Virus record (IMG/VR): IMGVR_UViG_3300022745_000051
Coordinates: 1-46,023 of that record
Source: a virus
DNA: 46,023 nt
Reading direction: 5' to 3' (one strand)
The position numbers and the translations under genes are program-made. This document shows, piece by piece, positions 1-46,023 of the stretch (positions within the stretch are counted from its first letter, which is position 1; each line of letters starts with the position of its first letter). Below the pieces are notes generated by a model. That model did not search any database. It worked only from the letters and a program-made list of their open reading frames with translations, and was not told the origin of the DNA.

Positions 1-392
1 GCGGTGTGCAGGTCTTCGCTAAGAAGAATGCCAGCGGTAAGGCCCGCACTGCTAAGCAGTTGTCGGACTTCTTCACCGCATGTGCTACCGCATTGTCGGG
101 CTTCATCGACGCAACTGCGCCTACTGTCAGCACCCGTGTTCGCACGGCCACTAACACGCTAACCATCACCTTCAGCGAGGCACTCGATACTGGTGTTGTT
201 CCTGCAACGTCTGCCTTCGTTATCACTCCTACTCGTACCGTTACGGCGGTAAGTGTTGTGGGTAGCACGGTTGTGGTTACTGCTACTGGTGTTGTTGCTA
301 CTGATAGCGTGGCTTATACTAAGCCGGCTACCAAGGCTCTCCGCGACCGCGTTGGTAACCAAGTTGCTAGCTTCTCTGGTGTGATCGCCTAA
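1..392 (+). CDS. Ig-like (SwmB/Big-type) virion-associated protein, 5'-truncated
   Basis: This is the 3' part of a gene whose complete version is at 45208-45678. The first codon is cut by the contig end, and the 26 N-terminal residues are missing. The last 90 or so residues have the pattern of a bacterial Ig-like beta-sandwich of the SwmB type: APTVS at the start, then TLTITFSEALDTG, a run of Val/Thr strands, and a closing RVGNQVASFSG. Such domains decorate phage tails and capsids and are thought to bind host surface sugars weakly. It ends in TAATG, sharing a base with the next gene. Against the complete copy it differs by one residue (Ile to Leu). Role as a virion decoration or fibre accessory is inferred from the domain and the neighbouring fibre gene. 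Confidence 0.7.
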   Translation, partial: GVQVFAKKNASGKARTAKQLSDFFTACATALSGFIDATAPTVSTRVRTATNTLTITFSEALDTGVVPATSAFVITPTRTVTAVSVVGSTVVVTATGVVATDSVAYTKPATKALRDRVGNQVASFSGVIA

Positions 393-721
393 TGGGTAAG
401 CGCAGGAAGCATATTCTTGCGCTTATCGAGCAGTCTTGTGGGGCTCTTCCTTATCTAAGGGGAGCCCTCCCAGTAGCTGTTAGGGAAGCTAGGCAGCCAC
501 CTAAACGTATTGGCGACAATGCGCTAGCTGCCTGCTATACACATAGTGGGCGCATTGTAATATGGGTTAAACCTGAGCAGACTGCTGAAGCAGAGCTTGG
601 CTGCGTAGCCCACGAACTAATCCACGCCCTTGCTATATGGCAAGGACGACCATATGAGCATCCTATGATCGATGCAGAAATGCTGGCCGCAGAGGCAGCA
701 CTAGGAGTGCCTATTCTATGA
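392..721 (+). CDS. Small HExxH zincin-like protein (left allele)
   Basis: This 109-residue protein has a basic N-terminus (MGKRRKH) and a central CVAHELIHALAIW segment. HELIH at about residues 75-79 is the HExxH zinc-binding signature of metallopeptidases, preceded by a hydrophobic stretch as in zincin helices. A third ligand is not certain; the Glu/Asp residues in EHPMIDAEMLAAE, 12-20 residues downstream, are candidates. It is joined to the Ig-like gene by TAATG and to the fibre gene by an ATGA overlap, so all three are probably co-translated. It could be a virion-maturation protease, a peptidoglycan- or toxin-directed peptidase, or a catalytically dead fold; the sequence does not decide. 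It differs from the right-end allele (45678-46007) at three residues, with the HELIH region unchanged. No signal peptide is seen. Confidence 0.6.
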   Translation: MGKRRKHILALIEQSCGALPYLRGALPVAVREARQPPKRIGDNALAACYTHSGRIVIWVKPEQTAEAELGCVAHELIHALAIWQGRPYEHPMIDAEMLAAEAALGVPIL

Positions 722-1719
722 CAAGTAAAGCTATTAGTGTAACGGCCGGTGGGGCGGTTAAGGTTGGTATTGGCCCTACTGCGGGGCACTGGAATGGTAT
801 CTTTGTCGATGAAACGACAAAGAAGCTTAGAAGTGCTCAGGTTAATGCTGACGGGGAGTTAATCGTTACTGGGGCAAGTTGGGGTGGTGGGGGTGGGGGT
901 GGTGGCGCACTTGACGGGCTTACGGTGTCCGATATCATCGTTAACCCAACGTCCGCGTATGTAGGAAATCCCAGTGCAACCGGCTATATCCTCGCGTCAG
1001 CGGGAGTCGACTCTACAGCCGGGAACGTAATCGTCACGCTTGCGCAGGTTGTGGATGCGCCTGAAGACATTGGGCTGTGGGTTTCTGACGGCTCCGATGG
1101 CTCTGGCAATACCCTTGTGCACAGGCACCCGGATTACCCAATCGATACGATCATACCGCTAACTACTATTTTCCCAGTGCTCGGCGAGCCTGGAGTTTAC
1201 GTTAGGCCGCTGTCCTATGTAGATGGCGCGACCAGCATCACCATAGGTGATCCAGATTTTAATGCTGATTTCGACAAATACGTCGACTACGTACACACTG
1301 ACACGTTCTACCCCCAGTACGGGAATCCGAGATTTAGCATAGTTAACCCGCTAGGCGCTACCGATAACGGCGGGTCAAGTTTCAAAGTTGGGGTTAGCTC
1401 CATAATATCCTCTGTTGTAAATGCGACAGCCGCAAAACAAGGTAGTTTCAATATCACTAGCGCCATTGTTGAATTCGGTGTGTCGGGGATTGGGGCGTCA
1501 AACAGCTTCGGGAAATTTAGGTTAAGTACTGAAACCGCCGTTGCCCAGGCATCGGACGCTGCGGGCACCAACGTCAGCTCCGTCACCGTAATCCCTACAG
1601 CGGTCACCATCGACACCCTAGCCACCATCCTTCCTCAAGTCCTGACCCAAACCACCGATCCGGCAGTCGCAGGGCAACTGTGGAATAACAGTGGCGTAGT
1701 CATGATTAGCGCAGGTTAA
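718..1719 (+). CDS. Putative tail fibre/spike protein with Gly-rich linker
   Basis: A 333-residue protein rich in Val, Thr, Ser, Asp and Gly, typical of beta-structured phage appendages. Residues 1-55 form a small head domain, residues 56-63 are an unbroken run of eight glycines that should act as a flexible hinge, and the remainder is predicted beta-rich. The C-terminus (DPAVAGQLWNNSGVVMISAG) follows a pattern common at the ends of phage tail and neck-appendage proteins. It starts on an ATGA overlap with the HExxH gene and is followed three bases later by a membrane-protein gene. With the N-terminal fibre anchor at 40893-41585 and the lectin-like protein at 41587-42885 it probably belongs to the adsorption apparatus. 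I do not recognise a catalytic domain, and receptor specificity cannot be inferred. Confidence 0.55.
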   Translation: MTSKAISVTAGGAVKVGIGPTAGHWNGIFVDETTKKLRSAQVNADGELIVTGASWGGGGGGGGALDGLTVSDIIVNPTSAYVGNPSATGYILASAGVDSTAGNVIVTLAQVVDAPEDIGLWVSDGSDGSGNTLVHRHPDYPIDTIIPLTTIFPVLGEPGVYVRPLSYVDGATSITIGDPDFNADFDKYVDYVHTDTFYPQYGNPRFSIVNPLGATDNGGSSFKVGVSSIISSVVNATAAKQGSFNITSAIVEFGVSGIGASNSFGKFRLSTETAVAQASDAAGTNVSSVTVIPTAVTIDTLATILPQVLTQTTDPAVAGQLWNNSGVVMISAG

Positions 1720-1722
1720 ACT

Positions 1723-2109
1723 ATGCAACACTTCCTTTCTCTCTTTCCTCTAGACTATGTGCAGCACGGTCTGCTGTACTTCGTTGTTGGCTTTATTCCT
1801 GCTACGCTGATCCTGCACTGGTTGTATGCAGCAGCCACACACTTCTGGCGCTTGCAGCGAGATGGCACCCTTACTAAGGCCCAACGGCTTAGTGCTGGTC
1901 CCTTGCTTATCCTAGCAGACCTGTGGGATATCGCCTACAACTGGACTTACGGTATCGTCGTCTTCCTTGACGTGACCCGTGATCCTACGTTGTCCCAGCG
2001 CCTGAAGCGATATGCTAAGCAGGGTGACACGCGCAGGGCGAAGATGGCTAAATGGCTCGACGCAAGTCTGCTTGCTAGCCTCGATCCTACTGGTAGCCAC
2101 ATCGACTGA
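1723..2109 (+). CDS. Phage membrane protein, unknown function (lysis region)
   Basis: A 128-residue protein with two clear hydrophobic segments, about residues 13-37 (LLYFVVGFIPATLILHWLY) and 57-84 (LLILADLWDIAYNWTYGIVVF), separated by a basic loop and followed by a charged tail. It lies between the fibre gene and a 3-TM holin and shares a base with the latter (TGATG), which suggests translational coupling in a lysis cassette. It is not a recognisable endolysin, spanin or antiholin: there is no catalytic motif and no lipobox. It might regulate the holin or serve as a second membrane-permeabilising protein. Start ATG 1723 is preceded by a weak AGG Shine-Dalgarno in the end of the previous gene. 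Confidence 0.55.
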   Translation: MQHFLSLFPLDYVQHGLLYFVVGFIPATLILHWLYAAATHFWRLQRDGTLTKAQRLSAGPLLILADLWDIAYNWTYGIVVFLDVTRDPTLSQRLKRYAKQGDTRRAKMAKWLDASLLASLDPTGSHID

Positions 2110-2339
2110 TGGAAGAACATAGCCCTTTCCGCGCCCGGTGGCGCCCGTGGCTAGGTTGGATAGGCTTGAATGTGGTAGCATTCCAGGGAATAGGTCTTCC
2201 TGTCCTGAATGCTATCCTTTCCTTCTTCGGAAGGACTAGCTTACCTTACATGCCCGCGGAACTCTTTTGGGCTAGCTGTGCCGTTACTCTAGGAACAGCC
2301 GGCCTACGTACAATTGACAAACTAAAACAGCCTAAATGA
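2109..2339 (+). CDS. Putative holin, three-TM type
   Basis: A 76-residue protein with an arginine-rich N-terminus (RARWRPWLGWIG) followed by hydrophobic segments at about 16-36 and 50-68. The RPWLGW pattern at the start of the first membrane helix and the small size match the three-helix holin group related to gene-transfer-agent release holins. Holins form lesions in the inner membrane that time lysis. It is coupled to the membrane protein upstream by TGATG and to the ribonucleotide reductase downstream by an ATGA overlap. A second holin of a different class is at 42891-43118, so one of the pair may be an antiholin or pinholin. Family assignment is by pattern from memory. Confidence 0.55.
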   Translation: MEEHSPFRARWRPWLGWIGLNVVAFQGIGLPVLNAILSFFGRTSLPYMPAELFWASCAVTLGTAGLRTIDKLKQPK

Positions 2340-4330
2340 CTACACCCTCAGCCCGAGCAGCAATCATTACTCGTCGTACCTATAACCGCCCGCTTAATCC
2401 TGAGGGAACTGTCTTTGAAACATGGGAGCAGACGGTTGATCGATGCATCGAGCACCAGAAGTGGCTATGGGAGCGGGCTTCCTGTGGCACCGGTCTATCG
2501 GTAAGCAACCTAGAAGAGCTTGCGGAACTGCGGGAACTCCTCCTGAATCGTAAAGTCGGGCTTAGTGGGCGAACATTGTGGCTTGGTGGCACGGATATCG
2601 CCAAGACACGAGAAGCATCGCAGTTCAACTGCGCCTTCATGAACGTTCGGACTGTCCATGACGTAGTAGATCACACATGGTTGCTGCTTAACGGTGCTGG
2701 TGTGGGCTCACATCCTATGCCGGGAACCCTAAGCGGCTTCCAAGTGCCTATCAAGAACATCGAGTTCATCAAGAGCCAGTTCACGAAGGAAGATTGGGAA
2801 GCTGGTAGGCATGGCCGAGAAGAGAACATTGAGACATTCGAGCCTATCTCTGGTAAGTGGACTATTAGTGTCGGCGATAGTGCTGTTTCCTGGGCTAAAG
2901 CAGTCGGAAAGCTCATGGCCGGGAAGTACCCAGCTACTACCTTGGTAATCGACACTAGCCAGATTCGCTCTAAAGGCATCAGGCTTCGTGGTTATGGCTG
3001 GATTAGTGCTGGCGACCAGCCCCTCGCCGATGCGATGGAGGCTATCGCACGCTTGATGAGTCGTAGAGCTGGGCAGTTGTTGAGCTTTGCGAACCTGCAT
3101 GACATCCTGAACTGGATCGGTACTATCCTAAGTACTCGCAGGAGTGCAGAGATTGTCCTCTGTGACTATGATAGCCCGGATTGGGAGCAGTTCGCTACCT
3201 TCAAGAAGGATCACTGGCTCGACGGTAATCACCAGAGAGCTATGTCGAACAACTCCTTGGTATTCTGGAAGAAGCCTACGCAAGACCAACTGACGCACAT
3301 CTTCCAGATGATGCTTGATGCAGGCGGTTCGGAGCCAGGATTCATCAATGGAGCCGAAGCCAAGAAGCGTGCACCCTGGTTCGCAGGCGTTAATCCCTGC
3401 GGAGAGATTCTTCTGGCAGACAAAGGCTTCTGCAACCTAGTGAATATCCATGTAGGCCATGCAGATTTCCTTGAGGATCACGCTGCTTTGCTGAGAGCAA
3501 CTTGGATTGTCAGTCGAGCGAACTATCGACAGACCTGTGTAGACCTGAGGGATGGTGTCCTACAAGATGCTTGGCACCAGAACAACGAGTTCCTGAGGCT
3601 CTGTGGGGTATCCTTGACTGGTCAAGCTATGAGGCCGGACCTTACTGGATACGATTACCGGACTATCAGGAACACGGCAGTCAGTGGTGCCTACAGTATG
3701 GCTCATGAGCTGCACATGCCCTTGCCGAAGAATGTTACTACAGGCAAACCGGAGGGAACAATCAGCAAGTGTTACGACGCTACCGAGGGTGCTCACGTAC
3801 CTTTGGCTAAGTATATCTTCAACAATGTGGCTTTTGGTGGAGACGATCCACTAGTGCCTATCCTGAAAGCGGCTAACTATCGTGTCACTGACCATCCTAC
3901 TCGTCCTTATGACGTGCTGGCGTGCCTCCCGACTGCGTGGGAGTCGGTCAAGTTTGGACGGCACGGGAACTTGGAGGTTAACTCAGAGTCCGCCGTGATC
4001 CAGTTGGAGCGATATAAGACCCTGATGAGGGAGTACGTAGAGCAGAACCAGAGTGTGACGATCAGCTATGACCCGTGGGAAGTACCATTGGTCGTAGATT
4101 GGTTGATCGATAACTGGGATAACTATGTCGGTGTAAGCTTCTTGCTTAGAGCAGACCCTACTAAGACTGCGGCTGACCTAGGCTATGCATATCTACCGCA
4201 ACAACCAGTCTCTAAGGAAGAGTACGATTCCTATGTGGCTACTCTGCTGCCCCTTGATCTAGATAAAGACACAGGCGATAGCATGGTCCAAGTGGATGAT
4301 TGCTCTACAGGTATCTGCCCTATCCGGTAG
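2336..4330 (+). CDS. nrdJ: Adenosylcobalamin-dependent (class II) ribonucleoside-triphosphate reductase
   Basis: This 664-residue protein reduces ribonucleoside triphosphates to dNTPs with a cobalamin-generated thiyl radical. The active-site set of the monomeric Lactobacillus-type enzyme is present: Cys99 in FNCAF, the radical Cys355 and Glu357 in NPCGEI, Cys366 in GFCNLV exactly 11 residues later, and a C-terminal DDCSTGIC pair (Cys656/Cys661) for re-reduction by thioredoxin. It is somewhat shorter than the roughly 740-residue bacterial enzyme. It starts at an ATGA overlap with the holin and is the last gene before the large non-coding region, so it seems to be transcribed with the late/lysis genes, away from thyA and dUTPase at 14.8-22.3 kb. 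It would depend on host cobalamin and thioredoxin. No cobalamin riboswitch is seen. Confidence 0.93.
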   Translation: MTTPSARAAIITRRTYNRPLNPEGTVFETWEQTVDRCIEHQKWLWERASCGTGLSVSNLEELAELRELLLNRKVGLSGRTLWLGGTDIAKTREASQFNCAFMNVRTVHDVVDHTWLLLNGAGVGSHPMPGTLSGFQVPIKNIEFIKSQFTKEDWEAGRHGREENIETFEPISGKWTISVGDSAVSWAKAVGKLMAGKYPATTLVIDTSQIRSKGIRLRGYGWISAGDQPLADAMEAIARLMSRRAGQLLSFANLHDILNWIGTILSTRRSAEIVLCDYDSPDWEQFATFKKDHWLDGNHQRAMSNNSLVFWKKPTQDQLTHIFQMMLDAGGSEPGFINGAEAKKRAPWFAGVNPCGEILLADKGFCNLVNIHVGHADFLEDHAALLRATWIVSRANYRQTCVDLRDGVLQDAWHQNNEFLRLCGVSLTGQAMRPDLTGYDYRTIRNTAVSGAYSMAHELHMPLPKNVTTGKPEGTISKCYDATEGAHVPLAKYIFNNVAFGGDDPLVPILKAANYRVTDHPTRPYDVLACLPTAWESVKFGRHGNLEVNSESAVIQLERYKTLMREYVEQNQSVTISYDPWEVPLVVDWLIDNWDNYVGVSFLLRADPTKTAADLGYAYLPQQPVSKEEYDSYVATLLPLDLDKDTGDSMVQVDDCSTGICPIR

Positions 4331-4343
4331 TCTAGCGTTATTC

Positions 4344-4382
4344 GGAAAAGCTATTATACGGTGACTCATCTATAGCTTTTCC
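4344..4382 (+). terminator. 11-bp stem-loop after the ribonucleotide reductase gene
   Basis: GGAAAAGCTAT (4344-4354) is the perfect reverse complement of ATAGCTTTTCC (4372-4382), with a 17-base loop. It begins 13 bases after the nrdJ stop. There is no separate T-run, although the 3' arm contains TTTT. It could stop late transcription or protect the mRNA 3' end. Confidence 0.5.
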
Positions 4383-4396
4383 CTATAGACCAATAT

Positions 4397-4407
4397 CCGA
4401 TTGTGCA
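4397..4407 (+). promoter_or_regulatory. Candidate phage RNA polymerase promoter core (copy 1)
   Basis: CCGATTGTGCA, one of six perfect plus-strand copies of CCGATTGTGC. It is the first copy after the late genes and would drive phage-polymerase transcription into the early side. The motif lies in the 5' arm of an inverted repeat, TATCCGA (4394-4400) with TCGGATA (4437-4443). Confidence 0.5.
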
Positions 4408-4772
4408 ATAGCCTGAAAGGCTCTGAGCCGACGTAGTCGGATAAGGAAATCCTATCACGGCGATAGGAAAGACGCATGATGATCAGATCGACCCAGGATC
4501 GCCTCGAAGCCCGTCAGGCTGTGTCGGTATCACCGTACCCGGTTTAAGCCAGCCACGGGGCGGGGAGGGGCCTTCCTGAGGATTCCTGGAAGAGGGCCTG
4601 TGCGCGGCAAGCGGTGTAGCAGGCGAGATGGAGGAAGTTGGCGACGGAGTCGCCTTTGGCCCTGAAAGGGCTGTCGCGTTTAAGCAACAAGGTCAAAAAT
4701 TGACCAGCGATTGCGAGGGGAGGACTCCGACTTCGCCAGCTCGCTGCGCCCCCCTAGGGGCCTGCGCCCAGC

Positions 4773-4819
4773 CGCGCATACGCGCACGCGTGTAAGGCGT
4801 GCGGGCACGCGTGCGCGTA
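4773..4819. other. GC-rich alternating purine-pyrimidine tract
   Basis: Bases 4773-4794 are 22 consecutive alternating pyrimidine/purine steps, and 4805-4819 another 15, including the palindrome GCACGCGTGC at 4805-4814. Such CG/CA repeats favour left-handed Z-DNA under negative supercoiling. The surrounding 4740-4890 is much richer in GC than the rest of the region. Confidence 0.6.
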
Positions 4820-5005
4820 GGCACCCACCAGCGCGGGCGTAGGCATGCGCGTAGGGCTGGCGCTATCGCGTGCGCGGAAAGCGCTGAAGGAAGCGGCTAA
4901 GGTAGCGGCGACGTAGTCGCGAGCGCATCTGTTTCTGTCTCCGCTTTCTTGCTCTGTCTCTTGCGCTCGTCGTATTCCTCGCATCACAGCGCTTTCTTGC
5001 TTCGC

Positions 5006-5034
5006 TTGACAAGTCGGGCAGTACTCGCTAGCAT
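5006..5034 (+). promoter_or_regulatory. Sigma70 early promoter, first of four (weakest -10)
   Basis: TTGACA at 5006-5011, a 17-base spacer, and TAGCAT at 5029-5034. The -35 is consensus and the -10 matches four of six positions. It faces the early genes. Confidence 0.55.
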
Positions 5035-5109
5035 CTAGTCCTAGGTTGAAGCTTAGTCCTTTAGGACAATGGGCGACTCTGTCGCTTAAGTGCTAAGACC
5101 GAATAGGTA

Positions 5110-5120
5110 CCGATTATGCA
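5110..5120 (+). promoter_or_regulatory. One-mismatch copy of the candidate phage promoter motif
   Basis: CCGATTATGCA differs from the repeated motif by one base. It is preceded by the A-rich GAATAGGTA also seen in related form upstream of other copies, and lies among the early promoters. Confidence 0.35.
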
Positions 5121-5291
5121 AGAGGCGATAGCCCTTCAGGCTTGAGTCGACTGTGTCGAATAATTGCTCATAGAGAAGTCGGATCTGTTTGCCACGCTAG
5201 CGACAGCGAGCGAGGGAGCCGCTAGGCGGAACCGAGCGGCGTGGGAGACGGAACCGAAAGCACTAGAAGCAAGCCCTAGCACAGTAGGTAC

Positions 5292-5320
5292 TTGACAACC
5301 GGATAAAGATGAGGTAGAGT
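5292..5320 (+). promoter_or_regulatory. Sigma70 early promoter, second of four
   Basis: TTGACA at 5292-5297, 17-base spacer, TAGAGT at 5315-5320. The sequence TAGGTACTTGACAAC around the -35 is repeated exactly at the third promoter, which suggests duplication of the promoter unit. Confidence 0.7.
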
Positions 5321-5455
5321 AGAGTCTCGATGAAGTAGACGAGTGTAGAAGCTCTAAGTAAGAGTCTAGTGAGAATAGCCGGTGACGCCGGGTTCTAGAT
5401 AACGACTTAGATCAAAGCTTCATATAGACGGTCCTAGTTGATAGTCTATAGGTAC

Positions 5456-5484
5456 TTGACAACAGATTCGGATTCTGTTATACT
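5456..5484 (+). promoter_or_regulatory. Sigma70 early promoter, third of four (strong)
   Basis: TTGACA at 5456-5461, exactly 17 bases, TATACT at 5479-5484. This is close to consensus and should be a strong host-polymerase promoter, comparable in role to T7 A1-A3. Confidence 0.85.
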
Positions 5485-5509
5485 AGAGTCTGGCGAGTTA
5501 AGAGGGCTC

Positions 5510-5791
5510 GCATCGAAGATGCACAGCGTCTAATAGCGCTTAGCACCTCCGGTGCACAGCCCCTTGACAAGCGGTTCTAGTTATGGTATAGTGTAATCAA
5601 GCTGTAGACAGCGCGAGCTAAGTCTCAGATGCATAGAGTCCTATGGATTCTGTATCTGTGATACGCTTTTGTGTTAAAGTCTAACCGAAAGGTTATAGCC
5701 TTACGGATGGTATAAGTCCATCTTCAAGGGCTGACTTGATGCTCTGCAACGAAGTTGCCTAGCCCTTTAGGGCCGGGTGCATCTTCGATGC
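5510..5791. repeat. 15-bp long-range inverted repeat
   Basis: GCATCGAAGATGCAC (5510-5524) and GTGCATCTTCGATGC (5777-5791) are exact reverse complements 252 bases apart. In the leader RNA they could close a large domain containing several smaller hairpins. Each arm can also fold locally (GCATC/GATGC). Confidence 0.7.
5564..5592 (+). promoter_or_regulatory. Sigma70 early promoter, fourth of four (strong)
   Basis: TTGACA at 5564-5569, exactly 17 bases, TATAGT at 5587-5592. It is the closest promoter to the first early gene and leaves an untranslated leader of about 500 bases. Confidence 0.85.
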
Positions 5792-6003
5792 TAGGTTGAT
5801 AGAAGGCACCTGATCAGGCTACGGAGTGATACCCGCCGGATAATAGGGCCATCCTCGAAGATAGGTTATGGTTCGTATGTGCCTTAGGCCGATAGTATCG
5901 GAGCGCCCTTACAACTGAGAACCTTAGAGGCTATGTCTGGAACCGTCGTTAGACGGGATATGCCAGATAACACCGTTAGGTGCCTAGTCTATCCCTATGG
6001 GCA

Positions 6004-6068
6004 GACTTAAGCGATCATACAATCGATTCCTTAAGTCCGCCTATAGGCGGTTATGTGACCTCGGTCAC
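6004..6068 (+). other. Three consecutive hairpins just before the first early gene
   Basis: GACTTAAG (6004-6011) pairs with CTTAAGTC (6030-6037), with CGAT/ATCG nested inside. This is followed by CCGCC-TATA-GGCGG (6037-6050) and GTGAC-CTCG-GTCAC (6055-6068). They end 26 bases before the start codon of the first early gene and may stabilise or process the leader, as RNase III sites do in T7. Confidence 0.55.
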
Positions 6069-6094
6069 TCTTCTACAACCCGATAGGACTAAAC

Positions 6095-6622
6095 ATGAAA
6101 GCTTCCCTCGCACAATCTGCGATCATCACTGATGCTTCTAAGATCGGTGAACTGATCGACAGCATCCAAAAGGCCGGCGCTAAGCTGGATCGTATGATCT
6201 GGCAAGGCGCTGTCTCGGCGATCGCTCACCTGGATCAGCATGGTGATGTGACGCTGGTGAATCGACTCTATACGGCCATGCCTAAGGGCAGCCGTGCTCT
6301 TGCGCTGGCTGAGTATCTGCTCGCCTTCGCCAAGGTTCGGGCGAATGATGATCCGAAGAATAAGAAGGCGACTCCCTTCCTGTACGCCAAGGACAAGGAC
6401 ACCAAGCTGGAGAAGGCGCTGACGACTCCGTGGTATGACTTCCGTAAGGAAAAGTCTCCGGATGAAGTCTTCGACTTTGGCGCTATGCTGGCTAAGCTCA
6501 TTGAAAGGGCTGAGGCGGCGCAGGCCAATGGCAAGCCCGTGAAGGGTGCCGAGAGTATCAGTGCCATCCGTAAGGCGCTGGTTTCTGTCGGCGACGATTC
6601 GTCGATGGGCGATCCCGACTAA
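6095..6622 (+). CDS. First early protein, unknown function
   Basis: A 175-residue soluble protein and the first gene behind the host promoters, the place where T7-like phages keep proteins that disarm the host. Residues 15-75 look helical (GELIDSIQKAGAKLDRMIWQ, then HGDVTLVNRLYTAMPKGSRA); residues 80-120 are rich in Lys and Asp, and the C-terminus is acidic. It is not an Ocr-like DNA mimic, since lysine is too frequent. Proteins of this general look occur in other podoviruses but I cannot name a function. ATG 6095 is preceded by GATAGGA. It is followed by a strong intrinsic-terminator-like hairpin with a T9 run, so it may be expressed at a higher level than the genes downstream. Confidence 0.75.
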   Translation: MKASLAQSAIITDASKIGELIDSIQKAGAKLDRMIWQGAVSAIAHLDQHGDVTLVNRLYTAMPKGSRALALAEYLLAFAKVRANDDPKNKKATPFLYAKDKDTKLEKALTTPWYDFRKEKSPDEVFDFGAMLAKLIERAEAAQANGKPVKGAESISAIRKALVSVGDDSSMGDPD

Positions 6623-6640
6623 TACGACGGAAACTGACTC

Positions 6641-6697
6641 CACATTCCCTAGGTCTAGGCCCGAAAGGCCTGGGCCTATCCATGTGTATTTTTTTTT
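6641..6697 (+). terminator. Hairpin plus T9 tract, structured element copy A
   Basis: The stem is 5-bp CACAT (6641-6645) with ATGTG (6682-6686), an internal loop, then 12 pairs: 6650-6661 with 6667-6678, two of them G-U, closed by a CGAAA loop. A run of nine T (6689-6697) follows almost at once. This is a textbook intrinsic terminator, but the T-run also leads directly into the Shine-Dalgarno of the next small gene, so partial read-through is expected. A related element is at 6890-6928. Confidence 0.8.
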
Positions 6698-6706
6698 GGA
6701 GTAGTT

Positions 6707-6886
6707 ATGTCTAAGCAAGAAGTATTGATGGGCTATAAAGGTATCATAGCCACGAACCGAGAATGGCTGTTCATCTTGCGCGACGATTCTAGGATCATGT
6801 CCGTAACAGGTAGACACGATGTGGCAATGATCCTGTCGCAACTGCTGCGGCAATATGCCGCCCGCCTTATAGGGGCCGGCTGCTGA
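6707..6886 (+). CDS. Small early protein, 59 residues
   Basis: ATG 6707 is preceded by a good Shine-Dalgarno (TTGGAG, ending five bases upstream). The product begins MSKQEVLMGYKGIIATNREW, continues with a beta-like WLFILRDDSR segment and an amphipathic helix (DVAMILSQLLRQYAARLIG), and ends GAGC. It looks like a small folded early protein rather than a chance ORF: codon usage matches its neighbours and it fills the space between two structured RNA elements. Function unknown; such small early proteins of T7-like phages often bind host enzymes. Confidence 0.65.
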   Translation: MSKQEVLMGYKGIIATNREWLFILRDDSRIMSVTGRHDVAMILSQLLRQYAARLIGAGC

Positions 6887-6889
6887 TCC

Positions 6890-6928
6890 CACAATCCCTA
6901 GGTCCGCCACAATGGGCCTAGCCTTGTG
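6890..6928 (+). other. Structured RNA element copy B (covarying with copy A)
   Basis: CACAA (6890-6894) pairs with TTGTG (6924-6928). After a TCCC/GCC internal loop, TAGGTCC (6899-6905) pairs with GGGCCTA (6914-6920). Copy A has CACAT/ATGTG and TAGGTC/GGCCTA in the same positions: the fifth outer pair changed from T-A to A-T with pairing preserved. Copy B lacks the T9 run but is again followed by a Shine-Dalgarno and a small gene. Confidence 0.65.
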
Positions 6929-6947
6929 TGATTGTTTAAGGACTCGG

Positions 6948-7043
6948 ATGACGTATAGCCTTTATATCCGCCTTATTCTCGCAGCCGCTGTCTTGTGTTT
7001 TGTACTTTCTGGCACTAGGCAACACAGTTGCCCTCGGCCCTAA
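6948..7043 (+). CDS. Tiny putative membrane peptide, 31 residues
   Basis: ATG 6948 has AAGGA five bases upstream. The peptide MTYSLYIRLILAAAVLCFVL has a single hydrophobic helix (about residues 8-21) and a short Cys/Arg/Pro tail. The VLCFVLSGT segment resembles a signal peptide but has no clear lipobox. It could be an early membrane-active peptide. Its size makes a chance ORF possible; the ribosome binding site and placement after the structured element are the main support. Confidence 0.4.
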   Translation: MTYSLYIRLILAAAVLCFVLSGTRQHSCPRP

Positions 7044-7075
7044 AAGGGCTATCTTCTGTTCACATGGGGACCAGT

Positions 7076-7567
7076 ATGATTACGACTACCCTTAACCGCA
7101 TCCGGGCGCACGATCCTTGCACCCGCTCATGGAAGGCGGCCCTACGCCTGCTAGGCAAGACTAAGGCCGATGATGAACCGCTGGCGTACTCATGGATTGC
7201 GGAGAATCTTGAATTGTATGATGCACTCTGGTGTTGTCGAGCCGAGTCGCAGCATGCCAACCTGTGGCGCATGTTCGCCTTACGATGCGCACGGCGTGCA
7301 CTGGCACGCCTGCCCTCGCCGGACCCACGCAGCGTCGCGGCAGTTGACATGGCCGAGCGGTGCATGTTGGCGCTGAAGAGGAAGTCGCCGTCGCTGCTCA
7401 GCAGCATCAATACCGCGCTCGCCTCCTACGCCGCCGGAGCCGCTTACGCCGCCGGAGCCGCTTACGCCGCCGGCGGAGGGGGCGCCACCTACTCCGCCGC
7501 CTTTGCCGCCGCCTACGCTGAAGAGCTGCGCCTGCAACTGCAGGACTTCCTCGAACTTGTCGGCTAA
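7076..7567 (+). CDS. Phage hypothetical protein with Ala/Gly/Tyr repeat region
   Basis: A 163-residue protein. The N-terminal half (HDPCTRSWKAALRLLGKTKA, then DDEPL and a DALWC motif) and the DPRSVAAVDMAERCM segment match a widespread but functionally unassigned group of phage proteins that end in alanine-rich repeats, as this one does. Here the repeats are YAAGAA units (about residues 118-133) encoded by an 18-base tandem repeat, followed by GGGG and another Ala-rich helix. I place the start at ATG 7076, five bases after GGGGA; ATG 7064 and TTG 7028 in the same frame lack a ribosome binding site. From about 7260 the gene is markedly GC-richer than its neighbours, a sign of recombination. Family recognition is from memory of the motif. 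Confidence 0.7.
   Translation: MITTTLNRIRAHDPCTRSWKAALRLLGKTKADDEPLAYSWIAENLELYDALWCCRAESQHANLWRMFALRCARRALARLPSPDPRSVAAVDMAERCMLALKRKSPSLLSSINTALASYAAGAAYAAGAAYAAGGGGATYSAAFAAAYAEELRLQLQDFLELVG
7427..7473 (+). repeat. 18-bp tandem repeat, about 2.6 copies
   Basis: Two perfect 18-base units (7427-7444, 7445-7462; TACGCCGCCGGAGCCGCT) and a partial third, coding for Tyr-Ala-Ala-Gly-Ala-Ala. Copy number may vary between strains by slippage. Confidence 0.9.
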
Positions 7568-7577
7568 GCATAAAGGA

Positions 7578-7588
7578 CCGATTGTGCT
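7578..7588 (+). promoter_or_regulatory. Candidate phage RNA polymerase promoter core (copy 2)
   Basis: CCGATTGTGCT with CATAAAGGA upstream, between two early genes. The same bases provide the spacer and GTG start of a possible 44-residue ORF, so translation and promoter functions overlap here. Confidence 0.5.
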
Positions 7589-7718
7589 AACGTATCGTCG
7601 TGCCATGCTTCGCGTAGACTACGCAGGCTCATCGTGTGCCCAGGAAGCCGTTAGCGAATGGCTTTCTGTGCTCGTCTTTGCAACCGTGCAGGCTGTAATC
7701 CGATTGCCTAAGGATTGA
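7584..7718 (+). CDS. Possible small early protein, 44 residues, GTG start
   Basis: GTG 7584 has AAGGA six bases upstream. The product begins MLTYRRAMLRVDYAG and contains a hydrophobic stretch (LSVLVFATVQAVI) near its C-terminus. An internal ATG at 7605 has no ribosome binding site. The start codon sits inside a promoter-like motif, so either the gene is translated only from upstream transcripts or it is a chance ORF. Function unknown. Confidence 0.4.
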   Translation: MLTYRRAMLRVDYAGSSCAQEAVSEWLSVLVFATVQAVIRLPKD

Positions 7719-7720
7719 CA

Positions 7721-7783
7721 ATGCGCGCTGTGTTCTTCTATGTCTTCATGCGTAGGCGTGTACTGCGTATAACACTCCGCTGA
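7721..7783 (+). CDS. Possible 20-residue basic leader peptide
   Basis: ATG 7721 follows AAGGA by seven bases and encodes MRAVFFYVFMRRRVLRITLR, hydrophobic then strongly basic. It overlaps no other gene. It is too short to be sure; it may be a leader peptide or noise. Confidence 0.2.
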   Translation: MRAVFFYVFMRRRVLRITLR

Positions 7784-7878
7784 GAAGGCGGTTTGTAAGC
7801 GAGTTCTCGGGCCGCTAGCCTTCCCACAAGGCACCCGGGGCCGTATGGTATAGAGCCTACCCGCTATACGTGGGCATA

Positions 7879-7907
7879 CGGCAGAGTGCACTTAGTGTGC
7901 TCTGCCG
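7879..7907 (+). other. 13-bp hairpin ahead of small early operon
   Basis: The 13-base arms 7879-7891 (CGGCAGAGTGCAC) and 7895-7907 (GTGTGCTCTGCCG) pair with two G-U wobbles around a three-base TTA loop. The hairpin ends 12 bases before the AGGAG Shine-Dalgarno of the next gene. Lacking a T-run, it is more likely a processing or stability element than a terminator. The rest of 7784-7878 holds only weaker stems, such as GTATAG with CTATAC near 7845-7867. Confidence 0.6.
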
Positions 7908-7929
7908 TGCGTCCTCCATAGGAGTTATC

Positions 7930-8142
7930 ATGACCACACTAAGACAGTGCCTGTGCTCCGTAAGGGGCGAGCAGATTGGTTCCGGCATGCCGGATTATGC
8001 TGACAAGCTTGAGGCTGTCCAGAACAAAGGTGAGTGGACTTATTCCTTTTCTGCTCCACCGGTATGTACAGCATACTGGGATGCAGCGGATTGGGTTCGC
8101 TTTGTCGATACGCACGGCAGATGGTATAGGAAACAGCCATGA
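7930..8142 (+). CDS. Small early protein, 70 residues
   Basis: Start ATG 7930 is chosen because AGGAG ends five bases upstream; the reading frame extends further 5' without a ribosome binding site. The product starts MTTLRQCLCSVRGEQIGSGM and is rich in aromatic residues towards its C-terminus (EWTYSF, AYWDAADWVRF, GRWYRKQP), with three cysteines. Soluble, function unknown. It is the first of three genes joined by ATGA overlaps (8139, 8432), so it probably heads a small operon read from the early promoters. Confidence 0.65.
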   Translation: MTTLRQCLCSVRGEQIGSGMPDYADKLEAVQNKGEWTYSFSAPPVCTAYWDAADWVRFVDTHGRWYRKQP

Positions 8143-8435
8143 ACCCTTTCACAGCTATATTGGCTGCTAGCATCAGCCATGGTGCCTTAGTCGGTGCCTT
8201 CGAGCATGCGCCACCTGGGAAGAAACCGGGGCTTGTCCAGCTTATGGCTGAGCAAGGGGACTGCGGACCTAGTTGGAAGCAAGCGACAACCTTCTACACG
8301 GACGGACGCAAGAACCGGGTAGGCTGCTGGACGTATCAGCCGGAGAATGATTCTATCCAGATTGTGTGGTTGGATGACACAGGTACGCTAATTATTGCGC
8401 CGGCTGGCGTGTTCACAGTACTAAGGCAATCATGA
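8139..8435 (+). CDS. Small early protein, 98 residues
   Basis: Coupled to the previous gene by ATGA. The N-terminal 20 residues (MNPFTAILAASISHGALVGA) are mildly hydrophobic but lack the basic start of a signal peptide. The rest (CGPSWKQATTFYTDGRKNRV, then a beta-like IQIVWLDDTGTLIIAPAGVF segment) looks like a small alpha/beta domain. Not recognised. Confidence 0.6.
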   Translation: MNPFTAILAASISHGALVGAFEHAPPGKKPGLVQLMAEQGDCGPSWKQATTFYTDGRKNRVGCWTYQPENDSIQIVWLDDTGTLIIAPAGVFTVLRQS

Positions 8436-8680
8436 GCACACCAGACGAACGCATAGGCGCAGCCGTCAGTATGTCGTTGCGCGAACATTCGGATGATGAC
8501 GTTATCACCGCACTCGCAGGACATTTCGTGTCGCTACTTACCGAGTTCCTACGAAGGAAGGGTGTTGACACGTCGAAGATGATCCACATTGACGGTGGCA
8601 AAAACCGCGACATAACCCTCGGGCCTGTGAAGTATCCAGGCATCACGGACACCACCCACAGAGCTGAGACGAAATCATGA
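8432..8680 (+). CDS. Small early protein, 82 residues
   Basis: ATGA-coupled to the preceding gene. The N-terminal half is an amphipathic helix (DDVITALAGHFVSLLTEFLR); the second half (HIDGGKNRDITLGPVKYPGI) appears loop- or beta-rich. Overall near neutral and soluble. No recognised motif. Confidence 0.6.
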   Translation: MSTPDERIGAAVSMSLREHSDDDVITALAGHFVSLLTEFLRRKGVDTSKMIHIDGGKNRDITLGPVKYPGITDTTHRAETKS

Positions 8681-8694
8681 GCACAACGAGGTGC

Positions 8695-8726
8695 ATTCAA
8701 AGTGTTCCGGAAACACCGCCTTGAAT
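8695..8726 (+). other. Intergenic hairpin
   Basis: ATTCAA (8695-8700) pairs with TTGAAT (8721-8726), and inside it GTGTT (8702-8706) pairs with AACAC (8712-8716). It occupies the gap between the 82-residue and 55-residue genes. A 15-codon ORF from ATG 8677 runs through it and is probably not a gene. Confidence 0.5.
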
Positions 8727-8748
8727 ACTGGCCAGCACGGAGCAAGAC

Positions 8749-8916
8749 ATGATCTTCGAACTTCGAAATTCTTCTATTGATGGCGAAATCGCCATTGTCC
8801 CTGTTGGCGCCATTGATGCGTGGGATATGTTCTACATGCTTGATGCCTGCTTCAATGGCTTGTTCTTCGTGTCGTGTTTCGCCGGGTATGAGAACGCTGT
8901 TCAGTATAGGACCTGA
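8749..8916 (+). CDS. Small early protein, 55 residues
   Basis: ATG 8749 is preceded by CGGAG six bases upstream. The product begins MIFELRNSSIDGEIAIVPVG and continues with AIDAWDMFYMLDACFNGLFF, a beta-hairpin-then-helix pattern, ending QYRT. A longer ORF in another frame (8777-8977) overlaps it but has no ribosome binding site and runs into the next gene, so I prefer this one. Function unknown. Confidence 0.55.
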   Translation: MIFELRNSSIDGEIAIVPVGAIDAWDMFYMLDACFNGLFFVSCFAGYENAVQYRT

Positions 8917-8927
8917 TAAGGAAAACC

Positions 8928-9305
8928 ATGAGCAAGATCCAAGACTTCGCCGAAAAGATTTCTCGCGTCGGCGCTAAGGCTGAGGCTATATCTTTGTCTG
9001 GGATAGCTTATCCAGTTGATATATACCGAATCCGCGCTGATGAAATCCATGGTGCTGCCGTGTTCGGTAACAACTCTTATGGCGTATTTGTATGGAACAG
9101 TGATCTACGGAGTTCCTCAGGACTAACCCTGCGTGTCAAGGAAGAACCCCTCAAGCTCTATGGCAATGTGTCTAAGAGCGGCAACGTATCCGCCGCCGGC
9201 TACACCAGCTTCGATAAGGCAAAGCTCGGCCCTAACGTGGCTGCTGTGTATTGCATCGAGCTGGTTAACGGCGTGTTCAACTCTATGACCGTGGAGAAGC
9301 TGTGA
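8928..9305 (+). CDS. Early protein, 125 residues, unknown
   Basis: ATG 8928 is preceded by AAGGA. An N-terminal helix (MSKIQDFAEKISRVGAKAEA) is followed by a beta-rich body with repeated hydrophobic strands (AAVFGNNSYGVFVW; VAAVYCIELVNGVFNSMTVE). Its stop overlaps the next start (GTGA). It is soluble and has no motif I recognise. Codon usage is normal for the phage. Confidence 0.65.
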   Translation: MSKIQDFAEKISRVGAKAEAISLSGIAYPVDIYRIRADEIHGAAVFGNNSYGVFVWNSDLRSSSGLTLRVKEEPLKLYGNVSKSGNVSAAGYTSFDKAKLGPNVAAVYCIELVNGVFNSMTVEKL

Positions 9306-9517
9306 AGATCATCCTTACGCCACAGCAGAGGAACCACCTTAACGAGCTTAGTACGGTCCCTAACAAGGACGTCTCAGAGGCGGCTAAGAAGATGCTTCTT
9401 CTCGATATGCAAGGCAAGCTGACACGAGAGTACATACTTGAGGTCAAGGACTTGCTCGGCGAGGCTATTGCCCATAGGCAGAAGGTTAACCGCTATGGAC
9501 AGAGTAACGGCGGCTAA
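9302..9517 (+). CDS. Small early protein, 71 residues, GTG start
   Basis: The start is GTG at a GTGA overlap with the preceding gene. Predicted almost entirely helical and charged (QQRNHLNELSTVPNKDVSEA, AKKMLLLDMQGKLTREYILE), it could be a small protein-binding or DNA-binding bundle. Its 3' end overlaps the 111-residue gene by 23 bases. Not recognised. Confidence 0.6.
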   Translation: MKIILTPQQRNHLNELSTVPNKDVSEAAKKMLLLDMQGKLTREYILEVKDLLGEAIAHRQKVNRYGQSNGG

Positions 9518-9830
9518 GCTAGCTGAGCTGGCGGCTAGCATTAATCTGCCTGACTGCGTCTTAGATGTGCCAACCATTGAGCAGGAAACCCTGCTGGGTA
9601 GGCGCAAGCCTAATGACTCATTAGGTATAGCCCGCTTCCTGGCGGCATATCGCGCCAGGGTTCGCTTGATCGAAGCAGCCGAGCTACTAAAGGCTATGGC
9701 TGTGAATGGCCTATGGCCGCCTAAGGACGAAGCATGCTTATCATCCTCGCATTCGGCAAAGACGGAAACTGCCTTGGCGGGCCTCCGCTCAATGCCCCCG
9801 ATGCCACTAGACTTGGCACCAAGTTTCTGA
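9495..9830 (+). CDS. Early protein, 111 residues, with long 3' overlap
   Basis: ATG 9495 is chosen (AGAAGG nine bases upstream); the open frame extends further 5' only inside the previous gene. Residues 1-78 are helical (AAKLAELAASINLPDCVLDV, IARFLAAYRARVRLIEAAEL). Residues 80-111 (Ser/Pro/Met-rich) lie entirely within the 5' end of the next gene, in another frame, and look like a frame-shifted tail gained by loss of an earlier stop. Function unknown. Confidence 0.55.
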   Translation: MDRVTAAKLAELAASINLPDCVLDVPTIEQETLLGRRKPNDSLGIARFLAAYRARVRLIEAAELLKAMAVNGLWPPKDEACLSSSHSAKTETALAGLRSMPPMPLDLAPSF

Positions 9831-10093
9831 CGACTGTGTGTGGTGTGCGCACTGTGCACCAGCAGGATAATCGAGACTCTGTGTTTCTGTATGGGGAAGG
9901 CTTCTGCTTTGACAACACGGGGTCAGACCTCGCTACCTTGTCTGAGGCTCTCGGGCAAGATGCTATCGCTATGGCCCAGGTAGGCATGCACTCTCGTCAT
10001 GTGTCAGTTCATGGTCCCCGCCACCACCTTTATAACCCTTCGTGGAACGAGCTAGGGCTGCCTGATGACATCGCCTACTTCGAAGAAGGTTAG
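9734..10093 (+). CDS. Early protein, 119 residues, unknown
   Basis: ATG 9734 has an excellent AAGGA six bases upstream. The protein starts MLIILAFGKDGNCLGGPPLN, with four cysteines and several His residues in its C-terminal third (MHSRHVSVHGPRHHLY), which could bind metal, though no classical motif is visible. It overlaps the previous gene by 97 bases and the next by 29. Soluble; function unknown. Confidence 0.6.
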   Translation: MLIILAFGKDGNCLGGPPLNAPDATRLGTKFLTTVCGVRTVHQQDNRDSVFLYGEGFCFDNTGSDLATLSEALGQDAIAMAQVGMHSRHVSVHGPRHHLYNPSWNELGLPDDIAYFEEG

Positions 10094-10448
10094 TCGCCGC
10101 AAAGTACTCAAGGCTAAAGAAGCGAGAACTATAGGCCATGTGCTAGCCGGTGCCGCTGGCGCATGGCTTCCATTTGCTTCTTGGTGCTTTGCGCACACCG
10201 ATAACCTGCCTTGGTATGGCTGGGTTCTAGTCCTATCCGCCTTGAGCTATTCTGCACCAACCCTAGCCGCATGGTCGGGTAAGTGGTGTGGGCATATGCT
10301 GAAGGCGTGGGCCTTTACAGTTCTCTTAGAGGGCGTCCTAATTCAGCCCATCCTCCCAGTCCTGAGCTATGGCTCGCTGGCCCTGCTAGTTGCGATCAAT
10401 GCCTATGATGCATTTAAGCGTGCATCGGCTAAGAAGGAACGAGTATGA
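10065..10448 (+). CDS. Early multi-spanning membrane protein
   Basis: A 127-residue protein with a strongly basic N-terminus (SKKVSRRKVLKAKEAR) and three to four hydrophobic segments: about 24-44, 50-72 and 79-117. The positive-inside rule places the N-terminus in the cytoplasm. The last residues are again basic (KRASAKKERV). The start at ATG 10065 has only a weak ribosome binding site and overlaps the previous gene by 29 bases. It may act on the host membrane early in infection (superinfection exclusion or ion flux), but nothing specific is shown. It is not holin-like in context, being far from the lysis genes. Confidence 0.6.
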   Translation: MTSPTSKKVSRRKVLKAKEARTIGHVLAGAAGAWLPFASWCFAHTDNLPWYGWVLVLSALSYSAPTLAAWSGKWCGHMLKAWAFTVLLEGVLIQPILPVLSYGSLALLVAINAYDAFKRASAKKERV

Positions 10449-10744
10449 AAACCGCTTGGCAAGAAGCCTTCGATGAGTATGCTGCAAGCCTTGAACCATC
10501 GCCTCATGCCGAGGATGGCTCAAGCCTGCGCAAGCACAGCATGGGGCCGGACTACCCGCTGGCTGTAGTTGGCTTCGGTGATGATACCTGGGCTGTGCAA
10601 GACCTACACAGCGGCCTGTATGCCACCCTCTACAATGACCCGAAGTATGTCCGCGTTGCTGCGGCATCTATGGCTATTACCCGTATCGAGGGCATCCGAG
10701 AGTACGGCCGCAGTAACTGGGACTGGGTACAGGCAAGCCGATGA
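10445..10744 (+). CDS. Early protein, 99 residues, unknown
   Basis: ATGA-coupled to the membrane protein. The product has an acidic N-terminal helix (AWQEAFDEYAASLEPSPHAE) and a globular-looking remainder (YPLAVVGFGDDTWAVQDLHS; AAASMAITRIEGIREY). Soluble and unrecognised. It lies in a run of four genes (10065 to 10965) overlapping end to start. Confidence 0.6.
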   Translation: MKTAWQEAFDEYAASLEPSPHAEDGSSLRKHSMGPDYPLAVVGFGDDTWAVQDLHSGLYATLYNDPKYVRVAAASMAITRIEGIREYGRSNWDWVQASR

Positions 10745-10965
10745 GCTACGACCAAGAACAGATGGCACAGGATTTTCTCCTTGCGCTCCTAATCAACCAG
10801 ATTGAGTGCAGCGGAGGGTATATCGACGTTAACTCGATCAGCCTTCTGAATCATGCGCAAGGAAAGCAGCTCGCTGTGCTCGCCTTCACATCAGAGACAG
10901 GCGAACCTATGCTGCGCTATCAAGTGGGTGACTTTACTGCGCCTGTAGGACAACCGCTTAACTAA
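10741..10965 (+). CDS. Small early protein, 74 residues
   Basis: Starts on an ATGA overlap. An N-terminal helix (DQEQMAQDFLLALLINQIEC) is followed by beta-type segments (GKQLAVLAFTSETGEPMLRY). No recognised motif. It is the last gene before a short gap (10966-11030) with the palindrome GAGCTTAAGCTC and a GCCTG/CAGGC hairpin. Confidence 0.6.
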   Translation: MSYDQEQMAQDFLLALLINQIECSGGYIDVNSISLLNHAQGKQLAVLAFTSETGEPMLRYQVGDFTAPVGQPLN

Positions 10966-11030
10966 CGGGAGCTTAAGCTCGGACTTATTCATGCCTGCCT
11001 AGTCCCAGGCACCTAACCCGCAAGGAAACC

Positions 11031-11465
11031 ATGGCTACTATTTCTTATCGTCGTCAACTCGCCAACGCCCAACGTAAGCTGGAGGCTCTCCAGACCCGCA
11101 TCGAAGAGCTGATTCCGCTGGCTGCGGATGAGCCCGAAGAGGCGCAACCTGTTGACAATATCGTCGTCGGTGCGAGCGTGTTCGTCAAGCACGGTCGCTG
11201 CACGGCTAAGACCACTCCGGTTGTGCTGCAAGGTATCGTTCTCGCCAAGAAGAGCGGTTCCGGCAAGCAAGCTGATCTGGTCCGTGTTCGTGTTGGTGAA
11301 GGCTTCGACGAAGAGACGCTCACTCTCTTCTCGGCTGCTGTCTTCGACACTGAAGAGGCCGCTAAGCTTGCTGTTGCTGGCGCTATCGACGCATACAACA
11401 AGGCCGCTACGCCGACCACTGAAGAAGAGGCCGCTGCTAACGACGAGGCCGCAACCCAGGAGTAA
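11031..11465 (+). CDS. Acidic early/replication-region protein, 144 residues
   Basis: ATG 11031 is preceded by AAGGAAACC. Residues 5-32 are a probable coiled coil (RRQLANAQRKLEALQTRIEE). Residues 40-115 look beta-rich with a helix, and the C-terminal 20 residues are very acidic (TEEEAAANDEAATQE), reminiscent of the acidic tails by which phage ssDNA-binding and replication accessory proteins bind partners. It lies directly before the primase gene and codon usage suggests high expression. It has no named family I can assign. Confidence 0.65.
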   Translation: MATISYRRQLANAQRKLEALQTRIEELIPLAADEPEEAQPVDNIVVGASVFVKHGRCTAKTTPVVLQGIVLAKKSGSGKQADLVRVRVGEGFDEETLTLFSAAVFDTEEAAKLAVAGAIDAYNKAATPTTEEEAAANDEAATQE

Positions 11466-11470
11466 TACTT

Positions 11471-12328
11471 ATGCCCGCAGCATGGCTTGAGGCTGCGAGA
11501 GACCTAGAGATAGGGCAGACTCGCCGCATAGAGCATGACTGCGGGCAGGGTAAAGCTCTTCTCATCAGTCGCAGCGATCGTGGATACTCTGCGTATTGCT
11601 TTCGCTGCCCTGATGGGCAGAATAAGTTGTTTCATCCAGCGGACCCTGAGCCGCTGGCAGTACGCATCGCCCGGCTTAAGGCCCGGCGAGAAGCAGAAGA
11701 ACGCGTAACCACTTCATGTGCGTTACCCTCTCCGCGCGAATATAACCTGCGGGAATGGCCCGAGCCTGCTGTAGGCTGGTTACTTAAGGCGGGGTTAGGC
11801 GCCCAGGAAATTAAAGACCTGGGCGCATACTATACAAAGACACTTGGCCGGGTAGTTATACCCGTGCGCGAGGGGGGCCACGATGTGTTCTGGATTGCCC
11901 GGTCCATAGACGGGACTTTGCCTAAGTACTTATGCCCAACGCAGGGCCGACAAGATATAGTGGCGAAGTACGGACACGACGGTGGCCCCCCTGTGCTGAC
12001 GGAGGACATCCTGTCAGCCTACAAGATAAGCCTAGCTGGCTATACATCTTGGTGCTTACTTGGAACCAAGGCAACTGACAAGCTGGTTGCTCGCTTAATC
12101 AAGCGCGGCAAAGGGGCTATAGCATGGCTAGACCCTGACTGGAAAGTTAAGAATAAACCTGGGCAGGCTAACGCAGCAAAGCTTATTCGTAGGCTTAATC
12201 TGTTAGGCGTGCCTACTGTTAACGTTCTCTCTGGTGCAGACCCGAAGAACCACACCCGCAAGGAGATTCAAGACTATGTCTCGACAGCTTTGTCCTCTTT
12301 GCAAGGACGTTTACCACAGCCTGAGTAA
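11471..12328 (+). CDS. DNA primase (TOPRIM)
   Basis: A 285-residue primase-like protein. The N-terminus carries a possible zinc site (His23, Cys25, then CFRC around 43-46). The central part holds a TOPRIM core: Glu178 in VLTEDILSA, and the metal-binding pair Asp221/Asp223 in WLDPDW. It should make RNA primers for lagging-strand synthesis at the fork. In T7 primase and helicase are one protein (gp4), whereas in phiKMV-like phages they are separate, as here (helicase at 12412-13701). A 48-residue zinc-knuckle protein overlaps its 3' end. Start ATG 11471 lies six bases after the preceding stop. Confidence 0.8.
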   Translation: MPAAWLEAARDLEIGQTRRIEHDCGQGKALLISRSDRGYSAYCFRCPDGQNKLFHPADPEPLAVRIARLKARREAEERVTTSCALPSPREYNLREWPEPAVGWLLKAGLGAQEIKDLGAYYTKTLGRVVIPVREGGHDVFWIARSIDGTLPKYLCPTQGRQDIVAKYGHDGGPPVLTEDILSAYKISLAGYTSWCLLGTKATDKLVARLIKRGKGAIAWLDPDWKVKNKPGQANAAKLIRRLNLLGVPTVNVLSGADPKNHTRKEIQDYVSTALSSLQGRLPQPE

Positions 12329-12422
12329 GTGTCCTCTGTGGGCACTGCATATTCCAGCTAAGCCTAGGGGACCAATGGGACCGCTTATAGACGTACCAAA
12401 GAAGGACAAGGATGAACGTTGA
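12276..12422 (+). CDS. Zinc-knuckle mini-protein between primase and helicase
   Basis: ATG 12276 is preceded by AAGGAG ten bases upstream. The 48-residue product starts MSRQLCPLCKDVYHSLSKCP: a CPLC pair with a downstream His and Cys could coordinate one zinc, as in zinc ribbons. The second half is Pro/Lys-rich. It overlaps the primase by 53 bases and the helicase by 11. It might be a detached zinc module that helps the primase recognise template, or a clamp between the two enzymes; this is inference from position. Confidence 0.6.
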   Translation: MSRQLCPLCKDVYHSLSKCPLWALHIPAKPRGPMGPLIDVPKKDKDER

Positions 12423-13701
12423 TTCCCTAGACACAACAGTACTCAGGCTGCTGCGTAAGCGGGATACCTGGGAGCGCCTTAGTAAGGCTGTCCCTGTGTC
12501 TGCACTGGACCCTATGGTGCAGGTTCTGTTCGGAGACATGGCAGCATTCTTTGCAGCTAATCCTGATGCTGTCGCTATTGATGCACCACCCTTTCGTACG
12601 TGGTTATTCGGATTCAAGCGAACCGGTCTTAAGGAAGATGCAAAGGTAATCCTCGGTCGCTTGATAGACAACGCGTTCACTGGGGAAGTGCCCAGGGATG
12701 GTGAGGCAGGCATCATGGAAAGGCTGGTAGCTTGCGAGCTAGCTAGCCAATTAACCCGCCAGCTAGAACGATTCCAAGCTGGTGAGGAGGTTGATCTTCG
12801 AGCGGTAATCCAAGAGCAGGCCGATAGGTACGACCGCATAATGCAGCGGCGAATCAAAGATCCCTGGGACAAGTCTGATATCGGTGATATCCTGTCAGCT
12901 AGCGAGAACCATGCTGGATTGACTTGGCCCTGGGAGAGTATCAACCAGCGGCAGAAACCAGCATCGCCTGGGGACTTCCACGTTATCGCCGCTCGGCCTG
13001 ATACAGGCAAGACATCCTTGATTGCGCAGATAGTATCATGCTGGGCACCACAGGTAAGCACGCTCTACGGTGATCGCCCAGTCATCTGGCTAAATAACGA
13101 GGGTGCCTCCCGTCAAATCATTCTGCGTATCCACCAGGCTGCTCTAGGCTCAACGGAAGACGAGCTAATCTTAATGCACAAAGACGGTAGCCTAAAGGAT
13201 AGATACATCAAGGCCATTGGCGGCAAGATAGACCGCATCAAAGTGATGAGCATTCACGACTGGTCTTCCCATGATGTGGATGAGCTTCTTCGACGAGAGA
13301 ACCCAGCCGTAGTTGTCTTCGACATGATCGACAACGTGCGCTTCAGTGGTGACATTAACCACGGTGGGCAGCGTACAGACCAAGTCCTAGAGAGCATGTA
13401 CCAATGGGCGCGCTACCTAGGGGTTAAGTACGACGCCGTTATGCTAGCTACAAGCCAGATAAGTAGTGAGGGTGCCGGTATGCTAGTGCCGCAGATGCAC
13501 ATGCTCAAGGATAGCAAGACAGGGAAGCAGGGTGCGAGCGATGTCCAGTGGATGCTGGGGCATAGCTTTGATCCAACCATAGATGCACTTCGGACGTTGA
13601 GTACCCCAAAGAATAAGCGGTTGCGCTCAGGCTTCAAGAAGAGTGCAACTACTGATCTAATCTTTCAGGCCGATAGGTCTGTGTTTATGGAGACGCGATG
13701 A
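12412..13701 (+). CDS. DnaB-like replicative helicase
   Basis: A 429-residue hexameric-helicase-type ATPase. The C-terminal RecA-like domain has Walker A at 194-202 (ARPDTGKTS), an NNEG motif after strand 2, Walker B at 300-304 (VVVFD, Asp304), and a TSQIS sensor segment. The first 150 residues are helical and would correspond to the collar or primase-contacting region. It unwinds DNA ahead of the phage polymerase. It is translated in overlap with the zinc-knuckle protein upstream and by ATGA coupling with the cargo gene downstream. The size fits the separate helicases of phiKMV-like phages. Confidence 0.9.
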   Translation: MNVDSLDTTVLRLLRKRDTWERLSKAVPVSALDPMVQVLFGDMAAFFAANPDAVAIDAPPFRTWLFGFKRTGLKEDAKVILGRLIDNAFTGEVPRDGEAGIMERLVACELASQLTRQLERFQAGEEVDLRAVIQEQADRYDRIMQRRIKDPWDKSDIGDILSASENHAGLTWPWESINQRQKPASPGDFHVIAARPDTGKTSLIAQIVSCWAPQVSTLYGDRPVIWLNNEGASRQIILRIHQAALGSTEDELILMHKDGSLKDRYIKAIGGKIDRIKVMSIHDWSSHDVDELLRRENPAVVVFDMIDNVRFSGDINHGGQRTDQVLESMYQWARYLGVKYDAVMLATSQISSEGAGMLVPQMHMLKDSKTGKQGASDVQWMLGHSFDPTIDALRTLSTPKNKRLRSGFKKSATTDLIFQADRSVFMETR

Positions 13702-14441
13702 ACCTGGAACTGCTACAGCGTGCTATATCCTCCCTAGAAGACTATAAAGATGGTGCGGAATGGGCGTCCTATGATAGGGAAACTCTTGCACTACTTGAGG
13801 CTGCTGCCAGTGCCCCCACCCCGTCGGCGCAGCCCATCGACATGGTGCTTCACTGCCCAGCATGCGGCCTGCAGCACATCGACGCGCCTGACACTGAGCC
13901 GAGCGCGCACAGCGACGGGCGCGAGTCGATGTGGGATAACCCACCCCACCGCTCGCACCTGTGCGGGCGGTGCGGCCACATCTGGCGCCCGGCTGACATG
14001 GCTACCAATGGCGTGGCGGCCATCAAGACCAAGGGCAAGGCGGATAGCCCGGCGGCCTCCCCCGCTCCGGTGACGCAGCCCGAGCCGGCGCATTGGATCG
14101 TCCCTGACTTCGGGTTCCTGTTCCCCAGCCGGGATGCCGCACGGCGCTACCTTGAGAACATCGGCAGCACTGCATCGCCAACCCCGCTTGCTCCGGTGGC
14201 GCAGCCGCGTGACGACGGCATGCCTGCCAGCGCCGACGAGCGCCACTTGCGCCGCCTGCTTGCCCGGCGTGTTGCCCTGCCCGGCGCCTACTACGACGAC
14301 GGCGAGGCGCAAGGCCAAGAGCACGGCATAAGCATCGACTTCATGCGCGAGCCGGTAGCTGATATCGATGCAAAGATCCGGGCGCTGAATGTAGCCCGGT
14401 TCGAGTGCGCCGCCCACGGCATCACCGGGGACGCATCATGA
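13698..14441 (+). CDS. Mosaic cargo protein with zinc-ribbon-like module
   Basis: A 247-residue protein whose parts look assembled. It has a short helix (MNLELLQRAISSLEDY), a cysteine module with CPACGLQH and later LCGRCGHIWRPADMATNGV, Pro/Ala linkers of the APVTQPEP type, a central segment, and a C-terminal AHGITGDAS. The Cys module and linkers resemble mosaic proteins seen in phages and prophages of Burkholderiales. GC content is visibly higher than in the flanking helicase and thyA genes. It shares both its N-terminal helix pattern and its exact 31-base 3' end with the next gene. It is ATGA-coupled on both sides, which suggests insertion of a self-contained cassette. Function unknown; nucleic-acid binding is possible. 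Confidence 0.65.
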   Translation: MNLELLQRAISSLEDYKDGAEWASYDRETLALLEAAASAPTPSAQPIDMVLHCPACGLQHIDAPDTEPSAHSDGRESMWDNPPHRSHLCGRCGHIWRPADMATNGVAAIKTKGKADSPAASPAPVTQPEPAHWIVPDFGFLFPSRDAARRYLENIGSTASPTPLAPVAQPRDDGMPASADERHLRRLLARRVALPGAYYDDGEAQGQEHGISIDFMREPVADIDAKIRALNVARFECAAHGITGDAS

Positions 14442-14824
14442 GCCGAGAACTGCTGCAACGTGCGCTGGATGCGCTGGAAAGCCTAACGGCCTACCCTGGC
14501 CGGCGCGCGTTCTCCCCGCTGATCGCAGAGATGCGCGCTGCGCTCGCCACCCCCGCTCCGGTGGCGCAGCCTGAGCCGATTGCTTGGCAATTGCCCGGCA
14601 CCGATAGCATCATCACAAATGCGACGAAGGTGTACCGAGGCGTTATTGCCGATCGGTACACGATTGCGCTATATGCCGCCCCCGCGCCGCTGACAGTAGC
14701 GCAACGCTATGAAGTCGGAAGAAAAGCCGAAATCAGGATGTGCCAGAACGCTAACTTGGCATGGCGGGATGCGCTCATTACAGAAACCGAACGCGCCCAC
14801 GGCATCACCGGGGACGCATCATGA
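14411..14824 (+). repeat. 31-bp direct repeat forming the 3' ends of two adjacent genes
   Basis: Bases 14411-14441 and 14794-14824 are identical. Each copy encodes the C-terminus AHGITGDAS and finishes with the ATGA overlap that starts the following gene. The repeat could let the cassette between the copies be gained or lost by recombination without breaking coupling to thyA. Confidence 0.9.
14438..14824 (+). CDS. Mosaic cargo protein, paralogous ends to its upstream neighbour
   Basis: A 128-residue protein beginning [16 protein letters not shown] (compare MNLELLQRAISSLEDY of the gene before), with the linker [13 protein letters not shown] and the same terminal AHGITGDAS. The middle ([20 protein letters not shown], then a charged helix) differs from its neighbour. 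I start it at ATG 14438 in the ATGA overlap. GC-rich at its 5' end like the previous gene. Proteins with interchangeable middles on a common head and tail suggest a shuffling cassette; the function is unknown. Confidence 0.65.
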
Positions 14825-15603
14825 TCTATGAAGAACTTCTACGTCACGTTAGGAATAACGGCAGGGCAAAGACGGATCGCACAGGAACCGGTACGCTCTC
14901 CGTCTTTGGTGCACAGCTTAGGTACAACCTAAAGGATGAGGGCCTTCCTCTAATCACTACGAAACGAGTACACTACAAGTCAGTAGTGGCAGAGCTTCTG
15001 TGGATGCTGTCTGGTTCGACTAATGTCGCAGATTTGCGCGCGCTGGGCTGCACTATTTGGGATGAGTGGGCAGACAAGAATGGTAATCTCGGGCCAGTGT
15101 ATGGTTTCCAGTGGCGCAATTGGTCAGGTGGCCCAGATCAGATTGAAGAGCTTGTCGCAGGACTCAAGACTAATCCACACAGTCGACGACATGTCGTAAG
15201 TGCCTGGGCTGTGCATGACCTAGCTTATATGGCCCTGGCCCCATGTCACTTCGCCTTCCAATGCGATGTCACTGATGACAAGCTATCGCTGCAGGTCTAT
15301 CAGCGCAGTGCAGACCTGTTCCTGGGTGTTCCGTTTAACCTTGCAAGCTATGGCACTCTCGCCTACATGCTCGCAGACCAGTGCGGCTATGATCTTGGTG
15401 ACCTAGTCTGGACTGGTGGTGACTGCCATATCTATACCAACCATATAGATCAGATTGACCTGCAACTTAGTCGAGACATTAGGCCGTTCCCTGAGCTACA
15501 TCTTTGGGGGAGGGCTGAGGATATCTTCTCCTACAAGCCGGAGCATTTCCACTTGGAGGAATACAACCCTTACCCAGCCATTAAGGCACCTGTCGCAGTA
15601 TAA
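14821..15603 (+). CDS. thyA: Thymidylate synthase
   Basis: A 260-residue enzyme converting dUMP to dTMP with methylenetetrahydrofolate. The catalytic Cys142 is in [20 protein letters not shown] near the N-terminus, LWMLSGSTN, the DRTGTG phosphate-binding loop and the [13 protein letters not shown] dUMP-binding segment are all present, and [10 protein letters not shown] lies near the C-terminus. Length matches the bacterial family. The start ATG 14821 lies in the ATGA overlap with the cargo gene. With dUTPase (dUMP supply) and the class II reductase it forms a phage route to dTTP. Confidence 0.96.
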
Positions 15604-15605
15604 CC

Positions 15606-17969
15606 ATGTCACTTACCTGTTGGGACATCGAGTCCACTATCCGTGTACACTTAGGGCGCAAGGCTAATCCATTTACCGAGAAGAACTGGTGCGTCCTCAG
15701 TGCTTGGCGCCAACATAAGCAAGAAGCTAAGCACCACTACTTCGGTAAGCAACCTCCCGGCCCCGGTTGGTTGAAGCCTGTGTTGGAGGGAACTCGTATC
15801 CTGGCAGGTATGAATATCAAGTTCGACTTGAGCTATGCTCTGCGGGATGAAGAGAACCTTCAAGCATGGATGGACTACATCGTCGGCGGAGGCCGGGTGT
15901 GGGATATCCAGCTTGCTGAGTACCTGCTCGAAGGAATGGGTCAAGATAGCCAGATGCTATCACTCGAAGAGATTGCCCCGCGGTACGGTGGCACCCTCAA
16001 GTTCGACGAGATTAAGACTCTCTGGAACCAAGGGGTACAGACCGAGGACATCGATCCCGACTTGCTCATCAAGTATGCGAGCACTGGTACAGGCAACGAG
16101 CTATCTGACGTAGACAATACTCTCAAGGTGGCGATAGGTCAGATAACCCGTGCTACTCAGGCGAACCAGATCAATAGCATCATGCTAAACATGGGTGCGC
16201 TGGTTGCTATTGTAGAGATTGAGCGCAATGGGTTGTATGTAGACAAGCCCCTCGGTTTGCAAATCGCAGAAGAACTTCGGGCACAGGTAGCAGAGTGTGA
16301 CCGCACCTTGAATGCTTTCTTACCAGTGGATCTTCCATTCGAGTTTAACTGGAGTAGTGGGCGGCACAAGTCGGCCCTGGTGTTTGGCGGCAAAGTTAAG
16401 TTCGAGCGCCGTGAATACTTGCTGGCTAAGCCACACGGATTCCGAGCGGCTGGTGAGTACGCCTTCCCTGATGAGTTCCTTAGCCCTGAGGATATGGTGG
16501 AGCATATCGCCTATGCACAGAAGGATAAAGTAGAGCCCGTCCTCGACGATGAAGGCTGGCCTGTGTTCTATGCTAGCGGCAAGAACAAGGGGGAACCGAA
16601 GACTCGTAAGATTAAGGTAGACGATCGGGACAAACCTAAGTCCCGCATGGGCGAGGATTACTACACCTTTACAGGCTTCACTAAGCCTAAGCCGGAGTGG
16701 GCCAACGCTAATGGGTATTGTCTGGATGAGGATGTTATGGAGGTTCTTGCCTCGCGTAACATTCCCTTCCTTAAGGCGCTGACTAGTCTGGCTAAGCTAC
16801 GCAAAGACCTGAGCACATACTTCATAAGCGATGATGGGCAGAAGGGATTGCTTACTCTTGTTGGTGATGACGGTATCGTCCATCATACTATCAACCAGAC
16901 AAGCACCGTGACCGGTCGCTTCAGTGCAAGTAACCCGAACAGCCAGAACTTTCCTAAAGGTAAGAAGTCCCAGGTTAAGCGCATTCTCAAGTCACGGTTT
17001 GATGGTGGCGTTATTGTGCAGTCGGACTTCACTGCTCTGGAAATCTACATCCAAGCTGTGGTCACTGGCTGCAAGCAACTTATCGAAGACCTGAAGGCTG
17101 GTCTAGATATGCATGTGCTGCGTCTATCCAATAGCCCTGCTGGTGAAGGTCGCCCATACGACGAGTTGCTGCTGCTGTGCAAGGGTAATAAGAAGACTGG
17201 TGTAGAGCCTGATCCGGTGTGGGACGGAAAGCGCACGGACTCTAAAGTGTACTCCTTCCAGGCCGCTTATGGCGCCGGTGATAACAAGATCGCTGAGACT
17301 ACCGGGATAGGTGAAGAGCAAGTAGCCGCCTTCCGTGCAGCAGATGAGGCCCGCTATCCCGAGACTGTGGAGTACTTCGACAAGCGGGCTGAGGAAATCA
17401 AGTCTAATCGTCGACCATCCAGCAAGTTCGTTGTCCATCCCTTTGCTAAGGGCATCACCGTTAACCTTGGTGTAGCTAAGGTGCGGAGCCCTGATGGTAA
17501 GGTGTACTCTTACACCGAGCAGACTTCTCCCGAGTGGCTACTCAAACGCGGAGTAACTTCAGGATTCTCACCAACGCAGATCAAGAACTATGAGGTACAA
17601 GGTGGTGGCGCTGAGTATGCTAAGGCCGCATTGTGGATAGCCGTTCGAGAGTTCTACCGTAAGCGCAACTGGGGTGGCAAGGGCCTGCTAATCAACCAAG
17701 TCCATGACGCAGCTTATGCTGACGCCCACCCGGATGTAAGGCTTGAAGTAGCGGCTGTCCTTCATGCCTCTATGGAAGCAGCCTCTGCATACATGGAACA
17801 TACGTTCGGTTGGAAGCAACCTCTCCCGGTCCCTAGTGACACTACCTGGGGACATAGTATGGCCGACGAGGAAATGATCCCTGGTCTGGACGAACCTGCG
17901 AAACAGGCCGCAGTAGAAATCCGCAAGCTGTATTTTAAGCCTGATTGGAAAGCAAGCTATGAGTATTAA
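15606..17969 (+). CDS. DNA polymerase, family A, with 3'-5' exonuclease
   Basis: A 787-residue T7-type replicative polymerase. The N-terminal exonuclease domain starts at once with CWDIES (Asp7/Glu9). The polymerase domain has motif A VQSDFTALEI (Asp474), motif B in KVYSFQAAYGAG, and motif C QVHDA (Asp701); TSTVTGRFSASNPNSQNFPK is the conserved template-binding segment. It is longer than T7 gp5 (704), mostly in the region between exonuclease and thumb (residues 240-370, charged and Lys-rich), where T7 carries its thioredoxin-binding loop in the thumb. Whether this enzyme uses thioredoxin cannot be told. The next gene overlaps its last 11 bases. Confidence 0.95.
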   Translation: MSLTCWDIESTIRVHLGRKANPFTEKNWCVLSAWRQHKQEAKHHYFGKQPPGPGWLKPVLEGTRILAGMNIKFDLSYALRDEENLQAWMDYIVGGGRVWDIQLAEYLLEGMGQDSQMLSLEEIAPRYGGTLKFDEIKTLWNQGVQTEDIDPDLLIKYASTGTGNELSDVDNTLKVAIGQITRATQANQINSIMLNMGALVAIVEIERNGLYVDKPLGLQIAEELRAQVAECDRTLNAFLPVDLPFEFNWSSGRHKSALVFGGKVKFERREYLLAKPHGFRAAGEYAFPDEFLSPEDMVEHIAYAQKDKVEPVLDDEGWPVFYASGKNKGEPKTRKIKVDDRDKPKSRMGEDYYTFTGFTKPKPEWANANGYCLDEDVMEVLASRNIPFLKALTSLAKLRKDLSTYFISDDGQKGLLTLVGDDGIVHHTINQTSTVTGRFSASNPNSQNFPKGKKSQVKRILKSRFDGGVIVQSDFTALEIYIQAVVTGCKQLIEDLKAGLDMHVLRLSNSPAGEGRPYDELLLLCKGNKKTGVEPDPVWDGKRTDSKVYSFQAAYGAGDNKIAETTGIGEEQVAAFRAADEARYPETVEYFDKRAEEIKSNRRPSSKFVVHPFAKGITVNLGVAKVRSPDGKVYSYTEQTSPEWLLKRGVTSGFSPTQIKNYEVQGGGAEYAKAALWIAVREFYRKRNWGGKGLLINQVHDAAYADAHPDVRLEVAAVLHASMEAASAYMEHTFGWKQPLPVPSDTTWGHSMADEEMIPGLDEPAKQAAVEIRKLYFKPDWKASYEY

Positions 17970-18849
17970 TCTCGACAAGATCAAGGCTAAGGCCGAAGCC
18001 CAGTCCCGTGACATGACCCAGGCCCAGGCCGGAGGGGTTGTCTATGAGGCCCCAGCGGCAGGCCCCTGCCGAGTGCGCTTTGTAGGCTACATTGAGCTTG
18101 GCAAGCACAAGCGATCGTTCCAAGGTAAAGAGAAGATTACCGAACGTGTCCGCCTTATCTTCGAGGTTAGCGGGCCGAAGCATCCTCCCCGCGACATCGA
18201 TGGGCAGAAGGTTCCTCACCTTATCGTGGTCGATGAGAACCTCAGCCTCAATGAGAAGGCGCACTTCTTCAAGCTGTTCAGTACGATGAACTGGAAGGGC
18301 ACCGCTAAGCACATGGCTAGCCTTCTCGGGGAGCCATTCCTCGGCGAGGTTGTTCATCGCAAGTGGAAGAAGAAGACTGACACCGGCACCGATCCCGCTA
18401 GCTGGACCGGCCTCGATGTTAGCTTGTTCAAGAGGGGTGTAGGCTATACTCTGTCTAAGCCCTTCCGTGCTAACGAGGACGACGAGCTTATCGAGGTCAA
18501 GGTTGCAGAGGCTATCAGCCCGCTTCGCTTCTTCACTTGGGATGGTGTGGACACTGAGAACTGGGACTCCATCTACATTGATGGAGAGTACCCTGCCCGC
18601 ACCAACGATAAGGGTGAGGTGACTATTCCAGCTAAGTCCAAGAACGTGCACCAGCTTACCATCCGCAAGGCTGAGAACTTCTCGGGCAGTGAGGTCGAGT
18701 CCTTCCTCAAGCAGCAAGGCATTACCCTTGAGCTTGTCGGCGACGATGAAGAAGCACCTGCCGAGGACCAGCCAGCAAGCACCCCTGAGCCGCGCACTGT
18801 TCACACTGATGCTGATGACTCCGCAGTCAACGCTCTGCTGGGTGGATGA
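17959..18849 (+). CDS. Probable single-stranded DNA-binding / replication accessory protein
   Basis: A 296-residue protein starting inside the polymerase gene (overlap 11 bases, with GGAAAG upstream). It contains beta-rich stretches (GPCRVRFVGYIELGKHKRSF; VRLIFEVSGPKHPPRDIDGQ) and conserved-looking aromatic segments (ISPLRFFTWDG, WDSIYIDGEY). The C-terminal 40 residues are acidic and unstructured (DDEEAPAEDQPA), a hallmark of phage ssDNA-binding proteins such as T7 gp2.5 that use the tail to contact polymerase and helicase. A protein family of this shape recurs beside polymerase and exonuclease genes in many phages. No biochemical assignment can be made from sequence alone. Confidence 0.6.
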   Translation: MSINLDKIKAKAEAQSRDMTQAQAGGVVYEAPAAGPCRVRFVGYIELGKHKRSFQGKEKITERVRLIFEVSGPKHPPRDIDGQKVPHLIVVDENLSLNEKAHFFKLFSTMNWKGTAKHMASLLGEPFLGEVVHRKWKKKTDTGTDPASWTGLDVSLFKRGVGYTLSKPFRANEDDELIEVKVAEAISPLRFFTWDGVDTENWDSIYIDGEYPARTNDKGEVTIPAKSKNVHQLTIRKAENFSGSEVESFLKQQGITLELVGDDEEAPAEDQPASTPEPRTVHTDADDSAVNALLGG

Positions 18850-19775
18850 TGATTAGCCGTGATAAGTTCACGGCCCTCGAAACTAACCGGCCCATGGTAC
18901 AGAATGGGCCGATTGTGCAGGGCCGAACGCTATACTTAGACGGTGATGGCTTGGCCTACTTTTGCTCTGGCTCTGACACAACGAGCAGAGCAGAGGCCAT
19001 GGGAAACCTAGAAGGGTTCATCCTAGAGAAGCTACGACTATCTCGTGCACAGCGTGGAGTTATCCTAGTAACTGCACCGGAAAGCCACAAGGGTTATCGG
19101 TACGCCGTGGCTACGGTTAAGCCATACCAGGGTAACCGCAACAGCGGTCGCCGCCCTAAGAACTGGGAAGCACTCCGCAATGCCTTGCTTGGTAACGCTT
19201 CCCTATTTGGGTTTGCTATCAAGACGACTGACACCTACGAGGCTGATGATCTATTCGGTATCCTCGCTAAAGCTGACGACGTGATCTGTACGCAAGACAA
19301 GGATATGCGGATGGTTCCTGCTACCCATATGGATTGGCATGACAATCACTTCGTAGCTACAGGCGGGCATACTTGGGAGTGTCGACATTACGGCACAGTC
19401 TATGGACGTAAGTGGTTCTGGTTGCAGATGCTTATGGGAGATACCGCGGATAACATCCCTGGACTCCCTCGCCTCAACGGTAAACTGTGCGGTGAGGTAA
19501 CTGCTAAGCACTACCTCCGTGCTGCTCGCTTCGAGAAAGATGCTGCTCTCTTGGTGCACGAAGCATACTTCAAGCACTATGGTGAGCAAGCTATCCAGAT
19601 GATGTGTGAGCAAGCTTTCCTCCTGTGGATGCGCTGGCAACCAGATGTCCTTGATGTCTTCAACAAGACATATGGCCCGCTCAAGTACCTCGGCCAGGAA
19701 GCCCTAGACATTGGCCGTGCCTACATCACCAAGGTAATTAGTGAACAAACTCAAGACAACTGGAATAGCAAGTGA
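18846..19775 (+). CDS. 5'-3' exonuclease (FEN/T7 gp6-like)
   Basis: A 309-residue metal-dependent 5' nuclease. Acidic motifs line up with the FEN family: LYLDGDGLAYF near residues 28-38, TYEADDLFG, TQDKDMRMV, and GDTADNIPGLP, the last being the helix-hairpin DNA-binding part. It degrades host DNA and removes primers, and aids recombination. Start ATG 18846 is in the ATGA overlap; a second ATG follows immediately. Bases 18909-18919 within codons for PIVQ match the candidate phage promoter, so a shorter product from GTG 18914 is conceivable. Confidence 0.9.
   Translation: MMISRDKFTALETNRPMVQNGPIVQGRTLYLDGDGLAYFCSGSDTTSRAEAMGNLEGFILEKLRLSRAQRGVILVTAPESHKGYRYAVATVKPYQGNRNSGRRPKNWEALRNALLGNASLFGFAIKTTDTYEADDLFGILAKADDVICTQDKDMRMVPATHMDWHDNHFVATGGHTWECRHYGTVYGRKWFWLQMLMGDTADNIPGLPRLNGKLCGEVTAKHYLRAARFEKDAALLVHEAYFKHYGEQAIQMMCEQAFLLWMRWQPDVLDVFNKTYGPLKYLGQEALDIGRAYITKVISEQTQDNWNSK
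18909..18919 (+). promoter_or_regulatory. Candidate phage RNA polymerase promoter core (copy 3, intragenic)
   Basis: CCGATTGTGCA, followed by GGG, lies within the 5' end of the exonuclease gene. It would drive endonuclease VII, dUTPase, ligase and RNA polymerase genes. Being inside a coding sequence, it could also be chance. Confidence 0.35.
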
Positions 19776-20121
19776 GAGGGAAAGGCTTCTCAATGCACAA
19801 GGCGGTGTCTGCGGTCTATGCCGTCTACCTGTATATGCTGACGCTGTGCTGGACCATGACCATAGTACTGGTCAGGTGCGTGCGACTCTGCACCGTGGGT
19901 GCAACAGCTTGCTCGGCAAGGTGGAAAACAATGCACCGCGATATGGCCTTGGCAGCCCTGGTAGGCTTGCTGCTTTTCTTAACAATGCCGCCGGCTATCT
20001 ACAGAGACATGCGGCCAATCCGTCCGGGCTTCTACACCCGACCTTCTCAACTCCCGAAGAGAAACGCTTAAAGCGTAATGCCGCCGCTCGAAAGAAACGA
20101 GCAGCAACCAAGACCACTTAG
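19741..20121 (+). CDS. Recombination endonuclease VII
   Basis: A 126-residue Holliday-junction resolvase of the T4 gp49 family. The zinc and active-site signature is clear: CGLC (Cys24/Cys27), LDHDHSTGQVRATLHRGCN (Asp38, His39, Asp40, His41, Cys54, Asn55). It cuts branched DNA and debranches concatemers before packaging, the job T7 gives to gp3. GTG 19741 overlaps the exonuclease gene by 35 bases. The tail is basic (RLKRNAAARKKRAATK), suited to DNA contact. Confidence 0.92.
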   Translation: MNKLKTTGIASERERLLNAQGGVCGLCRLPVYADAVLDHDHSTGQVRATLHRGCNSLLGKVENNAPRYGLGSPGRLAAFLNNAAGYLQRHAANPSGLLHPTFSTPEEKRLKRNAAARKKRAATKTT

Positions 20122-20137
20122 CAGTAAAGGAGTCCCC

Positions 20138-20926
20138 TTGCCAGGACCAGTAATAAAGACGATCGATATAGAAACCTCGCCTATTGAGTCTTACACCTGG
20201 GGCCTGTGGAAGCAGAATGTCGGCCTTAACCAGATTAAAACTGAGTGGACTATACTGTCCTATTCAGTCAAAGTCTTGGGCAAGAAGCAGGTTAAGTTCC
20301 GACACACAGGTGGAAGGGGAATCCATAAGGTACGTGATGACAGTGCTCTACTCAAAGAGCTACATGCTGAGCTATCTAGCACAGACATCGTGGTAGTGCA
20401 GAATGGCGTTAGGTTCGACTTGCCCAAGATATCCGCGAGGATGGTTATGGCTGGCCTACCTCCGCTACCCACAATAGCGGTAGTAGATACGCTCTTAGGC
20501 ACGCGGGAAGTGTTCGCCTTCACCAGCCATCGCCTAGCTTGGATGTCGGAGAAGCTTACCAACGAACCAAAGGATGAGCACAAAGCTTTCCCTGGCTTCG
20601 AGCTATGGGTAGAATGCCTCAAGGACAACCCTAAAGCATGGGCTGCGATGGCTAGGTACAATCGCAAGGATGTCAGAGCCACCGAGAAAGTATACCTGTG
20701 CATCCGTCCTTGGTTAAAGCGCCATCCTAACGTAGCTCTCTGGTATGATGACGACAGCATGCGCTGTGGTCGGTGCGGTTCAGACAACCTGAAGGCACAC
20801 GGTAAGTACCATACACCCGCTAATGTGTACCCTAGATACAAGTGCTATGGTTGTGGCGGATACTCCAGAGGGCGTTTCTCCAGCACGCCTATAAGCAAGC
20901 GACGCAAGTTGCTGTCTCCTATCTAA
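20138..20926 (+). CDS. DnaQ/RNase H-like 3'-5' exonuclease with C-terminal zinc ribbon
   Basis: I start it at TTG 20138, which has AAAGGAG five bases upstream and follows the endonuclease VII stop; the frame is open to ATG 20078, but that start lacks a ribosome binding site. The 262-residue product has exonuclease motif I TIDIETSP (Asp10/Glu12), motif II VQNGVRFDLPKI, and motif III YNRKDVRATEKVY. A C-terminal zinc ribbon follows (CGRCGSDN, later CYGCGGYSRGR). The replicative polymerase has its own proofreading domain, so this is probably a separate nuclease for repair, host DNA degradation or RNA. The zinc ribbon is an uncommon addition. Confidence 0.75.
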   Translation: MPGPVIKTIDIETSPIESYTWGLWKQNVGLNQIKTEWTILSYSVKVLGKKQVKFRHTGGRGIHKVRDDSALLKELHAELSSTDIVVVQNGVRFDLPKISARMVMAGLPPLPTIAVVDTLLGTREVFAFTSHRLAWMSEKLTNEPKDEHKAFPGFELWVECLKDNPKAWAAMARYNRKDVRATEKVYLCIRPWLKRHPNVALWYDDDSMRCGRCGSDNLKAHGKYHTPANVYPRYKCYGCGGYSRGRFSSTPISKRRKLLSPI

Positions 20927-20934
20927 AGCAATAC

Positions 20935-20954
20935 CCTACAGAGCGATCTGTAGG
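20935..20954 (+). promoter_or_regulatory. GNRA-loop hairpin covering a Shine-Dalgarno
   Basis: CCTACAGA (20935-20942) pairs perfectly with TCTGTAGG (20947-20954) around a GCGA tetraloop. The 3' arm contains the AGG that is the only Shine-Dalgarno-like sequence before ATG 20963, so the hairpin could lower translation of the next gene. Confidence 0.55.
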
Positions 20955-20962
20955 TATCAACC

Positions 20963-21589
20963 ATGACTAAAGAAACAGATCCTACTGGTAAGAGCCCTCA
21001 TAGTCCTGGGGCTAAGCTCGATGCAGGTAAGCGACGAGATGGCCTTGTGCTGCTCGCGTTCTCTCGGGCGCTAGCTGAAGTATCCAAGGTTGGTACTTAC
21101 GGCGCCACTAAGTACACAGATAATGGCTGGACCGAAGTACCTAATGGTGTCAACAGGTACACGGACGCTATGCTCAGGCATATGATCGCCGAGGGTTCGG
21201 GAGAACATTCGGACAAAGATACCGGTCTGCTCCACGCCGCCCATGCCGCCTGGAATGCGCTGGCCCGGCTGGACCTGATGATCCGGGAGTCTGAGAAGGC
21301 CCCGGCAAGGCCCCTGGCGGCCCCGGCAAGCGCCGATCATTACGTCTGTGTAGGTAGGGGAGGGGTCTGGATTAAAAACACAGGGAAGGCCCCGGCTGGG
21401 GTGGACCCCGAGGCGCAAGTGGATGTAATTTTTTGCAACAACTCCTCGACCGTTTCTAGGAGGGCTAAAGAGGTTCCTTGGGAAATTGTTGACGGCCCCA
21501 TAGGGGTTAACTACTGGCGCCTAACCAATACGGAAGCATCCTTAGGTTTCTATAAGGCAGCAACAGATTATCTAGGGAATTCCGCATGA
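20963..21589 (+). CDS. dATP/dGTP diphosphohydrolase N-terminal-like protein with extra C-terminal region
   Basis: Residues 15-105 (PGAKLDAGKRRDGLVLLAFS, VSKVGTYGATKYTDNGWTEV, RYTDAMLRHMIAEGSGEHSD, LLHAAHAAWNALARLDLM) match the domain found at the N-terminus of phage dATP/dGTP diphosphohydrolases, an all-alpha nucleotide-pyrophosphatase-like fold. Residues 106-155 are a GC-rich Ala/Pro segment followed by an unrecognised C-terminal domain. It lies beside dUTPase, so a role in adjusting dNTP pools is likely. No PurZ-like gene is present, so there is no sign of 2-aminoadenine DNA. The 5' leader has a hairpin over the ribosome binding site. Confidence 0.7.
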   Translation: MTKETDPTGKSPHSPGAKLDAGKRRDGLVLLAFSRALAEVSKVGTYGATKYTDNGWTEVPNGVNRYTDAMLRHMIAEGSGEHSDKDTGLLHAAHAAWNALARLDLMIRESEKAPARPLAAPASADHYVCVGRGGVWIKNTGKAPAGVDPEAQVDVIFCNNSSTVSRRAKEVPWEIVDGPIGVNYWRLTNTEASLGFYKAATDYLGNSA

Positions 21590-21846
21590 TTCACCATAAC
21601 GCTAGTCGCTTAGGCTTAGCCGTATACTCTAAGCTTATCGGAAAGACTCCCGAAGATTTCGACGAGGCGGTGCAGGTTGCTATCCAGCAGGTGTTCCCCT
21701 TGACTCCCGATGAGCACAAGGCAGACCTATACGCACACCTAGTCGAGTCCCTATTAGCCACAGGCAAGTTTGATCTGTGCGCTGCTGATTGCATCGTTCA
21801 CTCTAGTCGAGCACTTAACACATCACCAGTATGGCTGCATCAATGA
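21586..21846 (+). CDS. Small protein before dUTPase, 86 residues
   Basis: ATGA-coupled on both sides. A helical, slightly acidic protein (VYSKLIGKTPEDFDEAVQVA, EHKADLYAHLVESLLATGKF) with two cysteines near the C-terminus (CAADC). No family recognised. Its place in the nucleotide-metabolism run suggests an accessory part there, but nothing in the sequence shows it. Confidence 0.65.
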   Translation: MIHHNASRLGLAVYSKLIGKTPEDFDEAVQVAIQQVFPLTPDEHKADLYAHLVESLLATGKFDLCAADCIVHSSRALNTSPVWLHQ

Positions 21847-22283
21847 AAGTAAAGCTCCTGTACCAGGACTCTAAGCTTCCTGTGTACGCTACACCAGGGT
21901 CCGCATGCTTTGATCTACATGCACACGTCAGTGTTCCTATTCCCTTTAATGCCGGGAGTCAATGGATCATTGGCACTGGGTTGTCTGTAGAAGTTCCCGA
22001 GGGATACGTGCTTCTTCTCTTCAGCCGCAGCGGCCACGCAGCTAAGCACGGCATGCGCCTAGGGAACTGTGTAGGGGTTATAGATAGCGACTACCGAGGG
22101 GAGGTATCTATCATCCTCACAATGGACGATAACCTGGGGCTTGACAACGTCGTCGAGATACGCCCAGGGGACCGCATTGCACAAGGTATGCTGGTACCTA
22201 TCCCCAAGGTATCGTTCACTATCGTCGATGAAGTTAGCCCTACCACGCGGGGTGCTGGTGGATTCGGCAGCACCGGAGGTTAA
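21843..22283 (+). CDS. dut: dUTPase (dUTP diphosphatase)
   Basis: A 146-residue trimeric-type dUTPase, hydrolysing dUTP to dUMP. All five motifs are present: GSACFDLHA, FSRSGHA, GVIDSDYRGEV (catalytic Asp), PGDRIAQ, and the C-terminal phosphate-binding arm TRGAGGFGSTGG. I choose ATG 21843, in an ATGA overlap as elsewhere in this genome; ATG 21831 is in frame but has no ribosome binding site. The product feeds thymidylate synthase and keeps uracil out of phage DNA. Confidence 0.95.
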   Translation: MKVKLLYQDSKLPVYATPGSACFDLHAHVSVPIPFNAGSQWIIGTGLSVEVPEGYVLLLFSRSGHAAKHGMRLGNCVGVIDSDYRGEVSIILTMDDNLGLDNVVEIRPGDRIAQGMLVPIPKVSFTIVDEVSPTTRGAGGFGSTGG

Positions 22284-22284
22284 T

Positions 22285-23193
22285 ATGGCAGAGAAACTTA
22301 ATTACCTCAAGGCCGTAGAGTTCGACAAGTTGTCGGCAAGCTTTCGTAAGCGGTATCCTGATATCTCTTACCTTGCTGAAGAGAACCAAGAAGGTCTTCG
22401 CTGGTTATGGCAACCGAAGTATGACGGCTGTTATGTGCGAGTTAATCTGCGAACAGGTAAAGCTTTTAGCCGAACGGGTGAGGCTGTTCCACATCTTAGC
22501 TTGACGGCCACTGAGCTATCCTACTTATACCGCTTTACGGATTACAAGTGGTTGATCGGGGAAGCATGGAGCGCGTCTATGCAATTCCCTGAGATATCGG
22601 GTATCTTCCGTACCAAGGACGTAGGCAAGGTGCCTATTGACAAGCGCCTATTCATCGCTGCTCATGATCTGCTGATGGATGACGAAGATCCCAGGCCCTA
22701 TGAGTACCGTCTGAAGAGCTTGTCTCGTACACTCGACGACTTCCAGCCGCTGTATGTTATCTGTCCGACGTACCCGCAGTACCTGCGTCTTGGCACCAAC
22801 TACAAGTCTCTCGCAGCAGAGTATGTATCACGCGGCCATTACGACGGCCTAGTAATTAAGGATGGCACTGCTCCTTATACTTGCGGCTTGGCTAAGGAAG
22901 GGCAGATCATCAAGGTTAAACCCTCTTTCTCACTGGATCTACGTGTCGCAACAATCATCACAGAGTTCGGGGAAAAGACCGGGCGTAAAGTCTACACTCT
23001 CCAGATTAGGCACGAGGGTAAGGGCCGCGGGCATAGCTTTGTCGGTTCTGGTATGCCTCATATACTCCCTCCTGATCTTACTGTGGGATGTATCGTCGAG
23101 GTAGAGTTCATGGGCTGGACTGAGGATGGTCACCTTCGAGAGCCGCGATTCAAAGGCGTTCGACACGATAAGGTAGAGGCAGACTACGAATGA
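22285..23193 (+). CDS. ATP-dependent DNA ligase
   Basis: A 302-residue ligase of the T7 gp1.3 type. The adenylation motif is at KYDG (Lys45). ELIGEAW-like motif III is represented by LIGEAWS, YDGLVIKDG is motif IV, and IIKVKPS is motif V. An OB-fold of about 80 residues follows. Start ATG 22285 has GGAGG six bases upstream. It joins Okazaki fragments and nicks. ATGA-coupled to the RNA polymerase gene, an arrangement typical of phiKMV-like phages. Confidence 0.93.
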   Translation: MAEKLNYLKAVEFDKLSASFRKRYPDISYLAEENQEGLRWLWQPKYDGCYVRVNLRTGKAFSRTGEAVPHLSLTATELSYLYRFTDYKWLIGEAWSASMQFPEISGIFRTKDVGKVPIDKRLFIAAHDLLMDDEDPRPYEYRLKSLSRTLDDFQPLYVICPTYPQYLRLGTNYKSLAAEYVSRGHYDGLVIKDGTAPYTCGLAKEGQIIKVKPSFSLDLRVATIITEFGEKTGRKVYTLQIRHEGKGRGHSFVGSGMPHILPPDLTVGCIVEVEFMGWTEDGHLREPRFKGVRHDKVEADYE

Positions 23194-25658
23194 AACAACT
23201 TACCCAGGTAGAAGTCGAAGAGCAGATGTATTACGGCGGCATCAAGCGGGCAACCGCTATGATGGACTCTGCTGAGAAAGCAGGAAGGGCATCTACCATG
23301 CCTTATGCCGCAAGCATCATGCGACAGTTTGTTATCCCCCTGGCCCTAGCGATCACTGAGGATATCGATTACAGCCTGACTCGTCCTGGGCGAAGGAATG
23401 CACACGTTACGCTGCTGGAAACTCTGGACGCACAGGCAGTAGCCCTGCTGTCGGTGAGGGCTATCCTTAATACCTGCCTAACAGATCAGGCTGATAGCCG
23501 AGCAGTAGCCACCGCTGTTGGCCGGACTATCCACGGCGAACTTGTTCTCTCTCAGGTAGAGGCCCATAACCCCGAGCTTTATCATACCCTGGTATCTAGC
23601 CTAGCTCGTCGCCTCAGCAAGGATGAGCGGCACCGCGTTACCTTAATGAAGTTGCAAGCTGCTAAGGCAGGCATCAAGATTGTCGAGTGGCCAGTAGGTG
23701 CGCGAGACATTGTTGGCCTGTATGTTATCAGCTTGCTTGAGACTGCGGGTATGGTGTGGCTCGATGCACCAGCTAACAACACTGCTGTGGCTGGGGCCGC
23801 ATCAGGCTACCGACGCAGGCAGAAGCGAATGATGGGCCTTACCCCGGAAGTGCTTGATCTAATCGACACTATAAAGGATCACGTAGCTTTGTCTGCGCCG
23901 ATCTTTGGGCCGTGCGTTGAGCCTCCCAAGGACTGGATTGATAACTTCGAGGGCGGATTCCATACTGAGAAGCTTCGTAATGCTGGGCGTACTCGCGGCT
24001 TCGTTATTGCGCACGGTTCCTCACGTCATCTGTACCGGCAACATGCATCGCCTATCGTATGGGATGCAGCTAATACCCTTCAGCGCACTGCATGGCGGGT
24101 CAATAAGCCGCTGCTGAGTGTGGTGCGAGAAATCGCCACTACCCGTGAGTGGGGTGAAATTGTGGCTAACGCCCGTCCTCCTAAGCCTGAGCGACCGGCA
24201 TGGCTGGTTGACGGCGGGAAGGCAGACAACATCCCCGAAGACCAGCAGGAAGAGTTCCGTAATTGGAAGCATGCTGTGCGGGACTGGCATACAGCAACGC
24301 GACTTAGCGGTGTGAAGTTCGGGCGATTCAAGGTGGCTATGCAGTCTGCCACTATGTTTGAGGATTACCCTAACCTGTACTTCGTCTATCAAGCAGACAG
24401 TCGAGGTAGGCTGTATCCCTTGACCTATGGCATGAGCCCACAAGGTAGCGACCTTAGTAAGGCCCTTCTCCACTTCGCCAAAGGTGAGCCGCTTGAGTCC
24501 CCGGATGCTATTCGTTGGTTCATGGTTCATGGTGCGAACAAGTACGGCTTCGACAAAGCGCCTATGGAAGAGCGTCGGTCCTGGGTGGCGGATCATCATG
24601 ATGCTATCATGGCCGCAGCAGAGAACCCTCTCGATGTTCGCTGGTGGGAAGAAGCCGATGCGCCTTTGCAGTTCCTTGCATGGTGCCTAGAGTATCGGGA
24701 CTGGCAGAACTCAAGTGGTGTCTTCATGAGCCACCTGCCCATCAGTATGGATGGTAGCTGCAACGGACTGCAACACCTGAGTGCACTTCTTCGTGACGAG
24801 ATTGGTGGCGCTGCTACTAACCTTACGCCATCGGAGAAGATGAGTGACATCTATAGCCTTGTTGCTCAGGCTGCTGAGAAGCGGTTACGTGCTGACACCC
24901 CGCAGGATGAGGAAGTAGATCGCTTGCGCCTCAAGTGGCTACAGCATGGAATCAAGCGTAAGGTAGTCAAGCGATCTGTGATGACCACTCCTTACGGTGT
25001 AACTCGCATGTCTGCTACGGACTATATCGTAGAGGACTATCTTCGCCGAGAGCCTACTCCGTTCTTGCCGAAGGAATACCGCAAGGCTGCTATGGTTCTC
25101 ATGGCATATGTATGGCCTGCTATCGGAGACATCGTAGTCAAGGGACGCTTAGCTATGGCTTGGCTAAAGCAGAGTAGTAAGGCTATCCTCCAGCACGCTA
25201 GGCTGGAAGATCCGGTCATCCAATGGGTGACACCGTCAGGCTTCCTAGCTACACAGACCTATACGGAAATCGAAGAGATTCGGGTTAAGACACGGCTCAT
25301 TGGTAGCGTCAAGATTCGAGTAGTCTCTGAGACAGAGGATGCTGACAAGAGTAAGCACGCTAGTGGTATGGCACCGAATTTCATTCATAGCCTTGATGCT
25401 GCGCATCTGCACTTAGTCTGTGCGAAGATGAAAGAGCTAGGTGTAGACTCCCTGGCTATGGTTCATGATGACTACGGTACACATGCTGCGCATGCAGAGA
25501 CGCTGGCTAAAGCGACTAGAGCTACGTTCGTAGAGCTGTACTCTAAACACGATCCACTCAAAGAGTTAGCAACCTTGTACCAAGGTCTTCCTCCTATTCC
25601 GCCTAAGGGTTCGCTAGATATAACCGAGGTATTAAAGAGTGAGTTCTTCTTCTGTTAA
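23190..25658 (+). CDS. Single-subunit phage RNA polymerase
   Basis: An 822-residue T7-type polymerase, the hallmark of Autographiviridae. Catalytic residues align: Asp521 in MDGSCNGLQH (T7 Asp537), Lys594 and Tyr602 in RSVMTTPYG (T7 Lys631/Tyr639), and Asp760 in MVHDDYG (T7 Asp812); ADSRGRLYP is the conserved DxxGR motif. The N-terminal region that opens promoters is less conserved. It should transcribe the genes downstream from CCGATTGTGC-type promoters. Its location late in the early half, next to the structural genes, means late transcription starts late, as in phiKMV, and early genes depend on host polymerase for longer. Confidence 0.97.
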   Translation: MKQLTQVEVEEQMYYGGIKRATAMMDSAEKAGRASTMPYAASIMRQFVIPLALAITEDIDYSLTRPGRRNAHVTLLETLDAQAVALLSVRAILNTCLTDQADSRAVATAVGRTIHGELVLSQVEAHNPELYHTLVSSLARRLSKDERHRVTLMKLQAAKAGIKIVEWPVGARDIVGLYVISLLETAGMVWLDAPANNTAVAGAASGYRRRQKRMMGLTPEVLDLIDTIKDHVALSAPIFGPCVEPPKDWIDNFEGGFHTEKLRNAGRTRGFVIAHGSSRHLYRQHASPIVWDAANTLQRTAWRVNKPLLSVVREIATTREWGEIVANARPPKPERPAWLVDGGKADNIPEDQQEEFRNWKHAVRDWHTATRLSGVKFGRFKVAMQSATMFEDYPNLYFVYQADSRGRLYPLTYGMSPQGSDLSKALLHFAKGEPLESPDAIRWFMVHGANKYGFDKAPMEERRSWVADHHDAIMAAAENPLDVRWWEEADAPLQFLAWCLEYRDWQNSSGVFMSHLPISMDGSCNGLQHLSALLRDEIGGAATNLTPSEKMSDIYSLVAQAAEKRLRADTPQDEEVDRLRLKWLQHGIKRKVVKRSVMTTPYGVTRMSATDYIVEDYLRREPTPFLPKEYRKAAMVLMAYVWPAIGDIVVKGRLAMAWLKQSSKAILQHARLEDPVIQWVTPSGFLATQTYTEIEEIRVKTRLIGSVKIRVVSETEDADKSKHASGMAPNFIHSLDAAHLHLVCAKMKELGVDSLAMVHDDYGTHAAHAETLAKATRATFVELYSKHDPLKELATLYQGLPPIPPKGSLDITEVLKSEFFFC

Positions 25659-25854
25659 TAAAGTGCCCGATTGTGCTAAGACTATAGAGATTACGGAAGT
25701 CGTGAGACTTACACCGCAGATCTATAGAGTTCTGGAAGAACGAGTCTCCGTGACGGCAGTCACCAGCGGTACTACAGAGCTACAAGCAGCGTGGATGCTG
25801 GGAGTTCAGCATGTACTAAAGATGCTCCGAGAGGGGTACGTACTTAAGGAGTAG
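25639..25854 (+). CDS. Small conserved-type protein at the start of the late region
   Basis: The frame opens at GTG 25639 inside the end of the polymerase gene and gives 71 residues, but a promoter-like motif lies within its first codons (25667-25677), so transcripts from it would use a later start, for example GTG 25702. The part after that (RLTPQIYRVLEERVSVTAVT, then TTELQAAWMLGVQHVLKMLREGYV) looks like a genuine small domain. A similar short gene lies at this place in phiKMV-like genomes, to my recollection. Function unknown. Confidence 0.55.
   Translation: MSSSSVNKVPDCAKTIEITEVVRLTPQIYRVLEERVSVTAVTSGTTELQAAWMLGVQHVLKMLREGYVLKE
25667..25677 (+). promoter_or_regulatory. Candidate phage RNA polymerase promoter core (copy 4, late region start)
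   Basis: CCGATTGTGCT directly after the polymerase stop, with TTAATAAAGTGC upstream and CTATAGAG downstream. The position is where a late promoter is expected. Confidence 0.6.
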
Positions 25855-25857
25855 AGA

Positions 25858-26292
25858 ATGTTTGGAATAAAGAACATCTTCCAGCAGAGCAATCCTGTAG
25901 CGATGATTAGAGATCCTCTTAAATCATTCCGTACAGTAGATCCGCTGGTAGCAGCCGCTAGAGATAGGGGTGAGGTAATCACTCAAGCATGGATGTCACT
26001 GACCGGTAAGGATAAAGAGCTGGCCCTAGCGAAGCAGACTGCTGATGAGCAAGCTCGTCTGATGACGCAGGCTTCTGAACAGCAACTAGCAGCCGCTAAT
26101 GCAGCCGCCCTATCTGCGGCTGCTCAGCAACAGCAGCAAGCTCTACTGGATCAAGCTGCTAAGAATGCGGCTGATGCAGGAGGTCAACAGGTAACTGATC
26201 CTACCGTACAAGTATCCGCTGGCGCCCGTAGGCGCAAACCGAACTCTAACAAGTTCACTCCTTCTACCGCTACTCCTACTTATCTGGTATGA
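25858..26292 (+). CDS. Putative virion/assembly protein, T7 gp7.3-like position
   Basis: A 144-residue protein with AAGGAG seven bases before ATG 25858. The N-terminus (MFGIKNIFQQSNPVAMIRDP) is followed by a long Ala/Gln-rich helix (residues 55-105, with a QQQQQ run) and a basic Ser/Thr-rich tail (ARRRKPNSNKFTPSTATPTY). Directly upstream of the portal, T7 carries gp7.3, a small virion protein needed for tail assembly that also ends in a basic Ser/Gly tail, so an equivalent role is plausible by position and composition. No sequence homology is claimed. It overlaps the portal start by ATGA. Confidence 0.5.
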   Translation: MFGIKNIFQQSNPVAMIRDPLKSFRTVDPLVAAARDRGEVITQAWMSLTGKDKELALAKQTADEQARLMTQASEQQLAAANAAALSAAAQQQQQALLDQAAKNAADAGGQQVTDPTVQVSAGARRRKPNSNKFTPSTATPTYLV

Positions 26293-27827
26293 GCAATAGA
26301 CCTAAGACAGGTGAAGAGCACTGGAGGGCGCTGGGTACTACGCACGATCAGTTCCTCCGGCGAGCAGAGACGCTTGCTGACCTAACCCTTCCTCATCTTG
26401 TGAGGGATCAAGGTCAGCCTAGCGAACAGAATGAAGATGCTACGGACTACATGAGCATTGGCGCAGTAGCCGTTAACTCTCTCGTAGGTCGGATGCTTAC
26501 TGCACTGTTCGGTAAGGCGTTCTTTAAGATTAACCCAAGTCAAGCGGAGATTCAACAGCTTCAGTCAGCCGGTATCCCTGGTGATACGATTGAGCAGATG
26601 GTAGCAGAGGTCGAGCGAGAGTGCATGGCCAGCATGGATAACGGGGACTCCCGTATCCGGCAGACCCTAGTCACTATGCTCCAGCATGATATCGCACTAG
26701 GCCAAGTCTGCCTTGATCTAACCGATCCTGATGACCTGTGCATTGTGCCGATTAGGTGTTGGCGCATTAAGCGCAACCGCAAGGGCACGATGGCTAAGCT
26801 CGTGGTATGTGAGTGCATGCCTGGGACTGAGCTAGAACCGGACGCTCTTGAGGCAGCTAAGGCAGGTGGGCTTAACCTGCGAGACGATGAAGACGAGGTC
26901 AAGCTGTACCGAGTTGTATGCCGTCTCCCTGGTGGCAAGTTCCAGCTAGACCAGTACGTCAATGACATCAAGCTTCCTGATGCTTTCACTACGGTGTTCG
27001 CTAAGGAGTCCGATGTTACTCTGCGTGTAGTTGGTTCGTCTGTGTCTCCGGGCCAGGACTATTGCACAGGCCACGCAGAGATGCATCTTCGTGACTTACT
27101 GGCAGCAAGCGTTCTGGCTAAGTGCGTCACTGAGGGCGCAGTGATTGGATGTGAGGTTCGCTACGCTATCGACAAGAGCAGCGGAACCCGTGCCCAAGAT
27201 TGGAACTCGTCCAAGAACGGTGAAGCAATCGATGGTAGTCCTAGCTCTATTGCCCCAGTCACAGCGAACAATAGCCAAGCAGTTCAGATCGCCTCAGCAC
27301 AGTTGCAAGCAGTGGAAGCACGCATCAACCGAGCCTTCTTGGTTACGTCAGGCGCAGTGCGAGACTCTGAACGGACTACGGCAGAGGAAGTTCGAGCACT
27401 GCTCAGGGAACTGACCGAAGGACTTGGCCCATGGTTCACGGCATTCGGCCCTGATGCTCAGGCACCCCTAGCCCGCTGGCTTATCCGTCGTCGTTGGAAG
27501 TCGTCTAAGGGTATCGACCTGAAGATTACTACCGGCATCGATGCCTTGTCTAGGCAAGGAGAAGCGACGGCCTTGATCGAGGCTATGCAAGACTTGTCAG
27601 TAGCTAATGGCCTGTCTCCGACTATGCAGGCACGTCTCAAGGCCCAGGACTTCGCTAATGCTGTGGGCCGGGGGCGCGGTGTAGACCTAGCTAAATACTT
27701 CCTCAGCGATCAACAAGCTCAGGCCGCAGCCGACCAAGCCCGACAAGGTGAAGTCAACCAAGCTAACGCAATTGCGGCAGGACAAGCCGCAGCTAATTCA
27801 GCACAACAAGGAACCTTAACACAATGA
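26289..27827 (+). CDS. Portal protein (head-tail connector)
   Basis: A 512-residue protein of the T7 gp8 type, forming the dodecameric portal through which DNA is packaged and ejected. Typical segments are the N-terminal WRALGTTHDQFLRRAETLAD, ADLTLPHLV, GAVAVNSLVGRMLTALFG, and near residues 365-390 RTTAEEVRALLRELTEGLGP, which is the clip/wing helix conserved in T7-like portals. The C-terminus is Gln/Ala-rich, corresponding to the barrel. T7 gp8 has 536 residues. Coupled to genes on both sides by ATGA. Confidence 0.93.
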   Translation: MSNRPKTGEEHWRALGTTHDQFLRRAETLADLTLPHLVRDQGQPSEQNEDATDYMSIGAVAVNSLVGRMLTALFGKAFFKINPSQAEIQQLQSAGIPGDTIEQMVAEVERECMASMDNGDSRIRQTLVTMLQHDIALGQVCLDLTDPDDLCIVPIRCWRIKRNRKGTMAKLVVCECMPGTELEPDALEAAKAGGLNLRDDEDEVKLYRVVCRLPGGKFQLDQYVNDIKLPDAFTTVFAKESDVTLRVVGSSVSPGQDYCTGHAEMHLRDLLAASVLAKCVTEGAVIGCEVRYAIDKSSGTRAQDWNSSKNGEAIDGSPSSIAPVTANNSQAVQIASAQLQAVEARINRAFLVTSGAVRDSERTTAEEVRALLRELTEGLGPWFTAFGPDAQAPLARWLIRRRWKSSKGIDLKITTGIDALSRQGEATALIEAMQDLSVANGLSPTMQARLKAQDFANAVGRGRGVDLAKYFLSDQQAQAAADQARQGEVNQANAIAAGQAAANSAQQGTLTQ

Positions 27828-28567
27828 GTGATACGCCTAACCCCGCAGCGTCTCCTTCCCCTGCACCTGCCCCGGTAGCTGCTGCGCCTGTTGCAGCGCC
27901 GCCTATCCAGGCCCCTGCGCCTGTAGCCTTCCAACCTAAGCAAAGCTATGTCTACGATATGACTGGCGATGCAGGTATGGACTTGTTCCTTACCCATGCA
28001 GGTGAGGCTGGCCTTGGTCCAGACCATCCAGCTATGGTTGCTGCTGCAAAAGGAGACTTCTCTGTCGCAATGCCCCTGCTTGGTGGTACTGCTACTGGGA
28101 AGGCAGCAGTCAGCCTAGCTGAAACCTATGTCCGTAATGCTGCCTCTCGTGCGGCGGCTGCTCAAGCTGCTGCCACCGAGGCAATCCACAAGGCTGTCGC
28201 CAAGGAAGGCGTCGATGGCAAGGCCCGCTGGGCTGCCGTTCAAGAGTGGGTCAAGGAGAAGGCTGATCCTGCCGAGAAGGCGAGCATCAATGCGGTGCTT
28301 GCTCAAGGTGGGTATGCAGCCAAGCTCCTTGCCCAGTCCCTGGCCCAGCGATATGACGCCTCTAATCCCCCTCGGGAAGGGAAGCGCGCTGCTGATCCAA
28401 GCCTGGGTGGAGGTCCTGCCCCGGTTACTGACAACGTGCTCAGCGCCGAGCAATACAAGAACGAGCTTAATCGCCTGCACCGTCAGTATCCTGGCCGTAA
28501 CACTGAAGAGCTTCCGGGTTACCGGGAACTCTCCAAGCGTTACATGGCAGGTAGGCTTAGGCGCTGA
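27824..28567 (+). CDS. Capsid scaffolding/assembly protein
   Basis: A 247-residue protein with a Pro/Ala-rich N-terminus (residues 1-40, repeats of APA/PVAA) and a central helical part, ending in a charged motif (YKNELNRLHRQYPGRNTEEL, then RELSKRYMAGRLRR). The basic C-terminal helix is how gp9-type scaffolds bind the major capsid protein. Shorter than T7 gp9 (307). It is located between portal and capsid genes as expected, and followed by a promoter-hairpin element. Confidence 0.85.
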   Translation: MSDTPNPAASPSPAPAPVAAAPVAAPPIQAPAPVAFQPKQSYVYDMTGDAGMDLFLTHAGEAGLGPDHPAMVAAAKGDFSVAMPLLGGTATGKAAVSLAETYVRNAASRAAAAQAAATEAIHKAVAKEGVDGKARWAAVQEWVKEKADPAEKASINAVLAQGGYAAKLLAQSLAQRYDASNPPREGKRAADPSLGGGPAPVTDNVLSAEQYKNELNRLHRQYPGRNTEELPGYRELSKRYMAGRLRR

Positions 28568-28574
28568 ACGTAAG

Positions 28575-28606
28575 AGCCCCGATTGTGCAAGAGTTTTATC
28601 GGGGCT
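28575..28606 (+). other. Hairpin overlapping the capsid promoter
   Basis: AGCCCCGAT (28575-28583) and ATCGGGGCT (28598-28606) form a perfect 9-bp stem with a 14-base loop, which contains most of the promoter motif. Transcripts reading through from upstream would fold it, giving an RNase III-type processing site or partial terminator. Confidence 0.65.
28579..28589 (+). promoter_or_regulatory. Candidate phage RNA polymerase promoter core (copy 5, capsid)
   Basis: CCGATTGTGCA in the 92-base gap before the major capsid gene, the position of the strong phi10 promoter in T7. Downstream, GCCC-ATGT-GGGC (28627-28638) forms a small hairpin just ahead of the AAGGAGAG Shine-Dalgarno. Confidence 0.65.
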
Positions 28607-28659
28607 TGCGTCCGATGACTAAACCCGCCCATGTGGGCACAACATAAGGAGAGCCACAC

Positions 28660-29652
28660 ATGGCACTTGATGATACCTTCACCGTAGACTACGGCGGCCA
28701 AGAAGGCACTAGCGGTGCAGTTGATGCACTGCACATTGAACAGTATGGTGGCGAGGTCGAACTGACCATTGCTCGCCGGTCTGTCCTTGAGAATTTCTTC
28801 CCTACCCGCCCTCTGCGCGGCTCCAGCGTTGCCATTAAGAAGGCAGTTGGTTCGAGCACGCTCCAGAAGGTTACCCCTGGTGCGCGTAACGATGGTACGA
28901 AGCATGCTAAGGGCAAGAACAGCGTCGATGTTGACACTGTCATCCTGGCTCGGGCAATCGTTCCTATCCTCAGCGAGTTCCAGACGGACTTCAACCATCG
29001 CATGGCCCTAGGTCAAGAGCACGGCAAGACTATTGCCAAGTTCCATGACAAGACGCTGTTCACGGTTGGCATCCGCGCTGCTCTGGCTACTAGCACGTTC
29101 TACTCGGGCTCGCCCACTGGCTTCAGTGGTGGCTCGCAAGTGACGCTTGCTGGTTCGACGGACTACCAAGACCCTGCCCTTCTGTACCAGGCTATCGTTG
29201 ACCTTCTGGTTAAGATGGAGAAGAAGGACGTGGACCCGGTGGCTGATGGCGTTGTCATTAGCGTGCGACCGGATGAGTTCGCTGTTCTCGAACAGTCGGA
29301 GTTCATCATCAATAAGGAGTACATCACCAGCGACGGTAATCGTCTGCAAGGTGCTTCGCTCCTGAAGGCTCGCGGTGTTCCGGTTGTCTCCAGCAACAAC
29401 TTCCCGGCGCTTACCAACATCACTACTGGTGTTGATGTGGTGGACCTGTACGGCTCGACTTATGAGGTCGATGCTTCTAAGGTCATCGTCACCGCCTTTG
29501 CGCCCAAGGCTGTGCTCGCTGCGGAAACCATTCCGCTGACGCACAAGGTGTGGTGGTCGGATGACTACCTGCAATGGTGCATCGACTCCTACTTTGCCAA
29601 CGGCGCAGCGCCGGACCGTGCTGAGTGGGCTGGTGCTATCCTTCTCCCGTAA
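28660..29652 (+). CDS. Major capsid protein
   Basis: A 330-residue HK97-fold capsid protein (T7 gp10A is 345). The N-terminal ALDDTFTVDYGGQ, the E-loop region around FFPTRPLRGSSVAIKKAVGS, the spine-helix segment ILSEFQTDFNHRMALGQEHG, and the C-terminal ETIPLTHKVWWSDDYLQWCI fit the T7-like pattern. Codon choice is biased to C-ending codons and the Shine-Dalgarno AAGGAGAG is strong, both as expected for the most abundant protein. It has its own promoter and its own terminator. No gp10B-like frameshift extension is visible. Confidence 0.93.
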   Translation: MALDDTFTVDYGGQEGTSGAVDALHIEQYGGEVELTIARRSVLENFFPTRPLRGSSVAIKKAVGSSTLQKVTPGARNDGTKHAKGKNSVDVDTVILARAIVPILSEFQTDFNHRMALGQEHGKTIAKFHDKTLFTVGIRAALATSTFYSGSPTGFSGGSQVTLAGSTDYQDPALLYQAIVDLLVKMEKKDVDPVADGVVISVRPDEFAVLEQSEFIINKEYITSDGNRLQGASLLKARGVPVVSSNNFPALTNITTGVDVVDLYGSTYEVDASKVIVTAFAPKAVLAAETIPLTHKVWWSDDYLQWCIDSYFANGAAPDRAEWAGAILLP

Positions 29653-29718
29653 TTGCGGGGCTGCGGGGCTTAGGCCCTGCGATCGTCTGGTCCACGTCAC
29701 GGACCGCCTATTTCCTAT

Positions 29719-29756
29719 ACCCAGGTTTCGCCAAATACGGCGGACCTGGGTTTTTT
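29719..29756 (+). terminator. Intrinsic terminator after capsid gene
   Basis: ACCCAGGT (29719-29726) pairs with ACCTGGGT (29744-29751), with CGCC/GGCG stacked inside, and a run of T follows to 29756. It corresponds to T7 T-phi, which lies just after gene 10. A smaller hairpin, GCGGGGC with GCCCTGC, lies upstream near 29660-29690. Confidence 0.92.
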
Positions 29757-29771
29757 CGCTAGGAGTCAATC

Positions 29772-30356
29772 ATGCTCAAACTCGACGCAGTCAATCGCCT
29801 GCTCGGCTATGCCGGGTTGACTCCTGTCAGTAGTCTCGTCCTTCCGCACTCGCGTGTCCCTTCCGCTGTGGCCTTGCTTGATCGGCACAGTCGGACTGTT
29901 CAGGGTGTCGGCGGTGGCTTCTGGTTCAATCGAGAAGTCTTCGACCTTAGCCCTGACGCTACAGACGGCCACGTCTATGTACCTGATGATGTTCTCCAGC
30001 TAACTGTGCTGGATCGTAGCATCAAGGCTGTGCAGCGTGGGCGTACTCTATTGGACCTTGCTTCTAACACTAGGGTCTTCACTCGTAAAGTGAAGGTCCG
30101 GATCATTCGCCTTATTCCCTTCGACGAGTTGCCTGAGGCAGCCGCAGACTATATCTCGCTCTGTGCAGCGCTAGAGTTCCACCGCACTATCGATGGTGAC
30201 ACTGCTACTCGGCAAGAGATTGAGAAGGATAAGGCTATGGCACATGCTCGCCTAGAGGGTGAGAACACTCGTCAGAGCAGGGAGAACCTGCATGACGGCT
30301 CGTATAACCTTCGCCGGCTGCGCTCTGCTAGTCGCAATCATGGAGTAATTCGATGA
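29772..30356 (+). CDS. Tail tubular protein A (gatekeeper)
   Basis: A 194-residue protein matching T7 gp11 (196) in size and place. The N-terminal LDAVNRLLGYAGLTPVSSLV and the segment GGFWFNREVFDLSPDATDGH, then VYVPDDVLQLTVLD, are typical of this family. It forms the ring between portal and nozzle. AGGAG precedes ATG 29772. ATGA overlap with the nozzle gene. Confidence 0.92.
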   Translation: MLKLDAVNRLLGYAGLTPVSSLVLPHSRVPSAVALLDRHSRTVQGVGGGFWFNREVFDLSPDATDGHVYVPDDVLQLTVLDRSIKAVQRGRTLLDLASNTRVFTRKVKVRIIRLIPFDELPEAAADYISLCAALEFHRTIDGDTATRQEIEKDKAMAHARLEGENTRQSRENLHDGSYNLRRLRSASRNHGVIR

Positions 30357-33145
30357 GCCGAGAAGGTGGTTCCTATTCCTCGCTGCTGCTCGGCGTAACT
30401 GAGCAATCGTTTCATTCGGCTCGTGAGGGTTTCTGTCTTGAGCAGACCAACATGATGCCGGATATTGTCCGCGGTCTTACTCGCCGCCAGCCTAGCAAGA
30501 TGCTTGCTGAGACTCTGGTCGGCAACAGTGGTGGCTTGATCGATACGGTTAATACCCGCACTCAGGACTTCAGGACGTTCGTCTATGATTACTCGGGTAA
30601 GCAGTACGTAGTCCTGTACCCTGCTGCGGCAAGCACAACCATCGTCCCTATGGTCTACAACCTGACAGATCAGGTGTGGATGAATGTAGTGATCGACGAG
30701 GGAGATAGCGCTGTAGCTACCCGTATGCAGAGTGGCATTAGTGCCATCACTGCTACAGGCAAGGACGTACTTCTCGCAAGCTACGGCGATGTGCCTACGG
30801 TAAGCAGCACTGATGCCTGGGGTGCAGTTGGCAACCAGTCCAAAGCATCCATCTGGATTCGTGCTGGCAACTTTGCACGTACCTACACGGTGCGTATCAA
30901 GAAGCGCAGCACTGGGGTTACTACAGAACACTCTTATACCACTCCGACGGCTACCTATACGGGCACGCTAGACACTAGTGGGGTTCCTATCTTCGCTGCT
31001 GATCCGGCGGGTGGCACGCAGACAGATACTGAGGCCATCGCAATAACCTCTAGCGGCGGCTTTGGGTTAGGCGCTCTCACCTGGGGGAGCTGGTCCCCTT
31101 CTTCCTTGTCCTTGAAGCAGAATGCGACTACGTTGACCAACGTCAGTCCTTCTGATCCATCAAGTGCAAGTGAATACCGCTGGGATGCGGGTAGTTCTAC
31201 GGTTAAGGTGCATTCGTCGCTGGTAGGCGCTACTAATATTAGCGTTACCTACACACATACGAAGACTATCTCTAATCCGCAGTACACTCTCACCATTGCT
31301 GCTCTAACGTCAGCCTTTAATTTGGCGACGGCACAGCACTTGGTAGAGGCAACAGCCGCTATCCAACCCGCTGCTATCGCTACGGCACTAGCTGGGGTGC
31401 TTACTACTGCCGGCTTCACGGTCACAGTAAACAGTACAGCCATTGAGGTAGATGATGCCTCCGAGGTTACTGGATCAGACGGTGCAGACAATAGTTCTAT
31501 TCGTGCTGTTGGGGCTACTTGTGCAAGCATCAATGATCTACCCGCTTATCACGAGTCCGGTAAGATTGTTCGGGTTAGGGCGCGGGAGACAGACGATGCC
31601 CTGTACTATAAAGCTGTTCCTCGTAAGAGCGGCGACAGCGGCTTCGTCCTAGTTAACTGGGAAGAGACTGCTGGTACGGTGCATACACTAGACCTGAAGC
31701 TTCTCTTCGGCCGAGCACACGGGACTGACTTCTATCTGGCTAGTACATCAGGGCACATGAATGCTCTGACTGGTCTGACGGATGCTCCAGTGTACTCATC
31801 TAATGAGTGCGGGGACATTGACAGCGTGCCGGTTCCTACCTTCGTGGGCAGGGTTATCCGAGTACTGGCTGTGTTTCAGGATAGGTTGATTATCGCAACA
31901 GCGGGGGTGGTCAGATGCAGCCGCATCGGGGACTACTTCTATCTGTTCAGGTCAACACTCCTTAGCGTGCTGGCTAACGATGCCTTCGAGACTAGTGCGA
32001 AGGGTAGAGAGGATGATGACATCCGCTTCGCCGTCCTTTACGATCAGAACCTATTCTTGTTCGGACGGGATGCTCAGTACGCCCTAGGAGGAAGGACAGC
32101 CTTAACGGCGCTGAACCCTAACCTTCCTGTCATCAGCTCGCATAAAGGTGCAGCGTTCCTTCCTCCAGTGGCAGCGGGCTCAACCTTGTTCTACATTAAG
32201 CAGGGCGATGTAGCATGGTCTGCACACCAGCTTAGGCCCGGTGTTCTTGTTGACACTCCCGAGAGTTTCCCGGTAAGTGCTCAGCTTGACTCCTACCTAG
32301 ACGGTCAAGCAATTGAGGCTATTGGTGTGCCTAAGCCCACAATGCTCATGGTACGTAGCAAGGGGAATAGGCGTGCACTGTATACCCTGAACTATCAGGA
32401 TAGCGAGCAAGGTCGCCAGCAAGAGGCATGGCATAAGTGGATCTATCCTTCGCAAGGAGGTAACCTAATTGGGCAAGCGTCTGTTGATGGTGGTGTGGTT
32501 CTGTTCTCTGTGCGGCCCGGTAACGGAAACCGCGTATGGGCCGTAGCTGACTTCCAGCCTTTGCTGGCTAACGTGGCAAGCGTTCCCTACCTCGACTCCT
32601 GGCGCACTTACGCCAATGTCTTGGATGGAGACAACAGCATCACCGAGGCCAGCGCAGGTAGTATCAGTGCTGCATACAATAGCACACCGGCTCACGCCTT
32701 GATCGGCGGTATCCTCACGGATGCTGCTGGTTTGGTTGTAGAGTTCGATGACTCAGAGAACCTAGTCGTTGGGCTAGATAATGATGCGTCTTACCGTCCA
32801 CAGTCTCCGAGTATCCGGGACAGTAACGGCCGAGTCAGCATGCAGGGGTTACTGGTTGTGTCCTCGATCACCGTGTCGTTCACAAACGCCGGTGGTCTGG
32901 GCTATGATCTAGTGACCCAGGCTGAGACAAGGTCAGACACATACTCCGGTCGAACGCTAGGTGCTGTGGATAACATCATTGGAACAGAGCCTATCACTAC
33001 AGGCACTCTTGACATCCCTATTGGGGAAGAGACTGAACGTAGCACTCTTACTCTTCGGAGCAGGAAGTGGTTTCCCTTAACTCTATCTCGCCTAGCTTGG
33101 CGAGGACACTACTTCAATCGCACACGGGTTGTGCAAGGAGGTTAA
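30353..33145 (+). CDS. Tail tubular protein B (nozzle)
   Basis: A 930-residue protein equivalent to T7 gp12 (794), the hexameric tail nozzle. The opening SYSSLLLGVTEQSFHSAREG, with LEQTNMMPDIVRGLTRR soon after, is characteristic, as are VVRCSRIGDYFYLFRSTLLS, YDQNLFLFGRDAQYALGGR, and the late VWAVADFQ region. It is about 130 residues longer than T7 gp12; residues 150-360, Thr/Ser/Ala-rich and predicted beta-type, look like an inserted domain that may bind fibres or receptor. No catalytic motif seen. Confidence 0.92.
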   Translation: MSREGGSYSSLLLGVTEQSFHSAREGFCLEQTNMMPDIVRGLTRRQPSKMLAETLVGNSGGLIDTVNTRTQDFRTFVYDYSGKQYVVLYPAAASTTIVPMVYNLTDQVWMNVVIDEGDSAVATRMQSGISAITATGKDVLLASYGDVPTVSSTDAWGAVGNQSKASIWIRAGNFARTYTVRIKKRSTGVTTEHSYTTPTATYTGTLDTSGVPIFAADPAGGTQTDTEAIAITSSGGFGLGALTWGSWSPSSLSLKQNATTLTNVSPSDPSSASEYRWDAGSSTVKVHSSLVGATNISVTYTHTKTISNPQYTLTIAALTSAFNLATAQHLVEATAAIQPAAIATALAGVLTTAGFTVTVNSTAIEVDDASEVTGSDGADNSSIRAVGATCASINDLPAYHESGKIVRVRARETDDALYYKAVPRKSGDSGFVLVNWEETAGTVHTLDLKLLFGRAHGTDFYLASTSGHMNALTGLTDAPVYSSNECGDIDSVPVPTFVGRVIRVLAVFQDRLIIATAGVVRCSRIGDYFYLFRSTLLSVLANDAFETSAKGREDDDIRFAVLYDQNLFLFGRDAQYALGGRTALTALNPNLPVISSHKGAAFLPPVAAGSTLFYIKQGDVAWSAHQLRPGVLVDTPESFPVSAQLDSYLDGQAIEAIGVPKPTMLMVRSKGNRRALYTLNYQDSEQGRQQEAWHKWIYPSQGGNLIGQASVDGGVVLFSVRPGNGNRVWAVADFQPLLANVASVPYLDSWRTYANVLDGDNSITEASAGSISAAYNSTPAHALIGGILTDAAGLVVEFDDSENLVVGLDNDASYRPQSPSIRDSNGRVSMQGLLVVSSITVSFTNAGGLGYDLVTQAETRSDTYSGRTLGAVDNIIGTEPITTGTLDIPIGEETERSTLTLRSRKWFPLTLSRLAWRGHYFNRTRVVQGG

Positions 33146-33841
33146 ATGTACGGGCTCATTATTGGGGCTGCTACAGCAGTCCTTGATGGGCAAGTATCTA
33201 ATCGCTTTGCACGAGTGCAGCGCGATCTGGAACTTGTCAAGCAACATGCTGCTAACGTTGGCTCCGCTGCCGCCAACAAGACTGCGGCTACGGTCGGGTC
33301 GCTGGCCCGGTGGCGACAGACGGTGCTGAATAACCGCCGTTTGCTGGGGGGCCAGGACGCGATTACAGCCCTCCAGGTCAATTCTTCGCGTGCGTCCGCA
33401 GCGGAGCAGCAGGGCGGGCTGGTCGCGTCTCTGAGGGCCGCTGAAGACGCCGGAAGGGCATCCGCGCAGGCGGCCTTTGCCGGCGTGTCCGGGCAGGCCG
33501 TCGCCGCCGTCGACCTCAGCAGCAGGGTCCGAGAGTCTATGATGGCTGAGGCTGCTAAGAGGAATGGCGCTAGTCGTGACTTTGACTACAAGATGCGGCT
33601 AGCTCGTGTTGGTGCAGGGATGATCCAAGACTTGGACTCTTCTGCTATCCTAGACAATATGGACGTTAGTGGTTATGTGCCACGCGCTGTGGAAGAACAC
33701 AGTGCAGTGGCTGATGCTTTCTCTGGTTTCCTTACCTCATGGTCTAGGGGATATCAGAGTGACTTTGTAAGGGAGAGTCCTACCCAAGGTATAACGGCTA
33801 GCCCCACCAACACAGGAGGTAGTAATGGCTTTGGTGACTAA
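33146..33841 (+). CDS. Internal virion (ejection) protein, T7 gp14-like
   Basis: A 231-residue Ala-rich helical protein. T7 gp14 (196 residues) occupies this place and is ejected first to form a pore in the outer membrane. The N-terminus (MYGLIIGAATAVLDGQVSNR) is hydrophobic; residues 20-150 form long helices. Bases 33275-33540 are clearly richer in G+C than the rest of the gene, as if a segment had been exchanged with a phage of another base composition. AAGGAGG precedes the start. The next gene overlaps by 17 bases. Confidence 0.8.
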   Translation: MYGLIIGAATAVLDGQVSNRFARVQRDLELVKQHAANVGSAAANKTAATVGSLARWRQTVLNNRRLLGGQDAITALQVNSSRASAAEQQGGLVASLRAAEDAGRASAQAAFAGVSGQAVAAVDLSSRVRESMMAEAAKRNGASRDFDYKMRLARVGAGMIQDLDSSAILDNMDVSGYVPRAVEEHSAVADAFSGFLTSWSRGYQSDFVRESPTQGITASPTNTGGSNGFGD

Positions 33842-36125
33842 CAGTGACAATACCCTAGGAGCCCCTACCGTAGGGCTGGGGCAGACCGCCACCTTTGCTG
33901 TCGATCTTCCTCAGGCCGAGGCGCTTAGCTTGCCCGGCCAACCGGGGGTTAATGTCGGAATACAGGGTGGGCAGGTTATCGACCGTAGCCAGTACAATGC
34001 TTTGCCCCAGGAGCATGAGACTGCCCTAGGCGCAGCAATCAAGCAAGTAGCGGACAAGTACATCGGCCTAGAGGCTAAGCAGCTTAGGGCCGACCGCTAC
34101 AATGCAGGTATGATGGAAGCTGCCCAAGGTAAGGCTATCAAGGATATCGTCCGCGATACTCCTTGGTACAGCCAACTGTGGGGTGCAGGTGATGCGGTAG
34201 AGGGTGCTCGTGCTTATGCCGGGCATGAGACGGTAGGTAAAGTCTCTAGTATGGTTGCGGCAGAACTGCCTAACACCAAGTCTATGAGCCCGGATCAGGC
34301 AACGGAGTACTTCCGAGGTAAGCTTAATCCGCTTCTTACTGGGGATGGCCCAACTGACGCCTATGTCATGCAAGCCTGGGGGCAACAGCTTCCTGGCCTG
34401 ATGTCGGCACAGGCTAAGTTGCATTATGGCTGGCGCCAGGAGCGAGCACTTGATGCATTTAACGGTGCGCTCAATGGGCAAGCTAGGCACTTAGCTAATG
34501 TAGGCGATCTGGTAGCGGGTGGGTTCATGACTAAAGATGACCTATCTGTTGCTGGTCAACAGGCTTTAGCTATGTCCATGCCACCTGAGGGTATGGATGA
34601 GAAAGTCTGGAAGAGCACGATCACAAGTAAGATCCGTGAGTGGGCAGCAGATGGGAACATGCATGCAGTGAATGCCTTCCTTGATGCAGGTCTACAGGAT
34701 CACCTTACTGGCGATGAGTCTCGTCATCTGGAGCAGGCTGTTATTGTCGGCGATCAACGTGCTCGTACTAAGTACACAGAGCTATGGCAGCAAGACCTTC
34801 TCAAGCTTCGCCTTCAGGCTGAGCGCCCGCAAGAGGGGCAGACTACCAATGAGCTTTTGTCTGGCATCGACCAGATCAACCAGCAGTTTAAGACAGCTAG
34901 TGGAAGTAAGGCTCCCCTGATTAGTCCTCATGAGCGTGAAGCACTTGCTAGTCGCTCTTCGCTGTATATTGATGCCGCTCGTCGTGCTCGGATGCAAGAT
35001 GACATGAAGACTGCAGGTAGGGTCGCTGTGGCAGAGACTAAGGACGCGCTCATTAGGCGAGCCATTGCAGAGGGCAACACCGGTCAACTGGTCGTCGCTA
35101 AGGTAGCCACCGAGAACGACATCGATCAGACAATCTCTAGGATTGTGGCTGAGTCACCTGGGCAAGCAGTACCTGTACTGGCCGCGGCCTTTAGGCAGGA
35201 CGGTAAAGTAGTCAAGCAGATTGCAGATGAGCGTCTGCGTTCTGTGGACACTATGCTTCAGGCTGGCAACAATGGGTATGATGCCTCTGCTGTGGGAACA
35301 GTCTACAATGACTGGCTGTCCATGCACACGGTGAACCCTAACTTGTCTGCTGCCTACTACGGTAAGCGAGACACGGATATGCTGCGCTTCCATCAAGCTA
35401 AGCAGTCCATGGGGTCAGATGCAGCAGCGTTTACTCAAGCCTTCATGATGAACCATAAAGGCAATACACCGGACCGTAAGGTTCTTGAGGCAGCGGTGAC
35501 GGCTGTTAGTGCTGAGTACGACTATCATGTGGCCTGGGCTAGGCCGGATAAGTATGACATCGATCCGAGCAGCCGAGATACTCTTGCCTCACTTATTGCA
35601 CCCGAAGTCCAACGAAGGACTGCTGGTGTAGTGGCCGACGAGGCAGAGGTGGCTAGCAGCGTCTTGAAAGAGACGATCAATCGCGGCGATGCGGAAGTGC
35701 TTGGCGGGTATGTCATCCTTAATCCGACTAACGATAAGCGCAAGTTCGGGGATTCCCTGGCTACTGCTGTTGTTAAGACAGACTCTCCTATTCCTACGGA
35801 TAAGGTGAACACAGCATTTAACCAAGCTATTCAACGTAAGTTGTATGGTGACGGCAAGACCGCTGGCGTACTGCGTGATACTAGTTTGTTCGGCAAGGAC
35901 AAGATTAAGCACGCAACTATTGTTCGCCTTCCTAGCGTAGGTGATGTACCTGTCATCCAGTTCCACGGTGTGTCAGAAGATGGGCAAGTAGTTGACTTCC
36001 CTATCACCCAGCGTGAGGTACTACTTAACTTTAATGCCGCCGCTACCCCCGCAAGCCAACCGCCTCGCGGCAATCGTCCTCGTGACCTAACACGTCCTAG
36101 CGACTTCTTCCAACAGAGAGACTAA
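33825..36125 (+). CDS. Internal virion (ejection) protein, T7 gp15-like
   Basis: A 766-residue, mainly helical protein in the position and size class of T7 gp15 (747). With gp14- and gp16-like proteins it forms the internal core and then the trans-envelope channel for DNA. The first 60 residues look disordered; the rest is Gln/Ala/Asp-rich with a few conserved-looking blocks (AYYGKRDTDMLRFHQAKQSM; HVAWARPDKYDIDPSS). A basic Pro/Arg tail (PPRGNRPRDLTRPSDFFQQR) ends the protein. GGAGG lies just before ATG 33825. Confidence 0.82.
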   Translation: MALVTNSDNTLGAPTVGLGQTATFAVDLPQAEALSLPGQPGVNVGIQGGQVIDRSQYNALPQEHETALGAAIKQVADKYIGLEAKQLRADRYNAGMMEAAQGKAIKDIVRDTPWYSQLWGAGDAVEGARAYAGHETVGKVSSMVAAELPNTKSMSPDQATEYFRGKLNPLLTGDGPTDAYVMQAWGQQLPGLMSAQAKLHYGWRQERALDAFNGALNGQARHLANVGDLVAGGFMTKDDLSVAGQQALAMSMPPEGMDEKVWKSTITSKIREWAADGNMHAVNAFLDAGLQDHLTGDESRHLEQAVIVGDQRARTKYTELWQQDLLKLRLQAERPQEGQTTNELLSGIDQINQQFKTASGSKAPLISPHEREALASRSSLYIDAARRARMQDDMKTAGRVAVAETKDALIRRAIAEGNTGQLVVAKVATENDIDQTISRIVAESPGQAVPVLAAAFRQDGKVVKQIADERLRSVDTMLQAGNNGYDASAVGTVYNDWLSMHTVNPNLSAAYYGKRDTDMLRFHQAKQSMGSDAAAFTQAFMMNHKGNTPDRKVLEAAVTAVSAEYDYHVAWARPDKYDIDPSSRDTLASLIAPEVQRRTAGVVADEAEVASSVLKETINRGDAEVLGGYVILNPTNDKRKFGDSLATAVVKTDSPIPTDKVNTAFNQAIQRKLYGDGKTAGVLRDTSLFGKDKIKHATIVRLPSVGDVPVIQFHGVSEDGQVVDFPITQREVLLNFNAAATPASQPPRGNRPRDLTRPSDFFQQRD

Positions 36126-39100
36126 ATGGATTCAATACGCTCCGCGCTAGTTCGCGCAATCTATAGCCAGGAGTCTAACTCCGGCCAAGTCGATACCTCG
36201 ACCCCGAACTATGCCGGGGCGCTTGGTCCCATGCAAGTTACGAAGCCAACTTTTGTGGGGATGCAGAACAATGGCTTGATCCCACAAGACTGGAACTGGG
36301 AAGATCCTGAGCATAGCACACGAGCAGGCATCGCTCTGCTCAATAGCTACATGGATAAGTACGGCGATGATCCCGCCTTAGCTGCTGCTGCCTACTATGG
36401 TGGTGAGAAGGCCGTTAAGGATGGGCAGATCGTTGACTTCGGTGATCGTAAGAACCCTAAGGCACCGAGGACTTCTGAGTACGCTCAGATGATCCTGTCC
36501 CGTATGGGTCTGAAGCCAGGAGGTAAGCAGGCAAAGGTTCCTGCTAAGCTGCTGCCCTCACAGACCCCTGATGAAATGCTGGCTGAGGCTATGCCTGGGC
36601 CGGTAGGGCAAAGCGGCTCTTCTGCTATTCCCGTTATCTCTGATACTGCTCCGAAGATTACAGCTAATCCGCAAGCAGCGGTAGATCAGGCCAAAGCTGC
36701 TGAGAGCAGTGCACAGAAAGAAGCACAGTTCGAGCAAGACCGTTCGGTGCTAGACATTGCGCAAGATAGCTTCATGCACCAAGGCGTGCTCGGAGCTATC
36801 CTAAAGGCAGCAGCTAAACCAGCCTTTAAGCCGGACCCTACTTGGGCTCTCGATCCTAAGCTACTTAATGGTATGTCTGAAGATGAGCAACAGGAACTCA
36901 AGGATGCTTCTTCTAAGGAAGAGGCAGACTGGGCCATGTTCGACATCAAGGACAGGCGCGACATGGAAGAGCGCATCGGCCTAAGTGGTGCTGGTGCGGG
37001 TATCCTAGGAAGCATGATTGCTGGGTTGCCTGAGGGATACCTGCTCGGCCTCGGTGCCGTCAAGGGCATGGAGCTTGCTAAGGTTGGTGCAACCCAGCTT
37101 GCTGCTCAAGGTAGGGCTGGTGCCGCCTGGGCGGCGGCGGCTGCCGAGAACGTTGGTGGCAATATCGCTGGGACCGCTGCTGCGCAAGCAGCACAAGGTC
37201 GATTCAATACTGAGGACTATGCTACAGCAGTAGCGATGGGTCTGGTGATTACGCCACTAGCCGCCCTTGGTTCTCTGTCTCACGCTTCCTCAGTTCGTGC
37301 GGCAGAGGATGCAGCAAAGATGCGTGCAGATGCAGCAGCTAAGCTAGAAGAGCGTAGCAGGAACGCGGCAGCTAATCTGCCGCCTGATGCTACGCCAGAG
37401 CAAGTCGCTGCTGAGATGACTCGCCTTGAGCAGGCTGAGCTTGCCCAGGCGACGGAAATCAAGAAGGCGTCTAGGAAACTGATTGACGCTCAAACGGATG
37501 AGACAGGCCGGCCTCTGCCCACCGCTGACGAAGAAGCGGCAGTTAAAGCAGCGCAAGAAGATATTAAGCCTGTAGATGTTGCAGAGCGTCCGCCAATCAA
37601 GCAGGAAGAGACGGCTGCAATTAACCAGGGAGACAGCGTTAAGGCTGAGGAAGTTAAGTCGGAAGTAATTCCTACGGCTTCTGTCAGGACCGAGAAGCTG
37701 CGGACTGATGCAGAAATCCTCGCTGTGACTAAGCCTGACGGTACGCCAGCAGTCACCAGCAGTTTCACTCTGGCTTCTCGTCTTGACGAGTTGGCTGGGA
37801 GTAAGCTGAAGGAAGTTGGCTTGTTTGCCAAGCGCCTTCGTGAAGCGCTCAAAGATGACAGCATCAAGGTCTATGTATCTGACACCGAAGGACTGAGGGC
37901 CCTTAGTCGAGGCACAGCAACCCGTTCGCACTACATGCCCAGCGATCATGCTATCTATCTGGATAGCCGCAGCATGATGGTCGGCCAGGAGTGGGTCACG
38001 CTTCATGAAGCAGGTCATGCACTCACTGAGTACAAGATCGCCTACGGTAAGGCCAATCCTGACAGCGCTCATGGCAAGATCGTTACACAGATGGAGGCTA
38101 TTCGTAATATAGCTAAGACGGAACTCGATGGGCCTAACGGCGCTAAGTTCAAGACTGATGGCGTAGCTCCTTATCTGCTCGACAATGTGAGCGAGCTTAA
38201 TGCCGGGCTGTGGTCTACTCGCAGGGGTATGGGTCAGTTCGGTGATCTGCTGCGCAGTATCCCCTACCAAGGGACTACGCTGCTTAGCAAGTTCGTTGGT
38301 GCTGTGCAGAAACTGCTAGGGATTGCTACCAAAGAGCGGCCCTTGTTTCTTCAGGCACTGGGTCTGAGCGAGAAGTTGATCGATACTCCTCTACATGTGT
38401 CTGTCGTAGGCAGGGATGGTAAAGCGTTATCTGTTAGGCAGGCACCCAGTGATTTCCCAGGAGACACCCGCGCCAAGGAACTTGGTATAGATCTACTCCC
38501 CGGAGCAACCGCTAACGAGAAGGCAGAGGCACGCGTAATCCGCAGCCTCTATAGTAAGGCTGAAACACCTGCTGCACCATGGAACAAGGTAGACCCCGAG
38601 CGCCTAAAGACCCTAGCAAAGAACAAGTTGTTCGATGTAGCAAGCACCAGTGTGCACCTGCTAAGCAGCAAGAATCCTATTTTACGCATGGTTGGCGCAA
38701 CCTTGGTGGAGAACCCTGCCGGTGCTGCAGGGCGTGGGCAGACAGCTTCTATTGGCTCATGGTTGAACTATCGGAAAGCCCTGGGCAACTTCCTACCTGA
38801 GCTTCAGAATGCCTATGGCGTATGGCGCCGGGCCAACGGTGGCTCAGTACTAGAGGATGTCTTTGGGGGTAAGCGCTGGGCGCAGTTCAATCGGTCTGTA
38901 GCTGAGGAGATTGAATCTCGCGGGCGGGGTAGTAGTGCTCATGCAGACCCAAGCATCCAGGCTGCAGCCAACACGATTGAAGGTGTGTTTGAGCGTTTGC
39001 GCAAGATGCAGATTGACTCGGGAACACTAGGCCATCAAGCCCTGCCTGAGTCAAGTCGCGGCTACATGCCGCACCGCATGAGTGCGGAGAAGGTGCGCAA

Positions 39101-40841
39101 CCTGACCACGCAACAGCGAGAGCAACTGCATGCTGCTATGGCAGATCAGTTCGCAACCATCGAAGGGTTCGATCCCACGTTCTCGGCAGAGCTTGCTTCT
39201 AAGTACCTGTCGAGGATTGAAGATCGCGCCACAGGTGGGTGGACTGTTCCTATCAATCCGCATGACCCAGCGGCTGCTGACATCGTTGAGCAAGCGATGA
39301 GGGCTGCTGGCCTTAGTGGTGAAGAGCTGCGGTCCGCAGTGCAACGGTTTACACGTGGTGCTGCTAGCCACACAAAGGGCCGCCTCAATCTTGATCTTCT
39401 TGAGGATCAAGGTGGCTGGCGTATGCTGGACCTGTTCGAGACGGACATGGCTAACCTTGTTCGTCAGCAGGCACTGCGAGTAGCTGGTGAAGCCGCTCTG
39501 GCGGATCACGGTGTCCTTGGTAAGCCGGGGCTGCGGTTGCTTCGGCAAGCGGCTGCTCTGGGCAATGAGGGCGTGCGTGCTACGGCAGACGAGCTTGCCG
39601 CCTTCGACCAAGTAGCCGCTGAGTTGCTTGGAGAGCCATTCGGTACTCACGGTACTAAGTGGCTCGACCGGGCAATGCAGGTTACTTCGCTCGCCCGCCT
39701 AGGTGGTATGGGCTTTACCCAGTTTGCTGAAGCCTTGAATGGCATCTGGCATGTTGGTGCAACCCGTGCCTTCGAGAGTGTCGGTGGCGTGCTGCGTCTT
39801 CGCAATGAAGCTAAGGCATTGGCCCGTGGAGAGAAGGTTGACAACCCTCTGCTTCATAGCATCGAGGCTTATAGCGGTGTCGAATTCGGGGCAGAAAGTT
39901 ATAAGATTAAGTTCCCGTTCGACAACGGTAGCCTAGAGTATAACCAGTACGGCAGGGACAGCGTGACTCTGGTGGATCGCTTGCTTCGCGGTGGAACACA
40001 CCTGCAAGGCAAGCTAAGCCTGTGGCGCGGTATCCACGCCGCCCAGCACCGTGGTATGGCTGAACAGATCGTGGCTAAGGCAGTTCGATACATCAGCGAA
40101 GGAAAGAGCGATACAGCTCTGGCTGATATGGGTATTGGCCCTGGGCTAGTGGCTAGGTTGAAGGACGACATACAAACCGGTGCGGCTGTGTGGGATAACG
40201 GTAGGCTGACAGAGTTCGACATTGCACGCATCCGAGACAAGGATGCAGCTAACGAGTTCGTTCAGGCTATCCATCGTGGCACAAACCAGATCATCCAGGG
40301 TACATTCACTGGTGAGACAGGTAAGTGGGCGCATGATGGGTTGCTTAGGTTGCTGACCCAGTTCCGTACATTCAGCATCACGAGCATGGAGAAGCAGTGG
40401 GCTAGGCAGCGAGGTAACTACGGCACCGCTGGTGCGCTAGGTATCTTGCTTGGTACTATGTCAATTGCTTGGCCGATCTACGTAGCACGTGTGTATGCCT
40501 CTAGCATAGGTAAGTCTAACCAGCAAAGCTATCTAGATAAGCAACTCACGCCTGCGCAGATCGCTAGAGCAACGTTGAACTACGTTGGTATCTCTGGTCT
40601 GAGTGGCGATCTACTCGATGGCCTGACTGCTCTCACAGGAGCAGGCAAGGTTACTGGTGGCCGCGCTGCGGCAGAGACGGGCTTCATTGGAACAGTGGTT
40701 GCACCTGCTGCTGGTGTTGCGGATGACATCTGGAAGGGATTACAGAACAGTAAAAATGGGACAAATCCCCACGACCTAATCAAATCCTTGCCGTTCAGCA
40801 AGCTACCTATACTACAGCAGGGCATAAACGCGCTGCAATAG
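36126..40841 (+). CDS. Giant ejection protein with lytic transglycosylase and embedded HExxH domain
   Basis: A 1571-residue counterpart of T7 gp16 (1318). Residues 1-125 are a soluble lytic transglycosylase: catalytic Glu16 in IYSQESNSGQ, then LGPMQVTKPT and AAAYYGGEKAV; it opens the peptidoglycan for the ejection channel. Residues 280-390 contain hydrophobic helices (GAGAGILGSMIAGLPEGYLL) and 390-500 a charged coil. Residues 570-720 hold a second, unexpected module: WVTLHEAGHALTEY, an HExxH zinc signature at 627-631, with Glu690 in NVSELNAG as a possible third ligand. T7 gp16 has no such motif to my knowledge; it recalls metallopeptidase modules of large polyvalent phage proteins. The C-terminal half (830-1571) is helical and would form the channel. 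Confidence 0.88.
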   Translation: MDSIRSALVRAIYSQESNSGQVDTSTPNYAGALGPMQVTKPTFVGMQNNGLIPQDWNWEDPEHSTRAGIALLNSYMDKYGDDPALAAAAYYGGEKAVKDGQIVDFGDRKNPKAPRTSEYAQMILSRMGLKPGGKQAKVPAKLLPSQTPDEMLAEAMPGPVGQSGSSAIPVISDTAPKITANPQAAVDQAKAAESSAQKEAQFEQDRSVLDIAQDSFMHQGVLGAILKAAAKPAFKPDPTWALDPKLLNGMSEDEQQELKDASSKEEADWAMFDIKDRRDMEERIGLSGAGAGILGSMIAGLPEGYLLGLGAVKGMELAKVGATQLAAQGRAGAAWAAAAAENVGGNIAGTAAAQAAQGRFNTEDYATAVAMGLVITPLAALGSLSHASSVRAAEDAAKMRADAAAKLEERSRNAAANLPPDATPEQVAAEMTRLEQAELAQATEIKKASRKLIDAQTDETGRPLPTADEEAAVKAAQEDIKPVDVAERPPIKQEETAAINQGDSVKAEEVKSEVIPTASVRTEKLRTDAEILAVTKPDGTPAVTSSFTLASRLDELAGSKLKEVGLFAKRLREALKDDSIKVYVSDTEGLRALSRGTATRSHYMPSDHAIYLDSRSMMVGQEWVTLHEAGHALTEYKIAYGKANPDSAHGKIVTQMEAIRNIAKTELDGPNGAKFKTDGVAPYLLDNVSELNAGLWSTRRGMGQFGDLLRSIPYQGTTLLSKFVGAVQKLLGIATKERPLFLQALGLSEKLIDTPLHVSVVGRDGKALSVRQAPSDFPGDTRAKELGIDLLPGATANEKAEARVIRSLYSKAETPAAPWNKVDPERLKTLAKNKLFDVASTSVHLLSSKNPILRMVGATLVENPAGAAGRGQTASIGSWLNYRKALGNFLPELQNAYGVWRRANGGSVLEDVFGGKRWAQFNRSVAEEIESRGRGSSAHADPSIQAAANTIEGVFERLRKMQIDSGTLGHQALPESSRGYMPHRMSAEKVRNLTTQQREQLHAAMADQFATIEGFDPTFSAELASKYLSRIEDRATGGWTVPINPHDPAAADIVEQAMRAAGLSGEELRSAVQRFTRGAASHTKGRLNLDLLEDQGGWRMLDLFETDMANLVRQQALRVAGEAALADHGVLGKPGLRLLRQAAALGNEGVRATADELAAFDQVAAELLGEPFGTHGTKWLDRAMQVTSLARLGGMGFTQFAEALNGIWHVGATRAFESVGGVLRLRNEAKALARGEKVDNPLLHSIEAYSGVEFGAESYKIKFPFDNGSLEYNQYGRDSVTLVDRLLRGGTHLQGKLSLWRGIHAAQHRGMAEQIVAKAVRYISEGKSDTALADMGIGPGLVARLKDDIQTGAAVWDNGRLTEFDIARIRDKDAANEFVQAIHRGTNQIIQGTFTGETGKWAHDGLLRLLTQFRTFSITSMEKQWARQRGNYGTAGALGILLGTMSIAWPIYVARVYASSIGKSNQQSYLDKQLTPAQIARATLNYVGISGLSGDLLDGLTALTGAGKVTGGRAAAETGFIGTVVAPAAGVADDIWKGLQNSKNGTNPHDLIKSLPFSKLPILQQGINALQ

Positions 40842-40844
40842 CCA

Positions 40845-40876
40845 CCCGATTGTGCATAAGCCCGTATTTATCGGGC
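40845..40876 (+). other. Hairpins overlapping the tail-fibre promoter
   Basis: CCCGAT (40845-40850) can pair with ATCGGG (40870-40875), or GCCCG (40860-40864) with CGGGC (40872-40876); the two folds are mutually exclusive. As at the capsid promoter, the repeated motif forms one arm of the hairpin. Confidence 0.5.
40846..40856 (+). promoter_or_regulatory. Candidate phage RNA polymerase promoter core (copy 6, tail fibre)
   Basis: CCGATTGTGCA in the 51-base gap before the tail-fibre gene, equivalent to phi17 of T7. Confidence 0.6.
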
Positions 40877-40892
40877 ACTTATTGGAGGGCCT

Positions 40893-41585
40893 ATGGCTGA
40901 TCCTTTCATAGAATTGGCGACGCAATCGCATTATATTGCGGATGGGTCACAGCATGTGTGGCCCTTCTCTTTCGCTGACGGGTACATCAGTACCGACTAC
41001 GTCAAGGCGTACACTGAGGACACCGCTACTGGTGAGCGAACTCAGCTAACCGTTACGGCAGTGGACTTCGTAACGCCCACTTCGCTAGACATCACAGTCG
41101 CTAGTGGACTTAAGCTTGTCATCTATCGTGACACGCCCAAGACCCTGAGACTTGTGGACTACGCTGATGGTGACCGCGTTACTGAGGGTACCCTCGACCT
41201 AGCGAACAAGCAGTGCATTCATATCTGCATGGAGGTGCTGGATGGTGCACGGGTGGACTTTGCTGGTGACGACGTAGGTTTCCGGTCATTGCGACTGGTT
41301 ACTTACAGCGGTGCTAGCACAGTGCTTGATAGTGATGGCGGCAAGGCACACTATAAGACCGACGGTTCCGGTGTGCTCTTTCCTGACACGTTGCCAGCAG
41401 GGCACCTAGTTTCTGTCATCAACGACAGCGATGATACTATGCTGCTTACCTTTGATGGTACAGCTTATCCGCAGGGGGCGGTAGATTCTGGTAGTGCCTG
41501 GAACTTGTTCGCAAGGCAAGTGGCTACGGTGCATACCATTGCCTCAGGCAAGTGGATGATTTCTGGCTTTATCTCTAAGGATTAA
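40893..41585 (+). CDS. Tail fibre protein, gp17 N-terminal anchor type
   Basis: A 230-residue protein whose first 140 residues match the virion-binding domain of T7 gp17: QSHYIADGSQHVWPFSFADG, then KLVIYRDTPKTLRLVDYADG and LDLANKQCIHICMEVLDGA. The rest (beta-rich, ending TVHTIASGKWMISGFISKD) is a short distal part. T7 gp17 has 553 residues, so here the fibre is only an adaptor; the receptor-binding parts are probably supplied by the separate genes at 41587 and 718. TTGGAGGG precedes ATG 40893. Confidence 0.88.
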   Translation: MADPFIELATQSHYIADGSQHVWPFSFADGYISTDYVKAYTEDTATGERTQLTVTAVDFVTPTSLDITVASGLKLVIYRDTPKTLRLVDYADGDRVTEGTLDLANKQCIHICMEVLDGARVDFAGDDVGFRSLRLVTYSGASTVLDSDGGKAHYKTDGSGVLFPDTLPAGHLVSVINDSDDTMLLTFDGTAYPQGAVDSGSAWNLFARQVATVHTIASGKWMISGFISKD

Positions 41586-41586
41586 T

Positions 41587-42885
41587 ATGCCAGCAAACCA
41601 TCGCTGTCACCCGTTACCCTTCCCAGCACATGCCTTACCTCCGCCCCCTCCTGTGACAAGTACAGTGTTCTGGTCATCCCCGCTTACGGGCGAACCGCTT
41701 CACTACTCTCTATCTAGCGTGGTAGCCTTTGACTCAAACCTATCGGACCCTATAATCGTGTTTGAAGACACGGGGTCTGGTATTGCTATTTCGTCAGCGG
41801 CTGGGACGAATTTCATCCAGAATGAGGATGACTCCCCTGCACTCAGGACTACTACAGAGGCGTTCCTTCTAGAGGCTGAGGCATTCATTTCGTCTGATGC
41901 AAATACTGTGTCAGTGAACTTCAATTTTGCAGTGGACAATGACTTGTTTGCTATGGCCTTTGAGGTTGGAGCAGATGAGTCGGGTGTCCCTTACCTGTTC
42001 TGGACTACTCCTGCTAATGGTGGCGTATTCGAGCACACAAACGTAGACACCTGGGTTCCCCTATCAATTCGTTATGAGCACGGCGTATCCACTGTCAAGT
42101 GGAATGGTGCTACTGTTGCATCGTTCACTGATGCAGCTATTGGTAGCCCAGTCTACCTTCTCAAGAGGGTAAGTGCTAATATCCAAGGTGATGGCACTGG
42201 GGTTGTAAAAGTTCGTAACCCGGTTCTCAGCGCCTTGGAGCCCGTGACCACCGTGCGCCGGGAGCTGCTGTTCGCACAGGCGTCCTCAGCAGGGGGCCTG
42301 GGCGCCTCGTGGAGCGCCTCTTCGGGGTCGTGGGTAGGTAGGGCAGCCCCGGGAGGCGCGTCGACCCGCAGCACGTCCGCAGGGACACCGTCGCTAACTT
42401 ACAACGGTGCAGACTCGGCGGCAATCTCGGCAGATTTCGTGCGTTTCCTTATGGCCTTTACTCGTGACGCAACCTATGTTACGGGCGAGCCTCATGGAGG
42501 TATTCGTTATGACTACAGGTTTGATCGTAGCGGCAGCGAGTTAGTTACTGTTAGAGTAGAGTGCTTAGACAACGCCGCTCAAGATGGTACGCTGGACGTT
42601 ACTGTATACGAAGGACACAGCAATGTGTTCCGAGAAATGGTAAGTGCTAGCTGGCTACCGGACCTTAATCAAATATCGACGGTAGTCGTTCAGTGGCTTA
42701 ACGGCTTCTGGATCATACAGGATCGGAGCTTTGATATGGGTGTGGTTGAGCACGAGCCGCCTGGTGGCGGCGCGCCTGGCCCAGTTGACTTCACTGGGGC
42801 TACCCTTACCGCAGCTACTGTGAGTATTACTCCTGGAGCTACGTCTGACCCAGCATGGGTTAATCATCTTCAAGTAGTAGGATAG
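41587..42885 (+). CDS. Tail appendage with lectin-like beta domains
   Basis: A 432-residue protein starting one base after the fibre adaptor, with AAGGA upstream. A Pro-rich N-terminus (LPPPPPV) is followed by two regions of concanavalin/laminin-G-like composition (residues 45-210, with FAVDNDLFAMAFEVGADESG and VPLSIRYEHGVSTVKWNG; residues 215-400), then a short Pro/Gly linker and a C-terminal strand segment. It is likely the receptor-binding or sugar-binding component. Bases 42225-42400 are strongly GC-rich relative to the flanks, indicating exchange within the gene, as is common for adsorption proteins. Exact fold is inferred. Confidence 0.6.
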   Translation: MPANHRCHPLPFPAHALPPPPPVTSTVFWSSPLTGEPLHYSLSSVVAFDSNLSDPIIVFEDTGSGIAISSAAGTNFIQNEDDSPALRTTTEAFLLEAEAFISSDANTVSVNFNFAVDNDLFAMAFEVGADESGVPYLFWTTPANGGVFEHTNVDTWVPLSIRYEHGVSTVKWNGATVASFTDAAIGSPVYLLKRVSANIQGDGTGVVKVRNPVLSALEPVTTVRRELLFAQASSAGGLGASWSASSGSWVGRAAPGGASTRSTSAGTPSLTYNGADSAAISADFVRFLMAFTRDATYVTGEPHGGIRYDYRFDRSGSELVTVRVECLDNAAQDGTLDVTVYEGHSNVFREMVSASWLPDLNQISTVVVQWLNGFWIIQDRSFDMGVVEHEPPGGGAPGPVDFTGATLTAATVSITPGATSDPAWVNHLQVVG

Positions 42886-42890
42886 GAAGT

Positions 42891-43118
42891 ATGGTTCCAG
42901 ATACTGCCAAAGCTGCCCCGCCTCTGGTGGTGTCCATAGCTACACACTTCATGGGTGTGCCTCTTCAGGACTGGGTAATGCTTGTCACGATAGCCTATAC
43001 ACTGGTGCTACTGGCAAGCAAGCTCCCTAGAGCGATAGCGGCGATCAAGTATGTAATTGCACTCATTCGGGGTAAGCCCGTTCAGGAGATTAAGATTGAG
43101 CAAGAAAGCCGCCACTGA
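42891..43118 (+). CDS. Class II holin (T7 gp17.5-like)
   Basis: A 75-residue protein between fibre and terminase genes, exactly where T7 has gp17.5. The central THFMGVPLQDWVMLVTIAYT segment, with LVLLASKL after it, forms one long or two short membrane helices, followed by a basic tail (RAIAAIKYVIALIRGK). GGAAG precedes ATG 42891. It would permeabilise the inner membrane at lysis. The small-terminase start lies within its last codons. A different holin type is present at 2109-2339. Confidence 0.75.
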   Translation: MVPDTAKAAPPLVVSIATHFMGVPLQDWVMLVTIAYTLVLLASKLPRAIAAIKYVIALIRGKPVQEIKIEQESRH

Positions 43119-43422
43119 AGACGAACTTGGTGACCTGCATAGACAGGTTGCTATTGCCCTGAAGACTATGCTTACCCCGGTGCAGATCGAGGGAGAGCTG
43201 GGCACCACTCACGACAAGGGAGCAGTAGCACTCGCTATTGCCTTCCTTAAGAACAACGGCATCACTGCTAGTGTAACTCAGAATGATGCCCTTGCTGAGC
43301 TTAAGCAAGCCCTGGTTAATCGTGGCCGCAACCCCCAACGGGTTCGGGCCATTGAGTTGCAGGACGCTGCTGATAAGCTGACGCGCGACCTAGAAGTGGG
43401 GAACTATAGTTCACTGCAATGA
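43096..43422 (+). CDS. Small terminase subunit (DNA maturase A)
   Basis: I start it at TTG 43096, which has CAGGAGA seven bases upstream; the frame opens earlier, at TTG 43057, without a ribosome binding site. The 108-residue product (SKKAATEDELGDLHRQVAIA, then NNGITASVTQNDALAELKQA) is helical with an N-terminal region for DNA binding, and corresponds to T7 gp18 (89). It recognises concatemer DNA and delivers it to the large subunit. It overlaps the holin by 23 bases and the large subunit by ATGA. Confidence 0.82.
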   Translation: MSKKAATEDELGDLHRQVAIALKTMLTPVQIEGELGTTHDKGAVALAIAFLKNNGITASVTQNDALAELKQALVNRGRNPQRVRAIELQDAADKLTRDLEVGNYSSLQ

Positions 43423-45200
43423 GAGAGTCCGATGAAGATGCCGCCATAAGGTGGGAGAAGCTCCGCCTCCTGCAAGAGCACTATAGGCATTTCACAACTT
43501 TCCTAGAGGCTGCAATGGGTGAGCTAGGCTTCACCCTATCGGATATCCAAGAAGATATCGGCCTCTTCATGGAGCTTGAGCCAGGGGATATTATGGTCCA
43601 GGCTCAACGGTCCCAGGCCAAGACCACTATTGCTGCGTGCTTTGGTGTCTGGTCCCTTATACATGCACCACATTACCGCATCATTGTGGTTTGCGCTGCG
43701 GGTACACTGGCATCAGACATTAGCACGCTGATGGTTAGGCTCGTATTGAACATGCCTGAGCTGTCCTGCTTGTGCCCTGACCGCAATGCAGGCGACCGCG
43801 GAAGCACGGAGGCGTTCGATGTTCACCACTCGCTGAAGGGCATCGATAAGTCTCCAAGCATATCGTGCATGGGCATCGACTCTAACGTGCAGGGTAAGCG
43901 GGGAGACATCCTCCTTGCCGATGACGTAGAGAGTACGAAGAACTCCGCTACCGCGGTTCAGCGCGAGAAGCTTCTGCACCTAACAAAGGACTTTGCGTCC
44001 ATTGTTCAGCACGGTAGAACCATCTGGCTTGGCACACCACAGAGCCGTGAGTCCATTTACAACGCCCTGCCTGGACGGGGTGTGAAGGTCCGCATCTGGC
44101 CTGGACGGTATCCTACCACGACACAGCTAACGCACTATGGTGCCTTCCTTGCTCCGCTTATTCAACGGAGGATCAAGGCTGACCCTACGCTGTGCTCAGG
44201 TGGGGGAGTATTGCAGGATCAAGGCAAGCCACTGGACCTGGTTCTGCTAGATGAGGAAGCCCTTCAGAAGAAAGAGCGTACCCAGGGTAAGGCATACTTC
44301 CAGCTTCAGCACATGCTGAACACGGCGCTGTCTGATGAAGACCGCTTCCCGCTGAAGGCGTCTAACCTGATCTACGTGAGCAACGTTAGTCCGGTTGGCG
44401 TACCTACACAACTTGTGCGGGGGATGGATGCAGCTTACCTAACGCCCATCATGGCTAATGGTAAAGCATACCACCTTATGCGCCCACAGCAGATGGGTGC
44501 GGGTATCGAGCGAGCTGGCTTCGGCCTGGTCACAATCGATCCGGCAGGTGGTGGTGCCAATGGTGACGAGACAGGAATGGCAGCAGGCTACTCCGTAGCA
44601 GGCAACATACATGTCCCTTGGGTAGGCGGGTTCCCAGGTGGCTATGAGCTGCACAAGCTACACCTTATTAGGGATACGCTTGTTGAGCTTGTACGCAAGG
44701 GATTTCCTTTACGCAAGATTATCATCGAAAAGAACTTTGGTTACGGTGCATTTCAGGCCGTGCTAGAGCCTGTCCTTAGAGCTATAGAGAAGGAGCTAGG
44801 GCCAGTAGGGATTGACGAGGATTACGTAACTGGGCAGAAAGAGCGAAGGATTATCGACACCCTTGAGCCAGTTGTTTCTCGCGGTTCCTTGATTATACAC
44901 GATACAGCGGTGACGGCTAACAACCTGACCCTAGAGTATCATTCTCCCGAGAAGCGCGGTACGTACTGCGTATTTCACCAGCTTGCAGGTATCTCGTCTG
45001 TCCGTGATGCACTCGTGCATGACGATAGGCTTGATGCGCTGGAGGCGCTTGTGCGCCATCTGCAACCACAGCTATCCGACAAGGATAGCAAACGAGACGA
45101 TCAGGAGCATCTACGCCGACTCCTGGCAGCAGTCCGCCCACCGGGCGGTAGGCCACCCAGCCGTGCTCGTTCTATATTGGACCGTTACCGGCGAAAGTAA
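43419..45200 (+). CDS. Large terminase subunit (DNA maturase B)
   Basis: A 593-residue packaging motor like T7 gp19 (586). The ATPase part has a Walker A-like RSQAKTT (64-70) and Walker B GDILLADDVE. The nuclease part has acidic blocks at VTIDPAGGGANGDETGM, IIIEKNFGYG, and LVHDDRLDALEALV. The C-terminus is basic (SRARSILDRYRRK). It packages the phage concatemer and cuts the ends; T7-type enzymes create direct terminal repeats, which is why the non-identical ends of this contig are better explained by assembly. Confidence 0.95.
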   Translation: MRESDEDAAIRWEKLRLLQEHYRHFTTFLEAAMGELGFTLSDIQEDIGLFMELEPGDIMVQAQRSQAKTTIAACFGVWSLIHAPHYRIIVVCAAGTLASDISTLMVRLVLNMPELSCLCPDRNAGDRGSTEAFDVHHSLKGIDKSPSISCMGIDSNVQGKRGDILLADDVESTKNSATAVQREKLLHLTKDFASIVQHGRTIWLGTPQSRESIYNALPGRGVKVRIWPGRYPTTTQLTHYGAFLAPLIQRRIKADPTLCSGGGVLQDQGKPLDLVLLDEEALQKKERTQGKAYFQLQHMLNTALSDEDRFPLKASNLIYVSNVSPVGVPTQLVRGMDAAYLTPIMANGKAYHLMRPQQMGAGIERAGFGLVTIDPAGGGANGDETGMAAGYSVAGNIHVPWVGGFPGGYELHKLHLIRDTLVELVRKGFPLRKIIIEKNFGYGAFQAVLEPVLRAIEKELGPVGIDEDYVTGQKERRIIDTLEPVVSRGSLIIHDTAVTANNLTLEYHSPEKRGTYCVFHQLAGISSVRDALVHDDRLDALEALVRHLQPQLSDKDSKRDDQEHLRRLLAAVRPPGGRPPSRARSILDRYRRK

Positions 45201-45207
45201 GGTAAAC

Positions 45208-45678
45208 ATGAAACAATCTGACCTCCCATCTCCTGGCAAGATTCGTATTGCCCATGAACTGCGTGCCCGTGCTGCTGAAGCTATCAGCGGTGTGCAGGTC
45301 TTCGCTAAGAAGAATGCCAGCGGTAAGGCCCGCACTGCTAAGCAGTTGTCGGACTTCTTCACCGCATGTGCTACCGCATTGTCGGGCTTCATCGACGCAA
45401 CTGCGCCTACTGTTAGCACCCGTGTCCGCACGGCTACTAACACGCTGACCATCACCTTCAGTGAGGCACTCGATACTGGTGTTGTTCCTGCTACGTCTGC
45501 CTTCGTGCTCACTCCTACCCGTACCGTTACGGCGGTCAGTGTTGTGGGTAGCACGGTTGTGGTTACTGCTACTGGTGTTGTTGCTACTGATAGCGTGGCT
45601 TATACTAAGCCGGCTACCAAGGCTCTCCGCGACCGCGTTGGTAACCAGGTTGCCAGCTTCTCTGGTGTGATCGCCTAA
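45208..45678 (+). CDS. Ig-like (SwmB/Big-type) virion-associated protein, complete
   Basis: ATG 45208 follows AAGG by five bases; the 156-residue product has a basic/helical N-terminus (residues 1-65: SPGKIRIAHELRARAAEAIS and AKQLSDFFTACATALSGFID) and one C-terminal Ig-like domain of about 90 residues (APTVSTRVRTATNTLTITFS, then EALDTG, closing NQVASFSGVIA). It begins eight bases after the large terminase stop and heads the group Ig-like protein, HExxH protein, fibre/spike. The N-terminal helices may anchor it to the virion. The same gene reappears truncated at the left end. I cannot tell capsid decoration from tail accessory. Confidence 0.75.
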   Translation: MKQSDLPSPGKIRIAHELRARAAEAISGVQVFAKKNASGKARTAKQLSDFFTACATALSGFIDATAPTVSTRVRTATNTLTITFSEALDTGVVPATSAFVLTPTRTVTAVSVVGSTVVVTATGVVATDSVAYTKPATKALRDRVGNQVASFSGVIA

Positions 45679-46007
45679 TGGGAAAGCGCAGGAAGCATAT
45701 TCTTGCGCTTATCGAGCAGTCTTGTAGGGCTCTTCCTTATCTAAGGGGAGCCCTCCCTGTAGCTGTTAGGGAAGCTAGGCACCCACCTAAACGTGTTGGC
45801 GACAACGCTCTAGCTGCCTGCTACACGCATAGCGGGCGCATTGTGATATGGGTTAAGCCTGAGCAAACTGCTGAAGCAGAGCTTGGTTGTGTAGCCCACG
45901 AACTAATCCACGCCCTTGCTATCTGGCAAGGACGACCGTATGAGCATCCTATGATCGATGCAGAAATGCTGGCCGCAGAAGCGGCGCTAGGAGTACCTAT
46001 TCTATGA
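45678..46007 (+). CDS. Small HExxH zincin-like protein (right allele)
   Basis: This 109-residue allele of the gene at 392-721 carries the unchanged CVAHELIHALAIW motif and differs at three residues (Gly to Arg at 17, Gln to His at 35, Ile to Val at 40), none of them in the presumed zinc site. About 21 base substitutions against three amino-acid changes indicate purifying selection, so the gene is functional in both strains. Coupled by TAATG to the Ig-like gene and by ATGA to the next gene. Confidence 0.6.
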   Translation: MGKRRKHILALIEQSCRALPYLRGALPVAVREARHPPKRVGDNALAACYTHSGRIVIWVKPEQTAEAELGCVAHELIHALAIWQGRPYEHPMIDAEMLAAEAALGVPIL

Positions 46008-46023
46008 CAAGTAAAGCTATTAG
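46004..46023 (+). CDS. Start of tail fibre/spike gene, cut by contig end
   Basis: The first six codons (MTSKAI) plus two bases of the gene seen in full at 718-1719 are present, starting in an ATGA overlap. Confidence 0.85.

Follow-up and report, generated by a model that had tools for sequence, protein, structure and literature searches.

In this study, we conclude that the gp16-type ejection protein of the virus analysed here very probably contains a zincin domain, at residues ~545–765 (37758..38420, + strand), as alignments, an AlphaFold2 model and an hhalign match to a domain of the N4 virion RNA polymerase (vRNAP) indicate. The window, meaning the whole stretch of 46,023 nucleotides under analysis (IMG/VR record IMGVR_UViG_3300022745_000051), encodes this internal virion protein of 1571 aa as an ORF at 36126..40841 (+), assigned to phrog_342 (PHROG, 1.3e-189). 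An SLT lytic transglycosylase domain occupies residues 3–99 (36132..36422, +; Pfam PF01464, 1.7e-13), and the conserved C-terminal channel core spans residues 780–1571 (38463..40838, +), tblastn matches to phage internal virion proteins beginning near residue 780. Within the zincin domain, the folded core comprises residues 558–714 (37797-38267, +) and includes the only HExxH of the protein, HEAGH at residues 627–631 (38004..38018, +), with His627 and His631 as predicted zinc ligands and Glu628 as predicted general base; Glu690 (38193..38195, +) is the predicted third ligand. The original prediction, made from the DNA letters and their translations, had described an HExxH metallopeptidase-like domain in a 1571-residue gp16-type protein with an N-terminal lytic transglycosylase. 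The protein assignment, the extent claimed for the domain and the segment TLHEAGHALTEY at residues 625–636, which includes HEAGH, were all confirmed, and the domain now has a conserved motif and a predicted zincin-like fold.

Membership of the T7 gp16 type is supported by the PHROG and SLT matches and by the late-operon neighbours. The gene order runs from the tail nozzle protein (30353..33145, +; Pfam Phage_nozzle, 6.7e-70) through a small, gp14-type internal virion protein (33146..33841, +; phrog_5745, 3.9e-17) and a gp15-type internal virion protein (33825..36125, +; phrog_3883, 1.6e-81) to the gp16-type gene, followed by tail fibre and terminase genes, and a gene for a single-subunit-type phage RNA polymerase lies directly upstream of the structural genes at 23190-25658. 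Downstream of the tail-fibre gene is a 432-aa protein (41587-42885, +) for which Pfam and PHROG scans gave no match. T7 gp16 is likewise a gp16-type ejection protein with an N-terminal SLT domain, but it does not match the zincin domain profile, as had been anticipated for the T7 homologue. An HERLH at position 559 of T7 gp16 was taken as a chance occurrence, since the protein has no profile match.

The predicted zinc site is strongly conserved. With the domain alone as tblastn query, so that the motif was not used in the search, 40 phage records were matched, and HExxH was kept in all ten distinct homologues sampled from them, which are ~30–36% identical to the window sequence. In an alignment of 16 sequences, whose other rows are 16–35% identical to the window and include very divergent copies, H627, E628, H631 and E690 are the sole invariant columns; Glu690, put forward earlier as a possible third ligand, is thus a Glu throughout, and HEAGH, whose loss in homologues had been named as evidence against the domain, proved conserved. 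The motif was also present in 39 of 39 sequences (38 IMG/VR loci and the window), a set biased by the inclusion of the motif in the search patterns. Relatives were further gathered blind to the motif, with the C-terminal core only, giving 59 non-redundant gp16 proteins with enough upstream sequence. An HExxH lies 450–650 aa upstream of the core in 40 of these, compared with a mean of 0.56 and a maximum of 3 in 200 shuffles. Proteins lacking HExxH were mostly shorter, and HMMs of either zincin subtype (see below) found no degenerate trace of the domain in them, so the domain is either present with its active site or wholly absent. Pfam and PHROG scans of the window domain alone gave no match, nor did a plasmid search.

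Sequence profiles connect the domain to proteins of known structure. Searched against the PDB, the family profile matched 9sfn_G (3.5e-14), PhiM1 gp48 (8vb2_A, 1.7e-12) and 23sg_S (3.6e-6), while phmmer with the whole window protein found nothing there. The same profile matched phiKMV gp37 at 4.8e-17 and PhiM1_43, a protein of 1263 aa with the same length as 8vb2_A, at 5.5e-13 (locus L151, 4198-7989); both retain HExxH, as HEAAH in PhiM1_43. By sequence profile, the same domain is present in 9sfn_G, a 1337-aa 'Internal virion protein', and at residues 268–528 of the tetrameric ejection protein PhiM1 gp48 (PDB 8vb2). In the cryo-EM structure paper, BLASTP and DALI led to the label endolysin/exotransglycosidase-like for the latter domain (PMC11440229). 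Because it has HEAAH with H385, E386 and H389, the Glu of a THEF segment and the profile match, we read it as a zincin, and the published label may be wrong.

A profile–profile search, as suggested with the original prediction, matched the zincin domain of N4 vRNAP (hhalign, 94.4% probability, E 9.1e-8) with HExxH and Glu in register, whereas an unrelated control profile scored 0.3% in the same comparison. The N4 domain profile in turn matched 9sfn_G at 1.1e-5. This N4 region (aa 2130–2448, or C1 domain 2124–2375; PDB 9pnr) was assigned to the zincin superfamily by Iyer et al. (2017), and its HExxH was noted in the structure paper (PMC5512222, PMC12633501). Zincin-like MPTase domains in injected phage proteins, termed 'polyvalent proteins', were already described in 2017 (PMC5512222). 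These MPTases and N4 vRNAP resemble the window protein in their large size, multi-domain make-up and ejection from the virion, and in having HExxH with a downstream Glu; the N4 domain differs in residing in an RNA polymerase, whereas the window domain belongs to a channel protein of the T7 gp16 type that has an SLT domain. Compared with the polyvalent MPTases, the gp16-type domain forms its own subtypes, a DEFxAGL form and an exchangeable ExxAEQ form. The window domain itself did not match MPTase-PolyVal (PF18818) or, in the Pfam scan, Peptidase_M78 (PF06114), but weak Pfam matches among its relatives were repeatedly to zincin families, including MPTase-PolyVal (two relatives, best 0.0021) and SprT-like (0.015). 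Minigluzincins (abylysin, jannalysin) and the Peptidase_M78 proteins ImmA/IrrE likewise have a small HExxH...E fold; they differ in being small free-standing or regulatory proteins, and direct comparison with the window domain gave nothing significant. Taken together, these comparisons place the window domain in a known superfamily and a known kind of setting.

Distant relatives were also found in giant proteins (L055, L057 and L058). The two at L055 (2-10264) and L057 (2-10246) have ~3.4 kaa each and two HExxH sites ~270 residues apart, the second of which falls in a domain related to that of the window. L055 and L058, which were scanned, carry LPD39 and match DarB-like families, with further matches to DNA-methyltransferase families in L055, and by this domain content they are classed as polyvalent proteins. 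Another relative, of 2232 aa (L053, 1628-8323), combines the zincin with a match to GbpA_2 (N-acetylglucosamine-binding) and gave no PHROG match.

Structure prediction, the other computational check proposed at the outset, gave a zincin-like model rather than a fold lacking a zinc site. The AlphaFold2 run on 33 aligned sequences reached pLDDT 88.7 and pTM 0.83, and a second run on the trimmed core reached 92.9 and 0.87. The model proceeds from an N-helix through three strands to the HExxH helix (622–643), variable helices and the Glu helix (688–695), so that the predicted secondary structure has all features of the zincin core, that is, N-helix, three-stranded sheet and two C-terminal helices, in the order given for that core in PMC5512222. 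Foldseek against the PDB returned no significant E-value and lends weak support; its highest-probability matches were the minigluzincins jannalysin (4jix, 0.35) and, for the trimmed model, abylysin (4jiu, 0.82). The sequence homologue 8vb2_A was absent among the PDB matches listed, which may reflect the disorder of three loops of the PhiM1 gp48 domain in its published model (PMC11440229). Against predicted viral structures, Foldseek matched internal proteins from Bordetella phage BB8, Ralstonia phage RSB3 and Pseudomonas phage PAO1_Ab05, and there were weaker matches to IrrE, SprT-like and virion-RNAP proteins.

The domain is exchanged on a conserved channel core. Most core relatives carry a different zincin subtype, with HExxH and later ExxAEQ, whose profile is related to that of the window subtype at 95.6%. 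Peptidase_M78 was matched by this alternative subtype alone, in 8 of 28 members (Pfam, best 2.6e-5), and one member used as a query against phage records found nothing. In a core tree of 60 proteins, 41 had a zincin and 19 had none, and one clade (SH-aLRT 98) had the zincin in 39 of 39 members; two rows scored as 'other' have ITAEQ. The AGL subtype requires at least five changes even across well-supported branches, the exact count not being dependable in this quick tree made without bootstraps. The nearest core relative of the window (L060), with 68% core identity, nevertheless has the other subtype, and L023 and L073 are 61–85% identical in the core but 15–30% over the zincin region. Conversely, BB8, Bertil and L024 carry the subtype of the window on cores that are not detectably similar to its own by phmmer. 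The zincin slot is repeatedly refilled by a different subtype, and the catalytic residues are always kept.

We regard the domain as probably an active peptidase. T7 gp16 enters the cell along with the DNA, and by analogy the window protein would be delivered into the host in the same way. In the model that we propose, His627, His631 and Glu690 would bind zinc and Glu628 would act as the base; the gp16-type protein would be stored whole in the internal core and leave the virion together with the DNA, by analogy with T7, PhiM1 and N4; and the zincin domain would refold in the periplasm or cytoplasm and cleave a protein early in infection. Provided that the peptidase is active, its substrate is fairly likely to be mainly a host protein, since the protease is an accessory, exchanged on a channel that is itself conserved, and its catalytic residues are always intact. 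As a whole, the explanation of a Glu-zincin protease ejected with the DNA and cleaving a protein early, most likely of the host, is the one we favour, by a modest degree of confidence. An extension, put forward tentatively, is an interchangeable protease slot, in which phages would swap zincin subtypes, probably with different substrates, into a conserved channel, the ejectosome thus delivering proteases that act early on envelope, transcription or defence proteins of the host.

Alternatively, the targets of the zincin could be the ejection proteins, with gp16 or its partners cut in the capsid or, after ejection, domains freed or the channel opened and disassembled. Iyer et al. proposed autoprocessing as a main role for domains of this type and cited P1 DdrB (PMC5512222), and the window domain lies in cis with the SLT domain and with a channel core of very large size. 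Nevertheless, we consider this role rather unlikely. N4 vRNAP is packaged unprocessed (PMC5512222) and the virion model of PhiM1 gp48 includes the domain as an insertion in the hub (PMC11440229), which makes consumption by cutting inside the capsid unlikely; moreover, a target outside the channel is favoured over a maturation role because the domain is missing from T7 and from about one third of the sampled cores, has never been seen in degenerate form, and gives way to another subtype on cores that remain similar. Self-cleavage at a position within the swapped cassette would agree with the exchange pattern as well.

A purely structural or DNA- or partner-binding role of the zincin fold, with no peptidase activity, would agree with the proposal that loops of the PhiM1 domain, near the coiled DNA, guide it (PMC11440229). 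It is improbable, since the base Glu628 is invariant though dispensable for zinc binding, and a second, very different subtype that fills this slot has the same catalytic residues. Even less probable is a muralytic, endolysin- or transglycosidase-like domain that helps to open the peptidoglycan, despite the published label of PhiM1 gp48 (PMC11440229) and the passage of such proteins through the periplasm: the window protein already has an SLT domain, the phiKMV lysozyme is annotated in the neighbouring gp36 and not in gp37, and profile and fold point to zincins. No muralytic Pfam family matched the window domain or 32 relatives; whole PhiM1 and phiKMV proteins also gave no muralytic Pfam match, a weak result as the scan missed the phiKMV gp36 lysozyme too. 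Lysozyme domains being present already and the general base being invariant, muralytic and purely structural roles are both less likely than proteolysis. A chance origin of HEAGH within a helical linker can be dismissed, short as HExxH is and despite the unrelated HERLH of T7 gp16, in view of its invariance, its position, the enrichment over shuffles in the motif-blind set and the lack of degenerate domains.

Discussion of ejection proteins usually centres on their roles as channel and peptidoglycan hydrolase. A search of open-access papers found no report of a protease in gp16-type proteins, a 2022 review of ejection proteins makes no mention of a protease (PMC8954989), and none of the terms gp16, T7-like and internal virion occurs in the main text of the 2017 survey (PMC5512222). 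The putative zincin is widespread in T7-type channel proteins of autographiviruses, a distribution newly recognised here, and some phages probably inject a protease. Should the zincin be active, a protease would be injected at the onset of infection by many podophages, the well-studied phiKMV and, by homology, N4 among them, and its substrate could account for host take-over or defence evasion. Solved structures of homologues (8vb2, 9sfn and 9pnr) are available, and hosts of related phages include P. putida KT2440 and E. coli K-12; in ErraM, a KT2440 phage, the gp16 domain has HEITH at 512.

Two further genes of the window were observed. A free-standing ORF of 109 aa (392-721, +) has HELIH with a Glu-rich segment shortly downstream and is a possible minigluzincin, for which Pfam, PHROG and phage-record searches gave no match. 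A ribonucleotide reductase is encoded at 2336-4330 (+), with a weak match to the insertion domain of the B12-dependent class II enzymes.

Follow-up and report, generated by a model that had tools for sequence, protein, structure and literature searches.

A 109-residue HExxH protein of a T7-like phage as a candidate divergent SprT-like protease of the lysis module

The window analyzed here, by which we mean the entire stretch of 46,023 nucleotides that makes up the IMG/VR virus record IMGVR_UViG_3300022745_000051, is a T7-like phage by its gene content. It contains matches to thymidylate synthase, DNA polymerase exonuclease, ligase, scaffold and capsid, and the closest relative of its terminase large subunit (TerL) is that of the Curvibacter phage P26059B (57% identity). 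The two ends of the record (1-737 and 45287-46023) overlap over 737 bp, of which 704 bases (96%) are identical; they are unequal strain variants that close the assembly circle across micro-diversity, and one region is present twice. Because of this overlap, the small gene studied here occurs at both ends of the record, and the gene downstream of it is complete solely at the left end (Table 1).

Table 1. Features of the window discussed in the text.
Feature	Position (nt)	Strand	Remarks
109-aa HExxH ORF, right-end allele	45678..46007	+	ATG start; HELIH nt 45897-45911; H90 nt 45945-45947
109-aa HExxH ORF, second strain allele (left end)	392..721	+	97% aa identity; HELIH nt 611-625
Upstream 156-aa ORF	45208..45678	+	phrog_13588 N-terminus; Big_5-like C-terminus (under Pfam cut-off)
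Upstream 156-aa ORF, left-end allele	3..392	+	5' end missing
Downstream 333-aa ORF	718..1719	+	weak similarity to relatives' fibre-region ORFs; no family match
128-aa ORF	1723..2109	+	hydrophobic stretches; no Pfam/PHROG match; homologue in two relatives
76-aa holin-like ORF	2109..2339	+	phrog_3427, E 5e-9; PF11351 under cut-off
Scaffold	27824-28567		
Capsid	28660-29652		
1571-aa internal virion (ejection) protein	36126..40841	+	SLT domain at residues 3-99; HEAGH at residue 627 (nt 38004-38018)
75-aa T7-type holin	42891..43118	+	PF10746 above cut-off; phrog_920
Terminase large subunit (TerL)	43419..45200	+	anchor gene for the search for relatives

The gene encodes a protein of 109 residues in which HELIHALAIW occupies residues 74-83 and HELIH residues 74-78 in both alleles. 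Its ATG overlaps the TAA stop codon of the upstream 156-aa ORF by one base, and its own stop codon overlaps the start of the downstream 333-aa ORF in an ATGA arrangement. A first-pass annotation, made from the DNA letters alone, had described this ORF with its overlaps to both neighbors, and also two strain alleles that differ at about 21 bases and share an unchanged zinc motif. Both descriptions were borne out: the alleles are the two ends of the record, and they differ at exactly 21 positions within the ORF, 18 of them synonymous and three nonsynonymous (G17R, Q35H, I40V). The low dN/dS of 0.046 and the mostly synonymous differences argue that the 109-aa protein is real and constrained; computation thus supports purifying selection on this ORF. 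Simple hydropathy analysis revealed neither a signal peptide nor a membrane segment, which argues that the protein would be made in the cytoplasm. A homologue of the upstream 156-aa ORF was found after TerL in most relatives of the phage, and no relatives of the downstream 333-aa ORF were found among viral contigs.

By itself, HExxH is weak evidence in this window because four ORFs of 60 aa or more contain it, namely the two alleles of the small gene, the ejection protein and a 64-aa ORF that is probably spurious. The HEAGH sequence of the ejection protein aligns with HExxH in all four relatives that cover the site, and several other relatives have HExGH in an upstream ORF that is at least about 1000 aa long. 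Judged from these alignments, HEAGH is apparently a separate, conserved site in a virion protein and no part of the small gene. The first-pass annotation had counted two candidate zincins in the virion part of the genome; the small protein is better placed in the lysis module, as set out below.

Direct searches with the 109-aa protein detected no close homologues in phages (tblastn), in viral contigs (searched with a degenerate pattern as well) or in genome contigs, no match among PDB sequences, and nothing above threshold in Pfam, PHROGs or NCBIfam. Since these direct searches were without a homologue, we tested the conservation of the HExxH motif via the relatives of the phage. A profile of 31 SprT-like ORFs from these relatives, from which the window protein was left out, found both window alleles (E 7.9e-5 and 8.6e-5; 18.5 bits) and the next window ORF at an E-value of 9.4, and in this respect upheld the initial description of a small stand-alone zincin. 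Alignment of the two alleles with 23 relatives by hhalign gave an E-value of 1.6e-6 and a probability of 90% over residues 36-108. The first-pass annotation had staked its proposal on conservation of HELIH in homologues; H74, E75, H78 and also H90 are invariant across the 25 aligned rows. The HExxH-x11-H spacing of the window protein recurs in 29 of the 31 profile hits, the exceptions being L056 and L028. When the window protein was shuffled 1000 times with residues 70-83 kept intact, none of the shuffles reached its score with either of the two zincin profiles used in this study (SprT-like profile: 18.7 bits for the window protein, 15.1 for the best shuffle), and 91 HExxH ORFs from outside the family scored at most 9.8 bits, compared with 18.7 bits for the window protein. 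These profile scores raise its HExxH motif above chance.

The relationship is nevertheless distant. Identity of the window protein to its SprT-like relatives amounts to 12-24%, and it has neither the conserved Q that follows HExxH nor the HGxxF motif kept by most relatives. H90 aligns with the invariant histidine at the usual x11 spacing, the G and F of HGxxF are absent, and D94 and E96 are also candidates for the third ligand. A C-terminal zinc ribbon is common in SprT; the window protein ends about 30 residues past HExxH and has none, and neither do the relatives from lysis cassettes. The nearest relative as judged from the adjacent Ig-like protein (64%) is L054; its SprT-like protein also gives the best single-sequence match to the window protein, with an E-value of only 0.16. 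The Pfam SprT-like family (PF10263; gathering score 25.6 bits) gave no match to the window protein at E-values up to 1 or 10. The nearest relatives pass its threshold (L054, 27.3 bits; L042, 37.7 bits; L064, 31.0 bits), as do six of the seven SprT-like proteins found first, L013 falling below. Because the window protein lies below the Pfam threshold, we do not file it as a SprT-like member; its sequence indicates a protein that is SprT-like in kind and most likely a divergent cousin.

A second family of small zincins, typified by phrog_1233, competes for this assignment. A profile of six such proteins gave the window protein 19.6 bits (E 2.6e-5), slightly above the 18.5 bits of the SprT-like profile, and the window protein shares the QGR and HAL/HAV sequences around the motif with these proteins; the match to the PHROG entry phrog_1233 had E-values of 0.29 and 0.32. 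The window protein could thus be a zincin of this type whose third ligand is acidic (D94 or E96), and which arrived in its slot by chance and has a role outside lysis. The phrog_1233-type match is confined to the strand and HExxH part, however, and ends at about residue 88, short of the third ligand, whereas the SprT-like match extends to residue 108; representatives such as those of L106, Macromonas phage BK-30P and Bordetella phage BB8 differ further by an acidic C-terminal motif and by their gene positions. In the T7-like contigs L058, L059, L065, L106 and L107, the phrog_1233-type gene lies upstream of TerL and not after it, and elsewhere it is found between DNA polymerase and exonuclease (BB8), beside an M15 peptidase, or beside terminase genes. 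Gene position and a match that runs through the C-terminus favor the SprT-like set, and we consider an affiliation with the phrog_1233 type rather unlikely. The T7-like relatives that carry the phrog_1233-like gene have no SprT-like gene (L106/L107, 1340-1660; L058, 5154-5474; L065, 5136-5477).

An AlphaFold2 model of the window protein, built with 24 alignment rows that included the SprT-like relatives, reached a pLDDT of 88.9 and a pTM of 0.84. It comprises a helix (residues 3-18), three strands (28-31, 46-51 and 54-59), a helix that bears the motif (65-83) and a final helix (90-104); a model from the single sequence had the same order of elements at a pLDDT of 60. Among solved structures, the protease domain of human SPRTN (6mdw, 6mdx), a PF10263 protein that shares HExxH and the downstream histidine, ranked first with Foldseek and VIA-align (query TM 0.73, Z 10.9, rmsd 3.0-3.1 over 97-99 residues), although with a weak Foldseek E-value of 0.061. 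This structural match is partly circular because the model was fed with SprT-like rows; by sequence, the profile of the relatives matches SPRTN at an E-value of 1.6e-10. The predicted model thus gives a minimal zincin fold that corresponds to the SprT/SPRTN core, in a protein of about 100 residues that, unlike SPRTN, has no zinc ribbon or DNA-binding part. Next came the minigluzincin selecase (Z 8.7) and yeast Wss1 (5xbv; Z 8.2), which together with jannalysin (selecase and jannalysin from Methanocaldococcus; 4qhj, 4jix) are minimal zincins of similar size (Z 7.7-8.7). They differ from the window protein in being cellular and in having no sequence match to it, and the context of their third ligand is another one. 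The remaining zincins among the structure and PDB matches, some of them named toxins, aligned only over the general zincin core and offered no lead.

To place the gene in its genomic setting, we collected relatives through two TerL searches of viral contigs and from named phage records, and labeled the genes after TerL with local profiles. Our counts refer to the 71 loci in which 1.5 kb or more follow TerL (22 shorter loci and L028, which has no such TerL, were excluded); some of these loci are near-copies (the 72 rows of the TerL tree represent 59 different sequences), and the counts are therefore not independent. L008 and L021 are apparently one phage. The SprT-like gene is present in 29 of the 71 loci: 25 combine it with lysozyme, Rz and Rz1, one with lysozyme, and three (L042, L054 and L064) hold it alone. 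Among the other loci, 36 possess lysozyme, Rz and Rz1, two lysozyme and Rz, two lysozyme only, and two none of these genes. In every one of the 25 loci with the complete gene set, the SprT-like gene has lysozyme on one side and Rz on the other. Its start lies inside the lysozyme stop codon in eight of the 25 full cassettes, and the start of Rz lies inside its stop codon (-4) in 14 of 24. The lysozymes of the relatives are hydrophobic near the N-terminus, like SAR endolysins (23 of 27 reach a mean hydropathy of 1.6 or more), and the SprT-like proteins have no comparable segment (0.18-1.72). In L010 and L011, no common start codon occurs near the lysozyme stop, and the SprT-like frame extends uninterrupted a long way into the lysozyme gene; translation may begin at a rare start codon, or a frameshift may fuse the two products.

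On the TerL tree, the SprT-like label requires 11 changes, seven of them forced by well-supported branches; the gene is accessory and often gained or lost. Since it is absent from 42 of the 72 rows and requires 11 gains or losses, lysis does not generally depend on it. The TerL of the window forms a long branch whose placement on this tree is unsure. As in L042 and L064, the small gene of the window follows TerL and an Ig-like gene. A search that started from the SprT-like proteins of L042 and L064 yielded 26 loci, 11 of which had a lysozyme-profile match in the fetched stretch; the other 15 had none in the fetched stretch and represent varied settings or stretches that were cut short. Outside the T7-like lineage, the lysozyme and SprT-like genes overlap in L134, are separated by one ORF in L132, and lie about 0.5 kb apart in L141; Pfam confirmed lysozyme (Phage_lysozyme) in all three contigs and the SprT-like domain in L134 and L132. 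ORFs beside the SprT-like gene in L132 and L134 had been considered as PF11351-type holins and were dropped when Pfam gave no confirmation.

The window itself possesses two holin-like genes, and we recognized no endolysin or spanin in it. Across the whole record there was no match to Phage_lysozyme (PF00959), Amidase_2 (PF01510), M15_4 (PF13539), GH108 (PF05838) or M15_3 (PF08291), and Pfam and PHROG scans of the ORFs examined, which included part of the small ones, found no ordinary endolysin. Profile searches yielded nothing under an E-value of 0.09 for Rz and Rz1 and no match for the lysozyme profile, a crude lipobox scan produced no convincing o-spanin, and the only SLT domain is that of the ejection protein. 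Scans of the 109-aa protein against Pfam, PHROG and NCBIfam gave no match to a muralytic domain. The PHROG label "endolysin; inhibits RNA polymerase" on the gene at 20963-21589 is probably misleading; its Pfam domain is dATP/dGTP diphosphohydrolase, and we rejected it as an endolysin candidate. The records of L042, L054 and L064, all three of them partial, also gave no lysozyme match, whereas each of five other records searched gave one. On the TerL tree, lysozyme is missing from four of 30 SprT-like carriers and from two of 42 non-carriers, a suggestive difference in numbers too small to test; one of these non-carriers, L062, ends soon after the Ig-like gene. The lysozyme-less carriers require three changes on the tree, two of them forced.

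We interpret the product of the window ORF as a lysis-module mini-protease of a divergent SprT-like kind that would act late on host or envelope proteins, and we put the probability of this reading at about 0.5. Computation on the sequences supports its remote homology, the invariant HExxH and downstream histidine of the alignment, and the cassette position in the relatives; zinc binding, proteolysis, a role in lysis and a site of action are what we infer. The gene would be read late in a terminase-fibre-holin operon via the stop/start overlaps with both neighbors. The predicted zinc ligands are H74, H78 and probably H90, and E75 would activate water. The protease would cut host (or phage) proteins and thereby aid cell breakdown; it would do so in the cytoplasm ahead of holin triggering, or on envelope proteins after the holin has opened the membrane. 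The coupling to lysozyme and Rz in the relatives argues for a role in lysis, and the presence of the SprT-like gene in loci without lysozyme or Rz argues for a substrate of its own.

How far such a protease might stand in for a missing lysozyme is a related question, and the first-pass annotation had suggested that the protein replaces a missing lysis enzyme. The position of the gene and the lack of a recognized endolysin agree with this suggestion, but the SprT-like gene stands beside lysozyme in most relatives, and we therefore regard it first as a partner within the lysis module and at most as a lysozyme substitute in a few genomes, where replacement is possible. It is conceivable, though unlikely, that some T7-like phages lyse their host by means of a protease instead of a lysozyme; the window protein would then be a lysin that cuts proteins and so weakens the envelope after the holin has fired, with envelope proteins or peptide bridges as examples of targets, and would have been retained when lysozyme and spanins were lost. 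A slightly more doubtful proposal makes it the endolysin of the phage proper: set free from the cytoplasm by the T7-type holin, this peptidase would cut the peptide bridges of peptidoglycan in place of the lost lysozyme. The holin, the missing lysozyme and spanin matches in the record and the three further lysozyme-less carriers agree with it. Those three records are partial, however, an endolysin of an unrecognized type may exist among the window ORFs without matches, SprT-like enzymes cut proteins, and we know of no HExxH SprT-like enzyme that is muralytic.

Other settings for the enzyme are less probable. The SPRTN protease domain is the closest solved fold and the gene lies just after terminase, so that a protease stripping proteins off the phage DNA before or during packaging comes to mind; we judge this very unlikely, as the window protein has no DNA-binding or zinc-ribbon extension and the relatives' gene is coupled to lysozyme and Rz rather than to terminase. 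The least probable reading is among those first proposed from the letters, a virion- or fibre-linked adsorption peptidase or a maturation protease. A fibre-like gene does lie directly downstream in the window, L042 and L064, and a fibre gene adjoins in L054, L029 and P26059B, but fibres come and go, and most relatives have none among their lysozyme, SprT-like and Rz genes, in contrast to the uniform placement of the SprT-like gene in complete cassettes. A maturation role found no footing either, as the gene has no link to those for capsid or scaffold, which lie about 16 kb away in the window.

The only cultured phage we found with the cassette is P26059B (KY981272), a T7-like phage with a SprT-like HExxH gene (0045) directly after lysozyme. 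In contrast to the window, it keeps lysozyme, Rz and Rz1, and its protein retains HEMIHQLQ and HG..F. Gene 0045 (KY981272 40496-40693; L003 4997-5194) is annotated as a shortened hypothetical protein of 65 aa, but its frame is open further upstream, as far as the coding region of lysozyme, and specifies a complete SprT-like domain. A term search of the P26059B paper found neither SprT nor a metallo-protein named (PMC5964084). The SAR endolysin-Rz-Rz1 cassettes of the phages Percy, ERS and JG068 occupy the same slot after TerL and contain no zincin, whereas the window has no recognized lysozyme and spanins.

SprT-like metallopeptidases have been reported for other phages, including gp83 of LHTSCC, gp75 of Adephagia, gp24 of Acinetobacter phage Loki and proteins of jumbo phages; within the published excerpts available, none is placed in a lysis cassette, and gp24 of Loki belongs to the replication module. 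In the excerpts concerned, gp83 of LHTSCC is listed as toxic and bactericidal, with filament formation (PMC7474061), gp75 of Adephagia as not toxic (PMC11373665), and the authors of a jumbo-phage study suggest that such proteins cleave host proteins (PMC7824862). A search of the open-access literature found no paper that describes the lysozyme-SprT-like-Rz-Rz1 order. This coupled order is kept in many T7-like phages and has parallels in three other contigs, which suggests that a protease is an additional component of lysis by phages of Gram-negative bacteria; if true, many small unnamed ORFs would gain a function, and a novel type of lysis protein would be defined.

A segment of about 1.8 kb in the window (4330-6095) has no plus-strand ORF of more than 60 aa, and repeated TTGACA-like and TATA-like motifs are visible by eye near 5290-5600; it probably represents the genome end and the early promoters.
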